64,000 nt of DNA, from NCBI RefSeq assembly GCF_011927785.1, contig NZ_JAATJK010000001.1, positions 2,604,001 through 2,668,000 on the forward strand, given 5' to 3'. This document shows, one piece after another, positions 1-64,000 of the stretch. A model generated the notes under the pieces. That model had not been told where the DNA came from, searched no databases, and saw only the letters and a program-made list of their open reading frames with translations. Position 1 is the stretch's first letter. Each line of letters opens with the position of its first letter. Both the position numbers and the translations under genes were made by a program. This stretch comes from Micromonospora profundi (GTDB lineage Bacteria; Actinomycetota; Actinomycetes; Mycobacteriales; Micromonosporaceae).

Positions 1-241
1 TGACCTGCGACTCGTCGAGCACGGTGCCGGCGCCGACGATCCGGCCACGCTCCCGACCCGCCTCGACGGCGGCGCGCAGCGCCGGCACCGCGTCGGACGT
101 GGCCACCGGGACCTCCACCACGTCGATACCGAGATCCCAGGCGCGCTCGGCGAGGCGGACGGTCTCGGCGACCGGAAGCCCGCGCAGGATGGCCATCACC
201 CGGGCGCTGCCGAAGATGTGGTCGAAGTCCGTCATGGTCAT
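1..241 (-). CDS. eda: KDPG/KDPGal aldolase, N-terminal part (runs off left edge)
   Basis: Only the first 80 or so codons lie in the window. They encode the N-terminus of a 2-dehydro-3-deoxy-phosphogluconate aldolase, a cytoplasmic class I (Schiff-base) TIM-barrel enzyme that splits KDPG into pyruvate and glyceraldehyde 3-phosphate. Visible family blocks are VMAILRG, VEVPVAT and VGAGTVLDE. The ATG at 241-239 overlaps the TGA of the IclR gene (ATGA junction); a second in-frame ATG at 235 is possible. With the sugar kinase two genes upstream it supplies the last two steps of KDG breakdown. The catalytic lysine lies outside the window, so activity and the KDPG versus KDPGal preference cannot be judged. 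Confidence 0.85.
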   Translation of the reverse strand, partial: MTMTDFDHIFGSARVMAILRGLPVAETVRLAERAWDLGIDVVEVPVATSDAVPALRAAVEAGRERGRIVGAGTVLDESQV

Positions 242-981
242 TGCGTTCTCCATCCGAGGTCGCGGGAGATCTGCCGGGTGGTATCGAGCAGGCGGGGCAG
301 CAGCCCGCGCAGGTCGGCGAGGGTGGCCACCACCGTCGGCGCGGTCACCGACACCGCCGCGGTGACCGACCCGTCGGCCTGCCGCACGGGCGCCGCCACG
401 CAGGTGATGAGCGTTTCGAACTCGCCGTCGTCAGCGGCCCAGCCCTGCTCCGCGACGGTCGCCAGCTCCGCCCGCAGGGCGGCCGGCTCACAGATGGTGG
501 CCGGGGTGTACGCGCGCAGCTCGGCACCGTCGACCAGCCGGGTCAGCCGGGACTGCGGGCTGTACGCGAGCACCACCTTGCCCACCCCGCTGGCGTGCCA
601 GGGTGCGGTGCGACCGATCCGCGAGTACATCCGCACCTGACCACGGGCCTCGATCTTGTCCACGTAGACAAGGTCGTCGTCGACGAGCTGGGCCAGGTGG
701 ATGGTGTGCCCGCAGTCGCGGCCGAGCGCCGCCAGGTGTGGACGGGCCACCGCGCGCACGTCCAGGGAGTCCAGTGCCTGCTGGGCGAGGTCGATCAGAC
801 GCAGGCCCACGGCCCAGCCGCCGTCGCTGCGCCGCGCGAACCCGCCCGCCTCAAGGGTCTGCAGCAGGCGCAGCGCTGTGGACTTGTGCACGCCCAGATC
901 GGTGGCCACAGCGCCGAGCTGCGCCGGCTCACGTGCCAGCAGTTCGAGCACCCGCATCGCCCTGTCGACGCCCTCGGACAC
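238..981 (-). CDS. IclR-family transcriptional regulator of KDG catabolism
   Basis: This 247-aa protein has the IclR layout. An N-terminal winged helix (about residues 5-65, with KSTALRLLQTLEAGGFA as recognition region) is followed by an effector-binding domain of about 170 residues that contains the usual SRIGRTAPWHASGVGKV block. It sits between the KDG kinase gene (3 bp upstream) and the KDPG aldolase gene (4-bp overlap). A KdgR-like local regulator responding to a sugar-acid intermediate is therefore the simplest reading. A pair of palindromes before the kinase gene (2053-2091) is a good candidate operator. The effector is not deducible from sequence. Confidence 0.9.
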   Translation of the reverse strand: MSEGVDRAMRVLELLAREPAQLGAVATDLGVHKSTALRLLQTLEAGGFARRSDGGWAVGLRLIDLAQQALDSLDVRAVARPHLAALGRDCGHTIHLAQLVDDDLVYVDKIEARGQVRMYSRIGRTAPWHASGVGKVVLAYSPQSRLTRLVDGAELRAYTPATICEPAALRAELATVAEQGWAADDGEFETLITCVAAPVRQADGSVTAAVSVTAPTVVATLADLRGLLPRLLDTTRQISRDLGWRTQ

Positions 982-984
982 GCC

Positions 985-2001
985 TCAGCCCTCGGCCCGT
1001 ACGCCGGTCAGGTCCGGTGGCGACCAGGGGTCGTCGAGCAGCCTGTCGAACCACGACCACTGCGGCACGGGCGCGTTGTCGCCGCTGCTGCCCAGCGCCT
1101 GCGCGGCGACCAGGTGCCCGAGGCGCAGCCGGCGGACCGGGTCGAGGCCGCGCAGCACCCCGGCCAGGTATCCGGCGGCGAACGCGTCACCGGCGCCGAC
1201 CGGTTCCACCACCGCCACGCGGGGCGCCTCAACGAACACCGGTTCGGCGTCGTGACGCAGGGCGGTGGCGCCCACCGCGCCGTCCTTGACGACGACAGTC
1301 CGCGGACCGGGCAGCAACCGGCGTACGGACAGCGGGTCGCCGGTGCCCCACAGTGCCTCTGCCTCGTCCTGACCGACGAAGACGAGGTCACTGCGGTCGG
1401 CCAGGTCCCGCAGCACCGGCGCGGCCTGCTCGGCCGGCCAGAGCCGGGCCCGGTGGTTGACGTCGAAGCTGACGAGCGCGCCCGGAACCGGCCGGTCGGT
1501 GACCGCGTGCGCGACAAGCGCCCGGCACGAGTCGGAGAGCGCCGGGGTGATGCCGGACAGGTGCAGCACCCGCGCGCCGGTCAGCCGAGGGTCGGCCAGC
1601 GCGTCGGCGCCCATGCGGGAGGCCGCCGAGCCGGCCCGGTAGTAGTGCACGGCGGTGGCCGTCGGCCCTGGGTCCTTGACATACAGGCCGGTGGGGGCGG
1701 TTGGGTCCACTGTCACCAGGTCGACGTGGACGCCTGCGGCAGCGACGTGCCGTACGACCGCACGGCCGAACGGGTCGTCACCGACCCGGCTCACCCACGC
1801 CGCGTCGTGCCCCAGCCGGGCCAGGTAGCCGGCCACGTTGGACTCCGCGCCGCCGACGGAGAGGGCGACCCGCTCGGCGTGCTCCAGCGGCTCGCCCGGC
1901 GCGGGGCAGAGCACGACCATCGTCTCCCCCACCGTGACCACCTCGACCGGCGGGGAGCCGGCCGGGACTGCGGCGTCATGGGGTCGGGGCTCGGTCGACA
2001 T
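985..2001 (-). CDS. kdgK: PfkB-family sugar kinase, probable 2-keto-3-deoxygluconate kinase
   Basis: This 338-aa ribokinase-fold enzyme is predicted to phosphorylate 2-keto-3-deoxygluconate at C6 with ATP. It shows the N-terminal PfkB block VGGAESNVAGYLARLG and the C-terminal catalytic block EPVGAGDAFAAGYLAG, whose Asp is the catalytic base of the family. The start VEVVTVGETMVVL resembles KDG and fructose kinases. It is the first gene of the minus-strand unit kdgK-iclR-eda, and the downstream aldolase is what favours KDG over other ketose substrates. Upstream lies a tandem palindrome that probably binds the IclR protein. A related specificity such as 2-keto-3-deoxygalactonate cannot be excluded. 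Confidence 0.85.
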   Translation of the reverse strand: MSTEPRPHDAAVPAGSPPVEVVTVGETMVVLCPAPGEPLEHAERVALSVGGAESNVAGYLARLGHDAAWVSRVGDDPFGRAVVRHVAAAGVHVDLVTVDPTAPTGLYVKDPGPTATAVHYYRAGSAASRMGADALADPRLTGARVLHLSGITPALSDSCRALVAHAVTDRPVPGALVSFDVNHRARLWPAEQAAPVLRDLADRSDLVFVGQDEAEALWGTGDPLSVRRLLPGPRTVVVKDGAVGATALRHDAEPVFVEAPRVAVVEPVGAGDAFAAGYLAGVLRGLDPVRRLRLGHLVAAQALGSSGDNAPVPQWSWFDRLLDDPWSPPDLTGVRAEG

Positions 2002-2052
2002 GGGGGCACACGTCCTCGCGGAAGGGGTCCGGGGTGCCGCCGAGCCTAGGCC

Positions 2053-2091
2053 CGTTGCGCTGCCTGAGCAACCGTTGCGCTGATCGCAACG
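2053..2091. promoter_or_regulatory. Candidate IclR operator: two tandem palindromes
   Basis: CGTTGCG (2073-2079) and CGCAACG (2085-2091) form a perfect inverted repeat with a 5-bp spacer. A second, looser palindrome (GTTGC...GCAAC, 2054-2072) abuts it. The 10-mer CGTTGCGCTG recurs exactly 20 bp apart at 2053 and 2073. The site lies about 50-90 bp upstream of the kinase start, where an operator or promoter is expected. Assignment to the IclR protein at 238-981 is by proximity. Confidence 0.6.
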
Positions 2092-2095
2092 ATGG

Positions 2096-2959
2096 TCAGG
2101 GCAGCGTCAGCCCGTACGCCGCCAGCACCTCCGAGATCGGCTGGTAGTAGGAGACGCCGCCGGAGGTGCAGTTGCCGCTGCCGCCGGAGAGGATGCCCAG
2201 GATGACGCCGGTGGACGCCACGTAGAGCGGCCCGCCACTGTCACCCGGCTCGGCGCAGATGTTGGTCCGGATCAGGCCGGAGACGGAGCCACCGGCGTAG
2301 TTGACGGTCTGGTTGAGCCCGGTGACGGTGCCGCACCGCACCCCGGTGGTCGCCCCGCTGCGGCAGACCGCCTGACCCACGTACGCATTGCCGTAGCTGT
2401 TGACGGTCAGCAGCCCCGGATAGGTGTAGATCGCGCTCGGGTGGGCGATCCTGCTGGTGTAGCGGATCAGCCCGTAGTCGTTGCCGGGGTAACTGGTGGC
2501 GGTGCGGGTGCCGAGCACTGTGGTCTGCGCGCTGTCGGCGTACCAGGTGCTGGCGGCGGCGCAGTGCCCGGCCGTGACCACGTAGTAGGTGCTGCCGCTG
2601 CGCACGTTGGCGCCCAGCGAGCACCTGGCACCACCGCCGTAGATGCCCTGCCCGGCGGCGATCAGGGTGCGCAGCGTGCCGGGTTCCCGGCGCAACAGGA
2701 CGCCTGTCCGGTCGGCGACCGTCCGCAGCGTCGCCACCTCAGCGGCGGTCACGGTGTCGTCGACAGTGAGGGTCATTCGGCCGATGGCCGGGTCGAATCC
2801 CCATGCGGTGCCCGCCGTACGGACGCCGGCGAGCGCGGTGACGGCCTCGCCCACCCGGTCGGGAACGGCGGCACGGTCGGGGACGGCGGCGCGCGCGACG
2901 CCGGGCGCGCCGAGCAGGAGAGCGGTCAGGACGACGGCGACGAGCGGCGAGCGGCGCAT
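2096..2959 (-). CDS. Secreted S1-family serine protease (streptogrisin/alpha-lytic type)
   Basis: A 287-aa preproprotein. The ATG at 2959 follows a GGAGG box and opens a signal peptide (MRRSPLVAVVLTALLLGAPG, then VARA). A short pro-region of roughly 80 residues precedes a chymotrypsin-fold catalytic domain that starts near YGGGARCSLG. The triad is visible: His in VVTAGHC (about residue 131), Asp in NDYGLIRY (about 161) and Ser in EPGDSGGPLY (about 240). The several Cys residues fit the usual disulfides. The open frame extends upstream but has no ribosome site or signal sequence, so the inner start is preferred. It is probably an extracellular peptidase for nutrient scavenging. Confidence 0.9.
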   Translation of the reverse strand: MRRSPLVAVVLTALLLGAPGVARAAVPDRAAVPDRVGEAVTALAGVRTAGTAWGFDPAIGRMTLTVDDTVTAAEVATLRTVADRTGVLLRREPGTLRTLIAAGQGIYGGGARCSLGANVRSGSTYYVVTAGHCAAASTWYADSAQTTVLGTRTATSYPGNDYGLIRYTSRIAHPSAIYTYPGLLTVNSYGNAYVGQAVCRSGATTGVRCGTVTGLNQTVNYAGGSVSGLIRTNICAEPGDSGGPLYVASTGVILGILSGGSGNCTSGGVSYYQPISEVLAAYGLTLP

Positions 2960-3163
2960 CCGAGCCTCCGCAGAAATCGAGATACGTGGATACAGCGAGC
3001 ATCGCCCGGCAGCCGTGGCCGTGGCAACAGCGGGCCGGCCGGAATCGTCGATCCCCGGACGGGCCGTGCCGGCGCCGCCGATAATTCCGGAGACACGGGA
3101 GGCCGCATGACCACCGGAGAGACCGCGGCGCAGGCACGCGGGCCCGGCACCTGACCGCAACGG

Positions 3164-3736
3164 TCAGACCAGGTGTCGACCGGCCCACTCGGCGAGGTCC
3201 CGGGCGCACGCGTCCACCGCCTCCTGCCAGGTACGGGCCGCACCCTCCCCCGCCTCGTCGCTCACCTGCTTGACGAGCCGGCACGGCACACCGGCCTGCG
3301 CCGCGGCCCACGCGACCGCGTACCCCTCCATGTCGACCAGGTCGGCACGCTGCGCCAATCTGTCCCGGGCGGCGTCGTCGGCAACGAACGTGTCGCCGGT
3401 GGCCAGCACCGCGCCCTCGGTCGCCAACGCCAGCGGCGCCCCGTAGGTCTCGCCGGTGAGCGCGAGCAGCAGGGTCGTGTCCAGGTCGTGCTGGAGCACT
3501 GTGGCGATCTCGTGGATGCCGGCCAGGCCGGGGCGCAGCGCCCCGGCCGTGCCCAGGTTGAGCAGCAGGCTCGGGCGCGGCCCGACGGCCAGCACCGTCG
3601 CGACAGCGCTGGCGGCGTTCACCTTGCCGATCCCGGTGAGCAGCACCGGCAGGTCGGGCGGCAGGTAGCGGGCCTCCTCCCCGACAGCGAGCACCACCAG
3701 TGGACGATCGGCCCGGACCGTACCTCGAAGATTCAC
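3164..3736 (-). CDS. Phosphorylase-superfamily nucleosidase (MTA/SAH nucleosidase-like)
   Basis: A protein of about 190 aa of the PNP/UDP phosphorylase fold. It shows the GIGKVNAA block, the LLNLGTAGAL glycine-rich strand, and the VDMEGYAVA motif, whose Met-Glu contacts ribose in MTA/SAH and related nucleosidases. The expected role is hydrolysis of a nucleoside to base and ribose in the cytoplasm; the exact base (adenine thioether or futalosine-like) is unclear. The start is taken as GTG 3736 because upstream codons do not resemble the family; no strong Shine-Dalgarno is seen. It is divergent from the Rieske gene with about 180 bp between them. Confidence 0.8.
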   Translation of the reverse strand: MNLRGTVRADRPLVVLAVGEEARYLPPDLPVLLTGIGKVNAASAVATVLAVGPRPSLLLNLGTAGALRPGLAGIHEIATVLQHDLDTTLLLALTGETYGAPLALATEGAVLATGDTFVADDAARDRLAQRADLVDMEGYAVAWAAAQAGVPCRLVKQVSDEAGEGAARTWQEAVDACARDLAEWAGRHLV

Positions 3737-3919
3737 CGGAGCATCGTACGGCCGCCGCCGCAGGGGCAGCCGATCGCCTCGGGGCGCGAACCGGCCGGCG
3801 TACAGGCAACGTCCAGCTTCGTCGCATCCCGCGTCCAGCCGGCTGGGGCAGGCCGGCGCAGCGGACCACCGCGACGTACGACCTTGACGGTCCGGTCCGC
3901 CGACGAAAGAGGTGACGAG

Positions 3920-4351
3920 GTGTACGACGGGCAGGAGTTCCTCCGCGACAAGCGCTGGTGCCTGAGCAGGCGGGCGCTGCTGACCGGTGCCGGAGCGATC
4001 GGCGCGGCCGGAGTGCTGAGCGCCTGCGGCACCGGCGACGAATCCTCCCCTCAGCCGGCTGCCGAACCTGGCGCGGTGCTCGCCAGCACCGGCGACGTGC
4101 CGGTCGGCGGTGGCACGCTCGTCGGCGGGGTGCTCGTCGTGCAGCCCGAGGCCGGCACCTTCACTGCGTACGACGCGACCTGCCCGCACCAGGGCGTACG
4201 CGTCGGCGCTCCCCGCGACGGGGTGATCACCTGCCCCGCGCACAACTCGACGTTCGCCGTCGGCGACGGCGCCCGCCTCGGTGGCCCGGCCACCACGGGC
4301 CTCACCGAAATTCCCATCCGGGTCGACGGCACGAACATCGTCCGCGGTTGA
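3920..4351 (+). CDS. Tat-exported Rieske [2Fe-2S] lipoprotein
   Basis: A small, 143-aa Rieske ferredoxin-like protein. The N-terminus carries a twin-arginine motif (SRRALL) and a hydrophobic stretch ending in a lipobox (GVLSAC), so it should be folded in the cytoplasm, exported by Tat and lipid-anchored outside. The cluster ligands are Cys88-x-His90 (CPHQGV) and Cys105-x2-His108 (CPAHNS), the pattern of soluble Rieske domains. The GTG at 3920 is chosen because AAAGAGG lies just upstream and the Tat signal begins soon after. No partner oxidase or cytochrome gene is adjacent, so the electron partner is unknown. It converges on the Hsp70-type gene with a 19-bp gap. Confidence 0.88.
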   Translation: MYDGQEFLRDKRWCLSRRALLTGAGAIGAAGVLSACGTGDESSPQPAAEPGAVLASTGDVPVGGGTLVGGVLVVQPEAGTFTAYDATCPHQGVRVGAPRDGVITCPAHNSTFAVGDGARLGGPATTGLTEIPIRVDGTNIVRG

Positions 4352-4370
4352 CTGTTGTGGGGCGACGCGG

Positions 4371-7169
4371 TCAGCCGTCGATGAAGCGGTACAGCACGAA
4401 GTCCTTGTCGGCGCCGCAGGCGATCAGCCGGGTATTCCAGGAGCAGGACGCGCTGCGGACGTCCCGCAGCTCCCCCAACTCGTCGAACTCGCCCGACCCG
4501 GCCCACACGCCGGCGACGCTGCGGTTGTCCGCCACCGTGCTCGGCGCCTCGGCGAACACCAGCAGGTTGCCGGCGTCCAGCCGGGCTGCCACGCCGGGGC
4601 GGTCGCGCAGCGCCAGCGGCTTGCCGGCGGCGTCGTAGAGGGTGACGGTCGGCTTCGGATACTCCCGCTGGGTGAGCATGTGCTCGCCCAAAGGCACCAG
4701 AGCTGTGGTGCCGGGCGCCGACCAGCGGACCGCTGTCTCGCCCTCGGTGGCCGCCACCACCTCGGTGCGCTCGGCGTCGCCGCTCTGCACCTGCACCAGG
4801 CACGCCCGCCGTTCGCCGCAGGCCACCAGCCCTTTCGGCCGGTGCTGGTCGTTGTCGGCCCGGTAGAGGACCACCGGGGCGGCGTCGGAGCCCAGGTCGT
4901 ACGCAAGCAGTTGGAACCCACCCTCGTTGCCGGCCACGTAGAGCCGGTCCTCGTGCGCCACCACCAGGTCGTCGAGGTCGGCGACGTTGCCCCACTCGCG
5001 CAGCACAGCGCCGGTTGCCACGTCGAGCAGCCGCGCAGAGCGGTCCGCGCCGATCTGCACGAGCCGCCGCCCCTTGCCCGCCCACGGGTCGCGGGGCGTA
5101 CCGTCGAGGAACGCCGGGCCGCTCGCGGCCTTGTCGCTGCCCACCGGCCGGACGGCGGTGCGGAACCCGCCGCTCTGGTCCCGGGGGCTCGGCGTGTTCC
5201 ACTTCTCGGTGCCGTCGCCCATGCGCAGACCGACCAGCTGACCGGCGGTGCGGTCCACAAGCACAGCGATGTCGCCGGAGAGGTGGACGTCGTCGTCGCC
5301 TCGAATCGACCGCTGCCAGCGCTGCGCGCCCGAGCTGCCGTCGAGGACCGCCACCGCACCAGGGGTGCTACCCGAGCCGTCGGCGAGAACCGCTACCGCC
5401 CCCGGGACGGCGACCAGCCCCGTCCACCTGTCGGCGGTGAGGTTCGTCGGTTTGCGCCACAGCTGGTCGCCTGTGCCGGCGTCGACCGCGACCACCTCCA
5501 GCCGGTTGTCCGGCAGCGGGTAGCCGAGGTAGGCGCGGTCGTCGAGCACCGCCGTCCACATTCCGCGCGGCCGCTCGGCGCCGGCCTGGTGCCTCGCCAG
5601 CTCACGCAGCGACCCGAACTCCAGGTCCGGGTAGCGGTCTCGGGTCAGGTAGAGGGTCGCCGCGGTGACCACGCCGGCCAGGGCGAGCACCGCGCCGAGC
5701 GCCACCCAGCGCACCCGACGCCAGGACGACCGGGGGGTCGAGGGAGGCGGCGGCGTTCCGGCGTTCCCACCGACAAGGGTCCGGGGCAGGCCCGCCGGCC
5801 CGGGCACGGTCGGCCCCGCGTGCGGCGGCCACCCCGGCGGCCCGGTCTGTGACGGCACGGTGTGCGCCGTGGGCCCGGGCGATGACGGCACGGTCGGCGC
5901 GGTGGGCGCGGGCGACGACGGCATGGTCGACGCGGGCGACGACGGCACCGGCGGCGGGCCGATCGGTGGCGGCACGGGAGATACCGGCGGGGCGACGGGT
6001 GCTCCCGCGTACGCCGGCGTCGGCAACTGTCGACGCAGCGGCAGATCCGTCAGCGCGCCCTCGGCCACCGGTAGCTCCGGCTGGTCCAGCACCGTCGGCG
6101 CCACTCCCAACTCGGCGTGCAGCATGCGGGCCACCAGCGGGATCCGCGACGAGCCGCCGACGAGGAACAGCCCGGCGAGTTGGTCGGGGCTGAGCCCGGC
6201 GGCGGCGATGACCTCCCGGGCACGGTCCACCGCGCGTTGCAGCAGCGGCGCGGCCGCCCGCTCGACGTCCGCCCGGGTCAGCTGCACCGCCTCGGGCACC
6301 CCAGGTACCGCGACCGGCGCCACTGTGGACCGCGACAACGTCTCCTTCGCGCCCCGGACCTCGTCCCACAGTCGGACCTGGTCACGGCGCTGCGCCGGGT
6401 CCGACGGCCCGACCAGCCGGGCCCACTGCGCGGCGTGCCGCTCGCCGAGCAGCTCACCGACCCGCCGCATCAGCGCCGCGTCGAGATCCAGGCCACCGAG
6501 GTCGGGCAGGCCGCCGTCGGCCACCACGCTGAACCCCGAGTCGCCCCACGGGTCGGCGCCCTCGTTGCGCAGCACCGCCACGTCGAGTGTCCCGCCACCG
6601 AAGTCGAACACCGCGATGGCGCCGCCGACCGGCACCGGCCGGTGCAGCACCTGCGTGTAGTAGCGAGCGGCGGCCACCGGCTCACGCAGCAGCCGCGTGC
6701 CCGGAGGCGTCGGCCCGGCGAGGGTGTGCTCGGCGGCTGGTGGCCAGCCGGCCTGCAACAGCGCGTCGGCGAGGACCTGCCGCCGCGTCGCGTCCCAGGC
6801 CGCCGGGAAGGTGAGCACCGCCGGAGGCAGGAAGCCCACCGTGTTGACGGCGGCCCGCCCGACGGCAGCCAGCACCGCGGCGAGCAGGTCGGCCGGGCGG
6901 TACGAGCGGTCACCGAGCACCACCGCCGGCTCGTCCACCCGGCGCTTCGGGTTCGGCTCGAACCGGGCCGGGTCGGCCTGCGCCAACCGTCGGGCGTCCC
7001 AGCCGGCGTGCAGGGTGCCGTCCGGGTCGGCGTACACGCCGGACGGGCTGACCGGCTGCCCGTCCATCAGCAGTGGCCGGGTCCGCCCGTCCGGCCAGCG
7101 CAGCACCGCGACCGTGTTGGAGGTGCCGAGGTCGACGCCGAGGGCGAAACCGTCGTGCTGGCCTGCCAT
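4371..7169 (-). CDS. Membrane-anchored Hsp70-type ATPase fused to a PQQ-like beta-propeller
   Basis: A 932-aa three-part protein. Residues 1 to about 380 are an actin/Hsp70 ATPase: LGVDLGTSNTVAVL (phosphate 1), VFDFGGGTLDVAVL (phosphate 2) and LFLVGGSSRIPLV (adenosine). The Hsp70 peptide-binding domain is missing. A Pro/Ser/Thr-rich linker (about 400-480) leads to one transmembrane helix (about 487-508). About 420 residues of WD/PQQ-like repeats follow (for example GTGDQLWRKP and DGSSGAQRW), expected outside the cell. The ATG at 7169 is preferred over an upstream frame extension; GGAGG lies about 14 nt before it. Function is unknown; the layout suggests that outside ligand status is coupled to a cytoplasmic nucleotide switch. 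Confidence 0.85.
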   Translation of the reverse strand: MAGQHDGFALGVDLGTSNTVAVLRWPDGRTRPLLMDGQPVSPSGVYADPDGTLHAGWDARRLAQADPARFEPNPKRRVDEPAVVLGDRSYRPADLLAAVLAAVGRAAVNTVGFLPPAVLTFPAAWDATRRQVLADALLQAGWPPAAEHTLAGPTPPGTRLLREPVAAARYYTQVLHRPVPVGGAIAVFDFGGGTLDVAVLRNEGADPWGDSGFSVVADGGLPDLGGLDLDAALMRRVGELLGERHAAQWARLVGPSDPAQRRDQVRLWDEVRGAKETLSRSTVAPVAVPGVPEAVQLTRADVERAAAPLLQRAVDRAREVIAAAGLSPDQLAGLFLVGGSSRIPLVARMLHAELGVAPTVLDQPELPVAEGALTDLPLRRQLPTPAYAGAPVAPPVSPVPPPIGPPPVPSSPASTMPSSPAPTAPTVPSSPGPTAHTVPSQTGPPGWPPHAGPTVPGPAGLPRTLVGGNAGTPPPPSTPRSSWRRVRWVALGAVLALAGVVTAATLYLTRDRYPDLEFGSLRELARHQAGAERPRGMWTAVLDDRAYLGYPLPDNRLEVVAVDAGTGDQLWRKPTNLTADRWTGLVAVPGAVAVLADGSGSTPGAVAVLDGSSGAQRWQRSIRGDDDVHLSGDIAVLVDRTAGQLVGLRMGDGTEKWNTPSPRDQSGGFRTAVRPVGSDKAASGPAFLDGTPRDPWAGKGRRLVQIGADRSARLLDVATGAVLREWGNVADLDDLVVAHEDRLYVAGNEGGFQLLAYDLGSDAAPVVLYRADNDQHRPKGLVACGERRACLVQVQSGDAERTEVVAATEGETAVRWSAPGTTALVPLGEHMLTQREYPKPTVTLYDAAGKPLALRDRPGVAARLDAGNLLVFAEAPSTVADNRSVAGVWAGSGEFDELGELRDVRSASCSWNTRLIACGADKDFVLYRFIDG

Positions 7170-7300
7170 CTGCCCGATACCTCCGCCGCGACGAGGAAAC
7201 CCAGCCCCGCATGGTACGCAGCCGACGCAGGTGCGCTGATCACACGGTGCGCAGCGCGCATTTGTCGACCGCACACGGCCCTGGTCCCGCGATTGAGGGT

Positions 7301-7336
7301 GATGACTCTGAGGCATCAATATGCCTCAGAGTCATC
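7301..7336. repeat. Perfect 16-bp hairpin, GATGACTC-type palindromic element
   Basis: GATGACTCTGAGGCAT (7301-7316) is followed by CAAT and its exact complement (7321-7336). It lies 59 bp beyond the stop of the reductase gene and upstream of the Hsp70-type gene, both on the minus strand, so it may end transcription of the cluster. There is no U-tract. A related element with matched base changes is at 38883-38926. Confidence 0.85.
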
Positions 7337-7394
7337 AGGCTTCCAGCGAGGCTGCCCCGGGCCGGGCGCCGTCGGGCTGGGCGCCCCGATGCGG

Positions 7395-8108
7395 TCAGCC
7401 GTCGGTGTCGGCGCAGCGGTCGGAGAGGGCGTAGCGCAGCAGCACCACGTCGCCGATCTGGCGGGTCTCGGCCAGCCGGGCGCGACGGCCCGGGTGCCAG
7501 GGGAAACGTCCCTCACCGACGAACCGGGGCGCCCGGCCGTCACCGACGAAGAACGGGGCGACCACCAGGTGCAGCTCGTCGGCGAGGCCGGCGGTGAGGA
7601 ACTGGGCGTGCACAGTCCCGCCGCCCTCCACCATCAGCCGCCGTACGCCCCTGTCGGCAAGGTCGGCAAGGACCCAGGCCGGGTCGACCGGCTCGTTCGC
7701 GTCCACCACTGTCGCCAGCCGGCCGAGGCGTTCCCGCGCCTTCTCCACCGCGCCGGTGGCGCAGTAGACGAGCCGGGCCGAATCGCCTGCGGTGAAGAAC
7801 CGGGAGGTCGGGTCGAGGTCCCCCCGGGCGGTCAGCGTCACCTTCGTCGGCGAGGCGGGCCGGCCACACGCCACGCGCTCGGCGCGACGTGCCGCGGAGC
7901 GCACCAGCAGGCGGGGATCGTCGCGGCGGACCGTGGCGGCGCCGACCAGGATCGCGTCACAGGAGGCACGGACGGCGTCGACACGGTCCAGGTCGTCGTC
8001 GTTGGACAGCATGAGCCGCTGTTCGGAGGCGTCGTCGATGTAGCCGTCGATGGAGGTGGCGCAGCTCAGCAGCACGTACGGCCGCGGTGGCGCCGGCCGG
8101 CAGCTCAC
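7395..8108 (-). CDS. RibD C-terminal-type pyrimidine/DHFR-fold reductase
   Basis: A 237-aa protein equivalent to the reductase half of RibD; the deaminase half is absent. It begins PYVLLSCATSIDGYID, has the substrate/NADPH region ILVGAATVRRDDPRLLVR, and the MVEGGGTVHAQFL motif typical of 5-amino-6-ribosylamino-uracil 5'-phosphate reductases. NADPH reduction of a ribosylated pyrimidine would follow the GTP cyclohydrolase II product, and that enzyme's gene overlaps this one by 4 bp (GTGA, GTG start at 8108). It is the last gene of the seven-gene minus-strand run. Because no riboflavin synthase or lumazine synthase is nearby, a role outside riboflavin is possible. Confidence 0.85.
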   Translation of the reverse strand: MSCRPAPPRPYVLLSCATSIDGYIDDASEQRLMLSNDDDLDRVDAVRASCDAILVGAATVRRDDPRLLVRSAARRAERVACGRPASPTKVTLTARGDLDPTSRFFTAGDSARLVYCATGAVEKARERLGRLATVVDANEPVDPAWVLADLADRGVRRLMVEGGGTVHAQFLTAGLADELHLVVAPFFVGDGRAPRFVGEGRFPWHPGRRARLAETRQIGDVVLLRYALSDRCADTDG

Positions 8109-8797
8109 CGGGAGACGGGCCGGTCAGGGGTCAGGACCGCCTCGGACCCGGCTGCTTCCGCCGCCTCGATCTCGGCCGCCTTCGCCGCCTTCGCCGCCAG
8201 GTATTCGGCGTTTGCCGGGGACAGGAAAACGCTCGTGGGGACACGTTCGGTGACCGCCACGCCCAGCCGGGTCAACTGCTCGGCCTTGTCGGGGTTGTTG
8301 CTGAGCAGCCGGACGCGCGGTACGCCGAGGGTGGCGAGCATCTGCGCGGCCGCGCTGTAGTCACGTTCGTCCTCGCCACGGCCGAGCGCGACGTTCGCCT
8401 GGTAGGTGTCCAACCCGGCGTCCTGAAGGGCGTACGCGTCGAGCTTGGCGTACAGGCCGATACCCCGGCCCTCCTGACGCATGTACAGCAGGAACCCGCC
8501 GGTCTCGGCGATCCGCTGCACCGCCTCGCGCAACTGCGGCCCGCAGTCGCAGCGCTGGCTGCCGAACACGTCGCCGGTCAGGCACTCGCTGTGCGGGCGG
8601 ACCAGCGGCGGCTCACCACCGGCGGCGAGCCGGTCCAGCGCGCCGGCCCAGTCACCGACGCCGAGGGCGAGATGTTCCCGGCCGTCGACCAGGCCCTTGA
8701 ACGAGAACACGCGGACCGTCGTGGCGTAGCCGTCAGGGAACGCCAGAGGCACCGTGACCTGGGTACGGATCGTGGCGACCGGCAGTGCTTCGGGCAT
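8105..8797 (-). CDS. ribA: GTP cyclohydrolase II
   Basis: A 230-aa stand-alone GCHII with no DHBP synthase half. It should open the GTP imidazole ring, releasing formate and pyrophosphate and giving 2,5-diamino-6-ribosylamino-pyrimidinone 5'-phosphate. The zinc cysteines are in SECLTGDVFGSQRCDCG; the RQEGRGIGL loop and NNPDKAEQL block are intact. The Tyr in KLDAYALQD aligns with E. coli Tyr105, which I recall as separating canonical enzymes from a formamidopyrimidine-forming paralogue, so canonical chemistry is expected. The ATG at 8797 has an AAAGGAG box. The C-terminal tail is Ala/Glu-rich. It is the sixth gene of the cluster and no FMN riboswitch is seen. Confidence 0.92.
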   Translation of the reverse strand: MPEALPVATIRTQVTVPLAFPDGYATTVRVFSFKGLVDGREHLALGVGDWAGALDRLAAGGEPPLVRPHSECLTGDVFGSQRCDCGPQLREAVQRIAETGGFLLYMRQEGRGIGLYAKLDAYALQDAGLDTYQANVALGRGEDERDYSAAAQMLATLGVPRVRLLSNNPDKAEQLTRLGVAVTERVPTSVFLSPANAEYLAAKAAKAAEIEAAEAAGSEAVLTPDRPVSR

Positions 8798-8855
8798 GGG
8801 ACTCCTTTGTCCGGCGTCACCGTCACGCGGCGACGGGTACCGTCTCACCACCTGT

Positions 8856-9794
8856 TCAACAGCCGTCACTGGTGACGACTTCCCGTGCGGTGGTGGGCTT
8901 GCGGGCACGGCGGGCAAGCAGAACGGCGGCGCCGGGCAGGCTGGCCACCAGGACGAGGGCACCGTAGACGGTGGCGGTCGCGACGCCCTCGGCGGCGCTG
9001 AGACCTGCCGCGCCGAACACCCAGGCAGCCACCCCCTCGCGCGGGCCGAAACCGGCGACGTTCAACGGCAGACCCATGGCGAGCAGGGCCAGCAGGGTCA
9101 GCGGCAGCAGCCGTGACAGGGAGGCGTCCGAGCCGGCGGTACGTGCCGCCACCAGGAACGTCGCCAGGTGGCCGGCGACCATGACGGCGGAGGCGACAAG
9201 CACACCGAGCCAGGTCCGCCGGGACAGGAGCCCGGACCGCACGTCAGCGACGGCAGTGCGCAAACCCCGTGCCCACCGCGAGCCGCCGGTCCGGGGCAGG
9301 ACCCGAGCCAGCAGCACGGCGGCCAACCCGGCGGTCAGCAACACCGCGGCGGCGACCGGCAGGTACTGCCGCACCGGCGACGGGAACGCCGCAAGCACCA
9401 CGAGCGCGACGCCCACAAGCACCACCTGGCCGGCGGCACGTTCCCAGACCACAGCGCGGATGCCCCGGCTCACGTCGCCGGCGTCGCGCCCGTGGCGCAC
9501 CGCGCGGTGGACGTCGCCGAGCACACCGCCGGGCAGCGTCGCGTTGAGGAACACCGCCCGGTAGCAGTGCGCGACAGCGGTCGCCAGCGGCAGCCGCACA
9601 CCGAGGCCACCCGCGACGAGACTCCACCGCCATGCCGCGCAGACCGTCGTGAGGACGCCGATGAGCAGTGCCGCGGTCAGCGCCGGCGCGTCGATCAGCC
9701 GCACCCCGGCCAGGAACGGACCGCCGCCCACCTGCCACAGCAGGACGGCGAGCAGACCCACCCCGCCGACCACTCGTGCCCAGGCCCACACCAT
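8856..9794 (-). CDS. UPF0104/LPG-synthase-TM family membrane protein (flippase-like)
   Basis: A polytopic protein of about 312 aa with some eight hydrophobic segments, belonging to the lysylphosphatidylglycerol synthetase transmembrane (UPF0104) family. It has FLNATLPGGVLGDVHRAVR and the late motif LPLNVAGFGPREG, which are conserved there. It lacks the cytosolic aminoacyl-transferase domain of MprF, leaving only the flippase-like part; relatives move or handle glycolipids. The ATG at 9794 follows AGGAAGGA; an upstream GTG at 9881 has no such box and would overlap the methyltransferase gene. In this cluster it is a good candidate for carrying a lipid-linked or glycosylated product across the membrane. 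Confidence 0.8.
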   Translation of the reverse strand: MVWAWARVVGGVGLLAVLLWQVGGGPFLAGVRLIDAPALTAALLIGVLTTVCAAWRWSLVAGGLGVRLPLATAVAHCYRAVFLNATLPGGVLGDVHRAVRHGRDAGDVSRGIRAVVWERAAGQVVLVGVALVVLAAFPSPVRQYLPVAAAVLLTAGLAAVLLARVLPRTGGSRWARGLRTAVADVRSGLLSRRTWLGVLVASAVMVAGHLATFLVAARTAGSDASLSRLLPLTLLALLAMGLPLNVAGFGPREGVAAWVFGAAGLSAAEGVATATVYGALVLVASLPGAAVLLARRARKPTTAREVVTSDGC

Positions 9795-9858
9795 CGGCGC
9801 CGGTCCTTCCTGAAGATCGTCCACTTGCCCTAGTGCACGTACCCAGGGTGTCGACGGT

Positions 9859-10674
9859 TCATCCGCCCGCGAGGAGATCACAGTGCTCGACCAGCACGTC
9901 GAGCCTGCCGGCGGCCGCGTCGGCCAGCCGGCGTTGGGCGTACGCCTGCGTCGGGCCGACCAGGTCGGGGCGCTGCTCGCAGGCGGCGCCCAGCCAGCCG
10001 CGGAACCATTCGGCGGTCAGGTCGGCCTGCTCCGGGCCGAGCCGCCACGGGCTGGGCCGCTCCCGCACGGTCACGCCCCGCCTGGTGAACGCGGCGACCG
10101 TGGCCGCGGCGGCGTCCGGGCCGAGCAGCCGCCGGCCGTCGACGGTACGCCGCTGGTGCTCGTTGAACGCGTCCTGGACGACGGTGTCCAGCGGGTCGGT
10201 CGGTGTGAACCGAACCAGCCCGGTCACCGAGACCGCGAACAGGGCCGGGCGGCCGACGCAGGCGTCCACCACCCGGTCGACCTCGTCTGCGGTCAGCATG
10301 TCCAGCAGCGCGGAGGCGGTGATCAACGCGGCGTCGGCCAGGTCGGTGGTGGTGAGCCGGGTGAGGTCGCCGCAGCGGGTGTCCACTGTGACCGGTGCGC
10401 CGTCGGCGGCGCTCACCCCGACCATGCCCTCGGCGGCGCGGGCCAGCAGGTCCGGGTCGCGGTCGTGCAGGATCCAGTGCTGCGGGCCTGGCAGTCGGGC
10501 GGCCAGCCAGCGGCTCATCGAGCCGGTGCCGCTGCCCAGGTCGTGGATGAGCGTCGGGGTGCCGCCGGTCAGCCGGGGCCGGACGGCGTCCACCAGGTCC
10601 TCGGCGCGGGCTGCCGCGTCGGCCGGCTCGCGCAGGCGCAGCCAGTCGGCGAACGGCAGGGTCTCGGCGGTCAC
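9859..10674 (-). CDS. SAM-dependent methyltransferase (class I)
   Basis: A 271-aa Rossmann-fold methyltransferase. The SAM motif I is IHDLGSGTGSMSRWLA, followed by the acidic strand end WILHDRDPDLL; a later block ALITASALLDML holds the post-I region. The GTG start at 10674 overlaps the glycosyltransferase stop by 4 bp (GTGA), so the two are translationally coupled. The substrate is unknown. Its place between a glycosyltransferase and a flippase-like protein suggests it methylates a sugar or pterin/pyrimidine-type intermediate of the cluster. No membrane segment is seen, so it is cytoplasmic. Confidence 0.8.
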   Translation of the reverse strand: MTAETLPFADWLRLREPADAAARAEDLVDAVRPRLTGGTPTLIHDLGSGTGSMSRWLAARLPGPQHWILHDRDPDLLARAAEGMVGVSAADGAPVTVDTRCGDLTRLTTTDLADAALITASALLDMLTADEVDRVVDACVGRPALFAVSVTGLVRFTPTDPLDTVVQDAFNEHQRRTVDGRRLLGPDAAAATVAAFTRRGVTVRERPSPWRLGPEQADLTAEWFRGWLGAACEQRPDLVGPTQAYAQRRLADAAAGRLDVLVEHCDLLAGG

Positions 10675-11777
10675 TCCGCCACCTCCTCGAGCACTGCGGC
10701 CAGGCGCGCGGTGGTCACCGGCCAGTCGGAAAGGGTGTCGCGCCGGGCGAGCGCGGCGTGCCGCAGCCGGTCCCGCAGCGGTCCGTCGTCCAGCCACCGC
10801 GTCAGCGCGCCGGCCAGCGCGACCGGGTCGTCCGGCGGCACCAGCATTCCGGGCCGGATGCCGTCGGGGGCGTGACCGAGCGCCTCCGGCAGGCCACCGA
10901 CGTCGGTGCCGAGCACCGGCAGGCCGCGCGCCAGTGCCTCGGTGACGACCATGCCGTACGTCTCCCCGCGCGACGGCAGCACCAGCAGGTCTGCGGCGGC
11001 GTACGCGGCGTCCAGCGCCACCGAGGTCAGCGGACCGGCCAGCCGGACCCGGTCGTCGAGGTCGGCCGCCGCGAGCCGCTCCCGCAGCAGGCGTACCAGG
11101 TCAGGCTCCCGGGTCAGCGTGCCGGCACAGACAAGTGTCCAGCGTCGTCCGGCGATCGTGGTCAGGGCGTCGACAAGCACGTCGTGCCCCTTGTGGTGGG
11201 TGACGGCCGCCACGCAGAGCAGCCGGTCCCCGCTCGGCGAGCCGGTCGCCACCGGCGCGGGTGTCACCCCCGGCGGGGCGACACGGACCCGGTCGGCGGG
11301 CAGGCGGTGACGGGTCAGCAGCCGGCGCCGGGTCCACTCGCTTGTGGTGACCACCGCGCGGGCGGTGGCCAGCGCGCGGGCCTCGGCCTCGTCGTCAAGC
11401 GGCATGTGCACAAGGACGACAAGGCGCAGTCGTCGGGTGTGCGGGGCGAGCAGGTCCGGCACTGCCGAGGCGATCAGACCGTCGAGCAGCACCACTGCGT
11501 CGTCCGGCGTATCGACGAGCAGCCGGGCCAGCGCCGTACGGGCTCCCGCGTCGGGATTCGGCCACTCCCCCGGCACCGGGTGCTCGCGCACCGACCAGCC
11601 GTGCTCGTCGAGCCCCGCGCAGATCCGCCTGTCGTAGGAGTTGCCACCACTGGGCGTGGCCGGGTCGTCGATGTCGCCGGGCAGCACGACGTGCACCACC
11701 CGGCGGCGCTCATCCAGGGCTGGTGCGGAGTCGGCGGCGGGCCGGTCGTGCGACGCCGCCCGGCCCGCACCGATCAC
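10671..11777 (-). CDS. GT-B glycosyltransferase (family 4-like)
   Basis: A 368-aa retaining GT-B enzyme. The C-terminal nucleotide-sugar domain is clear: [17 protein letters not shown], then [15 protein letters not shown], which holds the E-x7-E signature, and [15 protein letters not shown]. The N-terminal acceptor domain starts [13 protein letters not shown]. It should transfer a sugar from a nucleotide donor in the cytoplasm; donor and acceptor are not predictable. The GTG at 11777 overlaps the PTPS-like gene stop by 4 bp, and its own stop overlaps the methyltransferase start, placing it in the middle of the coupled run. Confidence 0.88.
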
Positions 11778-12178
11778 AGTGACCGCTCGTAGCTGGCCCA
11801 GGCGACGTGTGACTCGTGCAGGGTGACGGTGATGCCGACCAGCGCACGTGCCCCTTCCCCCAGCGCGCCTGCGTGCACCCGCTCGGCCAGCCGGTCGGCG
11901 ACGGTACGCGCCAGCACCTCCGTGGTGGTGTTCACCCCGGCGAACGCGGGCTCGTCGTCGAGGTTGCGGTAGGACAGCTCACCGACCACCTCCCGCAACT
12001 GCTCGGTGGCCAGGCCGATGTCGACCACGATGCCGTCGGCGTCCAGGTCGGGCCGGCGGAACGTCGCGTCCACCACGAACGTCGCGCCGTGCAGGCGCTG
12101 GGCCGGGCCGAACACCTCGCCCCGGAAACTGTGGGCGATCATCATGTGATCCCGAACGGTAACGCTGAACACTGTCAC
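11774..12178 (-). CDS. 6-pyruvoyl-tetrahydropterin synthase/QueD-like protein with altered active site
   Basis: A 134-aa T-fold protein of PTPS/QueD length. The fold signature is visible: [47 protein letters not shown], and the terminal [14 protein letters not shown] with the pterin-anchoring Glu. Three catalytic features are changed. The zinc pair HxH is HxA (LHGATF), the nucleophile Cys before it is absent, and the LDH motif reads LDD. It probably binds a pterin- or pyrimidine-like ring but should not do standard PTPS or QueD chemistry. The GTG at 12178 and its stop both form 4-bp overlaps with the neighbours, so it is tightly coupled to the dehydrogenase and glycosyltransferase genes. Confidence 0.82.
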
Positions 12179-13158
12179 TCCCCGTCGTCGTAGGTGATGA
12201 GATGGCACAGCGCGGGCAACTCGCCAGTGCTCAGGCGGGCGAGCACGTCGGGCAGCTCCGCGAACCGGGACGCGCCGGTGATCAGCGCGTCGAAGGCAGG
12301 GTCGTCGAGCAGGTCCAGGGCCAGGGCCAGCCGGTCGGCGTAGCTGCGGCGACCCCGCCGCGCGGGTGCCACCATGCCGACCTGGCTGCTGCGTACGGTA
12401 AGCCGTCCGGAGTGGAACGCCCCGCCCAGCGACACCTGCACCGGGCGGTCCCCGTACCAGCTCAGCTCCACCACGGTGCCCTCCGGGGCGAGCAGGTCAA
12501 GCGAGCGTTGCAGCCCGGCGGCGGTGGCGCTGGCGTGCACCACCAGGTCCCGGTCACCGGCCGCGTCGTCCGGCCTGGCGAACCCGACGCCGAGCGCCCC
12601 GGCCACCCCGGCCCGCCGGGCGTCGGTGTCGACGAGTTCGACGTGCACCCCGGGGAACCGGGCCAGCAGCGCCGCGACGCAGCAGCCCACCATGCCCGCG
12701 CCGATCACCGTGACCCGGTCGCCTACCAGCGGCGCGGCGTCCCACAGCGCGTTCACAGCGGTCTCCACGGTGCCGGCGAGCACCGCGCGGGCCGGCGGCA
12801 CGTCGTCCGGCACCGGCACCACTGCGCTGGCCGGCACGACGTACGCGCTCTGGTGCGGGTGCAGGCAGAAGACGGTACGCCCGAGCAGCTCCGGCGGGCC
12901 CTGCTCGACAACGCCCACGTTGAGATAGCCGTACTTCACCGGGCCGGGGAAGTCGCCCTCCTGGAACGGGGCGCGCATCGAGGCGTACTGGTCGGGGGGC
13001 ACCCGGCCGGCGAAGACAAGCGTCTCGGTGCCCCGGCTGACGCCGGAGTAACGGGCCCGTACCAGCACCTCGTCGGGGCCCGGTTCGGGCAGCGACAGCG
13101 GCCGGATCTCCGCCACGCCGGGCTCGCGCACCCAGCAGGCGTACGCCTCGCGGATCAC
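12175..13158 (-). CDS. MDR-superfamily dehydrogenase without the catalytic-zinc Cys
   Basis: A protein of about 327 aa of the medium-chain dehydrogenase family. The GroES-like half has [13 protein letters not shown] where zinc enzymes have a GxCGTD-type Cys, so the catalytic zinc ligand is missing. The Rossmann half has [17 protein letters not shown] for NAD(P). Related sequences include BchC-like oxidoreductases, which share the SxGTE block. It should oxidise or reduce an alcohol/ketone or enone. GTG 13158 is chosen for its GAGG box 9 nt upstream; GTG 13173 is an alternative. It is the first gene of the seven-gene run and is divergent from the CDP-alcohol phosphatidyltransferase gene, with 93 bp between. 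Confidence 0.8.
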
Positions 13159-13251
13159 CGTCGCGCACCTCACCTTCGCTCTGGACCGAACCGAACGGCC
13201 GTGTTTTCCGTGTTCCCTGTCGGGGTCGTCGATCATAAACACGGAGGTACG

Positions 13252-14178
13252 GTGCCCACAGTTCGAAGCGGTCCGGTGATCGGGCTCACCGCCCAACTGG
13301 TCGTGCTCGCAGCACTCGCCGCCACAGTGGGTCTGACCGGGGCCGGTTGGCTGGCCGGGTTGGGCTACGCGGCGGTCACCTGTCTCGCCCTGAGCCGGGG
13401 TCTGCGCCGGTCCGGCGCGTCAGGTCTCGGCCCGGCCGACCGGGTGACGCTGACCCGGGCCGTCCTGGTCGGCGCCGTCACCGCGCTGGTGGTGGACTCG
13501 TTCGACCGGCCCACGCCGGTGGGGCTGCTGGTCACTGTGACGGCGGTGGCCCTGCTGCTGGACGCGGTGGACGGCCAGGTCGCGCGGCGCACCGGCACGG
13601 TGAGCGCGTTGGGTGCGCGCTTCGACATGGAGGTCGACGCGTTCCTCATCCTGGTGCTCAGCGTGTACGTCGCCCCGGCCGCCGGTAGTTGGGTGTTGGC
13701 CATCGGCCTGATGCGGTACGTGTTCGTCGCGGCGAGCGCGGTGCTGCCCTGGCTGGGTGGGTCGCTGCCGCCGCGCCTCTGGCGCAAGGTGGTGGCCGCC
13801 GCGCAGGGGGTGCTGTTGGCGGTCGCCGCCGCGGAGGTGCTGCCGCGGTCGTGGACCACGCTTGTGCTGGTGGCGGCGCTGGCGCTGCTGATCGAGTCGT
13901 TCGGCAGGGACGTGGCCTGGCTGTGGCGACGCCGCCCGACGTCCCGCCGTCAGCCGGCGGCACGTCCCCGGGTCGCTGTGGCGCCGGCTCCCGCGCCGGC
14001 CGCGCGGCTGGTCACCGGTCGGGCCGGGGCCACGCCGCTGGCCCGTGCGCCCGGTCACACTCCGGTGGCGCTGCCGCTGACCGACGGGCAGACGCCTGTC
14101 ATCGTGCCGCCGCTGCTGCCCGTACCCGCGATGGCCACCCTCTCGGGCGCCACGGTCCCCGCACACTGGACGCGATGA
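13252..14178 (+). CDS. CDP-alcohol phosphatidyltransferase with cytoplasmic Pro/Ala-rich tail
   Basis: A 308-aa polytopic enzyme. The catalytic signature D-x2-DG-x2-AR-x8-G-x3-D-x3-D is complete (DAVDGQVARRTG, then GARFDMEVD), so it should join an alcohol to a CDP-activated lipid or sugar-alcohol in the membrane. Several hydrophobic segments surround it. The last 90 or so residues are Pro/Ala/Val-rich and not part of the family core. The GTG at 13252 has GGAGG only 4 nt before it. The stop overlaps the next gene's start (ATGA). Divergent orientation with the dehydrogenase run suggests shared control and a shared envelope product. Confidence 0.87.
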   Translation: MPTVRSGPVIGLTAQLVVLAALAATVGLTGAGWLAGLGYAAVTCLALSRGLRRSGASGLGPADRVTLTRAVLVGAVTALVVDSFDRPTPVGLLVTVTAVALLLDAVDGQVARRTGTVSALGARFDMEVDAFLILVLSVYVAPAAGSWVLAIGLMRYVFVAASAVLPWLGGSLPPRLWRKVVAAAQGVLLAVAAAEVLPRSWTTLVLVAALALLIESFGRDVAWLWRRRPTSRRQPAARPRVAVAPAPAPAARLVTGRAGATPLARAPGHTPVALPLTDGQTPVIVPPLLPVPAMATLSGATVPAHWTR

Positions 14179-15923
14179 TGCGCCTTCCCGACCGGCTGCG
14201 CCGGCTGACCGTCCCGCCGCGTCCGCGCCCCGCGCGCACCGGCGACGACTCCCCGCGTACCCCAGAAGTGCCGGCCGGGTCCGACGGCCGTCGCGGCCGG
14301 ACGCGGCGGGCGCTCGGCGCGGCGGTCGCGGTTCTGCTTGTGTACGGCGTGCTTGTCGGCCCGGACCGGCTCAGTGAGCTGACTCCCGGCGCGTTCGTCC
14401 GCATCCCGCTGGAGGGGCTGCTCCTCGCCGCGCTTCTGCTGGCGCTGCCGACGCGGCCCCGGCGGGCGGTGGTGGCCGTGGTCGGGCCGGTGCTCGGCCT
14501 GCTGGCCGTCGTGAAGCTGGCCGACCTGGGCTTCCGCACGGCCCTCGACCGGCCGTTCGACCTGGTGCTGGACTGGCTGCTGCTCGATGACGCGTTCGGT
14601 TTCGTCAGGGACTCGGCCGGCCGGGCCGGCGCCCTCGGCGCGGCGGTCGGCGTCGTGCTGGTGATCGTCGTGCTGGTGCTTGTGGTGACAGTGGCGCTGC
14701 GGCGGTTCGCGGCGCTGCTGGTGGGTCACGAGCGGGCGGCGACGCGGGTGGTGGCGGCCTTCACCGTCGCATGGGTGGCGTGCGCCGTGGTCGAGGTGCG
14801 GATCGTGCCCGGCGTGCCGGTGGCCGACGCCGGGGCCACCGCGCTCGTCGGCGCGCACGCCCGCCAGGTGGACGACCGGCTGCGCGACAGTGGGCGGTTC
14901 ACCGCGAAGATCGGCAGCGACCCGTTCCGGGATGTCCCGGGTGAGCAGTTGCTGACCGGGCTGCGCGGCAAGGACGTCGTCCTCGCGTTCGTGGAGAGCT
15001 ACGGTCGTGACGCGGTGGAGAACCCGGAGTTGGCGCCGCAGGTCAACGCGGTCCTGGACGCCGGGACCGAGGCGCTACGCGCGGCCGGGTACGGCAGCCG
15101 CAGCGGCTTCCTCACCTCCCCCACGTTCGGCGGCGGCAGCTGGTTGGCGCACGACACACTGCTGTCCGGGCTGTGGACGGACAACGAGCAGCGGCACCGC
15201 GCCCTGCTGGCCAGTGACCGGCTGACCCTCAACGGCGCGTTCCGCAGGGCTGGCTGGCAGACCGTCGGGGTGCTGCCGGCAGCCACCCAGCCGTGGCCGG
15301 AGCAGGGCTTCTTCTCCTACGATCGCTACTTCGACGCCGAGGCGCTCGGCTACCGGGGCCCGAATTTCAGTTACGCCCCGATGCCCGACCAGTACACGCT
15401 GTCGTTCTTCCAGCGGCAGGTCCGGGCGGCGGCGGACCGCCCGATCATGGCGCAGATCCCGCTGATCTCCAGCCACTCGCCGTGGACGGCGGTGCCTCAG
15501 ATGATCGGCTGGGACCAGGTGGGCGACGGCTCCGTCTACCACAATGACGCCGCCGCGGCCGACGACGGCGAGACCGACGACCGGGACACCGGGCGGGCTC
15601 GCGCCGGCTACCGGCAGGCGATCGCCTACTCGCTTCAGACGCTGATCTCCTACGTGCAGACGTACGGGGACGACGACTTGGTGCTTGTGTTTCTCGGTGA
15701 CCACCAGCCCTCCCCGGTGGTCACCGGCGAGGGCGCGAGCCGGGACGTGCCGATCACCATCGTCGCCCGGGATCGGGCCGTGCTGGACCGGGTGGCGGGC
15801 TGGGAGTGGCAGGACGGGTTACGGCCCGGCCCGCAGGCTCCGGTGTGGCCGATGGACACCTTCCGCGACCGTTTCCTGACCACGTTCGGGACCTCGCCGC
15901 CGCCGCTCGCCGCGCCGCGCTGA
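14175..15923 (+). CDS. Membrane sulfatase/LtaS-like alkaline-phosphatase-superfamily enzyme
   Basis: A 582-aa protein. After a basic N-terminus, four or five hydrophobic segments (about residues 45-200) lead to an extracellular sulfatase-fold domain. The metal site begins VVLAFVESYGRDA; the block FGGGSWLAHDTLLSG holds the likely nucleophile Ser/Thr region; VFLGDHQPSP supplies the late Asp-His metal ligands. In related LtaS or OpgB-type enzymes this fold transfers or removes phosphoglycerol-like groups, or cleaves sulfate. It is coupled to the CDP-alcohol phosphatidyltransferase by an ATGA overlap at 14175, so a role in making or trimming a phospho-alcohol polymer or headgroup is likely. A second ATG lies at 14178. 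Confidence 0.85.
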   Translation: MMRLPDRLRRLTVPPRPRPARTGDDSPRTPEVPAGSDGRRGRTRRALGAAVAVLLVYGVLVGPDRLSELTPGAFVRIPLEGLLLAALLLALPTRPRRAVVAVVGPVLGLLAVVKLADLGFRTALDRPFDLVLDWLLLDDAFGFVRDSAGRAGALGAAVGVVLVIVVLVLVVTVALRRFAALLVGHERAATRVVAAFTVAWVACAVVEVRIVPGVPVADAGATALVGAHARQVDDRLRDSGRFTAKIGSDPFRDVPGEQLLTGLRGKDVVLAFVESYGRDAVENPELAPQVNAVLDAGTEALRAAGYGSRSGFLTSPTFGGGSWLAHDTLLSGLWTDNEQRHRALLASDRLTLNGAFRRAGWQTVGVLPAATQPWPEQGFFSYDRYFDAEALGYRGPNFSYAPMPDQYTLSFFQRQVRAAADRPIMAQIPLISSHSPWTAVPQMIGWDQVGDGSVYHNDAAAADDGETDDRDTGRARAGYRQAIAYSLQTLISYVQTYGDDDLVLVFLGDHQPSPVVTGEGASRDVPITIVARDRAVLDRVAGWEWQDGLRPGPQAPVWPMDTFRDRFLTTFGTSPPPLAAPR

Positions 15924-15988
15924 CCTGGGCCGGACGCCGGCAGGACTGTCGATGTGTCGCGGGTGCCTCCTCCCCCGCGCGGGCACGG

Positions 15989-16015
15989 TGTCACAGAAGG
16001 CGGCGGACCGGTGTC
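15989..16015 (+). promoter_or_regulatory. Candidate ECF41-type autoregulated promoter
   Basis: TGTCACA (15989-15995), then 16 bp, then TGTC (16012-16015). This matches the ECF41 promoter consensus as I recall it (TGTCACA, 16 bp, CGTC) with one mismatch. It sits 40 bp upstream of the GTG of an ECF41-type sigma gene, as expected for autoregulation. Confidence 0.6.
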
Positions 16016-16054
16016 TTATCGGAGACGTCCCGATCGAGGAGACAGGAGCCGCGC

Positions 16055-16957
16055 GTGACCAGCACGTCGGATGGGCAGTGTCCGGACCCGGCCGTCGAGG
16101 CGTTCGTCGACCACCGCAACCTGCTCTTCACTGTGGCGTACGAGATGCTCGGCTCGGCCGCCGACGCCGAGGACGTCCTCCAGGAGACGTGGCTGCGGTG
16201 GGCGGACGTCGACCTTTCCACTGTGCGGGACCGGCGCGCCTACCTCGTCCGGATCACCACGCGTCAGTCGCTCAACCGGCTGCGGACCCTCGGCCGGCGC
16301 CGGGAGTCCTACGTCGGCTCGTGGCTTCCCGAGCCACTGCTGACAGCGCCCGACGTCGCCGAGGACGTCGAGTTGGCCGAGAGCGTCTCGATGGCGATGC
16401 TGCTGGTGCTGGAGACGCTCGGCCCCACCGAGCGGGCCGTGTTCCTCCTGCGCACGGTGTTCGACCTGGCCTATGACGAGATCGCCGAAGCCGTCGACAG
16501 GAGTCCGGCGGCGGTCCGTCAGATCGCGCACCGGGCGCAGGCACATGTCGCGGCGCGTCGGCCGCGCGGGATCGTTTCCCGGGCCGAGGCCCGACAGGCG
16601 GTCGAGGCGTTCCGCCGGGCGGTCGAGACCGGTGACCTGCAGGGGCTGCTCGACATCCTCGCACCGGACGTCGTGCTGATCGGCGACGGTGGTGGGATCC
16701 GGCAGGCGATCCCGCGGCCGATCACCGGAGCCGTCAAGGTGGCCCGCCTGCTGACCGCGAGGCCGGACCTGGTCGCCGACCTGTCGGCGGAGCCGGTCGA
16801 GGCCAACGGCTATCCGGCGTTGGTTCTGCGACTCGACGGCGAGATCGACGCGGTCGTCGCGCTGCGCATCGACGACGGGCTCATCACCGAGCTGTACGCC
16901 GTGCGCAATCCGGAGAAGCTCTCGCACATGCGGCAGGAGACCGCCCTGCGCCGCTGA
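16055..16957 (+). CDS. ECF41-group sigma factor (SigJ-like) with SnoaL-like C-terminal domain
   Basis: A 300-aa extracytoplasmic-function sigma factor. Region 2 is near FTVAYEMLGSAADAEDVLQE and region 4 near AVFLLRTVFDLAYDEIAEAV. Between them is the WLPEP motif (YVGSWLPEPLL), and after region 4 an NTF2/SnoaL-like domain begins (EAFRRAVETGDLQGL) with a DGGG block (LIGDGGGIRQA). Both motifs mark ECF41, where the C-terminal domain takes the place of an anti-sigma factor. The GTG at 16055 has AGGAG 7 nt upstream. The usual ECF41 partner gene (carboxymuconolactone decarboxylase, oxidoreductase or epimerase) is not adjacent, so its target and signal are open. Confidence 0.92.
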   Translation: MTSTSDGQCPDPAVEAFVDHRNLLFTVAYEMLGSAADAEDVLQETWLRWADVDLSTVRDRRAYLVRITTRQSLNRLRTLGRRRESYVGSWLPEPLLTAPDVAEDVELAESVSMAMLLVLETLGPTERAVFLLRTVFDLAYDEIAEAVDRSPAAVRQIAHRAQAHVAARRPRGIVSRAEARQAVEAFRRAVETGDLQGLLDILAPDVVLIGDGGGIRQAIPRPITGAVKVARLLTARPDLVADLSAEPVEANGYPALVLRLDGEIDAVVALRIDDGLITELYAVRNPEKLSHMRQETALRR

Positions 16958-16980
16958 CCGACGGACCAGCCCGCTCCTGA

Positions 16981-17014
16981 CATTTGTCTCAAACTTGCCA
17001 AAGATAGACAAATG
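16981..17014. promoter_or_regulatory. 9-bp inverted repeat upstream of the surface-protein gene
   Basis: CATTTGTCT (16981-16989) and AGACAAATG (17006-17014) are perfect complements separated by 16 bp in an A/T-richer stretch. It lies 42-75 bp before the ATG at 17056 and 24 bp after the sigma-gene stop. It could be an operator for the surface gene or a terminator for the sigma gene; the lack of a G/C-rich stem favours an operator. Confidence 0.5.
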
Positions 17015-17055
17015 CCTCGTTAGGCTCCCCTAGCGCAACTAATACGGGGGTCAGG

Positions 17056-19761
17056 ATGAGGATGTCGTGGCATGGTAGCCGCGGGTCGCGGATGGCGGCG
17101 CTTGTCGCCGTGGGTGGCCTGCTGGCAGTCAGCGGCCCGCCGGTGCCGGCAGTTGCCGCACCGCGACCGGTCAATCAGGCGGCGGTCGCCGCGGCCATCG
17201 GGCCGCTCGATCCGGTCGCCGAGGCGCTCAGCTTCGGGGTGATGACCGAGGGCAACGCGAACCTGGGCAGCGGCGAGAACGAAGGCACCCTTGCCGCCGG
17301 TGGTGACCTCACCTTCGGCAACTACCAGGTGGCCGCCGCCACCGCCGGATCATTCGTCGTCCCGGGAGACGCCAACCCGAGCGCCCTCGTCGTGGGGGGT
17401 CGGGTCAACTTCGCCGGCAGCATCCCCGGCACGCGCCTCCAGGTGCTCAACAACGGGTACGCCAAGGTCGGCGACCTCACCGGCGCGTTCGTCCGCAACA
17501 TCGACAACAACGGCGCCCAGGTCAACACCCGGATCCTGCCGGCGGACAACTACGACGCCTCGCCCCGGGTCGAGCTGGTCACCCGGCAACCCGTCGACAG
17601 CGTCGGGCCGACGTCACCAATCAATTTCACCGAGGCGTTCGCCGCCTTCCGGGCCACCTCCAGCGGGCTGGCCACCTGCAACAACACAGTGGTGCTACGT
17701 ACGCCCGAGGGCGAGGTGCTGCCCAGACCGATCCCGCCGGGCAGCAACGCCGTGGTGACGCTGACGCCGGGCGTGACGAACGTGCTCGACCTGACCGCTA
17801 CCGACCTCGCCAACATCGCGGTCCTGACCTTCGCCGACGCGCCCACAGCGGCAACGCCGCTGCTGGTGAACGTGGACACCAGCGGGGTCGGCGACACCTT
17901 CGAATGGACCGCGCCGAACTTCGCCGGGATCGGTGGACCGCAGGCACCGTACATCCTGTTCAACTTCCCGACCGCCACCGCGCTCACCCTCACCCCGGAG
18001 GCGGCCACCGTGGAAGGAACGATCTACGCGCCCAACGCCACGTTCACCAAACTCTCGGCCACAAACGCCGAGGGCACCATCATCACGCGCACGCTGGACC
18101 ACCGCGGCGGCGAGATCCACTACTTCCCGTTCAGCACCACCCTCTCCTGCCAGGGAGCCGCCCCGGCCGACATCGCCCTGATCAAGTCGACGACCACGAC
18201 GACGATCACCACAGTCGGCCAGCAGGTGCCGTACACGTTCCTGGTCATCAACACCGGCGGCGTCCCGCTCACCGGCGTCACGATCACCGACGTGCAGACC
18301 CCACCGTCGTCGAACGACAACCTCGGCCCGATCACCTGCGCCGCCACCACGCTCGCGCCCGGAGCGCAGACCGAGTGCACGGCCACCTACACCGTCACCC
18401 AGGCAGACCTGGACAACGGCAGCGTCACCGACACGGCCACCGCGCAGGGCACCCCACCAACCGGTCCCCCGGTCGTCTCCGAACCGGACACCGAGACGAT
18501 CCCTGTCGAAGGGCTGACCGCCGACATCTCGGTGGTGAAGTCGACCACCACCACGTCCATCACGTCGGTCGGCCAGGAGGTTCCGTACACCTTCCTGGTG
18601 GTCAACACCGGCAGCGTCACGCTCCGGAACGTCACAGTCAACGACACAGTGCTGCCGCCGTCCGAGCGTGGTGTGCTCGGACCGATCACCTGCGGGCCGC
18701 AGAACGTCCCGAACGGCACTGTGGTGCTGGCACCGGGTGAGTCCGTCCAGTGCCGGGCGACCTACACGGTGACCGAGGAGGACTTCGCCGGTTCGTCGCT
18801 GCGCGACGTCGCCACCGTCACCGGCACACCGCCGTCCGGCCCGTCGCCGGTCTCGCCGCCGTCGCCGCTGGACATCCCGATTCCGCACCCGGCCATCGCC
18901 ATCGACAAGTCGGTGACGCCCACAGTGGTGTCCGCCGCAGGTGACGTGGTCACGTACCGGTTCGTCGTCAGCAACACCGGCACCACCACACTCAACTCGG
19001 TGACGATCGAGGAGACCGCCTTCTCCGGCACCGGTACGCGCGGGACGATCACCTGCGGCACTCCGCCGGTGGCAAACGGCAGCGTCACCCTCGCGCCTGG
19101 CGAGAGCGTCACCTGCACGTCGCGCTACACGGTCACCGCGGCCGACGTCGAAGCCGGACGCATCACCAACACGGCGGTCGCGGTCGGTACGCCGCCGACC
19201 ACCCCCGGCCAGGAACCGCCAGGCCCGGTCCGCTCCGAGCCGGACTCGTCAGAGGTGACGGCCAGGCCGGGCGCCGCGGGGATCACGGTGGTCAAGTCCA
19301 GCACCACCCACGTGATCACCCGACCTGGCCAAGAGGTGCCGTTCCAGTTCGTGGTCACCAACACCGGGCAGGTGACGCTTACCGACGTGACGGTCACCGA
19401 CACCCCGACCCCGCCAGCGTCGTCGGCAAACCTCGGCGCGATCACCTGCGGTCCGGACCGGACGCCCAACGGATCCGTCACGCTGGCCGCAGGTGCGGTC
19501 GTGACCTGCACGGCGACCTACACGGTCAGCAAGGCCGACATCCGCAACGGCTCGGTACGCAACACAGCGACGGCCACCGGCACACCGCCGCAGGGGCCGG
19601 CGCCGGTGTCGCCCGAGTCGACAATCAGCATCCGGGTGAAGGGAATGCTCCCGGTGACCGGTGAGTCCCTTCCGGTCAACTGGATGGGTGCCGGCGTGCT
19701 GGCCGTACTGCTGGGGGCCGCGCTGCTGCTTGTGGCCCGGCAACGCAGGATCCGCGCGTAG
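17056..19761 (+). CDS. Sortase-anchored surface protein: choice-of-anchor A domain plus four DUF11-type repeats
   Basis: A 901-aa secreted protein. A signal peptide (about residues 1-34, ending VPAVAA) precedes a choice-of-anchor A domain (about 50-365; for example NEGTLAAGGDLTFGNYQ). Four Ig-like DUF11-type repeats follow, starting near residues 370, 488, 611 and 740; each opens with a K-S/T-rich strand and a YTFLVxNTG-like strand and has paired Cys near TCxxxxTYTV. The C-terminus is a sortase signal: LPVTG at 865-869, a hydrophobic segment, and RQRRIRA. It should be covalently linked to the wall and stand out as an adhesin or structural stalk. Its own sortase is not in the window. Confidence 0.9.
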   Translation: MRMSWHGSRGSRMAALVAVGGLLAVSGPPVPAVAAPRPVNQAAVAAAIGPLDPVAEALSFGVMTEGNANLGSGENEGTLAAGGDLTFGNYQVAAATAGSFVVPGDANPSALVVGGRVNFAGSIPGTRLQVLNNGYAKVGDLTGAFVRNIDNNGAQVNTRILPADNYDASPRVELVTRQPVDSVGPTSPINFTEAFAAFRATSSGLATCNNTVVLRTPEGEVLPRPIPPGSNAVVTLTPGVTNVLDLTATDLANIAVLTFADAPTAATPLLVNVDTSGVGDTFEWTAPNFAGIGGPQAPYILFNFPTATALTLTPEAATVEGTIYAPNATFTKLSATNAEGTIITRTLDHRGGEIHYFPFSTTLSCQGAAPADIALIKSTTTTTITTVGQQVPYTFLVINTGGVPLTGVTITDVQTPPSSNDNLGPITCAATTLAPGAQTECTATYTVTQADLDNGSVTDTATAQGTPPTGPPVVSEPDTETIPVEGLTADISVVKSTTTTSITSVGQEVPYTFLVVNTGSVTLRNVTVNDTVLPPSERGVLGPITCGPQNVPNGTVVLAPGESVQCRATYTVTEEDFAGSSLRDVATVTGTPPSGPSPVSPPSPLDIPIPHPAIAIDKSVTPTVVSAAGDVVTYRFVVSNTGTTTLNSVTIEETAFSGTGTRGTITCGTPPVANGSVTLAPGESVTCTSRYTVTAADVEAGRITNTAVAVGTPPTTPGQEPPGPVRSEPDSSEVTARPGAAGITVVKSSTTHVITRPGQEVPFQFVVTNTGQVTLTDVTVTDTPTPPASSANLGAITCGPDRTPNGSVTLAAGAVVTCTATYTVSKADIRNGSVRNTATATGTPPQGPAPVSPESTISIRVKGMLPVTGESLPVNWMGAGVLAVLLGAALLLVARQRRIRA

Positions 19762-19777
19762 CGCGAGGTGATCGCGG

Positions 19778-19808
19778 GGGTCGGACCGGAGGGGAACCGG
19801 TCCGGCCC
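19778..19808. terminator. Bidirectional hairpin terminator
   Basis: A 12-bp stem (19778-19789 with 19797-19808, one G-U pair, inner arms GGACCGG/CCGGTCC) with a 7-nt loop. An outer 8-bp match (19761-19768 with 19807-19814) overlaps its right arm and could extend it. It lies in the 64-bp gap between two converging genes. Confidence 0.75.
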
Positions 19809-19825
19809 TCGCGCCCTGCCAGCGA

Positions 19826-20419
19826 CTACCGCTGTTCGCCGGAGGCGGGGCGGGCGCGGACGTGCAGCCGCTCCCCCTGCGGCCCGAACAGGACGAGCGC
19901 CTCGGCCGTGCCGGGACCGGGGTTGAGGATGCGGTGCGGGATGCGGGTGTCGAACTCGGCGACCTCACCCTCGGTCAGCGTCAGGTCGTTCTCGCCGAGC
20001 AGCAGGCGTAGCCGGCCGGAGAGCACGTAGAGCCACTCGTAGCCCTCGTGGGACTGCTGGTTCCGCTCACCGGCGGAGGCGTCCGGGGGGAAGATCAGTT
20101 TGAACGCCTGGACGCCGCCCGGCCGGCGGGTCAGCGGCAGGAAGGTGATGCCGTGCCGGACGATCGGCTTGGGGCGTACGCGGGGGTCGCCGGCGACCGG
20201 AGAGTCCACCAGCTCGTCCAGGGGCACCTGGTGGGCCCTGGCCAGCGGGAGCAGCAACTCCAGGGTGGGCTTGCGGTTTCCGGATTCCAGCCGGGAGAGG
20301 GTGCTCACCGAGATGCCGGTCAGTTCGGCGAGCTGGGTCAGGGTCGTCCCGCGTTGCTGGCGCAGGGCGCGTAGCCGGGGGCCGACAGCGGCCAGCGCCA
20401 CACTGTCCTCGTTTGCCAT
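19826..20419 (-). CDS. XRE-family regulator with C-terminal cupin domain
   Basis: A 197-aa protein. The N-terminal helix-turn-helix (about residues 14-68) includes LAELTGISVSTLSRLESGNR. The C-terminal half (about 110-190) is a small cupin barrel (EWLYVLSGRLRLLLGEND, then TRIPHRILNPG) that usually senses a small ligand or metal. It is divergent from the flavoprotein-methyltransferase gene 75 bp away. A palindrome array overlapping its own start codon (20413-20440) is the likely operator, so it probably represses itself and the divergent gene. The ligand is unknown. Confidence 0.9.
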   Translation of the reverse strand: MANEDSVALAAVGPRLRALRQQRGTTLTQLAELTGISVSTLSRLESGNRKPTLELLLPLARAHQVPLDELVDSPVAGDPRVRPKPIVRHGITFLPLTRRPGGVQAFKLIFPPDASAGERNQQSHEGYEWLYVLSGRLRLLLGENDLTLTEGEVAEFDTRIPHRILNPGPGTAEALVLFGPQGERLHVRARPASGEQR

Positions 20420-20440
20420 AACGGCAAGGATAGTTGCCGT
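20413..20440. promoter_or_regulatory. Candidate operator of the cupin-XRE regulator
   Basis: ACGGCAA (20421-20427) and TTGCCGT (20434-20440) form a perfect inverted repeat with a 6-bp spacer. A further TTGCC at 20413-20417 pairs with GGCAA at 20423-20427. The three half-sites begin in the regulator's first codons and extend into the divergent promoter region. Confidence 0.65.
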
Positions 20441-20494
20441 CCGGGCGGGGGGAGCGGATGGTGGAGCTCAGCCGACAAGTAGGGGGACATTCCG

Positions 20495-22060
20495 GTGAGC
20501 GAGACATATGACGTGGTGGTGGTCGGTGGTGGCGCCGCAGGGCTCAGCGGTGCTCTGGCGCTGAGCCGGGCGCGACGGTCGGTACTGGTGATCGACGCGG
20601 GTGAGCCGCGCAACGCGCCGGCCGACCACATCCACAACTACCTGGGACGCGAGGGGACGCCGCCGGCCGAGCTGATCGCGGCCGGACGCGCCGAGGTGGC
20701 GAGCTACGGCGGGCAGTTCCGGGCCGGACGGGTGGCGGCCGTCACCCGGGACGACGACGGGTTCCTGCTCGACCTCGACGGCGAGGACACCGTCCGGGCC
20801 CGCCGGCTGCTGGTGGCCACCGGGCTTGTCGACGAACTGCCCGACGTGCCCGGTGTGGCGCAGCGGTGGGGCCGTGACGTGCTGCACTGCCCGTACTGCC
20901 ACGGCTGGGAGGTCCAGGACCGACGGATCGGTGTGCTGGCCACCGGGCCGATGGCCGTCCACCAGGCCGAGATGTGGCGACAGTGGAGCTCGGAGGTGCT
21001 GCTCCTGCTGCACGACGCGCCCGCGCCGGACGAGGAGACGGCCGAACGGCTCGCCGCACGGGGCATCGCCGTGGTGCCGGTGCCGGTCGCCGCGCTGGAG
21101 GTGACCGACGACGCGCTCACCGGCGTACGCCTCGCCGACGGGCGGGTGGTGGCGCTGGACGCGGTAGTGGTTGCACCCCGGACCGTCGCCCGCGCCGACC
21201 TGCTCGTCGCGCTGGGCCTGGCTCCGGAGGAGGTGATGGTCGGCGGGCACGTGATCGGCACCCAGATCCCGGCCGACGCCACCGGGGCGACGACGGTGCC
21301 GGGCGTGTGGGTGGCCGGCAATGTGGCCGACTTCCGCGCGCAGGTGATCACCTCTGCCGCGGCGGGCCTGACGGCTGGCGCGGCTGTCAACGCGGATCTG
21401 ATCGCCGAGGACACCCGCGACGCGGTGACCGCGTACCGGCAGATGCTCGCCACCGTCATGGAGGAGCCTGCCTGGGAGGAGCGCTACCAGTCGAAGCCGG
21501 CGATGTGGAGCGGCCGGCCGAACCCGCAACTGGTCGCCGAGGCCGCCGACCTGCCATCCGGTCGGGCACTTGACGTCGGCTGCGGGGAGGGCGCCGACGC
21601 GCTGTGGCTGGCCGAGCGGGGCTGGCAGGTGACGGCTGTGGACATCTCGACCACGGCGCTGGCCCGGGCCGCCGAGCACGCCGAGACCGTGGGCGTCGCC
21701 GACCGCATCGAGTTCACGCACGCCGACCTGCGCGAGAAGGCGCCGGCCGAGCAGGCGTACGACCTGGTGTCGGCGCAGTTCATGCACCTGCCCCCGGAGC
21801 CCCGGCAGGAGCTGTTCGCCCGGCTGGCCGCCGCGGTGGCCCCCGGTGGCGTCCTGCTGATCGTCGGGCACCACCCGTCGGACCTGTGGACCCCGGGGCA
21901 CCGCATGCACATGCCGCACATGATGTACACCGCCGAGGAGGTGGCAGCCGGGCTGGACCCGGCCGAGTGGGACGTCCTCACCGCCGAGGCCCGGCGTCGC
22001 CCCGGGCCGGAGCCGGACCTCACCTTCCACGACGCGGTCCTCGTGGCCCGCCGCCGCTGA
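20495..22060 (+). CDS. Fusion: thioredoxin-reductase-like flavoprotein plus class I methyltransferase
   Basis: A 521-aa bifunctional protein. Residues 1 to about 310 are an FAD/NAD(P) oxidoreductase: VVVVGGGAAGLSGALAL at the N-terminus, a second nucleotide site region at RRIGVLATGPMAVHQ, and CPYCHGW as the redox Cys pair. Residues about 330-521 are a SAM methyltransferase of the tellurite/thiopurine-resistance type (ALDVGCGEGADALWLAERGW). The likely role is detoxifying a compound by reduction and methylation, but the substrate is unknown. The GTG at 20495 follows a G-rich box (AGGGGGA). It is divergent from, and probably controlled by, the cupin-XRE regulator. The same fusion is, as far as I recall, widespread in actinomycetes. 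Confidence 0.9.
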   Translation: MSETYDVVVVGGGAAGLSGALALSRARRSVLVIDAGEPRNAPADHIHNYLGREGTPPAELIAAGRAEVASYGGQFRAGRVAAVTRDDDGFLLDLDGEDTVRARRLLVATGLVDELPDVPGVAQRWGRDVLHCPYCHGWEVQDRRIGVLATGPMAVHQAEMWRQWSSEVLLLLHDAPAPDEETAERLAARGIAVVPVPVAALEVTDDALTGVRLADGRVVALDAVVVAPRTVARADLLVALGLAPEEVMVGGHVIGTQIPADATGATTVPGVWVAGNVADFRAQVITSAAAGLTAGAAVNADLIAEDTRDAVTAYRQMLATVMEEPAWEERYQSKPAMWSGRPNPQLVAEAADLPSGRALDVGCGEGADALWLAERGWQVTAVDISTTALARAAEHAETVGVADRIEFTHADLREKAPAEQAYDLVSAQFMHLPPEPRQELFARLAAAVAPGGVLLIVGHHPSDLWTPGHRMHMPHMMYTAEEVAAGLDPAEWDVLTAEARRRPGPEPDLTFHDAVLVARRR

Positions 22061-22210
22061 TCCATCCACCGAGGACGGGCAGCTCCGGAAACCGGGGTCG
22101 GGGCGGGCCTTCGCACCGGGCGCGTACGGCGGTAGCGTTGCGCCACACTCGCGGCCGGGCCGGCGGTGCACCGCCGGCCCGGTGCCCCTTGATCGTACGG
22201 AGGATGGTGC

Positions 22211-23851
22211 ATGTCCATCGGCGCTGAGCCGCTCGCAGCACGCGACGACGCGGCCTCTCGGCCGACCTTCGAACTCGCCCTGCGCGGCTACGACAAACGC
22301 CAGGTCGACCGGCACCTGGAGCAGCTCGATGGTCAGATCGCGATGCTCAGCGGCGAGCACGGGCGGTCCGCCGTGCGGGTCCGGGAGCTGACCGCCGAGG
22401 TGCAGCGGCTGCGTGCCGAACTGGCCGAACTGCACGAGCAGCCGGTGCAGGTGGACCGCGCGTCGTTCCAGGATCTGGGCCCGATGGTCGGTGAGATCCT
22501 GACCCTCGCCGAGAAGCAGGCCGCTCTCATCACCGAATCCGCCACCGACCGGGCGAACGAGCTGCGCGCCGAGGCGGAGCGGATCCTCACCGACACCCGC
22601 GAACGGGCCGCGCAGGCACGCCAGGACCTGTCCGAGGAGGTGGCCGCGCGGCGCGCCGAGCAGGAGCAGGCGTACGAGGAGCGGCGCAGCGTCGCCGAGG
22701 CGGAGCTGACCACGATCCGGGAACGCGCGGAGCAGCTGCGCGCTGACGGTGAGGCCGCGTACGAACGCGCGCAGCACGAGGCGAAGCGCATCACCGAACA
22801 GAGCGCGCAGCAGCTCAACCAGACGCGGGTGGCCGCCGACGCCCTGATGAAGTCGGCGCGTACCCAGATCCAGCAGGAGGTCCAGTCCGCTCGGGCCAAG
22901 AACCAGCAGGAGATGGCCCAGTGGCAGGCGGGGGTGGAGCGTGAGGTCGCCGAGCGGCGCAGCGCCGCCGAGCAGGAGATCGCCGAGCTGAAGGCCGCCG
23001 CCCAGGAGGAACTGGCCGAGCAGCGCAGCTCGACCGAGCAGCAGATCGCGTCGCTGCTGGCCGAGGCGCAGCAGCATGTGACCGAGCTGCGTAACCGCGC
23101 CGACGAGCAGGCCGCCAGCCACCGGGAGCAGCTCGCGGCGCTTCAGCAGGAAATCGAGGAGCGCCAGCGGGAGTCGACCCAGCTGCACACCGAGCTGGAG
23201 ACCGCCGAGCAGCAACTCGCCGAGATCCGTGTCGAGGGCGAGACCCTGGAGAACGAGCTGTCCCGCATGCAGCAGCGGCTCGTCGAGGTGCGCCGGGACC
23301 TCACCGCCGAGGCGGCCCGGCTGGACGAGGCCCGCCGGGCCGGCGACTCCGCCGAGCGGCACGCCAAGGACGTCCGCGCCCGGGTGCAGCGGGAGGCGAA
23401 GCGGGTGGCCGACCTGGCCGCCGCCGCCGTGATGGCCGCCGCTGCCGGCGGTACGGAGACCGCTGAGTACCCAATGGTCGGCGCCCGTCCGCACGCTGAC
23501 CGGCCGGTTGCCGGTCATCCGCTTGTCGAGCGGTTGATTCCCGACCGTCCCTCGGCGGACCGGCCGGTGAGCGACCACGGCGATGACGCCCGCGCCGACG
23601 GCGACCAGTCACACACCGACGAGGCCGGCGGCGACCAGACGCGAACCGACCAGCCCGGCGACGACCAGGCGCCACCCGACCAGCCCGAGGACGAACGGGC
23701 GGACCTGGCACCGTCCACCGAGCGTTCGGTCGTCTCCGGGGAACACGGCGGTGACGACCCGTTCCCGCGCCGGCTCGACGCTGACCCGACTCCGGTGCCG
23801 TTCCTACCGTTCGGGCAGCCGGTCAGCGAGAACGGCGCCGGCCGGCACTGA
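22211..23851 (+). CDS. DivIVA-like long coiled-coil protein
   Basis: A 546-aa protein. The N-terminal 45 or so residues (FELALRGYDKRQVDRHLEQL) match the DivIVA/Scy-type membrane-associating head. Residues about 45-420 are an almost unbroken coiled coil, very rich in Glu, Arg, Gln and Ala and without prolines. The last 110 residues are disordered, acidic and rich in Asp, Pro, Thr and Gln (for example DQPGDDQAPPDQPEDE). Proteins of this build organise polar growth or cytoskeletal assemblies in mycelial actinobacteria. The ATG at 22211 has GGAGG upstream (ACGGAGGATGGTGC). No cell-division gene is next to it, so its exact role is inferred from architecture only. Confidence 0.82.
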   Translation: MSIGAEPLAARDDAASRPTFELALRGYDKRQVDRHLEQLDGQIAMLSGEHGRSAVRVRELTAEVQRLRAELAELHEQPVQVDRASFQDLGPMVGEILTLAEKQAALITESATDRANELRAEAERILTDTRERAAQARQDLSEEVAARRAEQEQAYEERRSVAEAELTTIRERAEQLRADGEAAYERAQHEAKRITEQSAQQLNQTRVAADALMKSARTQIQQEVQSARAKNQQEMAQWQAGVEREVAERRSAAEQEIAELKAAAQEELAEQRSSTEQQIASLLAEAQQHVTELRNRADEQAASHREQLAALQQEIEERQRESTQLHTELETAEQQLAEIRVEGETLENELSRMQQRLVEVRRDLTAEAARLDEARRAGDSAERHAKDVRARVQREAKRVADLAAAAVMAAAAGGTETAEYPMVGARPHADRPVAGHPLVERLIPDRPSADRPVSDHGDDARADGDQSHTDEAGGDQTRTDQPGDDQAPPDQPEDERADLAPSTERSVVSGEHGGDDPFPRRLDADPTPVPFLPFGQPVSENGAGRH

Positions 23852-23869
23852 CCTCGATGACGGCCCGGC

Positions 23870-23906
23870 CCGGCCCGCGCGGCGATCGCACGCGGAGTCG
23901 GGCCGG
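23870..23906. terminator. Hairpin terminator after the DivIVA-like gene
   Basis: CCGGCCCG (23870-23877) pairs with CGGGCCGG (23899-23906). The loop holds a further CGCG/CGCG pairing (23878-23881 with 23891-23894). It begins 18 bp after the stop codon at 23851. Confidence 0.5.
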
Positions 23907-23909
23907 CAG

Positions 23910-24285
23910 TCGCTGTCCCTACCTAGGCAGGCTGTTGACGGCGGTCCCGGCTTACTGGCTGTGCTCCCGACTACCGGTGGCGCCGCTCGCGGCTCGGTGG
24001 GTCATCGCTGTCGACGGCATGGAGGAGGTGCCCGTTCTGCCCGAGTGGCGGGTTCATTTGCTATCGACCTACGACACGTCGACCAATACGGTCCTGGCTC
24101 AGGTCAAGGTGCGGTTGGATGGTCCTGCAGGCGTGGCGATCCTCGCGGACGCGCCGCCCACGTCCGGGCCGTAGCGGCTGCCGGCGGGCACCGGTACGTG
24201 TTGGTCAAGGCCAGCCAGCCGACGTTGTTCGCCCAGGTCAAACAACCGCCGTCGGCGCCGGTGCCGGTCGGGGACCTCGGCTGCG
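23910..24285 (+). pseudogene. Degenerate ISAs1-family transposase fragment
   Basis: Two reading frames together spell the core of an ISAs1-type DDE transposase. Frame one, from about 23930, reads WVIAVDG, then WRVHLLSTYDTSTNTVLAQV and ILADA; this matches the family's AVDG...HLlaa.D...VLAQ...TADA blocks. After a frameshift near 24150 the second frame reads HVRAVAAAGGHRYVLVKASQ and PTLFAQV, matching the VKgNQPtL region. The KtlRG block is altered and there is no start, C-terminal half or terminal inverted repeats, so it is a dead remnant. It adjoins an operon of atypical composition, suggesting an old insertion or transfer boundary. Confidence 0.75.
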
Positions 24286-24326
24286 CCCTGATGGGTCTTC
24301 GGAGCGGGCCACTCCAACGGCCGGCG

Positions 24327-24770
24327 TCACCCGTGCCGGAGGGTGAGCCTTTTGGTGGCAGCCTGGGCGAGCCGGTCGAGTCGGTCGAACAGACCATCGG
24401 GGCCCTCGCCCTTGGCCTTGGTGATTGGCTGACTGACCTCGGTCGATCTGTCTGCCTGATGGTCGTTCGGCGGCACGACCGCCCGGTCGGCCTCCTCGAT
24501 CAGTGCGCGCGCCTTCTCTTCGATCTGCCGCTTTTTCTCCTTCGACTCCCGGGCCTCGGCCTTCAGAGTTGACACGGTGAGCAGCCAGGCGTTGCCGAGT
24601 CGATTCGGGTCGTCGAAGATGCTCGTTTCCAACGGGGGTGAGGGATCGACGTAGTTGCTGGACGGCACGACCCAGAGTGCGTCCTCCACCACGTACCGCT
24701 GCTCAGGCTGCGCCGGCTGCGGCTCGTGCTCGTCCGATGGTGCCAATGCTCCTCCAATTCTCTTCGTCAT
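24327..24770 (-). CDS. Hypothetical protein, coiled-coil, coupled to the membrane-protein gene
   Basis: A 147-aa protein I do not recognise. The N-terminal half is plain (ALWVVPSSNYVDPSPP, DDPNRLGNAWLL). A charged helix rich in Lys and Glu (AEARESKEKKRQIEEKARAL) follows, and the end is basic (AQAATKRLTLRHG). It has no membrane segment or signal peptide. The ATG at 24770 overlaps the stop of the upstream membrane-protein gene (ATGA), so the two are probably made together and act together. Composition is less G+C-rich than the flanks and an IS remnant lies just beyond its stop, consistent with horizontal acquisition. Confidence 0.7.
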   Translation of the reverse strand: MTKRIGGALAPSDEHEPQPAQPEQRYVVEDALWVVPSSNYVDPSPPLETSIFDDPNRLGNAWLLTVSTLKAEARESKEKKRQIEEKARALIEEADRAVVPPNDHQADRSTEVSQPITKAKGEGPDGLFDRLDRLAQAATKRLTLRHG

Positions 24771-26569
24771 CTCCACGCGAACTCCCCCGCGCCAAGGTCT
24801 TCCCGCTTGAGCAGGTCGTTGTAGTGAACGAGCTTCAGCGTGAAGCGGTAGGAGACGTAGGTCAGGTTCAGGGCTGAGATCACGCAGAGCACAACCCACC
24901 GCCAGTCGGTGATTCCAACGAACGTGAGGTGTTCGAGGGTGCTCCCCTGCGGGGCTGGCAAAGCCGGCGGCGGAGAGCCTAGGTAAAGAATGACCGCGAC
25001 CACCGAGACTGCACCGCTGACGATAAGGGACAGGCGTGCGAGCATTGAGCCTCCGACGAGGGCGTTGTTGTCCGACGCCATCCCGAACCAACCCGCGGCA
25101 ACCGCGGGCAGCGCGAGCATCAGAGCCGGCAGACCGCCCACCTGAGCTCCCTGCGGGCTGGTGATCAGGTTCCCGGCAACCGCGATGAGCAGCGTCGTCG
25201 CCACTGCGGTGACCACTGCGCGGCCTCTGGCACCAGGCGGCACCTCCTTGAACCGGGCGATCAACTGAAGGTCCCGCATCTTCGGTGACTCCTGGGCATA
25301 ACCACGCATATATACATGGACAAAGCTTTGCCCGCGCCTCCGACGCACCCGGAAGTGGTGGTCCACCTCGGCGGTCGGACCAGTTTCGTGCGCGCAGAGG
25401 CCCTTCTTGTCGTGCTCATCCTGCTGGCCGTGTGGACGCCTACCGCGCCACCGCCGTGTCGCTAACGTACGGCAGTGGCGGCACTGAAGGAACTGTTTGA
25501 GCACGTACTTGTTGGACGGTGCGTTGACCCTCAGGTGGTAACTGTCGGCGGTAAGCGCCAACTCCACCGGGACCGCCACCTGATCGGGCTTGAGGCCAAG
25601 GCCGAGGCGGAGCAATCCCCCCCACCCCCTCACGAGCGAGGATGGGATGAAGGTGCGCTCATACTTGAGCAGGAGGCGGCCGCTGGACAGGTCGGCTGTA
25701 GGGATGACGGCGACGATGGGGTACGACGAACTGAGCGCGGCGACGTACTTCCGGACCCGCTGCCGGCTCTCATCGTCACGGAATTTGATCTTCTCTAGGA
25801 TGACGTCCATCCGTCGATCGACGATCTGGCTGTTCATCGGTCCGCGAGTGGCCACGATTTGCAGGAGTGCAAGCTCCGCTGCGCGTTCCACCTCCTCGAG
25901 CATGCGGTGCTCAGGAGTGGGCTGCTGACCGGCGGACATCTCGACCAGCAGCCGCAATCCGGCCGACGCCAGCCGGACGGATTCCTCGTACGACATCGTG
26001 GTTAACGATTCCCCTCGCGCGGACCGAAGGTGGAAGTTGTCCACCAACTCGCCCTTGAGCGGTTGCAGGACCGGTACGTACAGCATTCGGCCGCCATCGT
26101 CGGCGTCGGGCAGGGAGAAGGATATCGAGACCTGCTGCACCACGGCTCGTTCGTCGAGATCGATGGTCTCGGTCAGACGGGAACGGCGTCGGGCCGGGTC
26201 GACGACCAACTCCACAAACATCGCGATCGCCTTGCGGTCATCCTCGGTGATCCGGCTGGCCGCCGAACTCTGCAGGCTCTGTAGCCACGCGACATCTGGC
26301 TGGACGGGCGGCTCAGGGTCAACGGTCTCATGGTTCAACCGATCACGCAGCCGCCTGAAGATCAATATTCCGACGCCGGCCGCAAGGAGGAAGAAGACAA
26401 TACGCGCGACCGCTTCGAGTAGGTCTCCATGCTGGCCGACCCAGCCCCCGCGCGCCTCAAACCGGTACCGGAGCCAGCCCGTGCTGCCTGCCAGCATCAC
26501 GAGAGGTAGAGCCACGATGAAGATGCCGAGGTTCATCAACGTCTTTCGGGTGCTACGTCGCTCCTGCAC
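24767..26569 (-). CDS. Unknown polytopic membrane protein with central soluble region
   Basis: A 600-aa protein without a family I can name. Two N-terminal hydrophobic helices (about residues 12-32 and 52-70) precede a soluble region of some 350 residues with the acidic/Arg-rich DERAVVQQVSISFSLPD. Around residues 370-420 is a Cys/His-rich basic patch (LQCRHCRTL, LCAHETG, EVDHHFRV) that could bind a metal. Four more hydrophobic helices lie between about 450 and 585. The GTG at 26569 is the first possible start; an ATG at 26536 would still keep the first helix. It is followed by the coiled-coil gene. Base composition differs from the neighbours. Confidence 0.7.
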   Translation of the reverse strand: MQERRSTRKTLMNLGIFIVALPLVMLAGSTGWLRYRFEARGGWVGQHGDLLEAVARIVFFLLAAGVGILIFRRLRDRLNHETVDPEPPVQPDVAWLQSLQSSAASRITEDDRKAIAMFVELVVDPARRRSRLTETIDLDERAVVQQVSISFSLPDADDGGRMLYVPVLQPLKGELVDNFHLRSARGESLTTMSYEESVRLASAGLRLLVEMSAGQQPTPEHRMLEEVERAAELALLQIVATRGPMNSQIVDRRMDVILEKIKFRDDESRQRVRKYVAALSSSYPIVAVIPTADLSSGRLLLKYERTFIPSSLVRGWGGLLRLGLGLKPDQVAVPVELALTADSYHLRVNAPSNKYVLKQFLQCRHCRTLATRRWRGRRPHGQQDEHDKKGLCAHETGPTAEVDHHFRVRRRRGQSFVHVYMRGYAQESPKMRDLQLIARFKEVPPGARGRAVVTAVATTLLIAVAGNLITSPQGAQVGGLPALMLALPAVAAGWFGMASDNNALVGGSMLARLSLIVSGAVSVVAVILYLGSPPPALPAPQGSTLEHLTFVGITDWRWVVLCVISALNLTYVSYRFTLKLVHYNDLLKREDLGAGEFAWR

Positions 26570-27028
26570 GGACCACGCCCTCCACCCGCCAACAGCGAAG
26601 CGTACTCAGGGAAATACACTTTGCTACAGGGCTGCGCACCTGTCGACCCCACATGGCGACGGACCGCTGGGGAAACAATTCCGCTCTACAAATCAATTCT
26701 GCACGTCAACCACCGATAGTGGAGCACCACCATCTGCGGTTGCCCAACATCGATCGACGGCTGCCGTTATGGCATCGTTATGCCAATGCTTGCCCACCTC
26801 ATCCATTCGGGCTGACATACGCAGCTCATCCGCTCGGTGGCCTTGGCATGATCGGGCACGGTTGACCCTGTTAGGTGAATTGATCAAACCTAGTGTTGCA
26901 CCAACGTCGCCACTGGTCGTACTTGCGCGACAGCCGCTCGTCGTTCAGCCACAAGGCACAAAACCTCGCCATTCTCAACCCAGAATCGGCGGATCACGCC
27001 GATCAAGGCGCGCCCAGAAAGGCCGGTC
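26570..27028. other. Intergenic stretch of about 460 bp, no supported gene
   Basis: The composition is clearly more A/T-rich than the rest of the window. Short open frames occur on both strands, but none has a ribosome site or a recognisable motif. A small perfect hairpin (TGGCAT, CGTT, ATGCCA) lies at 26770-26785. It presumably contains the promoter of the 26569 operon; it may belong to the same acquired segment. Confidence 0.5.
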
Positions 27029-28417
27029 CTAGCCGGCGTAGAGCAGCAGCAGGCCGGCGACGGTGTAGGCGACCATCAGCGCCAGCAGCGGGAGTTGGCC
27101 CGCCACCGCGCGTGCCCGGGGAAACAGGTACAGGGCGCGGTCGTGGGCGAGCAGCGTCCCGAGCAGGTGCCCGAGGATGATGACGGTGATCTGGAGACTT
27201 GCCACTCCGGACGGTGTGACAAGCCCGGTGTGCGGCTGCCAGCCCGCGGTGCCCAGCCAGTTCGCGCCGGTGTCCAGAGGGTCGGAGAGCAGCGCGACGG
27301 TGCGCTGGCCTTCGAGGATCAGCAGCGAGTAGTAGTGCGCCACCACGTAACCCACAGCGATCGGCACGATCGAGTGGGCGATCTCCCCCGGCGCCCGCCG
27401 GACCGACCCCGCGCCCTCGGCAAAGGCCGGACCGTCGGTCGGGACCGTGTCACCGGGTTGTCCGGTCCGGCCGATGCGGGCGGCGGCGGTCACGGCGGCG
27501 AGGTACGCGACGGCGACGACACCGATGACCACGGCCAGCCCGGCGGTGCCGGTGACCGCCGGGGGCAGGCCGTTCTCCTGGGAGAAGCGCAGCCAGGCCG
27601 GGGCGTTGGAGAGACTGTCGAACATTGTCGAGCCGAGCAGCACGATAACCACGGCGACCAGCCCGGGGCGGGGCCGAAGCCCGGCGATGCCGTCCAGCGG
27701 ATTGCGCCACACCAGCACGCCGTCGGCGGCCCGACCGATCGGGGCGAGCCGGCCGACAAGCGCGCTGTAGACCTCGAACGGGTCGGCCCGGTCGAACCAA
27801 CCCGCGCCGAACAGTGCCGCTCCGGCGAGCATGAGCACGGCGTACCCGGCGAGCCACGCGCCGATGACCGGCAGTGTGGCCCGGTCCGGGGCGACCAGTT
27901 CCAGCCAGACGAAGCCGAGCAGGGTGCCGGCGGCGGGCCACAGGCCCAGGCCGGGCGGCAGTTGGCGGATGCCACGCTCGGGGTCCCGCCGCACGGCAAG
28001 CGCGACGAGCAGGTGGACCGTACGCAACGGGTTGACAGCACGCCAGACCGGGCCGATCAGCAACGAGACGGGCACCAGCCCGACCCAGAGCAGCACGTAG
28101 AGCGCACCGGCCGTCGGGTTGTCGGCGGTGTCCGGCCCGGCGAGCAGGCCCACGCAGAACCAGGCGGCGGCGAGCAGCCCCAGCCCGCGCAGCACCGCCC
28201 GGAACGCGGGGGCGTCGACGAGGCGGGCCAGCCACCCCGGCACCGGCCGGCCGCCGATCGCGTCCCGGTCCAGGCGGGGCTCGCGCCAGAGCACGCCGAG
28301 CGCGACGAACGTGACGACAAGGGTCAGGGCCGCGGCGACGACGAGCTGTCCCAGCGTGATGGGCAGGTCCTGACGGCCGCCGACGCCGTGCGCCAGCAGC
28401 GACGGAGCGCCGCTCAT
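27029..28417 (-). CDS. Polytopic membrane protein (fenitrothion-hydrolase-like family)
   Basis: A 462-aa integral membrane protein with about ten hydrophobic helices. Conserved-looking blocks are IGPVWRAVNPLRTVH, DPFEVYSALVGRLAPIG, FDSLSNAPAWLRF and PIAVGYVVAHYYSLLILEG. It resembles a family annotated after fenitrothion hydrolase, although that activity is unlikely to be its general role. The gene follows the cupredoxin-like lipoprotein gene with a 5-bp gap, and a CopC gene is divergent. A copper- or respiratory-related envelope role is therefore plausible. His and Asp residues in the helices (VVAHYYS, HDRALYLFPR) could bind metal. No function is demonstrated by sequence. Confidence 0.7.
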   Translation of the reverse strand: MSGAPSLLAHGVGGRQDLPITLGQLVVAAALTLVVTFVALGVLWREPRLDRDAIGGRPVPGWLARLVDAPAFRAVLRGLGLLAAAWFCVGLLAGPDTADNPTAGALYVLLWVGLVPVSLLIGPVWRAVNPLRTVHLLVALAVRRDPERGIRQLPPGLGLWPAAGTLLGFVWLELVAPDRATLPVIGAWLAGYAVLMLAGAALFGAGWFDRADPFEVYSALVGRLAPIGRAADGVLVWRNPLDGIAGLRPRPGLVAVVIVLLGSTMFDSLSNAPAWLRFSQENGLPPAVTGTAGLAVVIGVVAVAYLAAVTAAARIGRTGQPGDTVPTDGPAFAEGAGSVRRAPGEIAHSIVPIAVGYVVAHYYSLLILEGQRTVALLSDPLDTGANWLGTAGWQPHTGLVTPSGVASLQITVIILGHLLGTLLAHDRALYLFPRARAVAGQLPLLALMVAYTVAGLLLLYAG

Positions 28418-28422
28418 CCCGC

Positions 28423-28890
28423 TCAGCGCACGACGAGCTGGAACAGCACCAGCTCGCTGTCGTGCGTCTCCACCTCGAACAGGCCTGTCTTGTCGGCGCG
28501 GAACTCCACCGAGCCTGCAACGCCGGCCGGCAGTCGGGCACCCAGGTCGTACCCGTGCACGTGCAGCTCGTCATCGACGTCCGAGGTGACGGTGATCCGG
28601 ATCGACTCGCCCTTGCCCACCGTGACCCGGCCGGTCGGCGGGTTGACCCGCCGCTTGGCGATGGTCACGGTGATCTCCCGGTCGACAGCTGGTGTGCTGG
28701 GGCTGGCGCTGGGAGTGGGGCTGTTCGTCGCCGTCGGGGTGGTGGTCGGTGCGGCGGCGGACGTCGGTGCCGCCGACGGTGCGGCCACGGACGGGTCGTC
28801 GTCCTGCCCGCAACCCGTGACGAGCAGCGTGGTGAGCAGGCCGGTGGCGAGGAGGGCGGGAAGGCGGGAACCGGGGGCGCGAACGAACAC
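28423..28890 (-). CDS. Cupredoxin-like lipoprotein
   Basis: A 155-aa exported lipoprotein. The signal ends in a lipobox (LLVTGC); a Thr/Ser/Pro/Ala-rich linker (about residues 28-70) leads to a cupredoxin-like beta sandwich of about 85 residues (REITVTIAKRRVNPPTG, VGKGESIRITVTSDVDDELH). HVHGYDLG and the terminal HDSELVLFQLVV hold candidate metal ligands, but a classical Cys-His-Met type 1 copper site is not evident. The GTG at 28890 has a GGAG box. It is transcribed with the polytopic membrane protein gene and is divergent from CopC, pointing to metal handling at the cell surface. Confidence 0.72.
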   Translation of the reverse strand: MFVRAPGSRLPALLATGLLTTLLVTGCGQDDDPSVAAPSAAPTSAAAPTTTPTATNSPTPSASPSTPAVDREITVTIAKRRVNPPTGRVTVGKGESIRITVTSDVDDELHVHGYDLGARLPAGVAGSVEFRADKTGLFEVETHDSELVLFQLVVR

Positions 28891-28955
28891 GGGCGGACTC
28901 CGAACGACGCGGGGGACGGGGTGGAGATGATCGTCGGGGAGGTGAACTCTACGTC

Positions 28956-28984
28956 TTGTTCGGCACCGGGGAAATGACATGATG
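28956..28984 (+). promoter_or_regulatory. Possible copC promoter
   Basis: TTGTTC (28956-28961) and CATGAT (28978-28983) are spaced 16 bp apart and the -10-like box ends 6 nt before the ATG at 28990, so the mRNA may be leaderless or nearly so. The surrounding 11-mer ATGACATGATG recurs at 29887-29897 upstream of the next plus-strand gene. Support is by pattern only. Confidence 0.35.
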
Positions 28985-28989
28985 AACGA

Positions 28990-29832
28990 ATGCGATCGAG
29001 GTCTGCCACTTTCTGTCACGTCCTGGGCCGTGCCACGGCGGCGCTGGTCGCGATGCTTGTGGTGACGCTGCTGTGGCCCGCCTCCGCGGCGTCCGCCCAC
29101 GGTCAGTTGGCCACCTCCACCCCGTTGACCGGCACCGTGGTCCGGGAGCCGCTCGCCCAGCTCGGCTTGTACTTCACCGAAAAGCCCGCCGACAACGCGC
29201 ACTTCACCGTCACCGGCCCGAACGGCACCCGAGTGGACAACGGCTGGTCGAACGGCGAGCCGAAGCGCCTGGACAAGCCCGTCCAGGAGTACTTCATGGT
29301 CAACGGTGTCTTCGAACCACGGCTCTACCACACGGGTTTCCCGGCCATGGTGGCTGTCGCGCACTGGCCGGCGAAGGGTAGGTACACCGCCAGTTACCTC
29401 TCGGTCGCCTCGGACGGCGAGGCGGTGCGGGGCGCAGTGACGTTCGACTACCAGGGCCCGAGCACGGCGGCACCGGCCGGCTGGACGCCCCCCACCGACG
29501 AACCGTCCCCCGCCCTGCTCGCACAGGTCGAAGGTCATTCGTCGGCGTCCGCCGTGCCGGCCGCGACCGCCGCCGCTGTCACCCCGGCGGCGCAGCCGGA
29601 GGCGTCCGAGCCGGACGGCGGGCTCGCGCCCTGGCTGGTGCCCGCCGCTGTCGTGGTGGCCGTCGGCGCGATCATCGTCGTGGCGGCCCGCCGCAAGCCG
29701 GCCTCACCACGACAGGGCGCAGCCCGCCCGCGCGCGGCGACGAAGCGCACGCCGTCGCGGTCCGGCAACGCGCCCCGACAGCGCCCGGGTGGGAGCCGCA
29801 AGCCGGCCCGCCGCGGCCGCCCGCAGGGCTGA
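28990..29832 (+). CDS. CopC-domain protein with C-terminal membrane anchor
   Basis: A 280-aa exported protein. A signal peptide (about residues 1-36, ending ASAASA) would expose a mature N-terminal His (AHGQLATSTP), the usual first copper ligand of CopC. The CopC domain covers about 37-150 (VVREPLAQLGLYFTEKP). An Ala/Pro linker, one transmembrane helix (about 215-237, WLVPAAVVVAVGAIIVV) and a long Arg/Lys-rich cytoplasmic tail follow. The domain probably binds Cu(II) outside the membrane. No copD fusion is present; the divergent polytopic protein could act as the membrane partner. Confidence 0.82.
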   Translation: MRSRSATFCHVLGRATAALVAMLVVTLLWPASAASAHGQLATSTPLTGTVVREPLAQLGLYFTEKPADNAHFTVTGPNGTRVDNGWSNGEPKRLDKPVQEYFMVNGVFEPRLYHTGFPAMVAVAHWPAKGRYTASYLSVASDGEAVRGAVTFDYQGPSTAAPAGWTPPTDEPSPALLAQVEGHSSASAVPAATAAAVTPAAQPEASEPDGGLAPWLVPAAVVVAVGAIIVVAARRKPASPRQGAARPRAATKRTPSRSGNAPRQRPGGSRKPARRGRPQG

Positions 29833-29939
29833 ACACCCGCCTCCCGTACCGTCGCCGAACGGACGAAGCGAGCCGCCGACCGCCGGATGACATGATGTGC
29901 CGACAACAGCTCTCGCGACGAGGAAGGTGCTGCTGTCTC

Positions 29940-30371
29940 ATGGCGCGCTTCGAGGCCGACCGGCGGGAGACCCGCACCGTGGCCGAGCAGTCCGCTCCCC
30001 CGATCGTCGACAGCATGACGTACGAGATGGCGACCGACCTGCGGGCGTTGCGCACGTTCGTGCACGCCGAGGCGCTGGCGCGAGGGCTGTCGCCGCAGCG
30101 GGTGGAACTGCTGACGCTCGCGGTGAGCGAGTTGGCCACGAACACGTTGCAGCACACCACCGGCGGGGGCCGGGTGCGGCTCTGGGCGGAGGAGGGCCAC
30201 CTGGTCTGCGACGTTGTCGACCAGGGGCCGGTGCGGGTGTTCGGTCGGGGCATGCCCGCCGCCGACGCGGTACGCGGCCGAGGGCTCGCCATCGTCGAGC
30301 AGGTCTGCGACGAGGTGGCCGTGCTCAGCGACCCCGAGGGCACCGTGGTGCGGATCCGGCTGGGCATCTGA
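29940..30371 (+). CDS. RsbW-like ATP-binding protein (HATPase_c_2)
   Basis: A protein of about 143 aa with a stand-alone GHKL ATPase domain of the anti-sigma kinase type. The N box is LAVSELATNTLQHT; the G1 region is VVDQGPVRVFGRG; the G2-like block is RGRGLAIVEQVCDEV. No His-kinase dimerisation domain is present. Such proteins phosphorylate anti-sigma-factor antagonists or bind sigma factors in the cytoplasm; no antagonist or sigma gene is adjacent. The ATG at 29940 has AGGAAGG 12 nt upstream; the frame is also open from 29892, with a weaker start there. Confidence 0.8.
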   Translation: MARFEADRRETRTVAEQSAPPIVDSMTYEMATDLRALRTFVHAEALARGLSPQRVELLTLAVSELATNTLQHTTGGGRVRLWAEEGHLVCDVVDQGPVRVFGRGMPAADAVRGRGLAIVEQVCDEVAVLSDPEGTVVRIRLGI

Positions 30372-30509
30372 GCCGGCCGCGGGCGGCACGGGTACGACCG
30401 GGGGTGCGGGTTCGGCGGCGATCCGTCCGCGTACGGGCCGCGCAGGCTGCCACAATGCGGTCAGCCCGGACGGCGGCGCCGGGGGACGCAGACCCGGAGG
30501 GATGGCAGC

Positions 30510-30887
30510 ATGCCGGACAGCGAACGCGAGGCGGAACTGCTCGACGCCGAGCGCACACTGCAGGCCGCGCAGCGGGCCGGCGACGTCGCCGCCCTCGATC
30601 AACTGCTCGTCGACCAGCTGATCGCTGTCGGTCCCGACGGTCGCCAGTACACCAAGTCGGAGGACCTGGCCACACACCGGGACCGCACCTCGGTCATCGA
30701 GGAGCTGGTCGAGGAGAGGTTGGATCTGCTGGTCGTCGGGGCGACCGGTGTGACGTTCTTCCTCGGCCGGGTGGCAGGGGTGATCGACGGTGAGCCGTTC
30801 GCGGCGCGTCTGCGCTACACCCGGACGTGGGTCCACGACGACCCGCACGGGTGGCGCGTCCTCGCCGCCCACATCGGCATCGTCTGA
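30510..30887 (+). CDS. NTF2-like (DUF4440-type) protein
   Basis: A 125-aa single-domain protein with the cone-shaped NTF2/SnoaL-like fold pattern: an N-terminal helix (EREAELLDAERTLQAAQRAG), then DQLLVDQLIAVGPDGRQYTK, and a C-terminal strand pair ending WRVLAAHIGIV. Such proteins bind or turn over small hydrophobic ligands; no catalytic set is identifiable here. The ATG at 30510 follows GGAGGGATGGCAGC. It converges on the MOSC gene with a 21-bp gap. Confidence 0.8.
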   Translation: MPDSEREAELLDAERTLQAAQRAGDVAALDQLLVDQLIAVGPDGRQYTKSEDLATHRDRTSVIEELVEERLDLLVVGATGVTFFLGRVAGVIDGEPFAARLRYTRTWVHDDPHGWRVLAAHIGIV

Positions 30888-30908
30888 CCCGGCCGGTGGA
30901 CGTGAGGG

Positions 30909-31403
30909 CTAGGACGCGAGCGCCCGTTCGACGGTGGCGACGGTCGGCCCGACGCGCAGCACGCCGTCGTTTAGAGGTGTGCAGCGGACGCCACCCGTGG
31001 TGCGCAGCGCCTTCCACGCCCCGGGGCCGACAGTGACGTCCATCCACGCGCACGGGCGGGCGGCGCCGTTGACCCGCAGGCTGACCGGGCCGTCGCCGGA
31101 GTCGAGGACGAGCACCTTTCCGATCATCTCGTCCACAGCGAGCCCCGTGGTGAGGATGTTGCGCCGCACCTGTGCCAGGCCGATGCCGGCGGGCAGGGAC
31201 TCCTGGGCGATGATCGTCACGCTGGCGTCGCGGTGCGCCGGCTTTCCGAAGTAGCGGTCGCCCACGATGCCGAGGCCAGCCTGGATCTGGACGACGTCGA
31301 CCAGTTCGCCGCGTGGCGCCGGGGCCGGGCCATCGGCGGGCCGGCCCACAAAGCGGTGCACCGGTGAGGCCAGCAACTCCACGATCCGCGACATGGCCCG
31401 CAT
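30909..31403 (-). CDS. MOSC-domain protein
   Basis: A protein of about 164 aa consisting of a MOSC beta-barrel. It has GIVGDRYFGKPAHRDASVT, then SLPAGIGLAQVRRNILTTG, and the conserved late Cys in NGAARPCAWMDV, which binds persulfide or molybdenum cofactor in the family. A sulfur-carrier or cofactor-handling role in the cytoplasm is likely; the partner enzyme is not in the window. The ATG at 31403 is used; an ATG at 31394 is possible. It lies 50 bp downstream of urtE on the same strand and might be read through from the urea transporter operon. Confidence 0.85.
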   Translation of the reverse strand: MRAMSRIVELLASPVHRFVGRPADGPAPAPRGELVDVVQIQAGLGIVGDRYFGKPAHRDASVTIIAQESLPAGIGLAQVRRNILTTGLAVDEMIGKVLVLDSGDGPVSLRVNGAARPCAWMDVTVGPGAWKALRTTGGVRCTPLNDGVLRVGPTVATVERALAS

Positions 31404-31453
31404 TCTACGAACCAGACCTCGCGTCCCGGGTCGGCTCGGTGTTCCCCGCCATC

Positions 31454-32149
31454 TCAGACCGCCAGTGCGGCCCGGACCTCCCGTTCCGCCGAAGCGCCGC
31501 CGTCGCCGCGCGAGGTGACCCGGCCGGACTCCAGCACGTGGTAGCGGCTCGCCACCCGCAACGCGAAACCCAGGTGCTGCTCGACGAGGAGCACGCTGAA
31601 ACCGGGTTGCCGGGTCAACTCGACGATCCGTTCCTGGATCTCCGCGACGACCGACGGCTGGATGCCCTCGGTCGGCTCGTCGAGCATCAACAGCCGCGGC
31701 CGGGTGATCAGCGCGCGGGCGATTGCCAGTTGCTGGCGTTGACCGCCGGAGAGCAGCCCGGCCCGTCGACGCAGGAGTGGACGCAACGCTGGGAACAGGT
31801 CCAGCACCTCCGCCGTGGCCACCGGACCGTCGCGCCGGCCGTCGGCGACCAGGCGCAGGTTCTCCGCCGCCGTCAGGTGCGGAAAACACTGCTGGCCCTG
31901 CGGGACGTACGCCATCCCGCGCGCCACCCGCTCGTGCGGCCCGAGGCGGGTCACGTCCTCGCCGTCGAGCTCGACAGTGCCGGCGCTCGGACGCAGCAGG
32001 CCTGCTGCGACCCGCAGCAGCGTGCTCTTTCCGGCGCCGTTGTGCCCGAGCACCGCGGCCACCCCGTCCGGCGGGACGGCCAGGTCGACTCCGTGCAGCA
32101 CCCGACTGCGCCCGTATCCGGCGTGCACCCCACGCAGGGTCAGCATCAT
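31454..32149 (-). CDS. urtE: Urea ABC transporter, ATP-binding subunit UrtE
   Basis: A 231-aa ABC ATPase of the branched-chain amino acid (LivF) type. Walker A is GHNGAGKSTLL, the signature is LLSGGQRQQLAIARAL, Walker B is LLMLDEPTEGI, and the switch His is in LVEQHLG. UrtE identity comes from the setting: it is the fifth gene of an intact urtABCDE run coupled by 4-bp ATGA overlaps, close to the urease genes. With UrtD it should power ATP-driven urea uptake on the cytoplasmic face. Two adjacent ATG codons (32149 and 32146) are available. Confidence 0.92.
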   Translation of the reverse strand: MMLTLRGVHAGYGRSRVLHGVDLAVPPDGVAAVLGHNGAGKSTLLRVAAGLLRPSAGTVELDGEDVTRLGPHERVARGMAYVPQGQQCFPHLTAAENLRLVADGRRDGPVATAEVLDLFPALRPLLRRRAGLLSGGQRQQLAIARALITRPRLLMLDEPTEGIQPSVVAEIQERIVELTRQPGFSVLLVEQHLGFALRVASRYHVLESGRVTSRGDGGASAEREVRAALAV

Positions 32150-32979
32150 GCCTCCAGACCGCTGGTGGCCGACCCGGCGTCGACCGGGTGGCCGAGGTAG
32201 ACCTCCTGTACGCGCGGGTCCGCCTGGACCTGCGCCACAGTGCCCTCGCTGAGCACCCGACCGGCGTGCAGCACTGTGACGCTGCGGGCGAACCGACGCA
32301 GGAAGTCCATGTCGTGCTCGATCACGACGACAGTGCGGTCGCGGCTCACCGTCTCCAGCAGGGCGCCGGTGGCGTCGCGTTCCTCGTGGCTCATCCCGGC
32401 GACGGGCTCATCGAGCAGCAGCAGCCGCGCGTCCTGCACCAGCAGCATGCCGATCTCCAACCACTGCTTCTGGCCGTGCGCGAGCGTCCCGGCGAGCTGG
32501 TCGGCCCGCCCGGCCAGCCCGATCGTCTCCAGAGCGGCGGCCACCTCGTCGGGAATGCTCCGGCGGCGGCGGACCAGTGTCGCCCAGCTACGCCGGGCGC
32601 CAGCGGCGATGTCGAGGTTCTGCACCACCGTCAGCTCCTCGAAGACCGTCGAGGTCTGAAAGGTCCGTCCGATGCCCAGCCGGCTGATCTTGTGCACCGG
32701 GCGGCCGAGCAGTTCCTGGTCGCCGAACCGGACCGAGCCGGTGGCCCGGACCAGGCCGGTGACCGCGTCCACGAGGGTGGTCTTGCCGGCACCGTTGGGC
32801 CCGATGAGGAACCGGATGTCACCGGCGGGCACCTCCAGCGACACACCGTCGACGGCCGTGAACCCGTCGAAGCTGACCCGTAGGTCACGGACGGACAACC
32901 CGTCCAACCGTTCGCCGCTCATGCTGTGCTGGCTGGGCACGCGCTCACGGCCCTCCCTGCGCTCGGTGCGTTCGCTCAT
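32146..32979 (-). CDS. urtD: Urea ABC transporter, ATP-binding subunit UrtD
   Basis: A 277-aa LivG-type ABC ATPase. Walker A is GPNGAGKTTLVDAV, the signature region reads LAHGQKQWLEIGMLL, Walker B is LLLLDEPVAGM, and VVIEHDMDFL carries the switch His. The LAHGQKQWLEI form of the signature is the pattern I associate with UrtD proteins. The N-terminus has about 30 extra hydrophilic residues before the core; the ATG at 32979 is supported by the ATGA overlap with urtC. It pairs with UrtE beneath the UrtBC channel. Confidence 0.93.
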   Translation of the reverse strand: MSERTERREGRERVPSQHSMSGERLDGLSVRDLRVSFDGFTAVDGVSLEVPAGDIRFLIGPNGAGKTTLVDAVTGLVRATGSVRFGDQELLGRPVHKISRLGIGRTFQTSTVFEELTVVQNLDIAAGARRSWATLVRRRRSIPDEVAAALETIGLAGRADQLAGTLAHGQKQWLEIGMLLVQDARLLLLDEPVAGMSHEERDATGALLETVSRDRTVVVIEHDMDFLRRFARSVTVLHAGRVLSEGTVAQVQADPRVQEVYLGHPVDAGSATSGLEA

Positions 32980-34163
32980 GCCACCGGCACCTCCGTCCGC
33001 TCCGCCCGCCGTCGACGCAGCGGCGACCACGTGCGCCGGCCCGGTAGCGCGCCGCCGTCGCGGCGGCGGGCCAGCGCCCACAGCGACGCCAGGCCGCCGG
33101 GAAGGAACGCGACAACCACCACGAACAGCAACCCCTGCAGGTACGTCCAGGTGCCGGGGAACCGCTCGGAGAGGGCGGTACGCGCCCAGGCCACAGCGAC
33201 CGCGCCGAGAACCGGGCCGAGCAGGGTGGCCCGGCCACCCACAGCGACCCCGATGACGAACTCGATCGACGGGACGATGCCGATCAGCGCCGGCGAGATG
33301 ATGCCGACCGCCGGCACGAACAGCGCCCCGGCCAACCCCGCCATGCCTGCGGCCACCACGTACGCGACGAGCTTGACCGACGCCGGGTCGTAGCCGAGGA
33401 AACGGACCCGTTCCTCGCCGTCGCGGACCGCCACCAGCAGCTCGCCGTAGCGGCTGTGGATGAGTTGACGGGCCAGCGCGAGCAGCGCCAGCAGGACACC
33501 GGCGATGATGAAGTAGACCATCCGCTGGTTGACCGGATCGTCAAGGTCGTAGCCGAAGAAGCCCTCGATGTCGGTGAGCCCGTTGGTGCCGCCTGTGGTG
33601 CCCTGCTGGCCGATCAGCAGGATCACCATGGCGGCGGCGAGGGCCTGGCTGAGGATGGCGAAGTACGCGCCCCGCACCCGTCGGCGGAACACCAGCGAGC
33701 CGAGCCCGAACGCGACAGCCATGGGCAGCAGCACCGTGGCCGGCAGCGCGAACCACGGGCTGGCGAAGGGCCGCCACCACACCGGCAGTTCGTCGAGCTG
33801 CCCGTACAGCTGCATGAAGTCGGGCATCCCACCGGGACCCGCGTCGGCGAGCTTGAGATGCATGGCCATCGCGTAGCCGCCGAGACCGAAGAAGACGCCC
33901 TGACCGAGGGTGAGCATCCCGCCCCGGCCCCAGGCGATCCCGATGCCGACCGCGACCATTGCCACACAGAGGTACTTGGCGAGCAGCGACAACCGGAAGT
34001 CCGACAGCACCAGCGGCGCCACGGCGAACAGCAGCGCCGCGCCGAACGCGAAGCCCGCCACCGCCCGTAGCCGCGACCGGCCGCCGGGCGGGTTCGGCGG
34101 TACGGCGCCGGCGGGTGCCGGTTGCACGGCGGTGTCCGGTCGGGCGGGTGTCACGGCGGTCAT
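32976..34163 (-). CDS. urtC: Urea ABC transporter permease UrtC
   Basis: A 395-aa LivM-type permease with about ten hydrophobic helices after a Pro/Ala-rich cytoplasmic N-terminus. Typical blocks are RGGMLTLGQGVFFGLGGYAM, GQQGTTGGTNGLTDIEGFFG and VVAAGMAGLAGALFVP. A basic tail ends the protein. The ATG at 34163 forms an ATGA overlap with the urtB stop. With UrtB it makes the membrane channel for urea. Confidence 0.94.
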   Translation of the reverse strand: MTAVTPARPDTAVQPAPAGAVPPNPPGGRSRLRAVAGFAFGAALLFAVAPLVLSDFRLSLLAKYLCVAMVAVGIGIAWGRGGMLTLGQGVFFGLGGYAMAMHLKLADAGPGGMPDFMQLYGQLDELPVWWRPFASPWFALPATVLLPMAVAFGLGSLVFRRRVRGAYFAILSQALAAAMVILLIGQQGTTGGTNGLTDIEGFFGYDLDDPVNQRMVYFIIAGVLLALLALARQLIHSRYGELLVAVRDGEERVRFLGYDPASVKLVAYVVAAGMAGLAGALFVPAVGIISPALIGIVPSIEFVIGVAVGGRATLLGPVLGAVAVAWARTALSERFPGTWTYLQGLLFVVVVAFLPGGLASLWALARRRDGGALPGRRTWSPLRRRRAERTEVPVA

Positions 34164-35047
34164 GCGAGGCTCCTGGTCCGCAAAGTGAACAGGCCCTGTG
34201 GTCGCCACTGGAGGAACGCGACGATCGCCACGAACACGATCACCTTGGCGACGCTGAGGGTGGTCAGGTACTCCCCCGTGGCCTGGAGCACGCCGAGGGC
34301 GAAGGCGACGATCACGGTGCCCTTGAGCTGACCGATCCCGCCGACCACGACGACCAGGAAGGCGTCGATGATCAGGTTGGTGCCCATCGTCGGGCCGATC
34401 GGGCCGAGCAGGGTGAGCGCCACACCGGCGAGCCCGGCCAGGCCGGAGCCGATGAAGAAGGTCGTCCGGTCGACCCGGGCGGTGGGGATGCCCGAGACGG
34501 CGGCGAGGTCGCGGTTCTGCACGACGGCGCGGATCCGACGGCCGAGCGGGGTGAGCCGCAGCGCCAGTGTGAGCGCAGCGACGGCGGCCAGGGCCAGGGC
34601 GAGGATGAAAAGGCGGTTGTTGGCGACGGTCAGGCCGCCGGGCAGCGCCACGTTGCCGGTGAGCAGCTCCGGCGCGCGGGTCTGCACGTTCGGGCTGCCG
34701 AAGACGTCACGGGCCAACTGTTGCAGCATCAGCGACACGCCCCAGGTGACCAGCAGGGTGTCCAGCGGACGGGCGTAAAGCCTGCGGATCAGCAGAATCT
34801 CCAGCAGCACACCCATGGCGCCGGCCACCACGAACGCCACCGGCAACGCGATGAGCAGCGACATCCCGGCGCCGGTGATGCTCTGTTGCAGCACGTACGT
34901 GGTGTAGGCGCCGGCCATGATGAACTCGCCGTGCGCCATGTTGATCACGTTCATCTGCCCGAACGTCAGCGCCAGACCGAGCGCGATGAGCAGCAGCACC
35001 GCGCCGATGCTGATGCCTGTGAAGAGTTGACCGAAGAGGACTGTCAC
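34160..35047 (-). CDS. urtB: Urea ABC transporter permease UrtB
   Basis: A 295-aa LivH-type permease with about eight helices. The N-terminal part reads LTFGQMNVINMAHGEFIMAG, which is characteristic of the family, and VTWGVSLMLQQLARDVFG is the UrtB-type middle block. The GTG at 35047 is chosen because GGAG lies 8 nt upstream; codons further upstream contain no start fitting the family. It follows the urtA stop by 75 bp and overlaps urtC by 4 bp. Confidence 0.94.
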   Translation of the reverse strand: MTVLFGQLFTGISIGAVLLLIALGLALTFGQMNVINMAHGEFIMAGAYTTYVLQQSITGAGMSLLIALPVAFVVAGAMGVLLEILLIRRLYARPLDTLLVTWGVSLMLQQLARDVFGSPNVQTRAPELLTGNVALPGGLTVANNRLFILALALAAVAALTLALRLTPLGRRIRAVVQNRDLAAVSGIPTARVDRTTFFIGSGLAGLAGVALTLLGPIGPTMGTNLIIDAFLVVVVGGIGQLKGTVIVAFALGVLQATGEYLTTLSVAKVIVFVAIVAFLQWRPQGLFTLRTRSLA

Positions 35048-35122
35048 GGTGCGTACTCCGAACTGCTTGTCGGGTGGCCTGGGCGGGCCGCGCGGCAACA
35101 CGGCCCGCCCGGGCCGGCATCG

Positions 35123-36367
35123 TCAGCTCAGGCCGCTCGCCCACGGGTAGCTCTTGAGGTACGGGTCCGGCTCGATCGGCTTGCCGGAGTTCCACACCTC
35201 GGTGATCAGACCGTCGGCACCGACCTTGCCGATCCGGGCGGTCTTCGCGATGTGCTGCGTCTCCCCGTCGACGGTGACCAGACCTTCGGGCGCGTCGAAG
35301 GTGATCCCGTCGGATGCAGCACGAACCTTCTCCACGTCGAACGCGCCGGCCTTCTCGACCATCGCCTTCCACAGGTACACCCCGACGTACGCGGCCTCCA
35401 TCGGGTCGCTTGTCGGCTTGTCCGCGCCGTACTTCGCCTTGTACGCGGCCACAAACTTCGCGTTCGCCGCGCCGGGCGTGGTCTGGTAGTAGTTCCAGGC
35501 GGTCAACTGGCCTTCGAGATACTGCGTGCCGATGCCCTTGACCTCCTCCTCGGCGATCGACACCGACACCACCGGCATCGCGGCTGCGGTCAGGCCTGCC
35601 GACTTGTACTCCTTGAAGAAGGCCACATTGCTGTCGCCGTTCAGGGTGTTGAAAACGGCGGCGGCACCGGAGGACTTGACCTTGTTGACGATCGTGCCGA
35701 ACTCGGTCGAACCCAGCGGGGCGTAATCCTCGCCCAGCACGTTCATCCCGTTCGCCGTCGCGTACGCCTTGATGATTTTGTTTGCCGTACGCGGAAAGAC
35801 GTAGTCGCTGCCGACCAGGTAGACCGATTTGACGCCCTGCGCCTTGAGGTAGTCGAGGCCGGGAACGATCTGCTGGTTCGTCGTCGCACCGGTGTAGAAG
35901 ATGTACGGCGACTGCTCCAGTCCCTCGTACTGCACCGGATAGAACAGCAGCGCCTTGTTCTTCTCGAACACCGGTTTGACCGCCTTGCGGCTGGCCGACG
36001 TCCAGCAGCCGAAGACGGCGGCGACGCGATCCTCGGAGATGAGTTTCTCGGCCTTTTCAGCGAAGGTGGGCCAGTCCGATCCGCCGTCCTCGCCGACCGG
36101 CTGGATCTTCTTGCCGAGGACGCCGCCGGCGGCGTTGATCTCCTCGACGGCGAGCATGATGGAGTCGCGGACGGTGACCTCGCTGATCGCCATGGTCCCG
36201 GACAGCGAGTTGAGCAGGCCCACCTTGACGGTGTCGCCGGAGATGTCAGCGCTGACGCCGGCCGCGCCGCCCTCGTCGCTGGTCTTGCTGCCGCACGCGG
36301 TCATCGCGGCCGCGGCGACCAGGGTCATGGCACCCGCCAGGATGCGGCGGCCCCGGAATAGTGACAT
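35123..36367 (-). CDS. urtA: Urea ABC transporter substrate-binding lipoprotein UrtA
   Basis: A 414-aa exported lipoprotein (signal ending AAAMTAC). The mature part is a type I periplasmic-binding-protein fold of the amide/urea type: [53 protein letters not shown] and LYGVQYEG-like [19 protein letters not shown]. It captures urea outside the membrane for UrtBC. The ATG at 36367 has GGGGAG 5 nt before it. A 505-bp upstream region holds two GAAAC-type half-sites 22 bp apart (36575-36601) that may be a nitrogen-control site. Confidence 0.95.
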
Positions 36368-36872
36368 CAATTCTCCCCTGCGGTGCACGTGAAGTGGCGA
36401 ATGGACGTTCGGCGCCATCGACCGGGCGGTCGTGGCTGCGTCGATGTCGTGCCTGACGGTGCGGTGCGGTCCGTGGAGCTGAGGCGGGCGATGTCTGGTG
36501 CGGCGGGTGGACGTCGACCGGGCATCGGCTCGGATATGGGCACCGAAAGCGTCGACCGGCATCATTGCGTCAAGGTTTCCCAGTCCTTAATTGACTGTTT
36601 CCGCGCCACCGCTCGACGGATACGCGAAAACGGACCGCCACCGCGCTGAATAGCGATGTCGGCCCGTCAAAGGAATCTGCGGATCAGTGCGACCACAATG
36701 GTCGGCGGGCGATTCCGCCGGCGGTGGGCGCACATTTGTGGGGTCCGGCCCGCAAGCCAGATCCTTCACACAGGAAGCATCTTAGGGCCGTGCCGGGTGC
36801 CGCTGTCAAGCACCGGCGCCGCGCTGGTGCGATCGTCAGGCGCCGATCGTCGCCGACCGGGTGCTGCACCGG
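36368..36872. other. 505-bp region upstream of the urea transporter operon, no gene
   Basis: No reading frame here has family motifs or a ribosome site. The part at 36540-36800 is more A/T-rich than the flanks and presumably contains the urtA promoter and leader. The only patterned signal found is the GTTTC pair listed separately. The region also carries the end of transcription of the AmiC-like gene; no strong hairpin was seen. Confidence 0.5.
36575..36601 (-). promoter_or_regulatory. Possible GlnR-type site upstream of urtA
   Basis: On the minus strand GAAAC occurs twice with a 22-bp offset (plus-strand GTTTC at 36575-36579 and 36597-36601). The pentamer midway, six bases from the first, is CTTAA, which keeps only the T and A of the GTnAC half-site. 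Actinobacterial GlnR boxes have this 11/22-bp rhythm. The site is about 210-235 bp upstream of the urtA ATG. Confidence 0.35.
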
Positions 36873-37955
36873 TCAGAGCTGGGCGAGCACCGTGAAGTCG
36901 AGCCCGTCTGCCTCGGCCAGGTAGATCCGCTGCCGCACGTGCCGTTGCCGCAGCCGCAGCCGCCCACGCGGCCCGTGGTACGCCACGTCGTCGGCCGCCG
37001 TCTCTATCGCCCGCACGTCGAGGGTCCGTGCCTGTCCGATGAGGGCGGCCAGCAGCATCACACCCTCGTAACAGGACTCTCCCAGGCTGCCCAGCGGCGG
37101 CGCCTCCACCCCGAACCGACGGGCGAACTCCCCGTGGAAGTCGAGGTTCTCCTGGGTCACCAGGCCGGCGAAGAAGCCCGCCGTGCTGTATAGCCGCCGA
37201 GTCGCACCGGCACCGCTGGCCAGCAGCATGTTCTCGTCCATGAGGGTGCTCAGGCGCAGGCAGCGCTGGTCCAGACCGGACCGGGCGAACGCCCTGTTGA
37301 AACGAACCGCGTCGGCGCCGACGAGAAGCATCAGCACCGCGTCGGCGTCGCTGTGCTCGATGCGGCGCAGCACCTCGTCGAAGTCGTGCGTCTCCAGCGG
37401 CAGGAAACCCAGTCCCACCACCTGACCACCACCTCGCAGCGCGTACCGCTGGGCCGCCCGCGCGGTACGCCGGGGCCACACGTAGTCGTTGCCCACCACG
37501 AACCAGCGGCGTACGCCCTGCTCCCCTGCGAGCAACCGCATGGCCGGCCACAGTTGGGCGTCCGGCGTCTCACTGGTGAGGAAGACCCCTTCGGTACGCT
37601 CACCGCCCTCGTACAGGGCTGTGTAGACGTACGGCACCCGGTGCGCGACCCTGGGCGCCAGCGCCTGGCGCACCGACGAGATGTGCCATCCGGTCACGCC
37701 CTGCACGGCACCGACCGACACGAGCGCCTCGACCTCGGCGGCCACCTGGACGGGCGGGGCGCCGCCGTCGACCGGAACGAGCCGCACCTCCCGGCCCAGC
37801 ACCCCGCCACACCTGTTGATCTCCTCGACCGCCAGTTGGGCGCAGAGTTCACAGGTCGGGCCGAACATTCCCGCCGGCCCACGCATCGGGTACACCAGCG
37901 CGATGCTGACCACGGCCGAATCGACGGTGAGCCACGGCGCTGCCGGCGCGGACAT
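36873..37955 (-). CDS. Cytoplasmic AmiC/UrtA-like amide-binding sensor
   Basis: A 360-aa protein of the type I periplasmic-binding fold, close in pattern to UrtA and AmiC: IALVYPMRGPAGMFGPTCE, LAVEEINRCGGVLGREV, RVPYVYTALYEGGER and RRWFVVGNDYVWPRRTAR. Unlike UrtA it has no signal peptide or lipobox, so it should stay in the cytoplasm as an amide/urea sensor, as AmiC does. No AmiR-type antiterminator is next to it; a MarR regulator gene is divergent 96 bp away and may be its partner. The ATG at 37955 is used; a GTG at 37961 is possible. Confidence 0.82.
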   Translation of the reverse strand: MSAPAAPWLTVDSAVVSIALVYPMRGPAGMFGPTCELCAQLAVEEINRCGGVLGREVRLVPVDGGAPPVQVAAEVEALVSVGAVQGVTGWHISSVRQALAPRVAHRVPYVYTALYEGGERTEGVFLTSETPDAQLWPAMRLLAGEQGVRRWFVVGNDYVWPRRTARAAQRYALRGGGQVVGLGFLPLETHDFDEVLRRIEHSDADAVLMLLVGADAVRFNRAFARSGLDQRCLRLSTLMDENMLLASGAGATRRLYSTAGFFAGLVTQENLDFHGEFARRFGVEAPPLGSLGESCYEGVMLLAALIGQARTLDVRAIETAADDVAYHGPRGRLRLRQRHVRQRIYLAEADGLDFTVLAQL

Positions 37956-38051
37956 GAGCACATGATTGCCCGGCCCTGGTCGGAAGACCAGACCTCACCA
38001 CTGACCGGGACGACTCGGTAGCATGGCAGGGCCACCGGACCAGGGAGATCC

Positions 38052-38555
38052 ATGTCAGACGTGCCCGGGGCGCCAGCCGACCTGCTGCGCTCGCTCACTC
38101 GCGCCGAACGGCTGCTCTCCCGCCGGTTGGGCGCCGTCCTGGCCGAAGACGGGCTGACCATCGAGGCGTGGCGGGTGCTCTGCCTGCTCGCCGACGGTCA
38201 GGGCCACCCGATGAGCGAGGTGTCCGCCGAGGCGTTCCTGCCGCCCGGCACCCTCACCAAGCTTGTCGATCAACTCGTCGACCGTAACCTCGTCTTCCGC
38301 CGCGTAGACGTGCTGGACCGCCGGCGGATCCGCGCGTACCTGACGGCCCGGGGCCGCCGCGAGCACGAGCGCATCGACCAGCAGATCCGGGCCAACCTCG
38401 CCGAGGTGGGCCTCCGGGACGCCACCGACCTGGCCGACCTGACCGACCAGCTCGCCACCCTGGTCGACCGTCTCGACCCGGCCTCCCGCCACGACCACAA
38501 CCACAACCGCGACCACAACCACGACCGCGCGACCGCAGCGGGCCTGCACCGCTGA
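38052..38555 (+). CDS. MarR-family regulator with His/Asn-rich tail
   Basis: A 167-aa winged-helix regulator. The core (about residues 8-140) has LTRAERLLSRRLGAVLAE, EAWRVLCLLADGQGHPM and the wing LVFRRVDVLDRRRIRAYL. The last 25 residues are unlike MarR proteins and read HDHNHNRDHNHDRATA, with five His residues in a short span, a likely nickel- or zinc-binding tail. It is divergent from the AmiC-like sensor and lies between the urea transporter and urease genes, so control of urea/nickel use is a reasonable guess. The ATG at 38052 follows AGGGAGATCC. Confidence 0.85.
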   Translation: MSDVPGAPADLLRSLTRAERLLSRRLGAVLAEDGLTIEAWRVLCLLADGQGHPMSEVSAEAFLPPGTLTKLVDQLVDRNLVFRRVDVLDRRRIRAYLTARGRREHERIDQQIRANLAEVGLRDATDLADLTDQLATLVDRLDPASRHDHNHNRDHNHDRATAAGLHR

Positions 38556-39252
38556 CCTCCGCCTCCGCCCGGATGCCTGTACCCACACCGGCGGATACCC
38601 GCGCTCACACGAACGCCGGACGCCTGCCCCACATCAGAGCCCGGTGTCTGCGCCACATCAGAGCCCGCCACCGCCTGCCCCTCGCGCTTCCCAGGCCATC
38701 GCGGGCACCCCAGGCAGCCGCGAGGGTGCTGCGCCGATCCCGCCACAACGAACGCGCCGGTCGATGCCGAAACCTGGGTCCCGGTCGATGCCGAGAACCT
38801 GGGTCCCAGCAGCGATGCGGGCGCGGGTCCGAGCCATGGGTGGGGGCCGCCCTGGAGCAGCCCTCGGCGGGGCGGTTCTAGAGCGTGATACCTGTGAGTC
38901 ATCTTGATGACTCACAGGTATCACGCTTCGGACCAACCTGCCCGAGCAGAGACGACTGCACCCCTTGGTCGCGGCCGTCAGTGGTTCCCTGGTCGTTGCC
39001 GTCAGTGCCGCGGGCGCGCCGGCGTCGTGCCACGCTCAATGCCTGCCGGCACGCGGTCACAGCCGGCGGCCCTCGACGGGCACCGCGACAGGACCGCTGC
39101 CGACGGGACCGACGGCGACAAAGCCGCTGCCGACAGGTCCGCCGCGGGCCGCGCACGCCGACGCCGAGGCGCAACGAGGTGGACGCCGCCCTCCGGGAGG
39201 CCCGTGCCGCCCAGCCGCCATGCCGTCTCTGCCGCCGCCGTGGCACCAGCCC
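38556..39252. other. About 700 bp without a supported gene, containing short repeats
   Basis: No frame has recognisable motifs. Repetition is visible. A 15-bp word occurs at 38629-38643 and 38653-38667 (24-bp offset). A 24/25-bp unit is tandem at 38759-38782 and 38783-38807. A 17-bp near-repeat lies at 39094-39110 and 39124-39140. A long hairpin is at 38883-38926. On the minus strand the repeats would code SASTGTQV-like octapeptides, but without a start or a clean end. Confidence 0.5.
38883..38926. repeat. Perfect 21-bp hairpin, GATGACTC-type palindromic element
   Basis: Arms 38883-38903 and 38906-38926 are exact complements with a 2-nt TT loop. The inner arm GATGACTCACAGGTAT resembles that of the element at 7301-7336 (GATGACTCTGAGGCAT); the three differing positions are changed on both sides, so pairing is kept. 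It sits between a MarR gene and the end of the urease operon. Confidence 0.88.
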
Positions 39253-40008
39253 TCAGCAAGCCCACCCGGCCGCGTGCGCGCGAGCCTCAACGGTCAGGTG
39301 GGCGCGCAGGGTGTGTGCGTCCGGGGCGGTCGCGGTCCACAGTGTTGCCGGCCCGTCTGCGAGGGGCAGTCGCACGACGGCTCCGTCGGCAAGCACCTGG
39401 GGTGGTTCGGCGGGTCGCGACGGGTCGACCACCAGCAGCGAGCCGGTGGCCTGCGCTCCGCCGAGCACTGCCGGGCCGGCCCAGCCGGGCGCGTGCGGCC
39501 CGACGGCCAGCGACTGCCGCAGCAGCGGCCGGCCGTCGTGGTCGACGTGGGTATGGACGACGGCGCTGCCGGGCGCCTCACCGAAACGGCCACAGATCAA
39601 CTCGTCGCGCCAGCGCAGGCTTGCCCCTGCGGCCAGGTCGATGTGGGCTTCGGCGAGGTGCGCGCAACCGGCCGCCGCGACCAGTTGCTCCGGCAACCAG
39701 TGCAGCGTGGCGCCGGCGTGCACCGCCGCCCGCACGACCATCCAGGACACGGCACCGGGACGGCCGGGCAGGGCGACCGACGCGGCGACCGAGTGCACCC
39801 GTACCGCCGCCTCGGCCCCCACCTCGATGTCCAACCGGAGGTCGTCGCCGGCCAGCGGGCCGGCGGCGCCTCCCACGACGTACACCGTGGGGGTGCCGTT
39901 TCGGGCCGGGGTCTGACGCAGCAGCAGCGGCGTCTCGCCGTGCACCTCGACAAGGGTCGTGCCACCCCGCCCGTCGGCCCGGGCCACCAGCCGGGCGGAC
40001 GCCCGCAT
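39253..40008 (-). CDS. ureD: Urease accessory protein UreD
   Basis: A 251-aa UreD-type scaffold protein. It has TPLLLRQTPARNGTPTVYVV near the start, the LHWLPEQLVAAAGCAHL region where urease D proteins carry a conserved W-x-PE block, and the SLRWRDELICGRFGE block. It binds apo-urease and, with UreF and UreG, passes nickel into the active site in the cytoplasm. It is the last gene of ureABCFGD; its ATG shares one base with the ureG stop (TGATG). The sequence is divergent, as is usual for UreD. Confidence 0.88.
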   Translation of the reverse strand: MRASARLVARADGRGGTTLVEVHGETPLLLRQTPARNGTPTVYVVGGAAGPLAGDDLRLDIEVGAEAAVRVHSVAASVALPGRPGAVSWMVVRAAVHAGATLHWLPEQLVAAAGCAHLAEAHIDLAAGASLRWRDELICGRFGEAPGSAVVHTHVDHDGRPLLRQSLAVGPHAPGWAGPAVLGGAQATGSLLVVDPSRPAEPPQVLADGAVVRLPLADGPATLWTATAPDAHTLRAHLTVEARAHAAGWAC

Positions 40009-40796
40009 CAGGTCGTGCCGGGCGACACGGCGAGTGGGTACAGAGCCGCGTGGTGGGCCAGTTCGTGCCGGATCCAGTCGGCGACCCGGCCCGCCGTTGG
40101 ATCGGCCACGATGGACAGGAACAGGGTTGGCAGGTCACCGCGTCGGGCGCGGGCGTCCCGGTCCATCACCCCCAGGTCGGCACCCACCATTTGCGCAAGG
40201 TCGGTCTTGTTGATCACCAGGAGGTCGGCGGCGGTGACCCCCGGTCCGCCCTTGCGCGGCACCTTGTCCCCGCCGGCCACGTCGACCACGAAGATCTGCC
40301 GGTCGACAAGGCCCCGGCTGAAGGTGGCGGTGAGGTTGTCGCCACCGCTCTCCACAAGCACGAGGTCCAGCGGGCCGACGGTCTCGGCCAGTTCGTCCAC
40401 GGCGTCGAGGTTGGCGCCGATGTCGTCGCGGATGGCCGTGTGGGGGCAGCAACCGGTCTCCACGGCGCGGATGCGCTCCGGATCGAGCACGCCGGCCCGC
40501 TTGAGAAAGTCGGCGTCCTCGGTCGTGTAGATGTCGTTTGTCACCACGCCGAGTCGCAACTCTCCGGCGAAGGCTCGGCAGAGCGCCGCCACCAGGGCGG
40601 TCTTGCCGGAGCCGACCGGCCCACCGATGCCGACGCGCAGCGCCCGGCCGGCCCGCGCCAGCGGCGGGTGCGGGTCCACCCCCGGTTCCGGGTGGGTATG
40701 CGGAACGGACTCGTCGTGCGGCACAGCGGTCGGCTCGGCGGCGGACGCGGGTACAGCGGTGTCAGGACGCAAAGAGACGCACCTCCCAGGTGGCAT
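40008..40796 (-). CDS. ureG: Urease accessory GTPase UreG
   Basis: A SIMIBI-class GTPase (262 aa with this start) that powers nickel insertion into urease. The P-loop is [14 protein letters not shown]; the metal-binding Cys-Pro-His motif is [28 protein letters not shown] and the guanine motif VINKTDLA are present. About 50 residues before the P-loop are Pro/His-rich ([15 protein letters not shown]), resembling His-rich N-termini that store nickel. The ATG at 40796 overlaps ureF by 35 bp; a TTG at 40772 with GGAGG 7 nt upstream is a strong alternative, giving an 11-bp overlap. Confidence 0.93.
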
Positions 40797-41463
40797 GGAC
40801 TTCGGCTGAGATGTCGGCGAGTGGAGCGGCCGCGGCCGGCAGCCGCTCCGGTGGGTCGTCGGCGACCCGCGCCGCGTCGGCGGCGATGCCGTCGCAGGCG
40901 TCGGCGAGGCCGACCAGCAGGGCCTGGACCTGGTACGGGTCGAGGCCGAGCAGGCGTACGCCAGCGCTCGCCGCACCGGTCACCGTGCCGTACGCGGCGA
41001 CGGTCGCGGTTTCGGTGCGGCTGAGGCCGGCGGCGGCGCAGAGCAGCCCCAGGACGAGCGGCTGGTGCGCTCCGCCGGGGGTGGTGGGCAGGTCGGCGAA
41101 CGCGGCGTCCGGCCAGATCGCCCGCCCGGCGCGCAGCAGCGCCCGGCCCTGCCGGCGGGACACGGCGCGCAGCGCCGGGGAGGCGGTCCGCGCGTCCAGC
41201 TCGGCGTCGAGCCGCGCCAGGGCGGCCCCGGCGTGCTCATTCGCCCCGGTGCCGTCTGGCGCTGCCGCCCGGTGCGCCGCCGCCGCGAACGCCGCACCGA
41301 CCAGTCCGGCGGTGGCCAGCCGGCCGATCAGGAACGCCTCCAACGAGGCCAGGTCGTCGACCCGGCCCGCCGCGACGGCCGCCTCCAGGCCGCCGGAGTG
41401 CGCGTGCGCGCCGGCCGGAAAGCGCCCGTCGGCAAGCAGCAGGAGCAGGCTGGACGTCGCCAT
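40762..41463 (-). CDS. ureF: Urease accessory protein UreF
   Basis: A 233-aa all-helical protein that acts as the GTPase-activating/fidelity factor in urease maturation, bridging UreD and UreG. The start [20 protein letters not shown] matches the family's DS.FP.G...HS.GLE region (continuing [12 protein letters not shown]), and [17 protein letters not shown] is the conserved late helix. The ATG at 41463 shares one base with the ureC stop (TGATG). Confidence 0.9.
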
Positions 41464-43166
41464 CAGAACAGGAAGTACCGCTGGGCCATCGGCAGTTGGG
41501 GCACCGGGTCCGGTTCCACCACCTGACCGTCGATCCGGACCGTGAACGTGTCCGGCTCCACCTCGATCCGGGGCATCGCGTTGTTCTCCGGCAGGTCGGC
41601 CTTGCCCCGGGACCGTACGTCGGCGACGGGCACCACCCTCCGCCGCACATCGAGGCGGAGCCCGGCGTCGAGCGCGGCCGGGGCCACGAAGGTGAGGCTG
41701 GTGGCCGCCGCGGCAGCCCCGTACGCCCCGAACATCGGGCGCGGAAGCATGGGCTGCGGGGTGGGGATCGACGCGTTGGCGTCACCCATCTGTGCGTACG
41801 CGATCATGCCTCCTTTGATCACCAGGTGTGGGCGTACCCCGAAGAAGGCCGGGTCCCAGAGCACCAGGTCGGCGAGCTTGCCCGGCTCGACGGAGCCGAT
41901 CTCCCGTTCCAGCCCGTTGGCCATGGCCGCGCAGATCGTGTATTTCGCGACGTACCGCCGGGCGCGGTGATTGTCGGCCGCGCCGTCGCCGGGCAGGGCG
42001 CCCACCCGTTCCTTCATCACGTGCGCGCTCTGCCAGGTCCGCAGGATCACCTCGCCGACCCGGCCCATTGCCTGGGCGTCAGAGCCGATGATCGAGATCG
42101 CCCCGAGGTCGTGCAGCAGGTCCTCGGCGGCCATCGTGGACGGTCGGATCCGGCTCTCGGCGAAAGCCAGGTCCTCCGGCACCGACGGATTGAGGTGGTG
42201 GCAGACCATCAGCATGTCCAGGTGCTCGGCGAGGGTGTTACGGGTGTACGGCCGGGTCGGGTTCGTCGAGGACGGCAGCACGTTCGGCTCGCCGGCCACG
42301 GTGATGATGTCCGGCGCGTGCCCGCCTCCGGCACCTTCGGTGTGGTACGAGTGGATGGCCCGCCCGCCGATGGCACGCAGGGTGTCGGCCACGAAACCGG
42401 CCTCGTTGAGGGTGTCGGTGTGGATCGACACCTGGACACCGGAGGCGTCGGCCACCCGTAGGCAGGCATCGATCGCCGCCGGAGTGGTGCCCCAGTCCTC
42501 GTGCAGCTTGAAACCGCCCGCGCCGGCCCGCAACTGTTCCCAGAGCGCCTCGGTGGAGACGGTGTTGCCCTTGCCGAGCAGCAGAATGTTCACCGGCAGC
42601 GTGTCCAGCGCCTCGTGCATCCGGGCCAGGTGCCACGCGTTCGGGGTGACGGTGGTGGCCCGGGTGCCCTCGGCGGGGCCTGTACCGCCGCCGACGAGCG
42701 TGGTGATGCCGCTGGCCAGCGCCTCGGTGACGATCTGCGGGCAGATGAAGTGCACGTGGGTGTCGACGGCGCCGGCGGTGAGGATCCGCCCGTTGCCGGC
42801 GATCACCTCGGTGGCCGGACCGATGACCAGGTCGGGATGGACGCCGGGCATGGTGTCCGGGTTGCCCGCACGGCCGAGGGCGACGATCCGGCCGTCGCGC
42901 AGCCCGACGTCGGCCTTGACGACTCCCCAGTGGTCGAGCACCACGGCGCCGGTGATGACGGTGTCGAGAGCGCCCTCGGCGCGGGTGGTCCGGGACTGTC
43001 CCATCGACTCGCGGATCACCTTGCCTCCGCCGAAGACCACCTCGTCGCCGCCGACACAGTGGTCGGTCTCCACCTCGATGAGCAGGTTCGTGTCGGCGAG
43101 ACGGATGCGGTCGCCGGTGGTGGGGCCGTACAGGTCGATGTAGCGGTCCCGCCGCACGGCGCTCAC
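41463..43166 (-). CDS. ureC: Urease alpha subunit UreC
   Basis: A 567-aa catalytic subunit that hydrolyses urea to ammonia and carbamate at a dinuclear nickel site. All key residues are visible: HxH ligands in [13 protein letters not shown], the lysine to be carbamylated in [10 protein letters not shown], His ligands in SIHTDTLNE and [14 protein letters not shown], the mobile-flap Cys/His in [20 protein letters not shown], and the Asp ligand in [10 protein letters not shown]. The GTG at 43166 overlaps the ureB stop by 4 bp. Length and motifs are complete, so the enzyme should be active once nickel is loaded. Confidence 0.97.
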
Positions 43167-43504
43167 CGCGCCGGCCCGTCGGCCGTCGGCGCGGCCTGGT
43201 CCAGCGGCCCGGCGCACTCCCCGCGCAGGCCCGGCACGATGCGCAGGCCGCCGAGGGGCACCAGGTCCACGCTGCGGCTGACGCCCGGCTCGAACCGTAC
43301 CGACGTGCCTGCCGGTACGGCGAGCCGCTGCCCCCAGGCGGCGTCCCGGTCGAATGTCAGCGCCGGGTTGGTCTCGGCGAAGTGGTAGTGCGAGCCCACC
43401 TGCACCGGGCGGTCGGCGGTGTTGACCACGAGCAGCGTGGTCACCGGACGGCCGGCGTTGATCTCGACCGGGCCGTCGGCCGGCAGGATCTCCCCGGGGA
43501 TCAC
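43163..43504 (-). CDS. ureB: Urease beta subunit UreB
   Basis: A 113-aa subunit of the three-chain urease. It starts [18 protein letters not shown], the usual UreB opening, and continues with [18 protein letters not shown] and a core ending [14 protein letters not shown]. It is structural, holding the catalytic alpha chain in the trimer. The GTG at 43504 overlaps the ureA stop by 4 bp and its stop overlaps the ureC GTG by 4 bp, so the three structural genes are translationally coupled. Confidence 0.95.
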
Positions 43505-43803
43505 GGGATCGGGTGGTGCACAGTCACGAGCTTGGTGCCGTCCGGGAACGTCGCCTCCACCTGCACCTCCCTCAGCAACTCGGGGATGCCGTCCTGGACG
43601 TCGTCGCGGGTGAGCACGGTCCGGCCGGCCGACATGAGGTCGACCACCGACCGGCCGTCGCGGGCGCCTTCGAGCAGGAACGCGGTGATGAGCGCGACGG
43701 CCTCGGGGTAGTTGAGTCGCAGGCCGCGCTCTCGGCGGCGGCGGGCGACATCGGCCGCGACGTGGACGAGCAGGCGGTCCTGCTCGTGCGGGCTGAGGAA
43801 CAC
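43501..43803 (-). CDS. ureA: Urease gamma subunit UreA
   Basis: A 100-aa subunit of normal family length. It starts [20 protein letters not shown] and has [20 protein letters not shown], the classic UreA block, and ends [20 protein letters not shown]. It is structural and forms the small outer chain of the urease trimer. The GTG at 43803 has GGGAG 6 nt upstream. It is the first gene of the urease operon; a hairpin lies in its leader at 43839-43856. Confidence 0.95.
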
Positions 43804-44128
43804 GGGATCTCCCGGTGGGATCGGCGTGCCCGGCTCGCCGGCTCCGCAGGGAGCCGCACCGGGACAGCAACATCCCGGGGTACGAGCTGGAGTCACACGA
43901 CCGCCTGGCCCGCTGCCGACGGGGTGACCCGGGACTCCACCATCCCGGCCCGCGCGACGAGCACCCGGCGGCTTCCGGTCGGATGCGGACCGCACCGCCC
44001 ACCGCTTGATCAGACCGTAGAGGACCGCCACGGGCCGGGGCAACAGTCCGTTCGGGATCACAGCCGTGCCCGCGACAGTGGGTACGGGTGCTCAGGGTGT
44101 CCGGAGACGCGCAGGGGATGATCACCCG
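43804..44128. other. Urease operon leader/promoter region, no gene
   Basis: A 325-bp divergent gap. It holds a perfect 7-bp hairpin (CGGCTCC, GCAG, GGAGCCG; 43839-43856) about 35-55 bp upstream of the ureA GTG. No GAAAC/GTnAC nitrogen-control box or nickel-repressor palindrome could be made out. The promoters for ureA and for the plus-strand membrane protein gene must lie here. Confidence 0.5.
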
Positions 44129-44533
44129 GTGACGGCGATGAGGGGTAATCAGAAACTGTTCGGCGCTGCGTTCCTGGCGGTGGCGACGGTCGGGGTGTGG
44201 CTGCTCTGGCTGGGCTGGGACACCGAGTACACGGTCGACCCGGAGACCAGCTCGACGAGCGGTCCGTACGAGCCGTGGCAGGTGATCGGCTGCGTGTTGA
44301 CGCTCGTGCTGCTCGCCGCCCTGGCCGGTACGCGGCTGAGCCCGTGGCTGGTGGCGCCGGTGATGACGATCGCCTTCACTGTGGCCTGGTCGTGGCAGGC
44401 CGCGTCGACCGACGACAGCGGGTTGTGGGCGGTCGGTGGATTCCTGGTGCTTGTCGGCATGGCCGCCGGCAGCACTGTGGTGAGCCTCGCGGGACGGCGC
44501 ATCGGCAGGGCGCTGGCCAGCCGGAACCGCTAG
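44129..44533 (+). CDS. Small four-helix membrane protein, unknown function
   Basis: A protein of about 134 aa with four hydrophobic segments (for example [52 protein letters not shown] and [17 protein letters not shown]) and a short outer loop [20 protein letters not shown] after the first. This layout is common in actinobacteria but I know no function. The GTG at 44129 is preferred (GGGGATG box); an ATG at 44138 is also possible. It is divergent from ureA and converges on the ssuD gene with a hairpin terminator between. Confidence 0.72.
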
Positions 44534-44539
44534 GGCACG

Positions 44540-44572
44540 GCCCGGCCGGGACGTGGGTCGCCCCGGCCGGGC
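44540..44572. terminator. Bidirectional hairpin terminator
   Basis: GCCCGGCCGGG (44540-44550) and CCCGGCCGGGC (44562-44572) are perfect complements with an 11-nt loop, 6 bp after the stop of the membrane-protein gene and between converging genes. Each arm is itself nearly self-complementary. Confidence 0.75.
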
Positions 44573-44644
44573 GTGACGTTGGGATGCCCGTCGTCAGGGT
44601 CTGCTGGCCACGACTCCTGACCCGCAGTCGAGAGCGCGATGGGA

Positions 44645-45829
44645 TCAGTGGGCCGCGGCGGGCTCCGGCTCGCGGCGCGGCCCGGGCGCTCCCGCGAACG
44701 GGACGTCGACGTGCTCGGTCGCCGGCTGACCATCGGGGTGCCGCCACAGCCCGCGCTCGTGCAGGATCGGCAGCACACCTTCGCCGAACCAGTACGCCTC
44801 CTCCAGGTGCGGATAACCGGAGAGGATGAACTCGTCGATGCCGAGCGCGTGGTATTCGGCGATCCGATCGGCGATCTCGGTGTGGCTGCCCACGAGCGCG
44901 GTGCCGGCGCCGCCACGGACCAGCCCGACGCCGGCCCACAGGTTGGGTGCGACCTCCAGTCCGTCGCGGGAGCCGCCGTGCAGGTCGAGCATCCGGCGTT
45001 GCCCCTCGGATTCGCTGCGGCGTAGCCCGTTCTGCACTGCCAGAATGTCAGCCTCGTCGATGCCGTCGAGCAGGCGACGGGCCTGCGCCCACGCCTCGTC
45101 CGCGGTGTCCCGGGCGATGACGTGCAGCCGGATGCCGAAGCGCAGTTCACGGCCAGCGGCGGCAGCGAGCGACCGTACCCGGTCGAGCTTCTCGGCGACC
45201 TGGGCCGGCGGTTCGCCCCAGGTGAGGTAGACGTCGCTGTGCCGTACCGCCACCGGCAGTGCGGCGGCGGACGAGCCACCGAAGTAGACAGGTGGCGTCG
45301 GGTCGGGCAGCCGGTGCAGCCGCGCCTGCTCGACGCGCAGGTGGGTGCCCGTGTGGTCGACTGTCTCACCTCGCCACAGCCCGCGCACGATGTGCAGGAA
45401 CTCGTCGGCCCGCGCGTACCGGGCGTCCTTGTCCAGGAAGTCGCCGAACGCCCGCTGCTCCTGGGACTCGCCTCCGGTGACCACGTTGAGCAGTAGCCGA
45501 CCCCGGGACAGCCGCTGGAAGGTGGACGCCATCTGGGCGGCCAGGGTGGGTGCCAGCAGACCCGGTCGGAAGGCGACAAGGAACTTGAGCCGTTCCGTCA
45601 CCTCGGTGAGCATCGCGGTGCTCAGCCAGGCGTCCTCGCACCACGCGCCGGTCGGGGTGAGCGCGCCGACGAAGCCGAGCTGCTCGGCGGTGCGGGCGAT
45701 CTGCCCGAGGTAGGCGACGCTTGCTGGTCGGGCACGACCGGCAGTGCCGGACGGCATGCCGTGTCCGCCGCCGACGATGTCCCTGCTGTCGCCGTTTGTC
45801 GGCAGGAACCAGTGGAAGGTGAGGGTCAT
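44645..45829 (-). CDS. ssuD: FMNH2-dependent alkanesulfonate monooxygenase
   Basis: A 394-aa luciferase-like TIM-barrel enzyme expected to use reduced FMN and O2 to release sulfite from alkanesulfonates. Family features are FHWFLPTNGDSRDIVGGGHG at the start, FLVAFRPGLLAPTLAAQMA, RLLLNVVTGGESQEQRAFGD and LSGYPHLEEAYWFGEGVLP. It is divergent from ssuACB across a 180-bp region that includes a CCTA/TAGG palindrome. No NAD(P)H:FMN reductase (ssuE) gene is adjacent, so reduced flavin must come from elsewhere. The ATG at 45829 is preceded by GAAAGAG. Confidence 0.93.
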   Translation of the reverse strand: MTLTFHWFLPTNGDSRDIVGGGHGMPSGTAGRARPASVAYLGQIARTAEQLGFVGALTPTGAWCEDAWLSTAMLTEVTERLKFLVAFRPGLLAPTLAAQMASTFQRLSRGRLLLNVVTGGESQEQRAFGDFLDKDARYARADEFLHIVRGLWRGETVDHTGTHLRVEQARLHRLPDPTPPVYFGGSSAAALPVAVRHSDVYLTWGEPPAQVAEKLDRVRSLAAAAGRELRFGIRLHVIARDTADEAWAQARRLLDGIDEADILAVQNGLRRSESEGQRRMLDLHGGSRDGLEVAPNLWAGVGLVRGGAGTALVGSHTEIADRIAEYHALGIDEFILSGYPHLEEAYWFGEGVLPILHERGLWRHPDGQPATEHVDVPFAGAPGPRREPEPAAAH

Positions 45830-45918
45830 CTCGGCTCTTTCCTTCGGTGCGTGGTCGGTAGGCACTGCGGTGGGAGGGCCGCTCCTGAGGGTTGGGACGA
45901 TCCCGCCGCCACTCTACC

Positions 45919-45944
45919 CATAAAACCTATCGGGTTAGTAGGCT
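45919..45944. promoter_or_regulatory. Divergent ssu promoter/operator region
   Basis: An A/T-rich island in a G/C-rich gap. CCTA (45926-45929) and TAGG (45939-45942) are mirrored, with AACC/GGTT nested (45924-45927 with 45933-45936). TAGGCT (45939-45944) could be the -10 box toward ssuA, and the reverse strand offers TAGGTT toward ssuD. Probably the shared sulfur-responsive control site. Confidence 0.5.
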
Positions 45945-46009
45945 ACCGACCGCCCCGACCCCTACCGGTCGACGTGGCCCGGTTCACCTGCCCGACCCAA
46001 GGAGTCGCC

Positions 46010-46990
46010 ATGCGTACCCCCTCGACGAGCCGCCACCTGCATCGCCGCAGGCTGGTCACGGCCGCCCTGACGGCTGCGGCCCTGATCGCCACGACCGCCC
46101 TGAGCGCCTGCGGCGGGTCCGCCGACGCCAAGGACGACGCCGGTACGCTCCGCATCGGCTACCAGCGCTTCGGCGGGCTGAGCCTGGTCAAGGCGCGCGA
46201 CGCCACCCCCGGAGTGCAGTGGTCGCTGTTCGAGAGCGGACCGGCGCTCACCGAGGCACTCAAGGCCGGATCCATCGACATCGGACAGGTCGGCGAGGCC
46301 CCACCGGTCTTCGCCGCGGCCGGCAAGATCCCGTTCTCCGTCATCGGCACCTCCGCGCCGATCCCGCAGGGTGAGGCCGTGCTGGTCAAGGCCGACAGCG
46401 GCTACCGCACCTTCGCCGACCTGAAGGGCAAGCGGGTCGCCCTGAACAAGGGCTCCAACGTGCACTGGCTGCTGGTCCGGCTGCTGGAGGCCAACAACAT
46501 GACGTTGCAGGACATCGACGTCAAGTACCTCAAACCCGCCGAGGGCCGACCCGCGTTCGACAACGGGCAGGTCGACGCCTGGGTGATCTGGGATCCGTAC
46601 TTCGCCCTGGCCGAGCAGCCGGGGGTCCGCGTGCTCGCGGACGCGACGGGGCTGGCCAGCAACCGCGAGTACGTCCTGGCCGCACCGGACGCCGTCGAAC
46701 ACCGCTCCGACGAGATCCGCACGTTCCTCAAGCGGTACCGCGAGGTGACCGACTGGGGCATCGCCAACCCGCAGGAACGGGCCCGCATCCTCGCGCCGGA
46801 GCTGAAGATCCCCGAGGACGTCACCAGCCGCGCCCTCGCCCGCAGCGCCAAGCCGCTCGCCCCGGTCGGCCCGGACATCGGCGACGAACTCCAGGCGATC
46901 ACCGACAGCTTCATCTCGCTGGGCCTCATCCCGGGCCCTGTCGACATGCGGTCCCGGATCGACGACCGGTTCAGCGAGGTGTTCCGGTGA
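46010..46990 (+). CDS. ssuA: Alkanesulfonate ABC transporter substrate-binding lipoprotein
   Basis: A 326-aa exported lipoprotein (signal ending TTALSAC). The mature protein is an NMT1/SsuA-type binding protein: TLRIGYQRFGGLSLVKA, ALTEALKAGSIDIGQVGEA, LKGKRVALNKGSNVHWLLVR and DAWVIWDPYFALAEQ. It binds aliphatic sulfonates outside the membrane. The ATG at 46010 has AAGGAG 7 nt before it. It is the first gene of ssuA-ssuC-ssuB, and the permease start overlaps its stop by 4 bp. Confidence 0.93.
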   Translation: MRTPSTSRHLHRRRLVTAALTAAALIATTALSACGGSADAKDDAGTLRIGYQRFGGLSLVKARDATPGVQWSLFESGPALTEALKAGSIDIGQVGEAPPVFAAAGKIPFSVIGTSAPIPQGEAVLVKADSGYRTFADLKGKRVALNKGSNVHWLLVRLLEANNMTLQDIDVKYLKPAEGRPAFDNGQVDAWVIWDPYFALAEQPGVRVLADATGLASNREYVLAAPDAVEHRSDEIRTFLKRYREVTDWGIANPQERARILAPELKIPEDVTSRALARSAKPLAPVGPDIGDELQAITDSFISLGLIPGPVDMRSRIDDRFSEVFR

Positions 46991-47820
46991 GCCGTACGAC
47001 TCTCGTCGAGGCCCCCGCCGAGGTCCCCGCCGCCGCGCCGGTCGCGGCTCGCCGTGAGCGGCCGGCCCGGCGGTGGCGACGGCTGGTGAGCCCGGTCGTG
47101 CTGGTGCTGGGCTGGGAGGCAGCGGCCCGGGTCGGGTTGCTGGCGCCTGAGAAGCTGCCCGCGCCGAGCGAGGTGCTGGCCACCGGCTGGCGGCTGACCC
47201 GCGACGGAACGCTCGCCGTACACCTGGTGGACTCGCTCACCCGCGCCGGAGTCGGGCTGCTGATCGGCGGCGTGCTGGCGTTGATCCTGGGCACGGTGGC
47301 GGGGTTGCTGCGGCTCGGCGACGACCTTGTGGACCCGCCTGTGCAGATGGGCCGAATGCTGCCGCACCTGGGGCTGGTCCCGCTGCTGATCATCTGGGTC
47401 GGCATCGGCGAACCGCTCAAGATCAGTCTGGTCGCCCTCGGTGCGTTCTTCCCGATCTACTTCAACACCTACGCCGGCATCCGGGACATCGACGAACGGC
47501 TTGTCGAGGCGGCCCGTACCTGTGGGCTCGGCCAGGCCGCCCGACTGCGCCACGTCGTGCTGCCCGGTGCGTTGCCCGCGCTGTTCCTCGGCCTGCGGCT
47601 GGCCATCGGCGCGGCCTGGCTCAGCCTCGTCGTCGGCGAACAGGTCAACGCCCAGACCGGAATCGGCTTCCTGATGATGGAGGCCCGCGAGTTCAGCCAG
47701 ACCGATGTGGTGGTGCTCGGCCTGCTCGTCTACGCCCTGCTCGGACTGATATCCGACCTTGCCCTGCGTGTTGCGGAGAGGAAGATGTTGACATGGCGTC
47801 GCGGACTGCGGGCCACCTGA
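46987..47820 (+). CDS. ssuC: Alkanesulfonate ABC transporter permease
   Basis: A 277-aa permease with six or so helices. The EAA-type cytoplasmic loop is DERLVEAARTCGLGQAARLR; other family blocks are GRMLPHLGLVPLLIIWVGIG and AWLSLVVGEQVNAQTGIGFL. It forms the channel for sulfonate uptake with SsuB. The GTG at 46987 overlaps the ssuA stop (GTGA), and the ssuB gene starts 28 bp before this gene ends. Confidence 0.93.
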   Translation: MSRTTLVEAPAEVPAAAPVAARRERPARRWRRLVSPVVLVLGWEAAARVGLLAPEKLPAPSEVLATGWRLTRDGTLAVHLVDSLTRAGVGLLIGGVLALILGTVAGLLRLGDDLVDPPVQMGRMLPHLGLVPLLIIWVGIGEPLKISLVALGAFFPIYFNTYAGIRDIDERLVEAARTCGLGQAARLRHVVLPGALPALFLGLRLAIGAAWLSLVVGEQVNAQTGIGFLMMEAREFSQTDVVVLGLLVYALLGLISDLALRVAERKMLTWRRGLRAT

Positions 47821-48524
47821 CCGGTGCGGCGCCCGTGCTCACCGCCCGGGCGGTCCGCCGCGCGTTCGGGCCGACGACAGTGCTGGCCGGGGTCGATATG
47901 AGCATCGCGCGGGGCGAGGTAGTGGCCCTGCTGGGCGGCAGCGGTTCGGGCAAGAGCACGCTGCTGCGCATCCTCGCCGGGCTGGACGGCGCGGCCGGCG
48001 GCGAGATCGCCGTGCACGGCACCGCCGCAGTGGTCTTCCAGGAACACCGGCTGCTGCCGTGGAAGCGGGTCGCGGCGAACGTCGGGCTCGGTTTGTCCGG
48101 CCCCGATCCGGCCGGCCGCATCCAGCGGGCGCTCGCCGAGGTCGGGCTGGCCGACAGGCACCGGGCCTGGCCTGCCGAGTTGTCCGGTGGGCAGGCACAG
48201 CGGGTGGCCGTCGCACGTGCGCTGGTCCGCGAACCGGACCTGCTGCTGCTCGACGAGCCGTTCGGCGCCCTTGACGCGCTGACCCGCCTGCGGATGCAGA
48301 TGCTGCTGCGCCGGCTGCGCGCCGAGCACGGTTTCGCTGCCCTGCTTGTCACCCACGACGTGGAGGAGGCCCTGCTGCTCGCCGACCGGATCCTGCTCCT
48401 GGACACGGGCCGCATCGCTGCGGACCTGCCTGTCGACCTGGCACCCACCCGTACGCCGGACGACCCGGCCTTCGGCGCGCTGCGCCGGCACCTGCTCGAC
48501 CAACTCGGCGTTCCCACCACCTGA
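47793..48524 (+). CDS. ssuB: Alkanesulfonate ABC transporter ATP-binding protein
   Basis: A 243-aa ABC ATPase of the nitrate/sulfonate/taurine group. Walker A is GGSGSGKSTLLRIL, the Q-loop is VVFQEHRLLPWKRV, the signature is LSGGQAQRVAVARAL, Walker B is LLLLDEPFGAL and the switch is LVTHDVEEALL. It drives SsuC. It starts inside the end of ssuC with an AGGAAG box upstream, so all three transporter genes are coupled. The next gene, the SBP56-like oxidase, follows after 15 bp, suggesting one transcript. Confidence 0.93.
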   Translation: MASRTAGHLTGAAPVLTARAVRRAFGPTTVLAGVDMSIARGEVVALLGGSGSGKSTLLRILAGLDGAAGGEIAVHGTAAVVFQEHRLLPWKRVAANVGLGLSGPDPAGRIQRALAEVGLADRHRAWPAELSGGQAQRVAVARALVREPDLLLLDEPFGALDALTRLRMQMLLRRLRAEHGFAALLVTHDVEEALLLADRILLLDTGRIAADLPVDLAPTRTPDDPAFGALRRHLLDQLGVPTT

Positions 48525-48539
48525 CGAGCGGAGACCTCG

Positions 48540-49946
48540 ATGGCTCGCTGGACCCCCGACCCCACCTTCTATCCCTCCCCCGGCGAGGCGGTGAACGCGC
48601 CCGCGGAGAAGCTCGCCTATGTGGCGGCGTTCGACCGGACAGCCACCCGGCCTGACGCGATAGTGGTGCTGGACACCGACCCCGACTCCCCCGACTACGG
48701 CCGGGTCGTCGGCTGGACCGACCTGCCGCACCTGGGCGACGAGTTGCACCACTTCGGTTGGAACGCGTGCAGCAGTGCGCTCTGCCCGACCGCCCCGCAC
48801 CCGCACGTCGAGCGGCGCTACCTGATCGTGCCCGGCCTGCGCTCGTCGCGGATCCACGTCATCGACACCCAGCCCGACCCGCGCCAACCCCAGGTGGTGA
48901 AGGTGATCGGTCCGGAGGAGCTGGCCAAGCGCGCCGGCTACTCCCGCCCGCACACGGTGCACTGTGGCCCGGACGGCATCTACGTCTCGGCTCTCGGCGG
49001 CGCGGACGGCGCGGAGGGTCCGGGCGGCATCGCCATCCTGGACCACACCACATTCGAGGTACGCGGGGCGTGGGAGGCCGACCGGGGGCCACAGTTCCTG
49101 GCGTACGACATGTGGTGGCACCTCACCCAGGACGTGCTTGTCACAAGCGAGTGGGGCACCCCGTCGATGATCGAGGACGGCATCATCGGTGAGCTGCTGC
49201 TGGGCCGGCGCTACGGTCACGCCATCCACTTCTGGGATCTCGCGAAGCGCCGGCACGTGCAGCGGGTCGACCTGGGCGACCAGTATCAGATGCCACTGGA
49301 GCTACGCCCGGCGCACGACCCGACGAAGTCGTACGGGTTCGTCGGGGTGGTGATCAGCGTCGAGGACCTGTCCGCCTCGATCTGGCTGTGGCACCGCGAC
49401 GGTGACGTCTGGGCGGTCACCAAGGTGATCGACATTCCGGCGGAACCGGCCGAGCCCGCGGACCTGCCCGACCTGCTCAAGCCGTTCGGCGCGGTGCCGC
49501 CGCTGGTGACCGACATCGACCTGTCCGTCGACGACCGTTTCCTGTACGTCTCCTGCTGGGGCACCGGGGAGCTGCGCCAGTACGACGTCAGCGACCCGCT
49601 GCACCCGGTGCTGAGGGGCTCGGTGCACCTCGGCGGGATCGTCCGCCGCACTGCGCACCCGTCCGCGCCGGACGAGGCGTTGGCCGGCGGCCCGCAGATG
49701 GTCGAGGTGAGCCGGGACGGCCGGCGGGTCTACGTCAGCAACTCCCTCTACGGCGCCTGGGACGACCAGTTCTATCCGGACGGGGTGGGCGCCTGGCTGG
49801 CCAAGCTGGACGTCGACGTGGAAGCCGGCGGTCTCACCCCGGACGTCAGGTTCTTCCCGCACGGCGACGAGTTCCGTGGCCTGCGCGTGCACCAGACGCG
49901 GTTGCAGGGCGGGGACGCATCCTCCGACTCGTACTGCTTCCCGTGA
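48540..49946 (+). CDS. mtoX: SBP56-family protein, probable methanethiol oxidase
   Basis: A 468-aa soluble beta-propeller of the selenium-binding-protein (SBP56) family. Members are now known as copper-dependent methanethiol oxidases (methanethiol to formaldehyde, H2S and H2O2). Visible blocks are ELHHFGWNACSSAL, YSRPHTVHCGPDGIYVSALG, EWGTPSMIEDGI, DLSVDDRFLYVSCWGTGELR and a terminal VHQTRLQGGD. It has no signal peptide. Its position 15 bp behind ssuACB links it to organosulfur use. The polytopic membrane protein gene downstream overlaps it by 4 bp. The SCO1/MauG-like partner genes I recall from other mtoX loci are absent. Confidence 0.85.
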   Translation: MARWTPDPTFYPSPGEAVNAPAEKLAYVAAFDRTATRPDAIVVLDTDPDSPDYGRVVGWTDLPHLGDELHHFGWNACSSALCPTAPHPHVERRYLIVPGLRSSRIHVIDTQPDPRQPQVVKVIGPEELAKRAGYSRPHTVHCGPDGIYVSALGGADGAEGPGGIAILDHTTFEVRGAWEADRGPQFLAYDMWWHLTQDVLVTSEWGTPSMIEDGIIGELLLGRRYGHAIHFWDLAKRRHVQRVDLGDQYQMPLELRPAHDPTKSYGFVGVVISVEDLSASIWLWHRDGDVWAVTKVIDIPAEPAEPADLPDLLKPFGAVPPLVTDIDLSVDDRFLYVSCWGTGELRQYDVSDPLHPVLRGSVHLGGIVRRTAHPSAPDEALAGGPQMVEVSRDGRRVYVSNSLYGAWDDQFYPDGVGAWLAKLDVDVEAGGLTPDVRFFPHGDEFRGLRVHQTRLQGGDASSDSYCFP

Positions 49947-50572
49947 CCGTCGGCACCTGGGTGACGCTCGCCGCCCTCGGCGCGTTCCACGGCCTGAATC
50001 CGGCGATGGGTTGGCTGTTCGCGGTGGCCCGCGGCCTCCAGGAGCGCAGCAGGACGGCCCTGCTGCGCTCGCTGCCGCCCATCGCGGCGGGGCATCTGGC
50101 CTCGGTGGGGATCGTCGCCGCGCTGGTCACCGCGACCCGTTCGGTGACGGCGAGCACCATCCTGGCGGTTGCCGGCGGCGTACTCCTTGTGGGTTTCGGG
50201 TTGTGGCGGTTGCTGTCCGAGCGGCACTTCCGCTGGGCGGGGATGCGGATGTCAGCGGCGCAGCTCGCCGGCTGGTCGTTTCTCATGTCGTCGGCGCACG
50301 GCGCGGGGTTGATGCTGCTGCCGGTGCTTGTGCACGAGCCCACGGCCGGGGGCCACGCCGGGCACCTGTCCGCCGCGCCGATGGGCGCGCTGCCCGGGCT
50401 GGCGGCGGCCGGGGTGCACACAGTGGCAATGCTCGGCACCGCACTGGTCGTCGCGGTGCTTGTCTACCAGGTGTTCGGGGTGGGGGTGCTGCGCCGGGCG
50501 TGGTTCAACGTCGACCGGCTCTGGGCCGGTGTGCTCGTTGCAGCCGGGGTGGTCACGCTGATTCGAGCGTGA
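49943..50572 (+). CDS. Polytopic membrane protein coupled to mtoX
   Basis: A 209-aa protein with about six hydrophobic segments. Distinct blocks are GAFHGLNPAMGWLFAVARG near the start, MSSAHGAGLMLLPVLVHEP in the middle and AGVHTVAMLGTALVVAV later. Intramembrane His residues in HG and VHT settings recall metal-permease and DsbD-like folds, but I cannot assign a family function. The GTG at 49943 overlaps the stop of the SBP56-like gene (GTGA), so the two are likely partners. Supplying copper to the oxidase, or moving a thiol product, are possible roles (inference). Confidence 0.75.
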   Translation: MTVGTWVTLAALGAFHGLNPAMGWLFAVARGLQERSRTALLRSLPPIAAGHLASVGIVAALVTATRSVTASTILAVAGGVLLVGFGLWRLLSERHFRWAGMRMSAAQLAGWSFLMSSAHGAGLMLLPVLVHEPTAGGHAGHLSAAPMGALPGLAAAGVHTVAMLGTALVVAVLVYQVFGVGVLRRAWFNVDRLWAGVLVAAGVVTLIRA

Positions 50573-50596
50573 GCTCCAGCCTCTGGGCGCGAAGCG

Positions 50597-50635
50597 GCCC
50601 GACCCGCGCCGGCCGGAGGCCAGCACGGGTCGGGC
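50597..50635. terminator. Bidirectional hairpin terminator
   Basis: GCCCGACCCG (50597-50606) and CGGGTCGGGC (50626-50635) pair perfectly around a 19-nt loop that contains a smaller GGCC/GGCC hairpin. It lies in the 106-bp gap between converging genes. Confidence 0.75.
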
Positions 50636-50678
50636 GTGGCGGCTGCGTCGCCGCCGTGGTGTCAGCGAGCCGGAGCGG

Positions 50679-51530
50679 TCAGGCGCGGGCCTTCGCCGGC
50701 TGCTTCAGGAAGGCCATGATCGCCTTGTTGACGTCGTCCGCGTTCGTCCACGGGATACCGTGCGGTGCGCCCTTGAGGGTGACGAGCTGGGCCGTCGGCA
50801 TCATCGGGGCGAGCCGCTGACCGGTGACCGGGTACGGCAGCACGTTGTCCTTGTCGCCCTGGACGATCAGCACCGGCACGTCGATCTTCGGCAGGTCGCC
50901 GCGGAAGTCCTCCTGCCAGGCGTCGACGCTGTCGTGGGTGGCCTTGGCCGAGCCCATCGCGCCGATCTGCCAGTGCGCCCGGTACGCCTCGTCGCTGACC
51001 AGCTTGCCCTTGTTCTCGCTGTAGTTGAAGAACGCGTCGCAGAACTGGGTGAGGTAGGCGAAGCGGTCCTTGATGATGGCGTCCTGGAAGCCCTTGAAGA
51101 GGCTTGTGTCCACGCCCTCCGGATTGTCCTTGGCCTTGGCCAGCATCGGTTGCAGCGGGCTCAGCAGCACGGCCTTGCTCACCCGCTGCGAGCCGTAGTT
51201 GCCCAGGTAGCGGACGACCTCGCCGGTGCCCATCGAGTGGCCCACAAGGATCGCGTCCCGCAGGTCCAGTTCGGTCATCAACACGTCGAGGTCCGCCGCG
51301 AAGGTGTTGTAGTCGTACCCGAACGCCGGTTGGGCCGAATTGCCGAAGCCGCGCCGGTCGTAGGTGATGGTCCGGTATCCGGCGTTGAGCAGCGGAGTGA
51401 CCTCCTTTTCCCACGTCGCCCCGTTGAACGGGAAGCCGTGGATCAGCACCACCGGCTGACCGGATCCGTGGTCCTCGTAGTACAGGTCGATGGGCGCGGA
51501 GTTTTCGGTCCCTACGGTGATGAAAGGCAT
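50679..51530 (-). CDS. Alpha/beta hydrolase, non-haem chloroperoxidase/perhydrolase type
   Basis: A 283-aa cytoplasmic alpha/beta hydrolase. The nucleophile elbow is GHSMG (Ser99), the oxyanion region VLIHGFPFNG, the acid lies in LIVQGDKDNVLPY and the base His in LKGAPHGIPWTN. YDRRGFGNSAQP and VGHSMGTGEVVRYLGNYGS are typical of cofactor-free haloperoxidases, which are mainly esterases or perhydrolases. The ATG at 51530 follows a GGAG box. It is a single gene flanked by two terminators or promoter regions; the substrate is unknown. Confidence 0.9.
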   Translation of the reverse strand: MPFITVGTENSAPIDLYYEDHGSGQPVVLIHGFPFNGATWEKEVTPLLNAGYRTITYDRRGFGNSAQPAFGYDYNTFAADLDVLMTELDLRDAILVGHSMGTGEVVRYLGNYGSQRVSKAVLLSPLQPMLAKAKDNPEGVDTSLFKGFQDAIIKDRFAYLTQFCDAFFNYSENKGKLVSDEAYRAHWQIGAMGSAKATHDSVDAWQEDFRGDLPKIDVPVLIVQGDKDNVLPYPVTGQRLAPMMPTAQLVTLKGAPHGIPWTNADDVNKAIMAFLKQPAKARA

Positions 51531-51669
51531 GTTGTGTCTCCTGCTCCGGATCGGGGCTGTCGGACGTCCGCGCTTTCCCGTCAGGCCGCCGGATATGCGG
51601 ACCGATGGATCGCCCAACGTCGCAGGAACAGGGGTTTTCCGATCCCGCCGGGCGGCCTAGCGTTGGGGG

Positions 51670-52536
51670 GTGACTCCTCCCCCTCGGCTACGGGCTGTCA
51701 GCGACCTGCACATCGGCTATCCGGAAAATCGGGAGTTCGTCCAGCAGCTACGCCCGGAGCACGACGGCGACTGGCTGATCGTCGCCGGCGACGTGGCCGA
51801 GCGGTACGCCGACATCGAATGGGCCCTCGGGCTGCTGAGCAGCCGTTTCGCGAAGGTGATCTGGGCGCCGGGCAACCACGAGTTGTGGACGCCTCCCAAC
51901 GACCCGGTGCAGTTGCGCGGCGAGGCCCGCTACCAGGAGCTGGTGCGGCTGTGCCGGCGGCTGGGGATCGTCACGCCGGAGGATCCGTACCCGGTGTGGG
52001 ACGGCGCGGGCGGTCCGGCCACCATCGCCCCGCTCTTCGTGCTGTACGACTACACGTTCCGGATGCCCGAGGCGCGCACCAAGCAGGAGTCACTGGACCT
52101 TGCGTACGCGGCCGGGGTGGTGTGCACCGACGAGGCGCTGCTGCACCCCGACCCGTACCCGAGTCGGGAGGCGTGGTGCGACGCCCGGGTCACCGAGACC
52201 GAACGCCGGTTAGCCGAGCTCGACCCGGAGCTGCCGACAGTGCTTGTCAACCACTACCCGCTGGTCCGCGAGCCCACCGACGTGCTGTGGTACCCGCAGT
52301 TCGCCCAGTGGTGCGGCACGGTCCGCACCCGCGACTGGCACCTGCGCTTCGGCGCGTCCACGATGGTTTACGGGCACCTGCACATTCCGCGTACGACCTT
52401 CCACGACGGTGTGCGTTTCGAGGAGGTCTCGTTGGGCTATCCGCGCGAGTGGCGTCGGCGCGGGTCCACGCCCCGCCCGGTACGCACCATCGACCCGGCG
52501 GAGGACATGCGCCGGATGCGGCAGACGACAGGCTGA
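51670..52536 (+). CDS. Metallophosphoesterase
   Basis: A 288-aa calcineurin-like phosphoesterase with all five metal blocks: SDLHIG, VAGDVAE, PGNHE, VNHYPL and YGHLH. It should hydrolyse a phosphoester with a dinuclear metal centre in the cytoplasm; the substrate is not predictable. The GTG at 51670 has no separate ribosome site, and a -10-like TAGCGT lies only a few bases before it, so the message may be leaderless. It converges on the glycoside-hydrolase-like gene across a hairpin. Confidence 0.88.
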   Translation: MTPPPRLRAVSDLHIGYPENREFVQQLRPEHDGDWLIVAGDVAERYADIEWALGLLSSRFAKVIWAPGNHELWTPPNDPVQLRGEARYQELVRLCRRLGIVTPEDPYPVWDGAGGPATIAPLFVLYDYTFRMPEARTKQESLDLAYAAGVVCTDEALLHPDPYPSREAWCDARVTETERRLAELDPELPTVLVNHYPLVREPTDVLWYPQFAQWCGTVRTRDWHLRFGASTMVYGHLHIPRTTFHDGVRFEEVSLGYPREWRRRGSTPRPVRTIDPAEDMRRMRQTTG

Positions 52537-52545
52537 CGGGCCATC

Positions 52546-52577
52546 GGGTGGCCAACGGCCGGAGCCGGTGGCCACCC
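52546..52577. terminator. Bidirectional hairpin terminator
   Basis: GGGTGGCCA (52546-52554) and TGGCCACCC (52569-52577) are exact complements with a 14-nt, G/C-rich loop. It fills the gap between the phosphoesterase stop and the 3' end of the converging gene. Confidence 0.75.
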
Positions 52578-52587
52578 CTGCGACGGT

Positions 52588-52790
52588 TCAGCTGGCGTAG
52601 ACCTCCAGAGCCGAGAGTTGACCGGCCGGCCAGCCGGTGTTGCCGGTGACGGTGATCCGCACGTAGCGGGTCTGCGCGGCGGCGACGGTGAGCGTCACCT
52701 GGTTGCCGGTGGCCGGGTCGAAGGTGCGGCCCGCCGCGGCGACGAGCGTGCCGAAGCTGGTTCCGTCGGTGCTGCCGTGCGCAGCGAGGT
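52588..52790 (-). pseudogene. Out-of-frame 3' end of the discoidin domain (one-base deletion)
   Basis: In a different frame from the gene above it (minus strand), this stretch encodes the missing end of an F5/8 type C domain: AHGSTDGTSFGTLV, YVRITVTGNTGWPAGQL and a terminal ALEVYAS. Adding one G to the GG run at 52788-52789 joins it to the main frame and gives a complete domain of a 563-aa protein. The deletion is either real or a sequence error. Confidence 0.8.
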
Positions 52791-54278
52791 CTGCGTCCGG
52801 GTGCCCCAGGCCGCCGACGGCGGCAGCCTGAGCACCACCCGACCGACGGTACGCGTCGCGCCCAGGTCGACCTGGACCCACTGCGGAAAGACGCCGTTGA
52901 CGCTCTCCCAGTAGCTGTTCGGGTCACCGTCGACCACGTTGCCGGAGCCGTAGATCTGGGTGTGGCTGCTCTCGGCGGTGGGTCGGCCGGCGGCCAGGTC
53001 ACCGCCGGGCGGCGGGGGCGTGCCGCCGAGCACCGGCGGCGTCGGGCGTACGGGGGTGAGCGCGATCTGGCCCTTGAGCATGCGGCCACCGTCGGCGGTG
53101 ATCCGCAGGTAGTAGTCGGCGGAGCAGGCGACGCCGTCCTCGTCCAGTGACCGGATGCCCGCCCCGGCGGGGGTCGTCGCCTGCGTCTCGGAGGTCTTGG
53201 CGATCTGGTTGCCCTCGTTGTACTCGTCGAACATGGACACGTAGAGGCCCTGGGCACCGAGTCGGATCATGTTGTAGAGGTGCCGCCAGTAGAAGTCCCC
53301 GTGGCGGCGGTGCCCCGAGGAGAGGTCGCCGGGCATCACGCACGGTTGGTAGTCGATGCCCCGCGCCGCGCAGTCCGCGAGGTCAGGCACGTTGACGTTG
53401 GTGTGGAACCAGTCGAGCCCTTCCAGGGTGCCGGTCCGGCCCACCATCCACGGCGAGAGCATGTTGAAGGCGTGGTAGACGTCGAGGAAGCCGGCGCGCG
53501 AGTCGTTGACGCCCTGCCGCCAGTAGGTCGGCACTCCGCCGATGACGTAGCAGCCCTGCGCCTTGAACCAGTTGACGACCTCCAGGCAGGGTGCCGGGGC
53601 GAAGGGTCGCCCGGGGTCGTCGAAGCCGAAGCCCCAGATGCAGACGACCGGCCTGCCGTTCTGCCGGGCGTACGCCGGGGAGGCGGTGTGCGCTGACATC
53701 TTCGTGGTCCAGTCGGTCTTGAGTTCCGACTGCATGTTCGTCCAGCTGGTGACGTCGTACATGATGTAGAACTTCCGGCCGTGGCGTTCGGCGGCGGAGC
53801 GGACCTTCTGCGTCATCGCGTCGCGGGTCGGGCCCTCGTCGCCGAACGGGTTGAACCGTTGCAGCGCGGCGGTGTCGCAGCCGTGCTCCTGCATCCAGCG
53901 GAAGTGGGTGTCCACTGTCTGCTGGTCGTAGGAGGAGAAGAGGGTGGCGGGCGAGCCGTTGCCGAGGTTCGGGTAGGCGGTGGGGTAGCCACGCGTGTAC
54001 TCGCGCATGTCCGGCCAGGACACGATCGTGGTGTTGGCAGGTGACGGGGGCTGGAACCGGTCCCGGCCCCAGTGCCACCAGCCGCCGATGGGTGCGGAGT
54101 CGCCGGGGGCGCTGAACCAGCCCTGGTAGCCGACCGACACCTTGCCGACGACGTCGCCCACCGGGCTGGCGGCGTACGCGGGTCGGGCCAGGGCGCCGAG
54201 CAGTTCGGTGGTGGAGGTGGCGGCGAGGGCGGACCCGGCCAGCACCGATCCGACGAATCCGCGGCGGGAGACCGCCAT
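52695..54278 (-). CDS. Tat-secreted GH99/GH71-like protein with frameshifted discoidin domain
   Basis: As read, 527 aa. A Tat-type signal (SRRGFVGSVLAG, to ARPAYA) leads to a TIM-barrel-like catalytic region (about residues 45-360) that begins VSVGYQGWFSAPGD and WWHWGRDRFQPP and includes YIMYDVTSW, VVCIWGFGFDD and SMFDEYNEGNQI. These are typical of GH99/GH71-type or xylosidase/arabinosidase-like proteins. An F5/8 type C (discoidin) domain starts near residue 425 (NVVDGDPNSYWESVNG) but shifts frame at about 52788, so the last residues are wrong and the domain is cut. The ATG at 54278 has AAGGAG upstream. It probably acts on a polysaccharide outside the cell; the exact substrate is unknown. Confidence 0.8.
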   Translation of the reverse strand: MAVSRRGFVGSVLAGSALAATSTTELLGALARPAYAASPVGDVVGKVSVGYQGWFSAPGDSAPIGGWWHWGRDRFQPPSPANTTIVSWPDMREYTRGYPTAYPNLGNGSPATLFSSYDQQTVDTHFRWMQEHGCDTAALQRFNPFGDEGPTRDAMTQKVRSAAERHGRKFYIMYDVTSWTNMQSELKTDWTTKMSAHTASPAYARQNGRPVVCIWGFGFDDPGRPFAPAPCLEVVNWFKAQGCYVIGGVPTYWRQGVNDSRAGFLDVYHAFNMLSPWMVGRTGTLEGLDWFHTNVNVPDLADCAARGIDYQPCVMPGDLSSGHRRHGDFYWRHLYNMIRLGAQGLYVSMFDEYNEGNQIAKTSETQATTPAGAGIRSLDEDGVACSADYYLRITADGGRMLKGQIALTPVRPTPPVLGGTPPPPGGDLAAGRPTAESSHTQIYGSGNVVDGDPNSYWESVNGVFPQWVQVDLGATRTVGRVVLRLPPSAAWGTRTQTSLRTAAPTEPASARSSPRRAAPSTRPPATR

Positions 54279-54415
54279 GGGTGACCACTCCTTCGGGACG
54301 GAAGGCATTGACGGTCATCGTGGCAGCAACGGATGTCGACCCGCAAGAGTTTGACTGGGCGTTGCAATTTGCGGCCAGTGAAGCGGAAGATTCAATCGAG
54401 CTGCCGGACGGGGGC

Positions 54416-54446
54416 GGGGGTCGGAGCCACCGCGGCTCCGACCCCC
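54416..54446 (-). terminator. Hairpin terminator after the beta-helix gene
   Basis: GGGGGTCGGAGCC (54416-54428) and GGCTCCGACCCCC (54434-54446) form a perfect 13-bp stem with a 5-nt loop, 20 bp downstream of the stop at 54466. It separates the beta-helix gene from the next minus-strand gene. Confidence 0.85.
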
Positions 54447-54465
54447 GTTCCGGCACGCGGGCCCG

Positions 54466-56319
54466 TTACGGGGTGGGGTACTCCGCGATGTAGACCGGCG
54501 CACCGACCTTCGTCATGTCGGCAGCCTCGCCGACTCCGTTGACCACGTGGTCGATCGTGCCGGCGCTGAGGTTGACGGTCATGATGTGGTGCAGCTTCAC
54601 GCCCGGCCGCCTCGGCACCTCGAAGCCGTTCTCGGTGCGGATCGACGGGTTGTTCTGGTTGAAGACGTAGACCCCGCCGCCGTACAGGGTGTGGTGGCGT
54701 ACCCGGTCGCCGACCTTGTAGCCGGCCCACCCCTTGACCCGGCCGTTCATCCAGTCGGCCTGCGTCGGCGGGTCGTACGGCAGCTCGTTCTGGTAGAGGA
54801 TCGTGGTGCCGTGCTCGCCGTTCCAGACCGTGTTGTAGCGCTGGAAGTGCTCGACGAACAGGCCGGTGGCGGTCACGTGGTCGCCGTTGATGACGGCGCC
54901 GTAGCGACCGGTGTTGGTGCGCCAGCGGTCGGTGTCGCCGTTGACACCCTCGGTGAAGCCCTCGACCCCGTGGTCGCCGCGCCACACCCAGGTGTGGTCG
55001 ATGAGCACGTTGTCGCTGTTGACCTCCAGCGCGGTGTTGGTCCGGCCGATGTGCGGGCCGCCGACACGGAAGTACACGTCGGACAGCGTGGTCGGGTTGG
55101 TGCGGCTGCTGGCCTGGTGACCGTGCTGACGACCGACACGCAGCAGGACCGGTGACTCGACGGTGCCGGCGTCGATGGTGACACCGGCGACGATCACGCC
55201 GGGGACACCTGCGACGTCCAGCGGGACGGCGCCGTTGACGGCGGTGAGCGTGGCGTGCCCGATGCCGAGCACCACTGTGTTGGCGCGGCGGATCTCGATG
55301 CTGCGGGCGATGTCGTACACGCCGGGGGTGAGCAGCAGGTGCTTACCGCGCGCCAACTGGCTGTTGATCACGTGCACCGGGTCGGACGGCTTCGCGATGA
55401 AGAAGTCACCGATGCCGATGGTCCGGCCCGGCGTCATGCCGTCGGCCCAGGAGACACCACGGCTGTCGCGCTGCGCGGCGGGCACTCGCACGTTGTAGCG
55501 ACCCCTGCCGTCGACGAACAGGTAGGGCTTCTCCCGGCTCAGCGGCGTGGTGTCGAGGGTGGTGTACGGCGGGTCGGGGAACGTGGCGTCGTCGGGCGCG
55601 CCCTCCACGCCCGCGAAGACCTGGTTCCACACGGCGTTGGACCAGCTGGCGACCTCGCTGTTGCGGGTCAGCCACTGCTGCTGGGACCCGTTCGTGGTGG
55701 CCGGCAGCCGCGAGTCGGCGATGAAGCCGCCGCTTGCGTACTGCGGGCCGGCGGTGCAGTAGTCCATCAACGACAGCCCGCCGCCGTTGATGTTGAGCCG
55801 GCGCATCGACACCGCCTGGGACACCGCCCAGAAGTTCGCAGTCGACCGGCAGTCGTCCTGGCCCGCGGCGTTAATGGTGAGCGACAGGTTGGACAGGGTG
55901 CGCCAGAAGTTGACGAGCGCGAGGCAGTTGCCGGTGCCACCGTCGGCGAGGCAGCGGTTGTAGACCTCCAGCTTGCCGTTGACTGTGACGTCGGTGGGCG
56001 AGGCCCCGAGGCCGGACACTTCGGTGTAGTAGCCGACCTTGGCCTGCAACGGCCGCTCGGCAGTGCCGTAGGTGCCGGGCTTGAACAGGTACGCGTGCCG
56101 CTCGGTGCCCATCTCGTTGTCGACCTGGCGGGCGTGGGCCGCGTCGAGGGTCCGCTGGATCTCGCTGACCGGCATGGCCGGGTCGAAGATCGTCACGTTG
56201 GGTCCGAAGTCGGGAGCGCCGCCCGTGGGGCGACCGGCGGTGGCGGCGGTGCTGGTCATGGTGACGGCGGCTGTCACCAGCAGAGCGAGAAGGAGGGTAC
56301 GTCGGGACGGGCTTGTCAT
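54466..56319 (-). CDS. Secreted right-handed beta-helix protein (GH55/pectate-lyase-like fold)
   Basis: A 617-aa exported protein. A signal peptide (SRRTLLLALLVTAAVTMTS region) precedes two beta-helix regions. The first contains HAYLFKPGTYGTAERPLQAK and VSGLGASPTDVTVNGKLEV; the second contains KHLLLTPGVYDIARSIEIRR, VVLGIGHATLTAVNGAVPLD and DNVLIDHTWVWRGDHGVEGF. Two pectin-lyase-like halves are the plan of GH55 exo-beta-1,3-glucanases, but I cannot identify catalytic residues. A perfect LacI-type palindrome 37-56 bp upstream suggests sugar-controlled expression. The ATG at 56319 is the first fitting the signal peptide. Confidence 0.8.
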   Translation of the reverse strand: MTSPSRRTLLLALLVTAAVTMTSTAATAGRPTGGAPDFGPNVTIFDPAMPVSEIQRTLDAAHARQVDNEMGTERHAYLFKPGTYGTAERPLQAKVGYYTEVSGLGASPTDVTVNGKLEVYNRCLADGGTGNCLALVNFWRTLSNLSLTINAAGQDDCRSTANFWAVSQAVSMRRLNINGGGLSLMDYCTAGPQYASGGFIADSRLPATTNGSQQQWLTRNSEVASWSNAVWNQVFAGVEGAPDDATFPDPPYTTLDTTPLSREKPYLFVDGRGRYNVRVPAAQRDSRGVSWADGMTPGRTIGIGDFFIAKPSDPVHVINSQLARGKHLLLTPGVYDIARSIEIRRANTVVLGIGHATLTAVNGAVPLDVAGVPGVIVAGVTIDAGTVESPVLLRVGRQHGHQASSRTNPTTLSDVYFRVGGPHIGRTNTALEVNSDNVLIDHTWVWRGDHGVEGFTEGVNGDTDRWRTNTGRYGAVINGDHVTATGLFVEHFQRYNTVWNGEHGTTILYQNELPYDPPTQADWMNGRVKGWAGYKVGDRVRHHTLYGGGVYVFNQNNPSIRTENGFEVPRRPGVKLHHIMTVNLSAGTIDHVVNGVGEAADMTKVGAPVYIAEYPTP

Positions 56320-56355
56320 GCGGTTCGTCCAATCCACTGGCCAGACGGGCGCCCA

Positions 56356-56375
56356 GCAAGAGAGCGCTCTCTTGC
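56356..56375. promoter_or_regulatory. LacI-family operator palindrome
   Basis: GCAAGAGAGC (56356-56365) is followed directly by its exact complement (56366-56375), centred on AGCGCT. A 20-bp perfect even palindrome of this type is the hallmark of LacI/CebR-like sugar repressors in actinomycetes. It lies 37-56 bp upstream of the beta-helix protein ATG. Confidence 0.75.
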
Positions 56376-56493
56376 CCCCGTTTCTACCCGCCCCCAAGCC
56401 GTCACGCCATCCCACAAGCCCACCCACCCCATCGCCACCGGAACCCGCCTCGCCCCCACCTCACCCCCGTCGCCCCGCCCCACCCCGCCCGCT

Positions 56494-56570
56494 CGTCGAT
56501 CATGGAGTTGTGGTGGGGGACTTAGTGGATTTCTGCCGGTATTTCGACCACCACAACTCCATGATCGACG
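56494..56570. repeat. Long inverted repeat, 23-bp perfect arms with 31-nt loop
   Basis: Arms 56494-56516 and 56548-56570 are exact complements; the core is GATCATGGAGTTGTGG. The loop (56517-56547) is less G/C-rich than its surroundings. It lies between two divergent genes, so it is not a simple terminator. I recall the arm sequence as a frequent intergenic word in Micromonospora genomes. Confidence 0.88.
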
Positions 56571-56581
56571 GGGTTGGAGGG

Positions 56582-56646
56582 GGTCGGGAGCGGGTCGGGA
56601 GCGGGTCGGGAGGGGTCGGGAGCGGGTCGGGAGGGGGTCGGGAGCG
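56582..56646 (+). repeat. Six tandem copies of an 11-bp unit upstream of the AfsR/SARP gene
   Basis: The unit GGTCGGGAGCG is repeated six times (one copy is 10 bp and one has a C-to-G change), ending 27 bp before the ATG of the regulator. The heptamer TCGGGAG therefore recurs with 11-bp spacing, the helical-turn spacing used by SARP-type regulators. Confidence 0.8.
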
Positions 56647-56673
56647 CTTTTGGGGCCGCAGGGCGACGTTACG

Positions 56674-59600
56674 ATGACCGCCGTGCAGTTCGGGGTGCTC
56701 GGGCCGCTCGCCGTCACCACCGACGCCGGCGAGCCGGTGGTGGTACCCGGCACCAAGGTGCGCGCCCTGCTGGCCGACCTGCTGACCAACCGCAACCGGG
56801 TCGTGTCCGCGGACCGGCTCATCGACGACCTGTGGGGCGAGGACTCCCCCGCCAACCCCGCCGGCGCCCTCCAGGTACGGGTGTCCCAGCTGCGCAAGGC
56901 GCTCAACGACGCCGAGCCCGGTGCCCGCGACCTTGTCGAGTCCCGACCACCGGGCTACCTGCTGCGGGTCGAGGCGATCGACGCCGACAGGTTCGGCGAA
57001 CTTGCCAGGTGCACCGACGTCGACCGGCTCACCGAGGCCCTCGCGCTGTGGCGCGGCGACGCCTACGCGGACGTGGCCGACGCCGAGTTCGTCCGGGCGG
57101 AAGCGACCCGTCTCGCCGAGCAGCGCCTCGCCGTGCACGAGCGGCGGGCCGAGGCCCGGCTGGCGCGCGGCGAGCACGACCTGGTCGCCGCCGACCTCGC
57201 CGAACTGGTCGCCCGGCACCCGCTGCGCGAGGGCCTGCGGGCCGTGCAGCTACGGGCGCTGTACGCGGCCGGCCGCCAGTCCGAGGCGCTGGACAGCTAC
57301 ACCGACCTGCGCGACCGGCTCGCCGACGAGCTGGGACTGGACCCTGCCCCGGAGCTTGTCGCCCTGCACCGTCGCATCCTCGAACAGGACGCCGACCTGA
57401 GCGCGCCACCGACGGCGACGACCACCCGCGACAACCTCCCCGCCCAGCTCGACGAGCTGATCGGACGGGCCGAGGCGCTGTCCGAGCTGCGGACCCTGCT
57501 GCCCCGGCAACGGTTGGTCACGCTGGTCGGGCCCGGCGGGGTGGGCAAGACGCGACTCGCCATCGAAGCGGCCCGTACCGTCCCCGGTGGCGTCCGCATG
57601 GTCGAGCTGGCGCCACTGCCCGCCGGTGACCTCGGCATCGCCGAACGGGTGCTCGGCGCGCTTGACGTGCGCGAGTCCCCCGGCATCAACCTCTCCGCCG
57701 TCGACAGGCTCGTCGCGGCGTTGCGGCAACGGCACCTGCTGCTCGTGCTGGACAACTGCGAACACGTCATCGAGCCGGTCGCCGAGCTGGTGGCCCGGCT
57801 GCTGCGCGCCGTACCCGGGCTGAGCGTGCTGGCCACCAGCCGAGAACCGCTCGGGCTGACCGGGGAGCTGCTCTGGGACGTACCCCCGTTGTCCGTGCCC
57901 GGCGACGGTGACCTGGACACGGTCCGGCGCTCGGCGGCGGCCCGGTTGTTCGCCGCCCGCGCCGCCGCGCAGCAGCGCGGATTCCGGCTCGACGCGCGCA
58001 CGGCACCGGCGGTGGCCCAGCTCTGCCGCCGTCTCGACGGCCTGCCGCTGGCGCTTGAGCTGGCCGCGACCCGGGTACGGGCGCTCGGCGTGCGGGGCGT
58101 GGTGCAGCGGCTCGACGACCGGTTCCGGCTGCTCGCCACACAGCAGCGGGACGTGCCGCCGCGGCAGCGGACGCTGACCGCCGTCATCGGCTGGAGCTGG
58201 GACCTCCTGGACGAGGCGGACCGGCTCGCCCTGGCCCGGCTCGCCGTGTTCGGCGACGGCTGCACGCCGGAGGCCGCCGAGCGGGTCTGCGGGAGCGACC
58301 TGGACACGCTGGCGCGACTCGTGGACCGGTCGCTCGTGGTGCTCGACGATGCGGGTGCGGCACCGCGCTACCGGCTGCTCGAATCGGTGGCCGCGTTCTG
58401 CCTGGACCGCCTCGCCGACGCCGACGCGGTCCGGGCACGGCACGCCGCCTATTACACCGGGTTGGCCGAACGCGCCGACCCAGGGCTTCGCGGTGCCGAG
58501 CAGCAGCGATGGCTTGCGGTGCTGGACGCCGAGACTGCGAACCTGCGCGCGGCGCTGGACAACGGCGGCGGGCTGCGCCTGGCTGTCGCGTTGAGCTGGT
58601 ACTGGTACCTGCGCGGCCGGTTCACCGAGGCACGGCGGGCGCTCGCCACACGCGGCGACGAGGAGCAGGAGGCGCGCTCGGCGCCCTGGCGGGTCGGCTT
58701 CGCGCTGTTGCAGGGCGACGAGATCCGACCAGCCGACGTACACGCCGCGGTGGCCGGTGGGACAGACGAACGGGCCGCCTGGTTCGCGGCGAACGCGGTG
58801 ATCGACCACAGTGACCTGACCCTCGCGGCGGAGCTGCTGCCCACCACCGTCGCCGATCCGTGGACCGAGGCAGCGGTGCTCAGCTCCCGGGCCAGGATCG
58901 CGCACGCGATGGGTGACCAGGGCGCACTGGAGAGCGCCGCGACCCGCAGCGCCGCGCTGTTCGCGAAGCTCGGCGACCGGTGGGGACGGCTCGTTGCGAC
59001 CGAGTGGGTGGGTGGGCTCGCGGACATGCGCGGCGAGCACGAACGCGCCGCGGCCCTGTACCGGGAAGGGTTGCGCTGGGCCGAGGAGCTGGCACTGTGG
59101 CCGCAGGTGGGCAGCACGCTGTCCTGGCTGGCCTGGCTCGCGGTGCAGACCCGCGACTACGCGCAGGGCCGCGAACTCGCCGAACGCGCGTACCAGTTGG
59201 CGCTGGAGCAGGCCACGCCCAGCGCCATCGTCTTCGCGCAGATGAGCCTCGCTCTGGCGGCCCGCCGCGACGGCAAGCTCGACGTCGCCGTCACCCACCT
59301 GAGCCACCTCGTCGAGCAGGGCCGCGCCGAGCCCTGCCCGGCGTTGTACCTGCCGCTGGTCCTTGTCGAGCTGGGCTACGCGGTCGAACAGGACGGCGAC
59401 CCGGACGGCGCACTCGCCCTGCACGTCGAGGCGTTCGCGGCCGCCGAGGCGATCGCGTCGACACGGGACACGATCGGTCCCCTGGAGGGGATGGCGTCGG
59501 CGGTCCGCTCACCGGAGGCCGCCGCCCGGCTCCTCGGCGCGGCGGCCGCCGCCCGGCTGGTCACCCGGTCTCCCGCCTCTCCCACCGAACGGGACGAGAT

Positions 59601-59709
59601 CGACCGGGTGGCCGAACGCCTTCTGTCCGTCCTGGGGCGGGAACGCTTCGACGCCCTGGTCGCCGACGGCATGGAGCTGAGCCCGAGCGAGGCTCGCGCT
59701 CAGCTCTGA
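56674..59709 (+). CDS. AfsR/SARP-type regulator: winged helix, BTAD, AAA/NB-ARC-like ATPase, TPR
   Basis: A large 1011-aa regulator. Residues about 1-95 are an OmpR-like DNA-binding domain (VSADRLIDDLWGED, then LQVRVSQLRKALND and PPGYLLRV). About 95-245 is the bacterial transcriptional activation (BTAD) domain (RLADELGLDPAPELVALHRR). From about 265 an NTPase follows with Walker A LVGPGGVGKTRLA and Walker B LLLVLDNCEHV, then ATSREPLGL and LPLALELAA. The last 400 residues are TPR-like helices. Such proteins activate secondary-metabolite or stress genes. An 11-bp repeat array lies just upstream. ATG 56674 is used; a GTG at 56683, 7 nt after a TACGAT box, may be the real leaderless start. Confidence 0.92.
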   Translation: MTAVQFGVLGPLAVTTDAGEPVVVPGTKVRALLADLLTNRNRVVSADRLIDDLWGEDSPANPAGALQVRVSQLRKALNDAEPGARDLVESRPPGYLLRVEAIDADRFGELARCTDVDRLTEALALWRGDAYADVADAEFVRAEATRLAEQRLAVHERRAEARLARGEHDLVAADLAELVARHPLREGLRAVQLRALYAAGRQSEALDSYTDLRDRLADELGLDPAPELVALHRRILEQDADLSAPPTATTTRDNLPAQLDELIGRAEALSELRTLLPRQRLVTLVGPGGVGKTRLAIEAARTVPGGVRMVELAPLPAGDLGIAERVLGALDVRESPGINLSAVDRLVAALRQRHLLLVLDNCEHVIEPVAELVARLLRAVPGLSVLATSREPLGLTGELLWDVPPLSVPGDGDLDTVRRSAAARLFAARAAAQQRGFRLDARTAPAVAQLCRRLDGLPLALELAATRVRALGVRGVVQRLDDRFRLLATQQRDVPPRQRTLTAVIGWSWDLLDEADRLALARLAVFGDGCTPEAAERVCGSDLDTLARLVDRSLVVLDDAGAAPRYRLLESVAAFCLDRLADADAVRARHAAYYTGLAERADPGLRGAEQQRWLAVLDAETANLRAALDNGGGLRLAVALSWYWYLRGRFTEARRALATRGDEEQEARSAPWRVGFALLQGDEIRPADVHAAVAGGTDERAAWFAANAVIDHSDLTLAAELLPTTVADPWTEAAVLSSRARIAHAMGDQGALESAATRSAALFAKLGDRWGRLVATEWVGGLADMRGEHERAAALYREGLRWAEELALWPQVGSTLSWLAWLAVQTRDYAQGRELAERAYQLALEQATPSAIVFAQMSLALAARRDGKLDVAVTHLSHLVEQGRAEPCPALYLPLVLVELGYAVEQDGDPDGALALHVEAFAAAEAIASTRDTIGPLEGMASAVRSPEAAARLLGAAAAARLVTRSPASPTERDEIDRVAERLLSVLGRERFDALVADGMELSPSEARAQL

Positions 59710-59717
59710 CCAGCCGG

Positions 59718-60272
59718 TCAGGCGGCAGTCCCCGGTCGGTACGTGGCGATGATGACGCCGCTCCTGTGCACCCGGGTGCCGATCAGCTCGAAGGACACCG
59801 GGACGTCCTTCAGTGGGGCGGTGAGGCTGGCGCCTCCCTGGAGCACCGGGCAGATCCAGAACCGGACCTCGTCCACCAGCCCTGCGTGGACCAGCTGCGC
59901 GGTGACCGAGCCGTAGCCGTACTGGATGATGTCGCCCCCGTCCTGGGCCTTGAGCCGGGTGACCTCCTGCACCAGATCACCCTGGAGCACCTCCGTGTTG
60001 TTCCAGGTGGGGTTGGTGAGGGTGGTCGAGGCGACGTACTTCTTGACGTTGTTGAAGTAGGCGGCACCCGTGCTCGGGTCGCTCTCGTCCCGCTGCGGCC
60101 AGGCGGCGGACATGCCGTCGTAGGTGACCCGGCCCATCAGCATCGCGTCGGCCTCGTCCGTCTGCGAACCGGCGAAGGCGGCGGCCTCCTCGTCGAAGTA
60201 CGGCATGGTCCACGTCGGGTTCTCGATGACGCCGTCGAGGGTGATGTAGGTCGAGTTGATGAGTTTGCGCAT
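59718..60272 (-). CDS. Dihydrofolate-reductase-family (RibD C-terminal fold) protein
   Basis: A 184-aa single-domain protein of the YyaP/YwjB-type DHFR-like group. It opens MRKLINSTYITLDGVIENP, has the NADPH-binding ADAMLMGRVTYDGMSAAWP and DIIQYGYGSVTAQLVHAGLV, and ends VRFWICPVLQGG plus a short tail. It should be an NADPH reductase of unknown substrate in the cytoplasm. It converges on the AfsR-type gene with only 8 bp between the stops. The ATG at 60272 has a GGAGA box. Confidence 0.88.
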   Translation of the reverse strand: MRKLINSTYITLDGVIENPTWTMPYFDEEAAAFAGSQTDEADAMLMGRVTYDGMSAAWPQRDESDPSTGAAYFNNVKKYVASTTLTNPTWNNTEVLQGDLVQEVTRLKAQDGGDIIQYGYGSVTAQLVHAGLVDEVRFWICPVLQGGASLTAPLKDVPVSFELIGTRVHRSGVIIATYRPGTAA

Positions 60273-60343
60273 CGGATTCTCCTGGCTGTCGGTCGTGCTC
60301 CGGTGACATCCAGGAGCCTGCCGGCCCGCGCTTACGATTCGCT

Positions 60344-60898
60344 TCAGGTGCCCTTACCGGCGTCGGCGACCGGATCGGTGAGCGGGATCGGCAGCGCCTG
60401 GGTGTCCGCCGTGCCGCCGCCAGCGGAGTGGGCCGGCGCGGGACGGTCGCTGGTGCGGCTGTGCAGGCGTCCCCGCCCGGCCGGCCCGGCACGCCGGGTC
60501 ACCTCGACTGTCACCATCCGCACCGGCGGTGGCGGTGCGGTGAAGCGTCCGACCCCCCAGCGCACCCAGATGGGGATCCGCCCGGCGTCCGCCTCCGCCC
60601 GCAGCTTCTGCACCGTCCGCGCCCGGTCGGTGTGATCGACCTCCACGACGACCGGCGGGCCGTCCGGGCGGGCGCACGCCACGTCGAGTACGGAGTGCCG
60701 CTCCTGCATGGGCGGCGGCAGCGGCACCACGCTTGGCGCCCGCCGGTAGACCCGCCAACCCTGCGCCTGCGCCCAGCGCACCACCGCGTCAATGACCCGT
60801 GCGGTGACCTCGTCGGTGTCCAGGTCGACGAACGTCAGATCGGCAAGCTGACGGCCCAGGTCCGCGGCCAGCCGCTCGCCCTGCGCCGTGTCGTCCAC
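60344..60898 (-). CDS. Hypothetical protein with a possible PD-(D/E)xK-like core
   Basis: A 184-aa protein I cannot name. The first 60 residues are helical (LAADLGRQLADLTFVDLD, VIDAVVRWAQAQGWRVY). Then RHSVLDVACARPDGPPVVVE followed by VDHTDRARTVQKL gives an Asp, about 12 residues, then Glu-x-Asp, and a helix; this is the layout of restriction-endonuclease-like folds, though the match is loose. The last 55 residues are Pro/Ala/Arg-rich and probably disordered. The GTG at 60898 is the first start. No neighbour helps. Confidence 0.65.
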   Translation of the reverse strand: MDDTAQGERLAADLGRQLADLTFVDLDTDEVTARVIDAVVRWAQAQGWRVYRRAPSVVPLPPPMQERHSVLDVACARPDGPPVVVEVDHTDRARTVQKLRAEADAGRIPIWVRWGVGRFTAPPPPVRMVTVEVTRRAGPAGRGRLHSRTSDRPAPAHSAGGGTADTQALPIPLTDPVADAGKGT

Positions 60899-60924
60899 CG
60901 GCGCAGGATAACGCCTCGACCGAG

Positions 60925-61035
60925 TGCGGCCACGGCCGCGGCGAGGTGCTGGGACGCCTCAGCCCACCGTCGCGATGGCGGCGAGGTGCCCGGACGTCTC
61001 AGCCGACAGCGGTCGCGGTGACGGCGAGGTGCTGG
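60925..61035. repeat. Three imperfect copies of an approx. 40-bp unit at the 3' end of the S9 peptidase gene
   Basis: The core GCGAGGTGC occurs at 60941, 60981 and 61024 with similar flanks (for example GGACG.CTCAGCC after the first two). The copy at 61024 codes the natural end of the peptidase (QHLAVTATAVG on the minus strand). The other two lie beyond its stop and would code related peptides (GHLAAIATVG and QHLAAAVAALG). Confidence 0.65.
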
Positions 61036-62843
61036 GCCAGCCACGCGGTGGTGGCCGTGCGGGCGGCCTCGGCCTTGTCGCGGGCCAGGAAGTCGTGGCC
61101 CTCGCCGGCCAGGACCAGATGCCCGTACGGGACGCCGCGAGCGGCGAGGGCCTGCGCCACCTGGGCCGACTCGCCGGCCGGCACGTTCGTGTCGTTGGCG
61201 CCGTGGATGAGCAGCACCGGCACGTCGAGGCGGTCCAGGTGGGTCATCGGCGACAGGTCCCGCAGCAGCTCGGCGTCGCGCACCGGGTCGCCGTACTTGC
61301 TGACGGCGGCGGCGGCGATCCACGGCTCCGTGCCGGCGAAGAACGTCCGGAAGTCGGAGATGCCACACTCGGCCACCCCGGCGGCGAACAGGCCGGGAAA
61401 GTTCACAAGCACCGCGAGGACCAGGTAGCCACCGTAGGAGCGCCCCAGGCAGCCCAGCTGACCCGGCCGGGCCACGCCGCTGTCGAGCAGGAAGTCCGCG
61501 CACGCCGCCACGTCGGCGATCGCGCCGTACCGGCCGGCGAGGTTGTCGGCGGCCACGAAGGTACGCCCGAAGCCGGACGAGCCGCGCACGTTCGGCGCGA
61601 AGACCGCGACGCCCTGCGCGACGAGGGCCTGGAACAGCGGGTTGTAGCAGGGGCGTTCCTGCGCCTCCGGGCCACCGTGCAGGCTGATCGCCGTCGGCCA
61701 GGGGCCGGGGCCGGGCGGCCGGTACAGCCAGCCGGACAGCGGCATTCCGTCGCGCGCCCGCAGGTCCACCAACTGCGGCGCGACTCCACCACCGCCGGCG
61801 CGTGTGGCGGCGGCGTCCGGCCGCAGCGGACGCGGCGCGGCTGTCGCCGGGTCGACGAGCCAGACCTCCCGGGGCTGCACCGGCCCCTGCGCGGTGAGGC
61901 AGAGCAGGTCGCCTCCGGCGGCGAAGACCGCGCCGTCGAGCACCTCCCCCGGCGCCGCGACGGCCCGCTGCACACCGCCGGGAAGGTCGAACAGGCTCAG
62001 CTCGCTGCGCCCGCCGTAGGTGTTCCACAACAGCGCTGCGCGACGCCTGTCGGCGCTGACCGCGACGTACTCCAGCTCGGCGTCCGGTCGTCCGGCGAGC
62101 CGCACCGGCGCCGGCTCGTCCCGGGTCAGGTCGACCCGCACCAGCGCGGCCAGTTCGCTGAACACGTCGGTGCGGGCCAGCACGCTCGTCCCGTCCGGGC
62201 CGAACCAGCCCTGGTCGGTGCTGCCCCGGCCGGTGTCCGGCAGCAGCCGCCGCCGCTCGCCGGTCGCCACGTCCAGCATCTCCAGCCAGCGGGCGTTGCG
62301 CGGGCCACGGCGCAGCAGGGCGGCGCCGGCATCCGCTGTGACGTCCAGCAGGCTGAGCAGGTCGTCCTCGACAAGCACCCGCCGCTGCCCGGTCCCCGCG
62401 TCGATCAGCAGCGCCGTACCCCGCTCTGCGGTCTCGGTGACCGCCATCAGCGCGCCGCCGGGCAGCCACCCGGACAGGGACGCCGAGTGGCGGCCGAAGC
62501 CGGCGACCTGCCGGCGGCGCGTACCGTCGGGGCGCAGCACCCACAGCTCGGTGCGGGGCGCTCCGCCGGGCGCGACGACGCACGCAAGCCACTGCCCGTC
62601 CGGCGACCAGCTCACCGCCAGGACCGGCTCGTCGCCGGTCGGCACCGCGACGGCTTCGGAGGCGTCCACGTCGCGGACCCAGACGCCGGGCGTCCCTGCC
62701 CGGTCGGACAGGAACGCCACCCGCAGGCCGTCCGGGGAGGGCGCGGGTGCGAAGTCCTCGCCGACCGGTGGCGACGGCAGCAGCCGGCGACCGGTCGGGC
62801 GGCCCCGGCGGGTGGTACGCGGCGCCTCGGTCCGTGCCCTCAT
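60999..62843 (-). CDS. S9-family (prolyl-oligopeptidase-like) serine peptidase
   Basis: A 614-aa cytoplasmic peptidase. The N-terminal 370 residues are a WD/TolB-like propeller (APSPDGLRVAFLSDR, VLAVSWSPDGQWLACVV) that gates access. The C-terminal alpha/beta-hydrolase domain has the nucleophile Ser in CLGRSYGGYL, Asp in LIHGANDTNVP and His in AGEGHDFLARD. It would cleave small peptides or acyl-peptides. Its ATG at 62843 directly abuts the TAG of the amidotransferase gene (TAGATG), so the two are coupled. This suggests the peptidase handles a peptide made by that enzyme. Its 3' end is followed by a short repeat. Confidence 0.9.
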   Translation of the reverse strand: MRARTEAPRTTRRGRPTGRRLLPSPPVGEDFAPAPSPDGLRVAFLSDRAGTPGVWVRDVDASEAVAVPTGDEPVLAVSWSPDGQWLACVVAPGGAPRTELWVLRPDGTRRRQVAGFGRHSASLSGWLPGGALMAVTETAERGTALLIDAGTGQRRVLVEDDLLSLLDVTADAGAALLRRGPRNARWLEMLDVATGERRRLLPDTGRGSTDQGWFGPDGTSVLARTDVFSELAALVRVDLTRDEPAPVRLAGRPDAELEYVAVSADRRRAALLWNTYGGRSELSLFDLPGGVQRAVAAPGEVLDGAVFAAGGDLLCLTAQGPVQPREVWLVDPATAAPRPLRPDAAATRAGGGGVAPQLVDLRARDGMPLSGWLYRPPGPGPWPTAISLHGGPEAQERPCYNPLFQALVAQGVAVFAPNVRGSSGFGRTFVAADNLAGRYGAIADVAACADFLLDSGVARPGQLGCLGRSYGGYLVLAVLVNFPGLFAAGVAECGISDFRTFFAGTEPWIAAAAVSKYGDPVRDAELLRDLSPMTHLDRLDVPVLLIHGANDTNVPAGESAQVAQALAARGVPYGHLVLAGEGHDFLARDKAEAARTATTAWLAQHLAVTATAVG

Positions 62844-64000
62844 CTAAACCCCGATCCGCTGCAACCAGAGCTCCAGCAGCCCGAGCTGCCAGAGCGCGTT
62901 CGAACCCAACGTGGTCCGCCGGGCGTTCGGCGCGTCCAGCAACTCCTCCAGGTAGTCCTTGCGGAACAGGCCCCGCTCGCGTGCCTGTCGCGCGGTCAGC
63001 GCGTCGCGGACGTCGTCGAGCAGCGGGCCGGAGAGGTGCCGGATCGCGGGGACCGGAAAGTAGCCCTTCGGGCGGTCGATCACCTCGTCCGGGACGATGC
63101 CCCGGCTCGCCGCCTTCAGCACGCCCTTGCCGCCGTGCGCCAGCTTCAACGCCGGCGGGCAGGCGGCGGCCAGCTCGACCACCTCGTGGTCGAGGAACGG
63201 CACCCGCGCCTCCAGCCCCCAGGCCATCGTCATGTTGTCCACCCGCTTGACCGGGTCGTCGACGAGCATCACCAGGCTGTCCTGGCGCAGCGCCGCGTCC
63301 AGCGCGGTGTCCGCGCCCGGCGCGGCGAAGTGCGCGGTGACGAACTCCAGGCTGGCGTCGTGGTCGAGCATCCACTCGGGCGCCAGCTGGTCGGCGAGCG
63401 CGTCGTGGCGACGGTCGAAGAACACCCTGACGTACGCCTCGACGGCGTCCTCGCGGGCCACGTTCGCCATCGGTGGGTACCAGTCGTAGCCGGCGAAGAT
63501 CTCGTCGGCGCCCTGACCGGACTGCACCACAGTGATCCGCTGCGACACCTCCTCGGAGAGCAGGTGGAACGCCACGCAGTCGTGGCTGACCATCGGCTCG
63601 CTCATCGCCCCGATGGCCGCGTGCACGGCCGGCACGAACCGGTCGCCGCCGATGCGGATCTGCTGGTGGTCGGTGCCGAACTCGCGGGCCACCAGGTCGG
63701 AGTAGTGGAACTCGTCGCCGCTCTCCCCCGCCTTCGCCTCGAACCCGATGCTGAAGGTGGCCAGCCCGGTCTGGCCCTGCTCGGCCAGCAGGGCGACGAT
63801 CAGGCTGGAGTCGATGCCGCCGGAGAGGAGCACGCCGACAGGCACGTCGGCGACCATCCGGCGACGTACGGCGGTGCGCAGCGCGGACATGATCCGCTCC
63901 TGCCACTCGTCCGCGGACATCGGCGGCGCGGCCGCGCGGGTGAACTCCGGCCGCCAGTAGACGGTGTCGGTGCTGCGACCGTCGCCGGTGATCACGCGTA
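62844..64000 (-). CDS. Asparagine-synthetase-like amidotransferase, probably NAGGN type (5' end beyond right edge)
   Basis: The last 385 or so codons are in the window; the N-terminal glutaminase domain is mostly outside. The synthetase domain has the PP-loop VLLSGGIDSSLIVALLAE and the downstream VVQSGQGADEIFAGYDWYPP, then LEARVPFLDHEVVELAA and IDRPKGYFPVPAI. The GADE..GY.WYPP form fits N-acetylglutaminylglutamine amidotransferases, which make the osmolyte NAGGN, better than plain AsnB (family recognition, not a search). The stop abuts the S9 peptidase start. In NAGGN loci a peptidase gene is common, though usually of the M42 family. The upstream synthetase gene, if present, is beyond the edge. 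Confidence 0.82.
   Translation of the reverse strand, partial: RVITGDGRSTDTVYWRPEFTRAAAPPMSADEWQERIMSALRTAVRRRMVADVPVGVLLSGGIDSSLIVALLAEQGQTGLATFSIGFEAKAGESGDEFHYSDLVAREFGTDHQQIRIGGDRFVPAVHAAIGAMSEPMVSHDCVAFHLLSEEVSQRITVVQSGQGADEIFAGYDWYPPMANVAREDAVEAYVRVFFDRRHDALADQLAPEWMLDHDASLEFVTAHFAAPGADTALDAALRQDSLVMLVDDPVKRVDNMTMAWGLEARVPFLDHEVVELAAACPPALKLAHGGKGVLKAASRGIVPDEVIDRPKGYFPVPAIRHLSGPLLDDVRDALTARQARERGLFRKDYLEELLDAPNARRTTLGSNALWQLGLLELWLQRIGV

What the first reader, a model, noticed from the sequence alone, without database searches (positions are those of the whole stretch)
7395..15923. Nine-gene coupled locus: GTP cyclohydrolase II and an altered PTPS with glycosyl-, methyl- and phospho-alcohol transferases
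Seen: seven minus-strand genes, most joined by 4-bp GTGA overlaps, encode dehydrogenase, PTPS-like protein, glycosyltransferase, methyltransferase, flippase-like protein, GCHII and RibD-type reductase. Opposite them a CDP-alcohol phosphatidyltransferase and a sulfatase/LtaS-like enzyme are coupled by ATGA. Known: GCHII plus a RibD reductase gives a ribitylated diaminopyrimidine; PTPS-fold proteins act on GTP-derived rings; the last two families build phospho-alcohol lipids or polymers. Inference: the locus makes a glycosylated, methylated GTP-derived compound that is lipid-linked or exported. No riboflavin, folate or queuosine gene is present to explain it.
Basis: partly seen in the sequence, partly recalled or inferred. 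Interest (0 to 1): 0.85.

Follow-up and report, generated by a model that had tools for sequence, protein, structure and literature searches.

The report
Conserved GTP-derived metabolite pathway in actinobacteria
The nine neighbouring genes are real and most of them stay together across many actinobacteria, where they probably open the ring of GTP and turn it into a sugar-decorated, methylated, perhaps exported compound that has not been identified; two of the proteins have been studied singly but have had no pathway.

Summary
The nine genes are present as described. The genome is nearest to Micromonospora, and the locus is the counterpart of Streptomyces coelicolor SCO6650-SCO6655.

In 52 unnamed loci with enough flank, the dehydrogenase, PTPS-like and glycosyltransferase genes are together in 52, UPF0104 and CDP-alcohol transferase in 46 each, methyltransferase in 44, GTP cyclohydrolase II (GCHII) in 43, the sulfatase in only 16.

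New here: the GTP-opening step comes as two modules. Either GCHII keeps the tyrosine aligned with E. coli Tyr105 and travels with a RibD_C reductase (as in the window), or that residue is Met/His/Leu/Gln/Cys and a creatininase-family hydrolase stands beside it (71 of 72 distinct loci, against 0 of 38 with Tyr). This fits a GCHII that stops at the formylated intermediate (recalled for SCO6655) and a separate deformylase. It rests on about three evolutionary changes.

A family outside the class keeps reductase-dehydrogenase-PTPS-glycosyltransferase-methyltransferase in one order (17 loci). I propose that reductase, dehydrogenase and PTPS-like protein make a pterin, then sugar and methyl are added. 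That ring closure is inference; the product is unknown.

The parts
7395..8108 (-). RED: RibD_C reductase, like 2,5-diamino-6-ribosylamino-pyrimidinone phosphate reductases, no deaminase domain found
   Evidence: PF01872 151.8 bits; solved relatives 5xux 110 bits and 6p8c 91 bits; archaeal model TIGR01508 129 bits (cut-off 186) against 91 for eubacterial RibD
8105..8797 (-). GTP cyclohydrolase II, Tyr type (Tyr aligned with E. coli Tyr105)
   Evidence: PF00925 191 bits; NF001591 250 bits over cut-off 148; alignment with 2bz0; residue
8856..9794 (-). UPF0104/LPG_synthase_TM integral membrane protein, putative flippase or exporter; an upstream GTG at 9881 is possible
   Evidence: PF03706 98 bits; kept in 46 of 52 unnamed loci
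9859..10674 (-). MT: class I SAM methyltransferase, counterpart of SCO6652 by position
   Evidence: PF13649 29 bits; model pLDDT 93, best Foldseek matches are class I methyltransferases
10671..11777 (-). GT: GT4-type glycosyltransferase with an EX7E motif (in [13 protein letters not shown]; motif recalled)
   Evidence: solved relatives at 62 bits or less, among them MshA/PimA-type enzymes; fused to a methyltransferase-like domain in L163
11774..12172 (-). PTPS-like T-fold protein, SCO6650 ortholog; catalytic-Cys and third zinc-His positions are Ala, two His and the ring-anchoring Glu kept
   Evidence: PDB 3D7J 233 bits; residue counts in 138 rows
12175..13158 (-). DH: MDR dehydrogenase without the usual zinc ligands ([15 protein letters not shown]); start GTG 13158 uncertain
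13252..14178 (+). CDP-alcohol phosphatidyltransferase-like, active-site motif DAVDGQVARRTGTVSALGARFDMEVD intact
   Evidence: PF01066 47.3 bits; kept in 46 of 52; motif read, its meaning recalled
14175..15923 (+). Sulfatase/LtaS-like membrane phosphotransferase or phosphatase, optional part
   Evidence: PF00884 40.7 bits; present in only 16 of 52 and 20 of 66 loci

Best explanation
The locus is a conserved biosynthetic pathway. Step 1: GCHII opens GTP to 2,5-diamino-6-ribosylamino-4(3H)-pyrimidinone 5'-phosphate (APy). In other genomes the same step is split: a non-Tyr GCHII stops at the formylated intermediate (FAPy) and a creatininase-family hydrolase removes the formyl group. Step 2: the RibD_C reductase reduces the ribosyl to a ribityl chain. 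Step 3 (least certain): the zinc-free dehydrogenase oxidises the 2'-hydroxyl, and the PTPS-like T-fold protein, which keeps the ring-anchoring Glu but not the PTPS catalytic Cys, holds the pyrimidine while its 5-amino group closes on that ketone, giving a 7,8-dihydroneopterin-phosphate-type pterin; reduction then oxidation would be a formal Amadori rearrangement done without GTP cyclohydrolase I. Step 4: the GT4 enzyme and the methyltransferase decorate it. Step 5: UPF0104 and the CDP-alcohol transferase move it across, or tie it to, the membrane. Gene retention is shown; all enzyme steps are inferred. My odds: one shared pathway 0.9; APy entry 0.85; ribityl 0.65; pterin closure 0.3; sugar plus methyl 0.7; membrane link or export 0.4.
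For: Gene retention: DH+PTPS+GT together in 52 of 52 unnamed and 65 of 66 named loci with at least 5.5 kb of flank; with UPF0104 and CDP-alcohol transferase in 45 of 52 and 59 of 66. The set recurs at 31-56% identity in L163. GCHII and reductase in one open frame in L077, L090, L161, L163, L164 imply consecutive steps. Tyr versus non-Tyr GCHII goes with absence or presence of the creatininase gene in 109 of 110 distinct loci; the exception, L148, has that gene 14 kb from its PTPS gene. A creatininase-annotated protein, Sm-BrbF, is a proven FAPy deformylase (PMC9478397, abstract and passages). PTPS-like: Glu120, Glu85, Asp51, Asp72, His14, His28 in 138 of 138 rows; Cys position Ala in 137, third His position Ala in 136. 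Dehydrogenase model nearest to iditol/xylitol/idonate dehydrogenases. In family f53, FolB faces RED-DH-PTPS-GT-MT in 17 of 17 fetched loci (GT in 16, MT in 15, the rest cut by contig ends); L184 has GCHII just before RED. SCO6652 transcript log2 0.8, 4.3, 4.1 at 24, 48, 72 h, about 20-fold up in aerial and spore stages (PMC3610822).
Against: 56 of 72 distinct non-Tyr loci have no reductase gene; searched with one Streptomyces reductase, the genomes of this kind gave only 44-62-bit matches or none at 1e-10. So a dedicated reduction is not universal and the reduce-oxidise scheme does not explain them. Of 11 genomes with no GCHII at the locus, 7 have a single GCHII in the whole genome. The Tyr/creatininase link is only 3 changes on the best tree and 1 well-supported independent pair. 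The creatininase protein scores best, below cut-off, with MftE (142.7 bits) and poorly with archaeal ArfB (39 bits). Micromonospora has a 62% identical copy elsewhere. FolB next to f53 loci is the only FolB in each of the 6 f53 genomes searched, so probably housekeeping. 16 of 17 f53 loci show no GCHII. MDR fold matches differ by only about 2 Z between polyol and general alcohol dehydrogenases.
Confidence: 0.55

Rival explanations
1. Open-ring product: the ribitylated (or ribosylated) diaminopyrimidine is never closed to a pterin; glycosyl- and methyltransferase act on the pyrimidine or its chain, as in plant vicine-type pyrimidine glucosides. The PTPS-like protein is a binding or isomerising protein.
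For: The PTPS-like protein of the class lacks the PTPS catalytic Cys and a zinc His, SCO6650 is reported to lack zinc and PTPS activity (recalled), and nothing at the locus is a known pterin-ring former. Vicine from a GCHII product is recalled.
Against: An oxidoreductase plus a T-fold protein in every unnamed locus with enough flank (52 of 52) suggests chain or ring chemistry; the f53 versions keep all three His (17 of 17).
Confidence: 0.28
2. Envelope glycolipid locus: glycosyltransferase, UPF0104, CDP-alcohol transferase and sulfatase-like enzyme make a phospho-glycolipid, and the GTP-derived part is only a headgroup or side branch.
For: CDP-alcohol transferase kept in 46 of 52 with an intact motif in the window and placed on one strand between DH and GCHII in 19 loci; UPF0104 in 46 of 52; GT relatives include MshA/PimA-type enzymes.
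Against: f53 loci and L158-L160, L162 keep DH-PTPS-GT with no match to this CDP-alcohol transferase or UPF0104; flanks of L160 and L162 are short, and L162 has a different, PgsA-like one nearby, read by eye. Sulfatase in 16 of 52.
Confidence: 0.12
3. Backup riboflavin or folate supply: GCHII and reductase are paralogs that boost flavin or folate precursors and their neighbours are incidental.
For: GCHII and RibD_C are riboflavin enzymes; S. coelicolor has several GCHII (PMC2853524 lists SCO6655 and SCO2687).
Against: The genome has a separate GCHII, RibD_C, two GCHI and FolB; none of the nine window genes matches lumazine or riboflavin synthase; the core DH-PTPS-GT set is kept even where GCHII is absent.
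Confidence: 0.05
4. The creatininase-family protein is an MftE-like peptidase or another amidohydrolase, so the two-module reading is wrong and non-Tyr GCHII simply feeds FAPy into a different product.
For: Best NCBIfam score is MftE, 142.7 bits against a cut-off of 172; most non-Tyr loci lack the reductase (56 of 72), so their product could differ.
Against: Core enzymes are the same families, about 40-80% identical to the window's, in non-Tyr loci; Sm-BrbF, also creatininase-annotated, deformylates FAPy (PMC9478397); in the window's genome a close homolog sits in a run with GTP cyclohydrolase I, a CxxxHGH-type PTPS and a QueE-like protein.
Confidence: 0.15

Closest known systems
Streptomyces coelicolor SCO6650 (PTPS homolog, PDB 3D7J) and SCO6655 (GCHII)
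   Same: Window PTPS-like is its ortholog (233 bits). Gene order in the S. tendae locus L064 (PTPS, GT, MT, UPF0104, creatininase, GCHII) matches six consecutive numbers 6650-6655; S. coelicolor itself was not fetched.
   Different: SCO6655 makes FAPy because of Met at the switch position (recalled from Spoonamore et al. 2006, not held); the window enzyme has Tyr and no creatininase neighbour but has a reductase. No product was assigned (recalled).
Archaeal and rhizobial early riboflavin steps (GCHIII + ArfB; BrbF)
   Same: GTP opening and deformylation split between two proteins, the second creatininase-annotated in Sinorhizobium (PMC9478397, passages).
   Different: Here the first enzyme is a GCHII with a changed residue, and the pathway leads away from riboflavin; ArfB model score is only 39 bits.
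PTPS / QueD (COG0720) families
   Same: T-fold; a His pair and the Glu that holds the pterin are kept (Glu role recalled).
   Different: No catalytic Cys, none of the published motifs CxxxHGH, CxxxxxHGH or ExxHGH (motifs from PMC5041015 passages); QueD model 37.5 bits against a cut-off of 89.
Other GCHII-started pathways: toxoflavin, vicine, chlamydial RibA+TrpF folate bypass (all recalled)
   Same: Divert the GCHII product from riboflavin; the chlamydial one makes a pterin.
   Different: None combines a PTPS-like protein, MDR dehydrogenase, GT4, UPF0104 and CDP-alcohol transferase, as far as I recall.

Membership tests
GTP cyclohydrolase II (RibA) | Family profile and zinc-cysteine region | tested here: met
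   PF00925 191 bits, NF001591 over cut-off; HSECLTGDVFGSQRCDCG in the alignment with the E. coli enzyme 2bz0. TIGR00505 score 187.6 is under its 205.85 cut-off.
GTP cyclohydrolase II (RibA) | Tyr aligned with E. coli Tyr105, needed for deformylation (role recalled) | tested here: met
   KLDAYALQD against KIRAYALQD, chain residue 105 by the numbering
GTP cyclohydrolase II (RibA) | Converts GTP to APy | not testable with these tools
   needs enzyme assay
6-pyruvoyltetrahydropterin synthase / QueD | Catalytic Cys | tested here: not met
   Ala in 137 of 138 rows; also Ala in 17 of 17 f53 proteins
6-pyruvoyltetrahydropterin synthase / QueD | Three zinc His | tested here: not met
   first and second His in 138 of 138, third is Ala in 136 of 138; all three kept in 17 of 17 f53 relatives
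SCO6650-type PTPS-like proteins | Orthology by sequence and gene neighbourhood | tested here: met
2,5-diamino-6-ribosylamino-pyrimidinone 5'-phosphate reductase (archaeal type) | NCBIfam TIGR01508 cut-off | tested here: not met
   129.4 of 186.45 bits; 6p8c, so named, is among the best solved relatives
Creatininase-family FAPy deformylase (BrbF/ArfB), for the neighbour in other genomes | Family fold/profile | tested here: met
   PF02633 225.8 bits for the L064 protein; creatininase PDB chains
Creatininase-family FAPy deformylase (BrbF/ArfB), for the neighbour in other genomes | ArfB equivalog cut-off | tested here: not met
   39 of 180 bits; MftE 142.7 of 172, also not met
Creatininase-family FAPy deformylase (BrbF/ArfB), for the neighbour in other genomes | Close similarity to Sm-BrbF itself | not tested
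   BrbF sequence not fetched
CDP-alcohol phosphotransferase | DxxDGxxARx8GxxxDxxxD motif (recalled) | tested here: met
   DAVDGQVARRTGTVSALGARFDMEVD in the translation; PF01066 over cut-off
Zinc-dependent MDR polyol dehydrogenase | Catalytic zinc ligands (Cys, GHE; recalled) | tested here: not met
   S[GA][VI]SxGTE in 123 of 138 dehydrogenases and PVK[YF]GYL in 118 of 138; the other 15 and 20 did not match the search patterns
LtaS/sulfatase-type phosphotransferase | Family profile | tested here: met
   PF00884 40.7 bits, cut-off 25; no solved relative by sequence at E 1

The most novel reading that the evidence does not exclude
A route to pterins that does not use GTP cyclohydrolase I: GCHII opens GTP, a ribosyl reductase and a zinc-free polyol-type dehydrogenase carry out a formal Amadori rearrangement by reduction and oxidation, a cysteine-less T-fold protein closes the ring, and the pterin is glycosylated, methylated and joined through its phosphate to lipid by the CDP-alcohol transferase: a membrane-bound pterin made in aerial hyphae and spores.
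Probability: 0.1. Interest if true: 0.85.

Novelty: new variant of a known kind. Interest (0 to 1): 0.62.

Why it matters
The roles of SCO6655 and SCO6650 have been unexplained (recalled; neither original paper is held). Placing them in one conserved pathway, and explaining a GCHII that stops half-way by a deformylase gene next door, makes both testable with two enzyme assays and one deletion. If a pterin or pyrimidine glycoside is made during sporulation of many soil actinomycetes, it is a widespread metabolite missed so far. It also warns that GCHII or PTPS annotation here should not be read as riboflavin, biopterin or queuosine synthesis.

Tried and rejected
Riboflavin backup: rejected, the genome has another GCHII and RibD_C elsewhere. 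PTPS or QueD function: rejected on residues. Flanks: HSP70-like 4371-7169 matches in only 1 of 52 and 2 of 66 loci; the sigma-factor query was a wrong reading frame and was dropped, so that flank is untested. FolB as a pathway member in f53: weakened, it is the only FolB in the 6 f53 genomes searched. A dedicated reductase elsewhere in reductase-less genomes: only 44-62-bit matches or none at 1e-10, with one Streptomyces reductase as query. GCHII elsewhere where the locus has none: of 11 such genomes, 4 have a second GCHII match and 7 only one; creatininase elsewhere. Fold search of the methyltransferase gave only general class I enzymes. Of the 90 of 396 phylum matches I fetched 22 regions; L176-L179 show CxxxHGH, the QueD motif, and are not this family; the rest were not looked at. 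Literature: searches found no paper on the pathway or on SCO6650/SCO6655 biochemistry; only open-licence PMC papers are searchable, so this is no proof of absence. The tree gave only 3 changes, so 109 of 110 is not 110 independent points. The gene caller mis-called some antisense frames (for example window 12202-14178), so counts rest on tblastn. The 110 distinct loci leave out loci with no GCHII found, three identical duplicates, and L164 (too divergent for the core tree; Tyr, fused reductase, no creatininase). Some loci of the two samples are the same genome (for example L069/L116), so the 52 and 66 are not fully separate.
Full report
What is there. Seven run on the minus strand in the order dehydrogenase (DH), PTPS-like, glycosyltransferase (GT), methyltransferase (MT), UPF0104-like, GTP cyclohydrolase II (GCHII), RibD_C reductase (RED); two run the other way, CDP-alcohol transferase and a sulfatase/LtaS-like protein. 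Three of six minus-strand junctions and the plus-strand one are 4-bp overlaps. The window is part of a 6.93-Mb, one-contig genome whose best named matches are Micromonospora.

It is conserved. The PTPS-like protein was matched in 65 of 393 genomes drawn from the class, 24 of 122 genera; the weakest match (G071, E 1e-4, region L165) shows nothing else of the set. After setting aside 6 and 14 regions with under 5.5 kb of flank or no PTPS match, presence was, of 52 (and of 66 named): DH, PTPS, GT together 52 (65); UPF0104 46 (65); CDP-alcohol transferase 46 (61); MT 44 (62); GCHII 43 (60); creatininase 30 (38); RED 21 (35); sulfatase 16 (20). The regions were picked by the PTPS gene, so its own count is by construction, and some named and unnamed loci are the same genome. 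L163, at 31-56% identity to the window's proteins, still has DH, PTPS, a GT fused to an MT-like domain (23.6 bits, under Pfam's 27), UPF0104 and, facing them, GCHII and RED in one frame and the CDP-alcohol transferase. In 19 loci the order DH, CDP-alcohol transferase, GCHII is on one strand; in 93 of 139 the CDP-alcohol transferase faces away next to DH as in the window.

Two ways to open GTP. E. coli GCHII Tyr105 aligns with the Y of KLDAYALQD in the window (numbering). Across 110 distinct loci with a readable GCHII the residue is Met 50, Tyr 38, His 12, Leu 7, Gln 2, Cys 1. A creatininase-family gene (PF02633, 225.8 bits for L064) lies at the locus in 71 of 72 non-Tyr and 0 of 38 Tyr loci; the missing one (L148) has it 14 kb from its PTPS gene. 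From memory (Spoonamore et al. 2006, not held), SCO6655 with Met here stops at the formylated FAPy and Tyr restores the full reaction. A creatininase-annotated Sinorhizobium protein, Sm-BrbF, deformylates FAPy to APy (PMC9478397, abstract and passages). So one gene set starts with GCHII(Tyr), the other with GCHII(non-Tyr) plus a deformylase, and both probably deliver APy. In the GCHII tree the Tyr type of this locus (100/100) and one fusion type (100/100) stand apart, and the non-Tyr type is one group with moderate support (89/84); this suggests separate recruitments. Caution: only 3 changes on the core tree, one well supported. Both kinds occur within Pseudonocardia. The best-fitting NCBIfam model of the creatininase protein is MftE, below its cut-off, and Micromonospora carries a 62% identical copy elsewhere, in a run with GTP cyclohydrolase I, a CxxxHGH-type PTPS and a QueE-like protein (QueE by eye).

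Reduction. RED scores 129 bits with the archaeal reductase model against 91 with eubacterial RibD, and its best solved relatives are 5xux (listed as 'Conserved protein'; archaeal origin recalled) and 6p8c, a 2,5-diamino-6-ribosylamino-4(3H)-pyrimidinone 5'-phosphate reductase; such enzymes act before deamination (recalled). RED is at 37 of 38 distinct Tyr loci (missing in L062), in one frame with GCHII in five loci, but at only 16 of 72 non-Tyr loci; genomes without it at the locus have only 44-62-bit matches or none. This is the main hole in any single scheme. Seven of 11 genomes with no GCHII at the locus have just one GCHII in all.

The PTPS-like protein. In 138 rows (three of them from duplicate loci): His14, His28, Asp51, Asp72, Glu85, Glu120 in all; the catalytic-Cys position is Ala in 137; the third zinc-His position Ala in 136. 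So it is not PTPS, QueD or the folate type by the published motifs (PMC5041015, passages) but keeps what would hold a 2-amino-4-oxo-pyrimidine ring. The 3D7J structure paper is known to me only from memory: no zinc, no PTPS activity.

A deeper branch. A profile search over the phylum matched 90 of 396 genomes at 1e-6. I fetched 22 regions. L176-L179 have the QueD motif. Of 24 matched genomes in family f53 I fetched 17: in all 17 FolB faces RED-DH-PTPS-GT-MT in that order (GT in 16, MT in 15; missing at contig ends), with all three His kept and the Cys position Ala; L184 also has GCHII between FolB and RED. In L172 and L173 GT and MT are one frame. The f53 methyltransferase is not recognisably the window's family (no tblastn match at 1e-5). 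FolB there is the only copy in each of 6 f53 genomes searched. G418, of another family outside the class, has GCHII, RED, UPF0104, GT and part of PTPS on a 3.8-kb contig (L171).

When it may act. In S. coelicolor, SCO6652, the MT by position (SCO6650 PTPS, SCO6655 GCHII; order read in S. tendae L064), is raised log2 0.8, 4.3, 4.1 at 24, 48 and 72 h, so in the aerial and spore stages (PMC3610822, Table 3 passage). SCO6655 is listed among genes mostly raised in stationary phase (PMC2853524, passage).

Verdict. Observation confirmed. One conserved GTP-derived pathway is well supported; its product is unknown. Parts were known singly; I found no description of the whole (searches named under Tried and rejected, open-licence papers only). 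On checking, I lowered the ribityl odds from 0.70 to 0.65 because.

Noticed in passing
L205 (own genome C1 3,388,001-3,403,000): Minus-strand run: XRE-type regulator, creatininase-family protein 62% identical to the Streptomyces locus one, NUDIX, second GTP cyclohydrolase I, PTPS with the QueD motif CxxxHGH, QueE-like protein (regulator, NUDIX and QueE named by eye). Looks like a 7-deazaguanine pathway; the creatininase gene sits near a GTP cyclohydrolase here too.
   Followed up: partly
window 4371-7169 (-): HSP70 domain joined to a PQQ/BamB-like repeat domain in one 932-aa protein (PF00012 and PF13360).
   Followed up: no
window 16055-16957 (+): ECF-type sigma factor with a weak SnoaL-like C-terminal match, just downstream of the sulfatase gene.
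   Followed up: no
window 17056-19761 (+): Long secreted-looking protein with repeated modules and a C-terminal LPVTG-type sorting signal (read by eye).
   Followed up: no
window 59757-60266 (-): A further RibD_C-family match; the genome has 14 RibD_C matches in all.
   Followed up: no
   Followed up: partly
   Followed up: no
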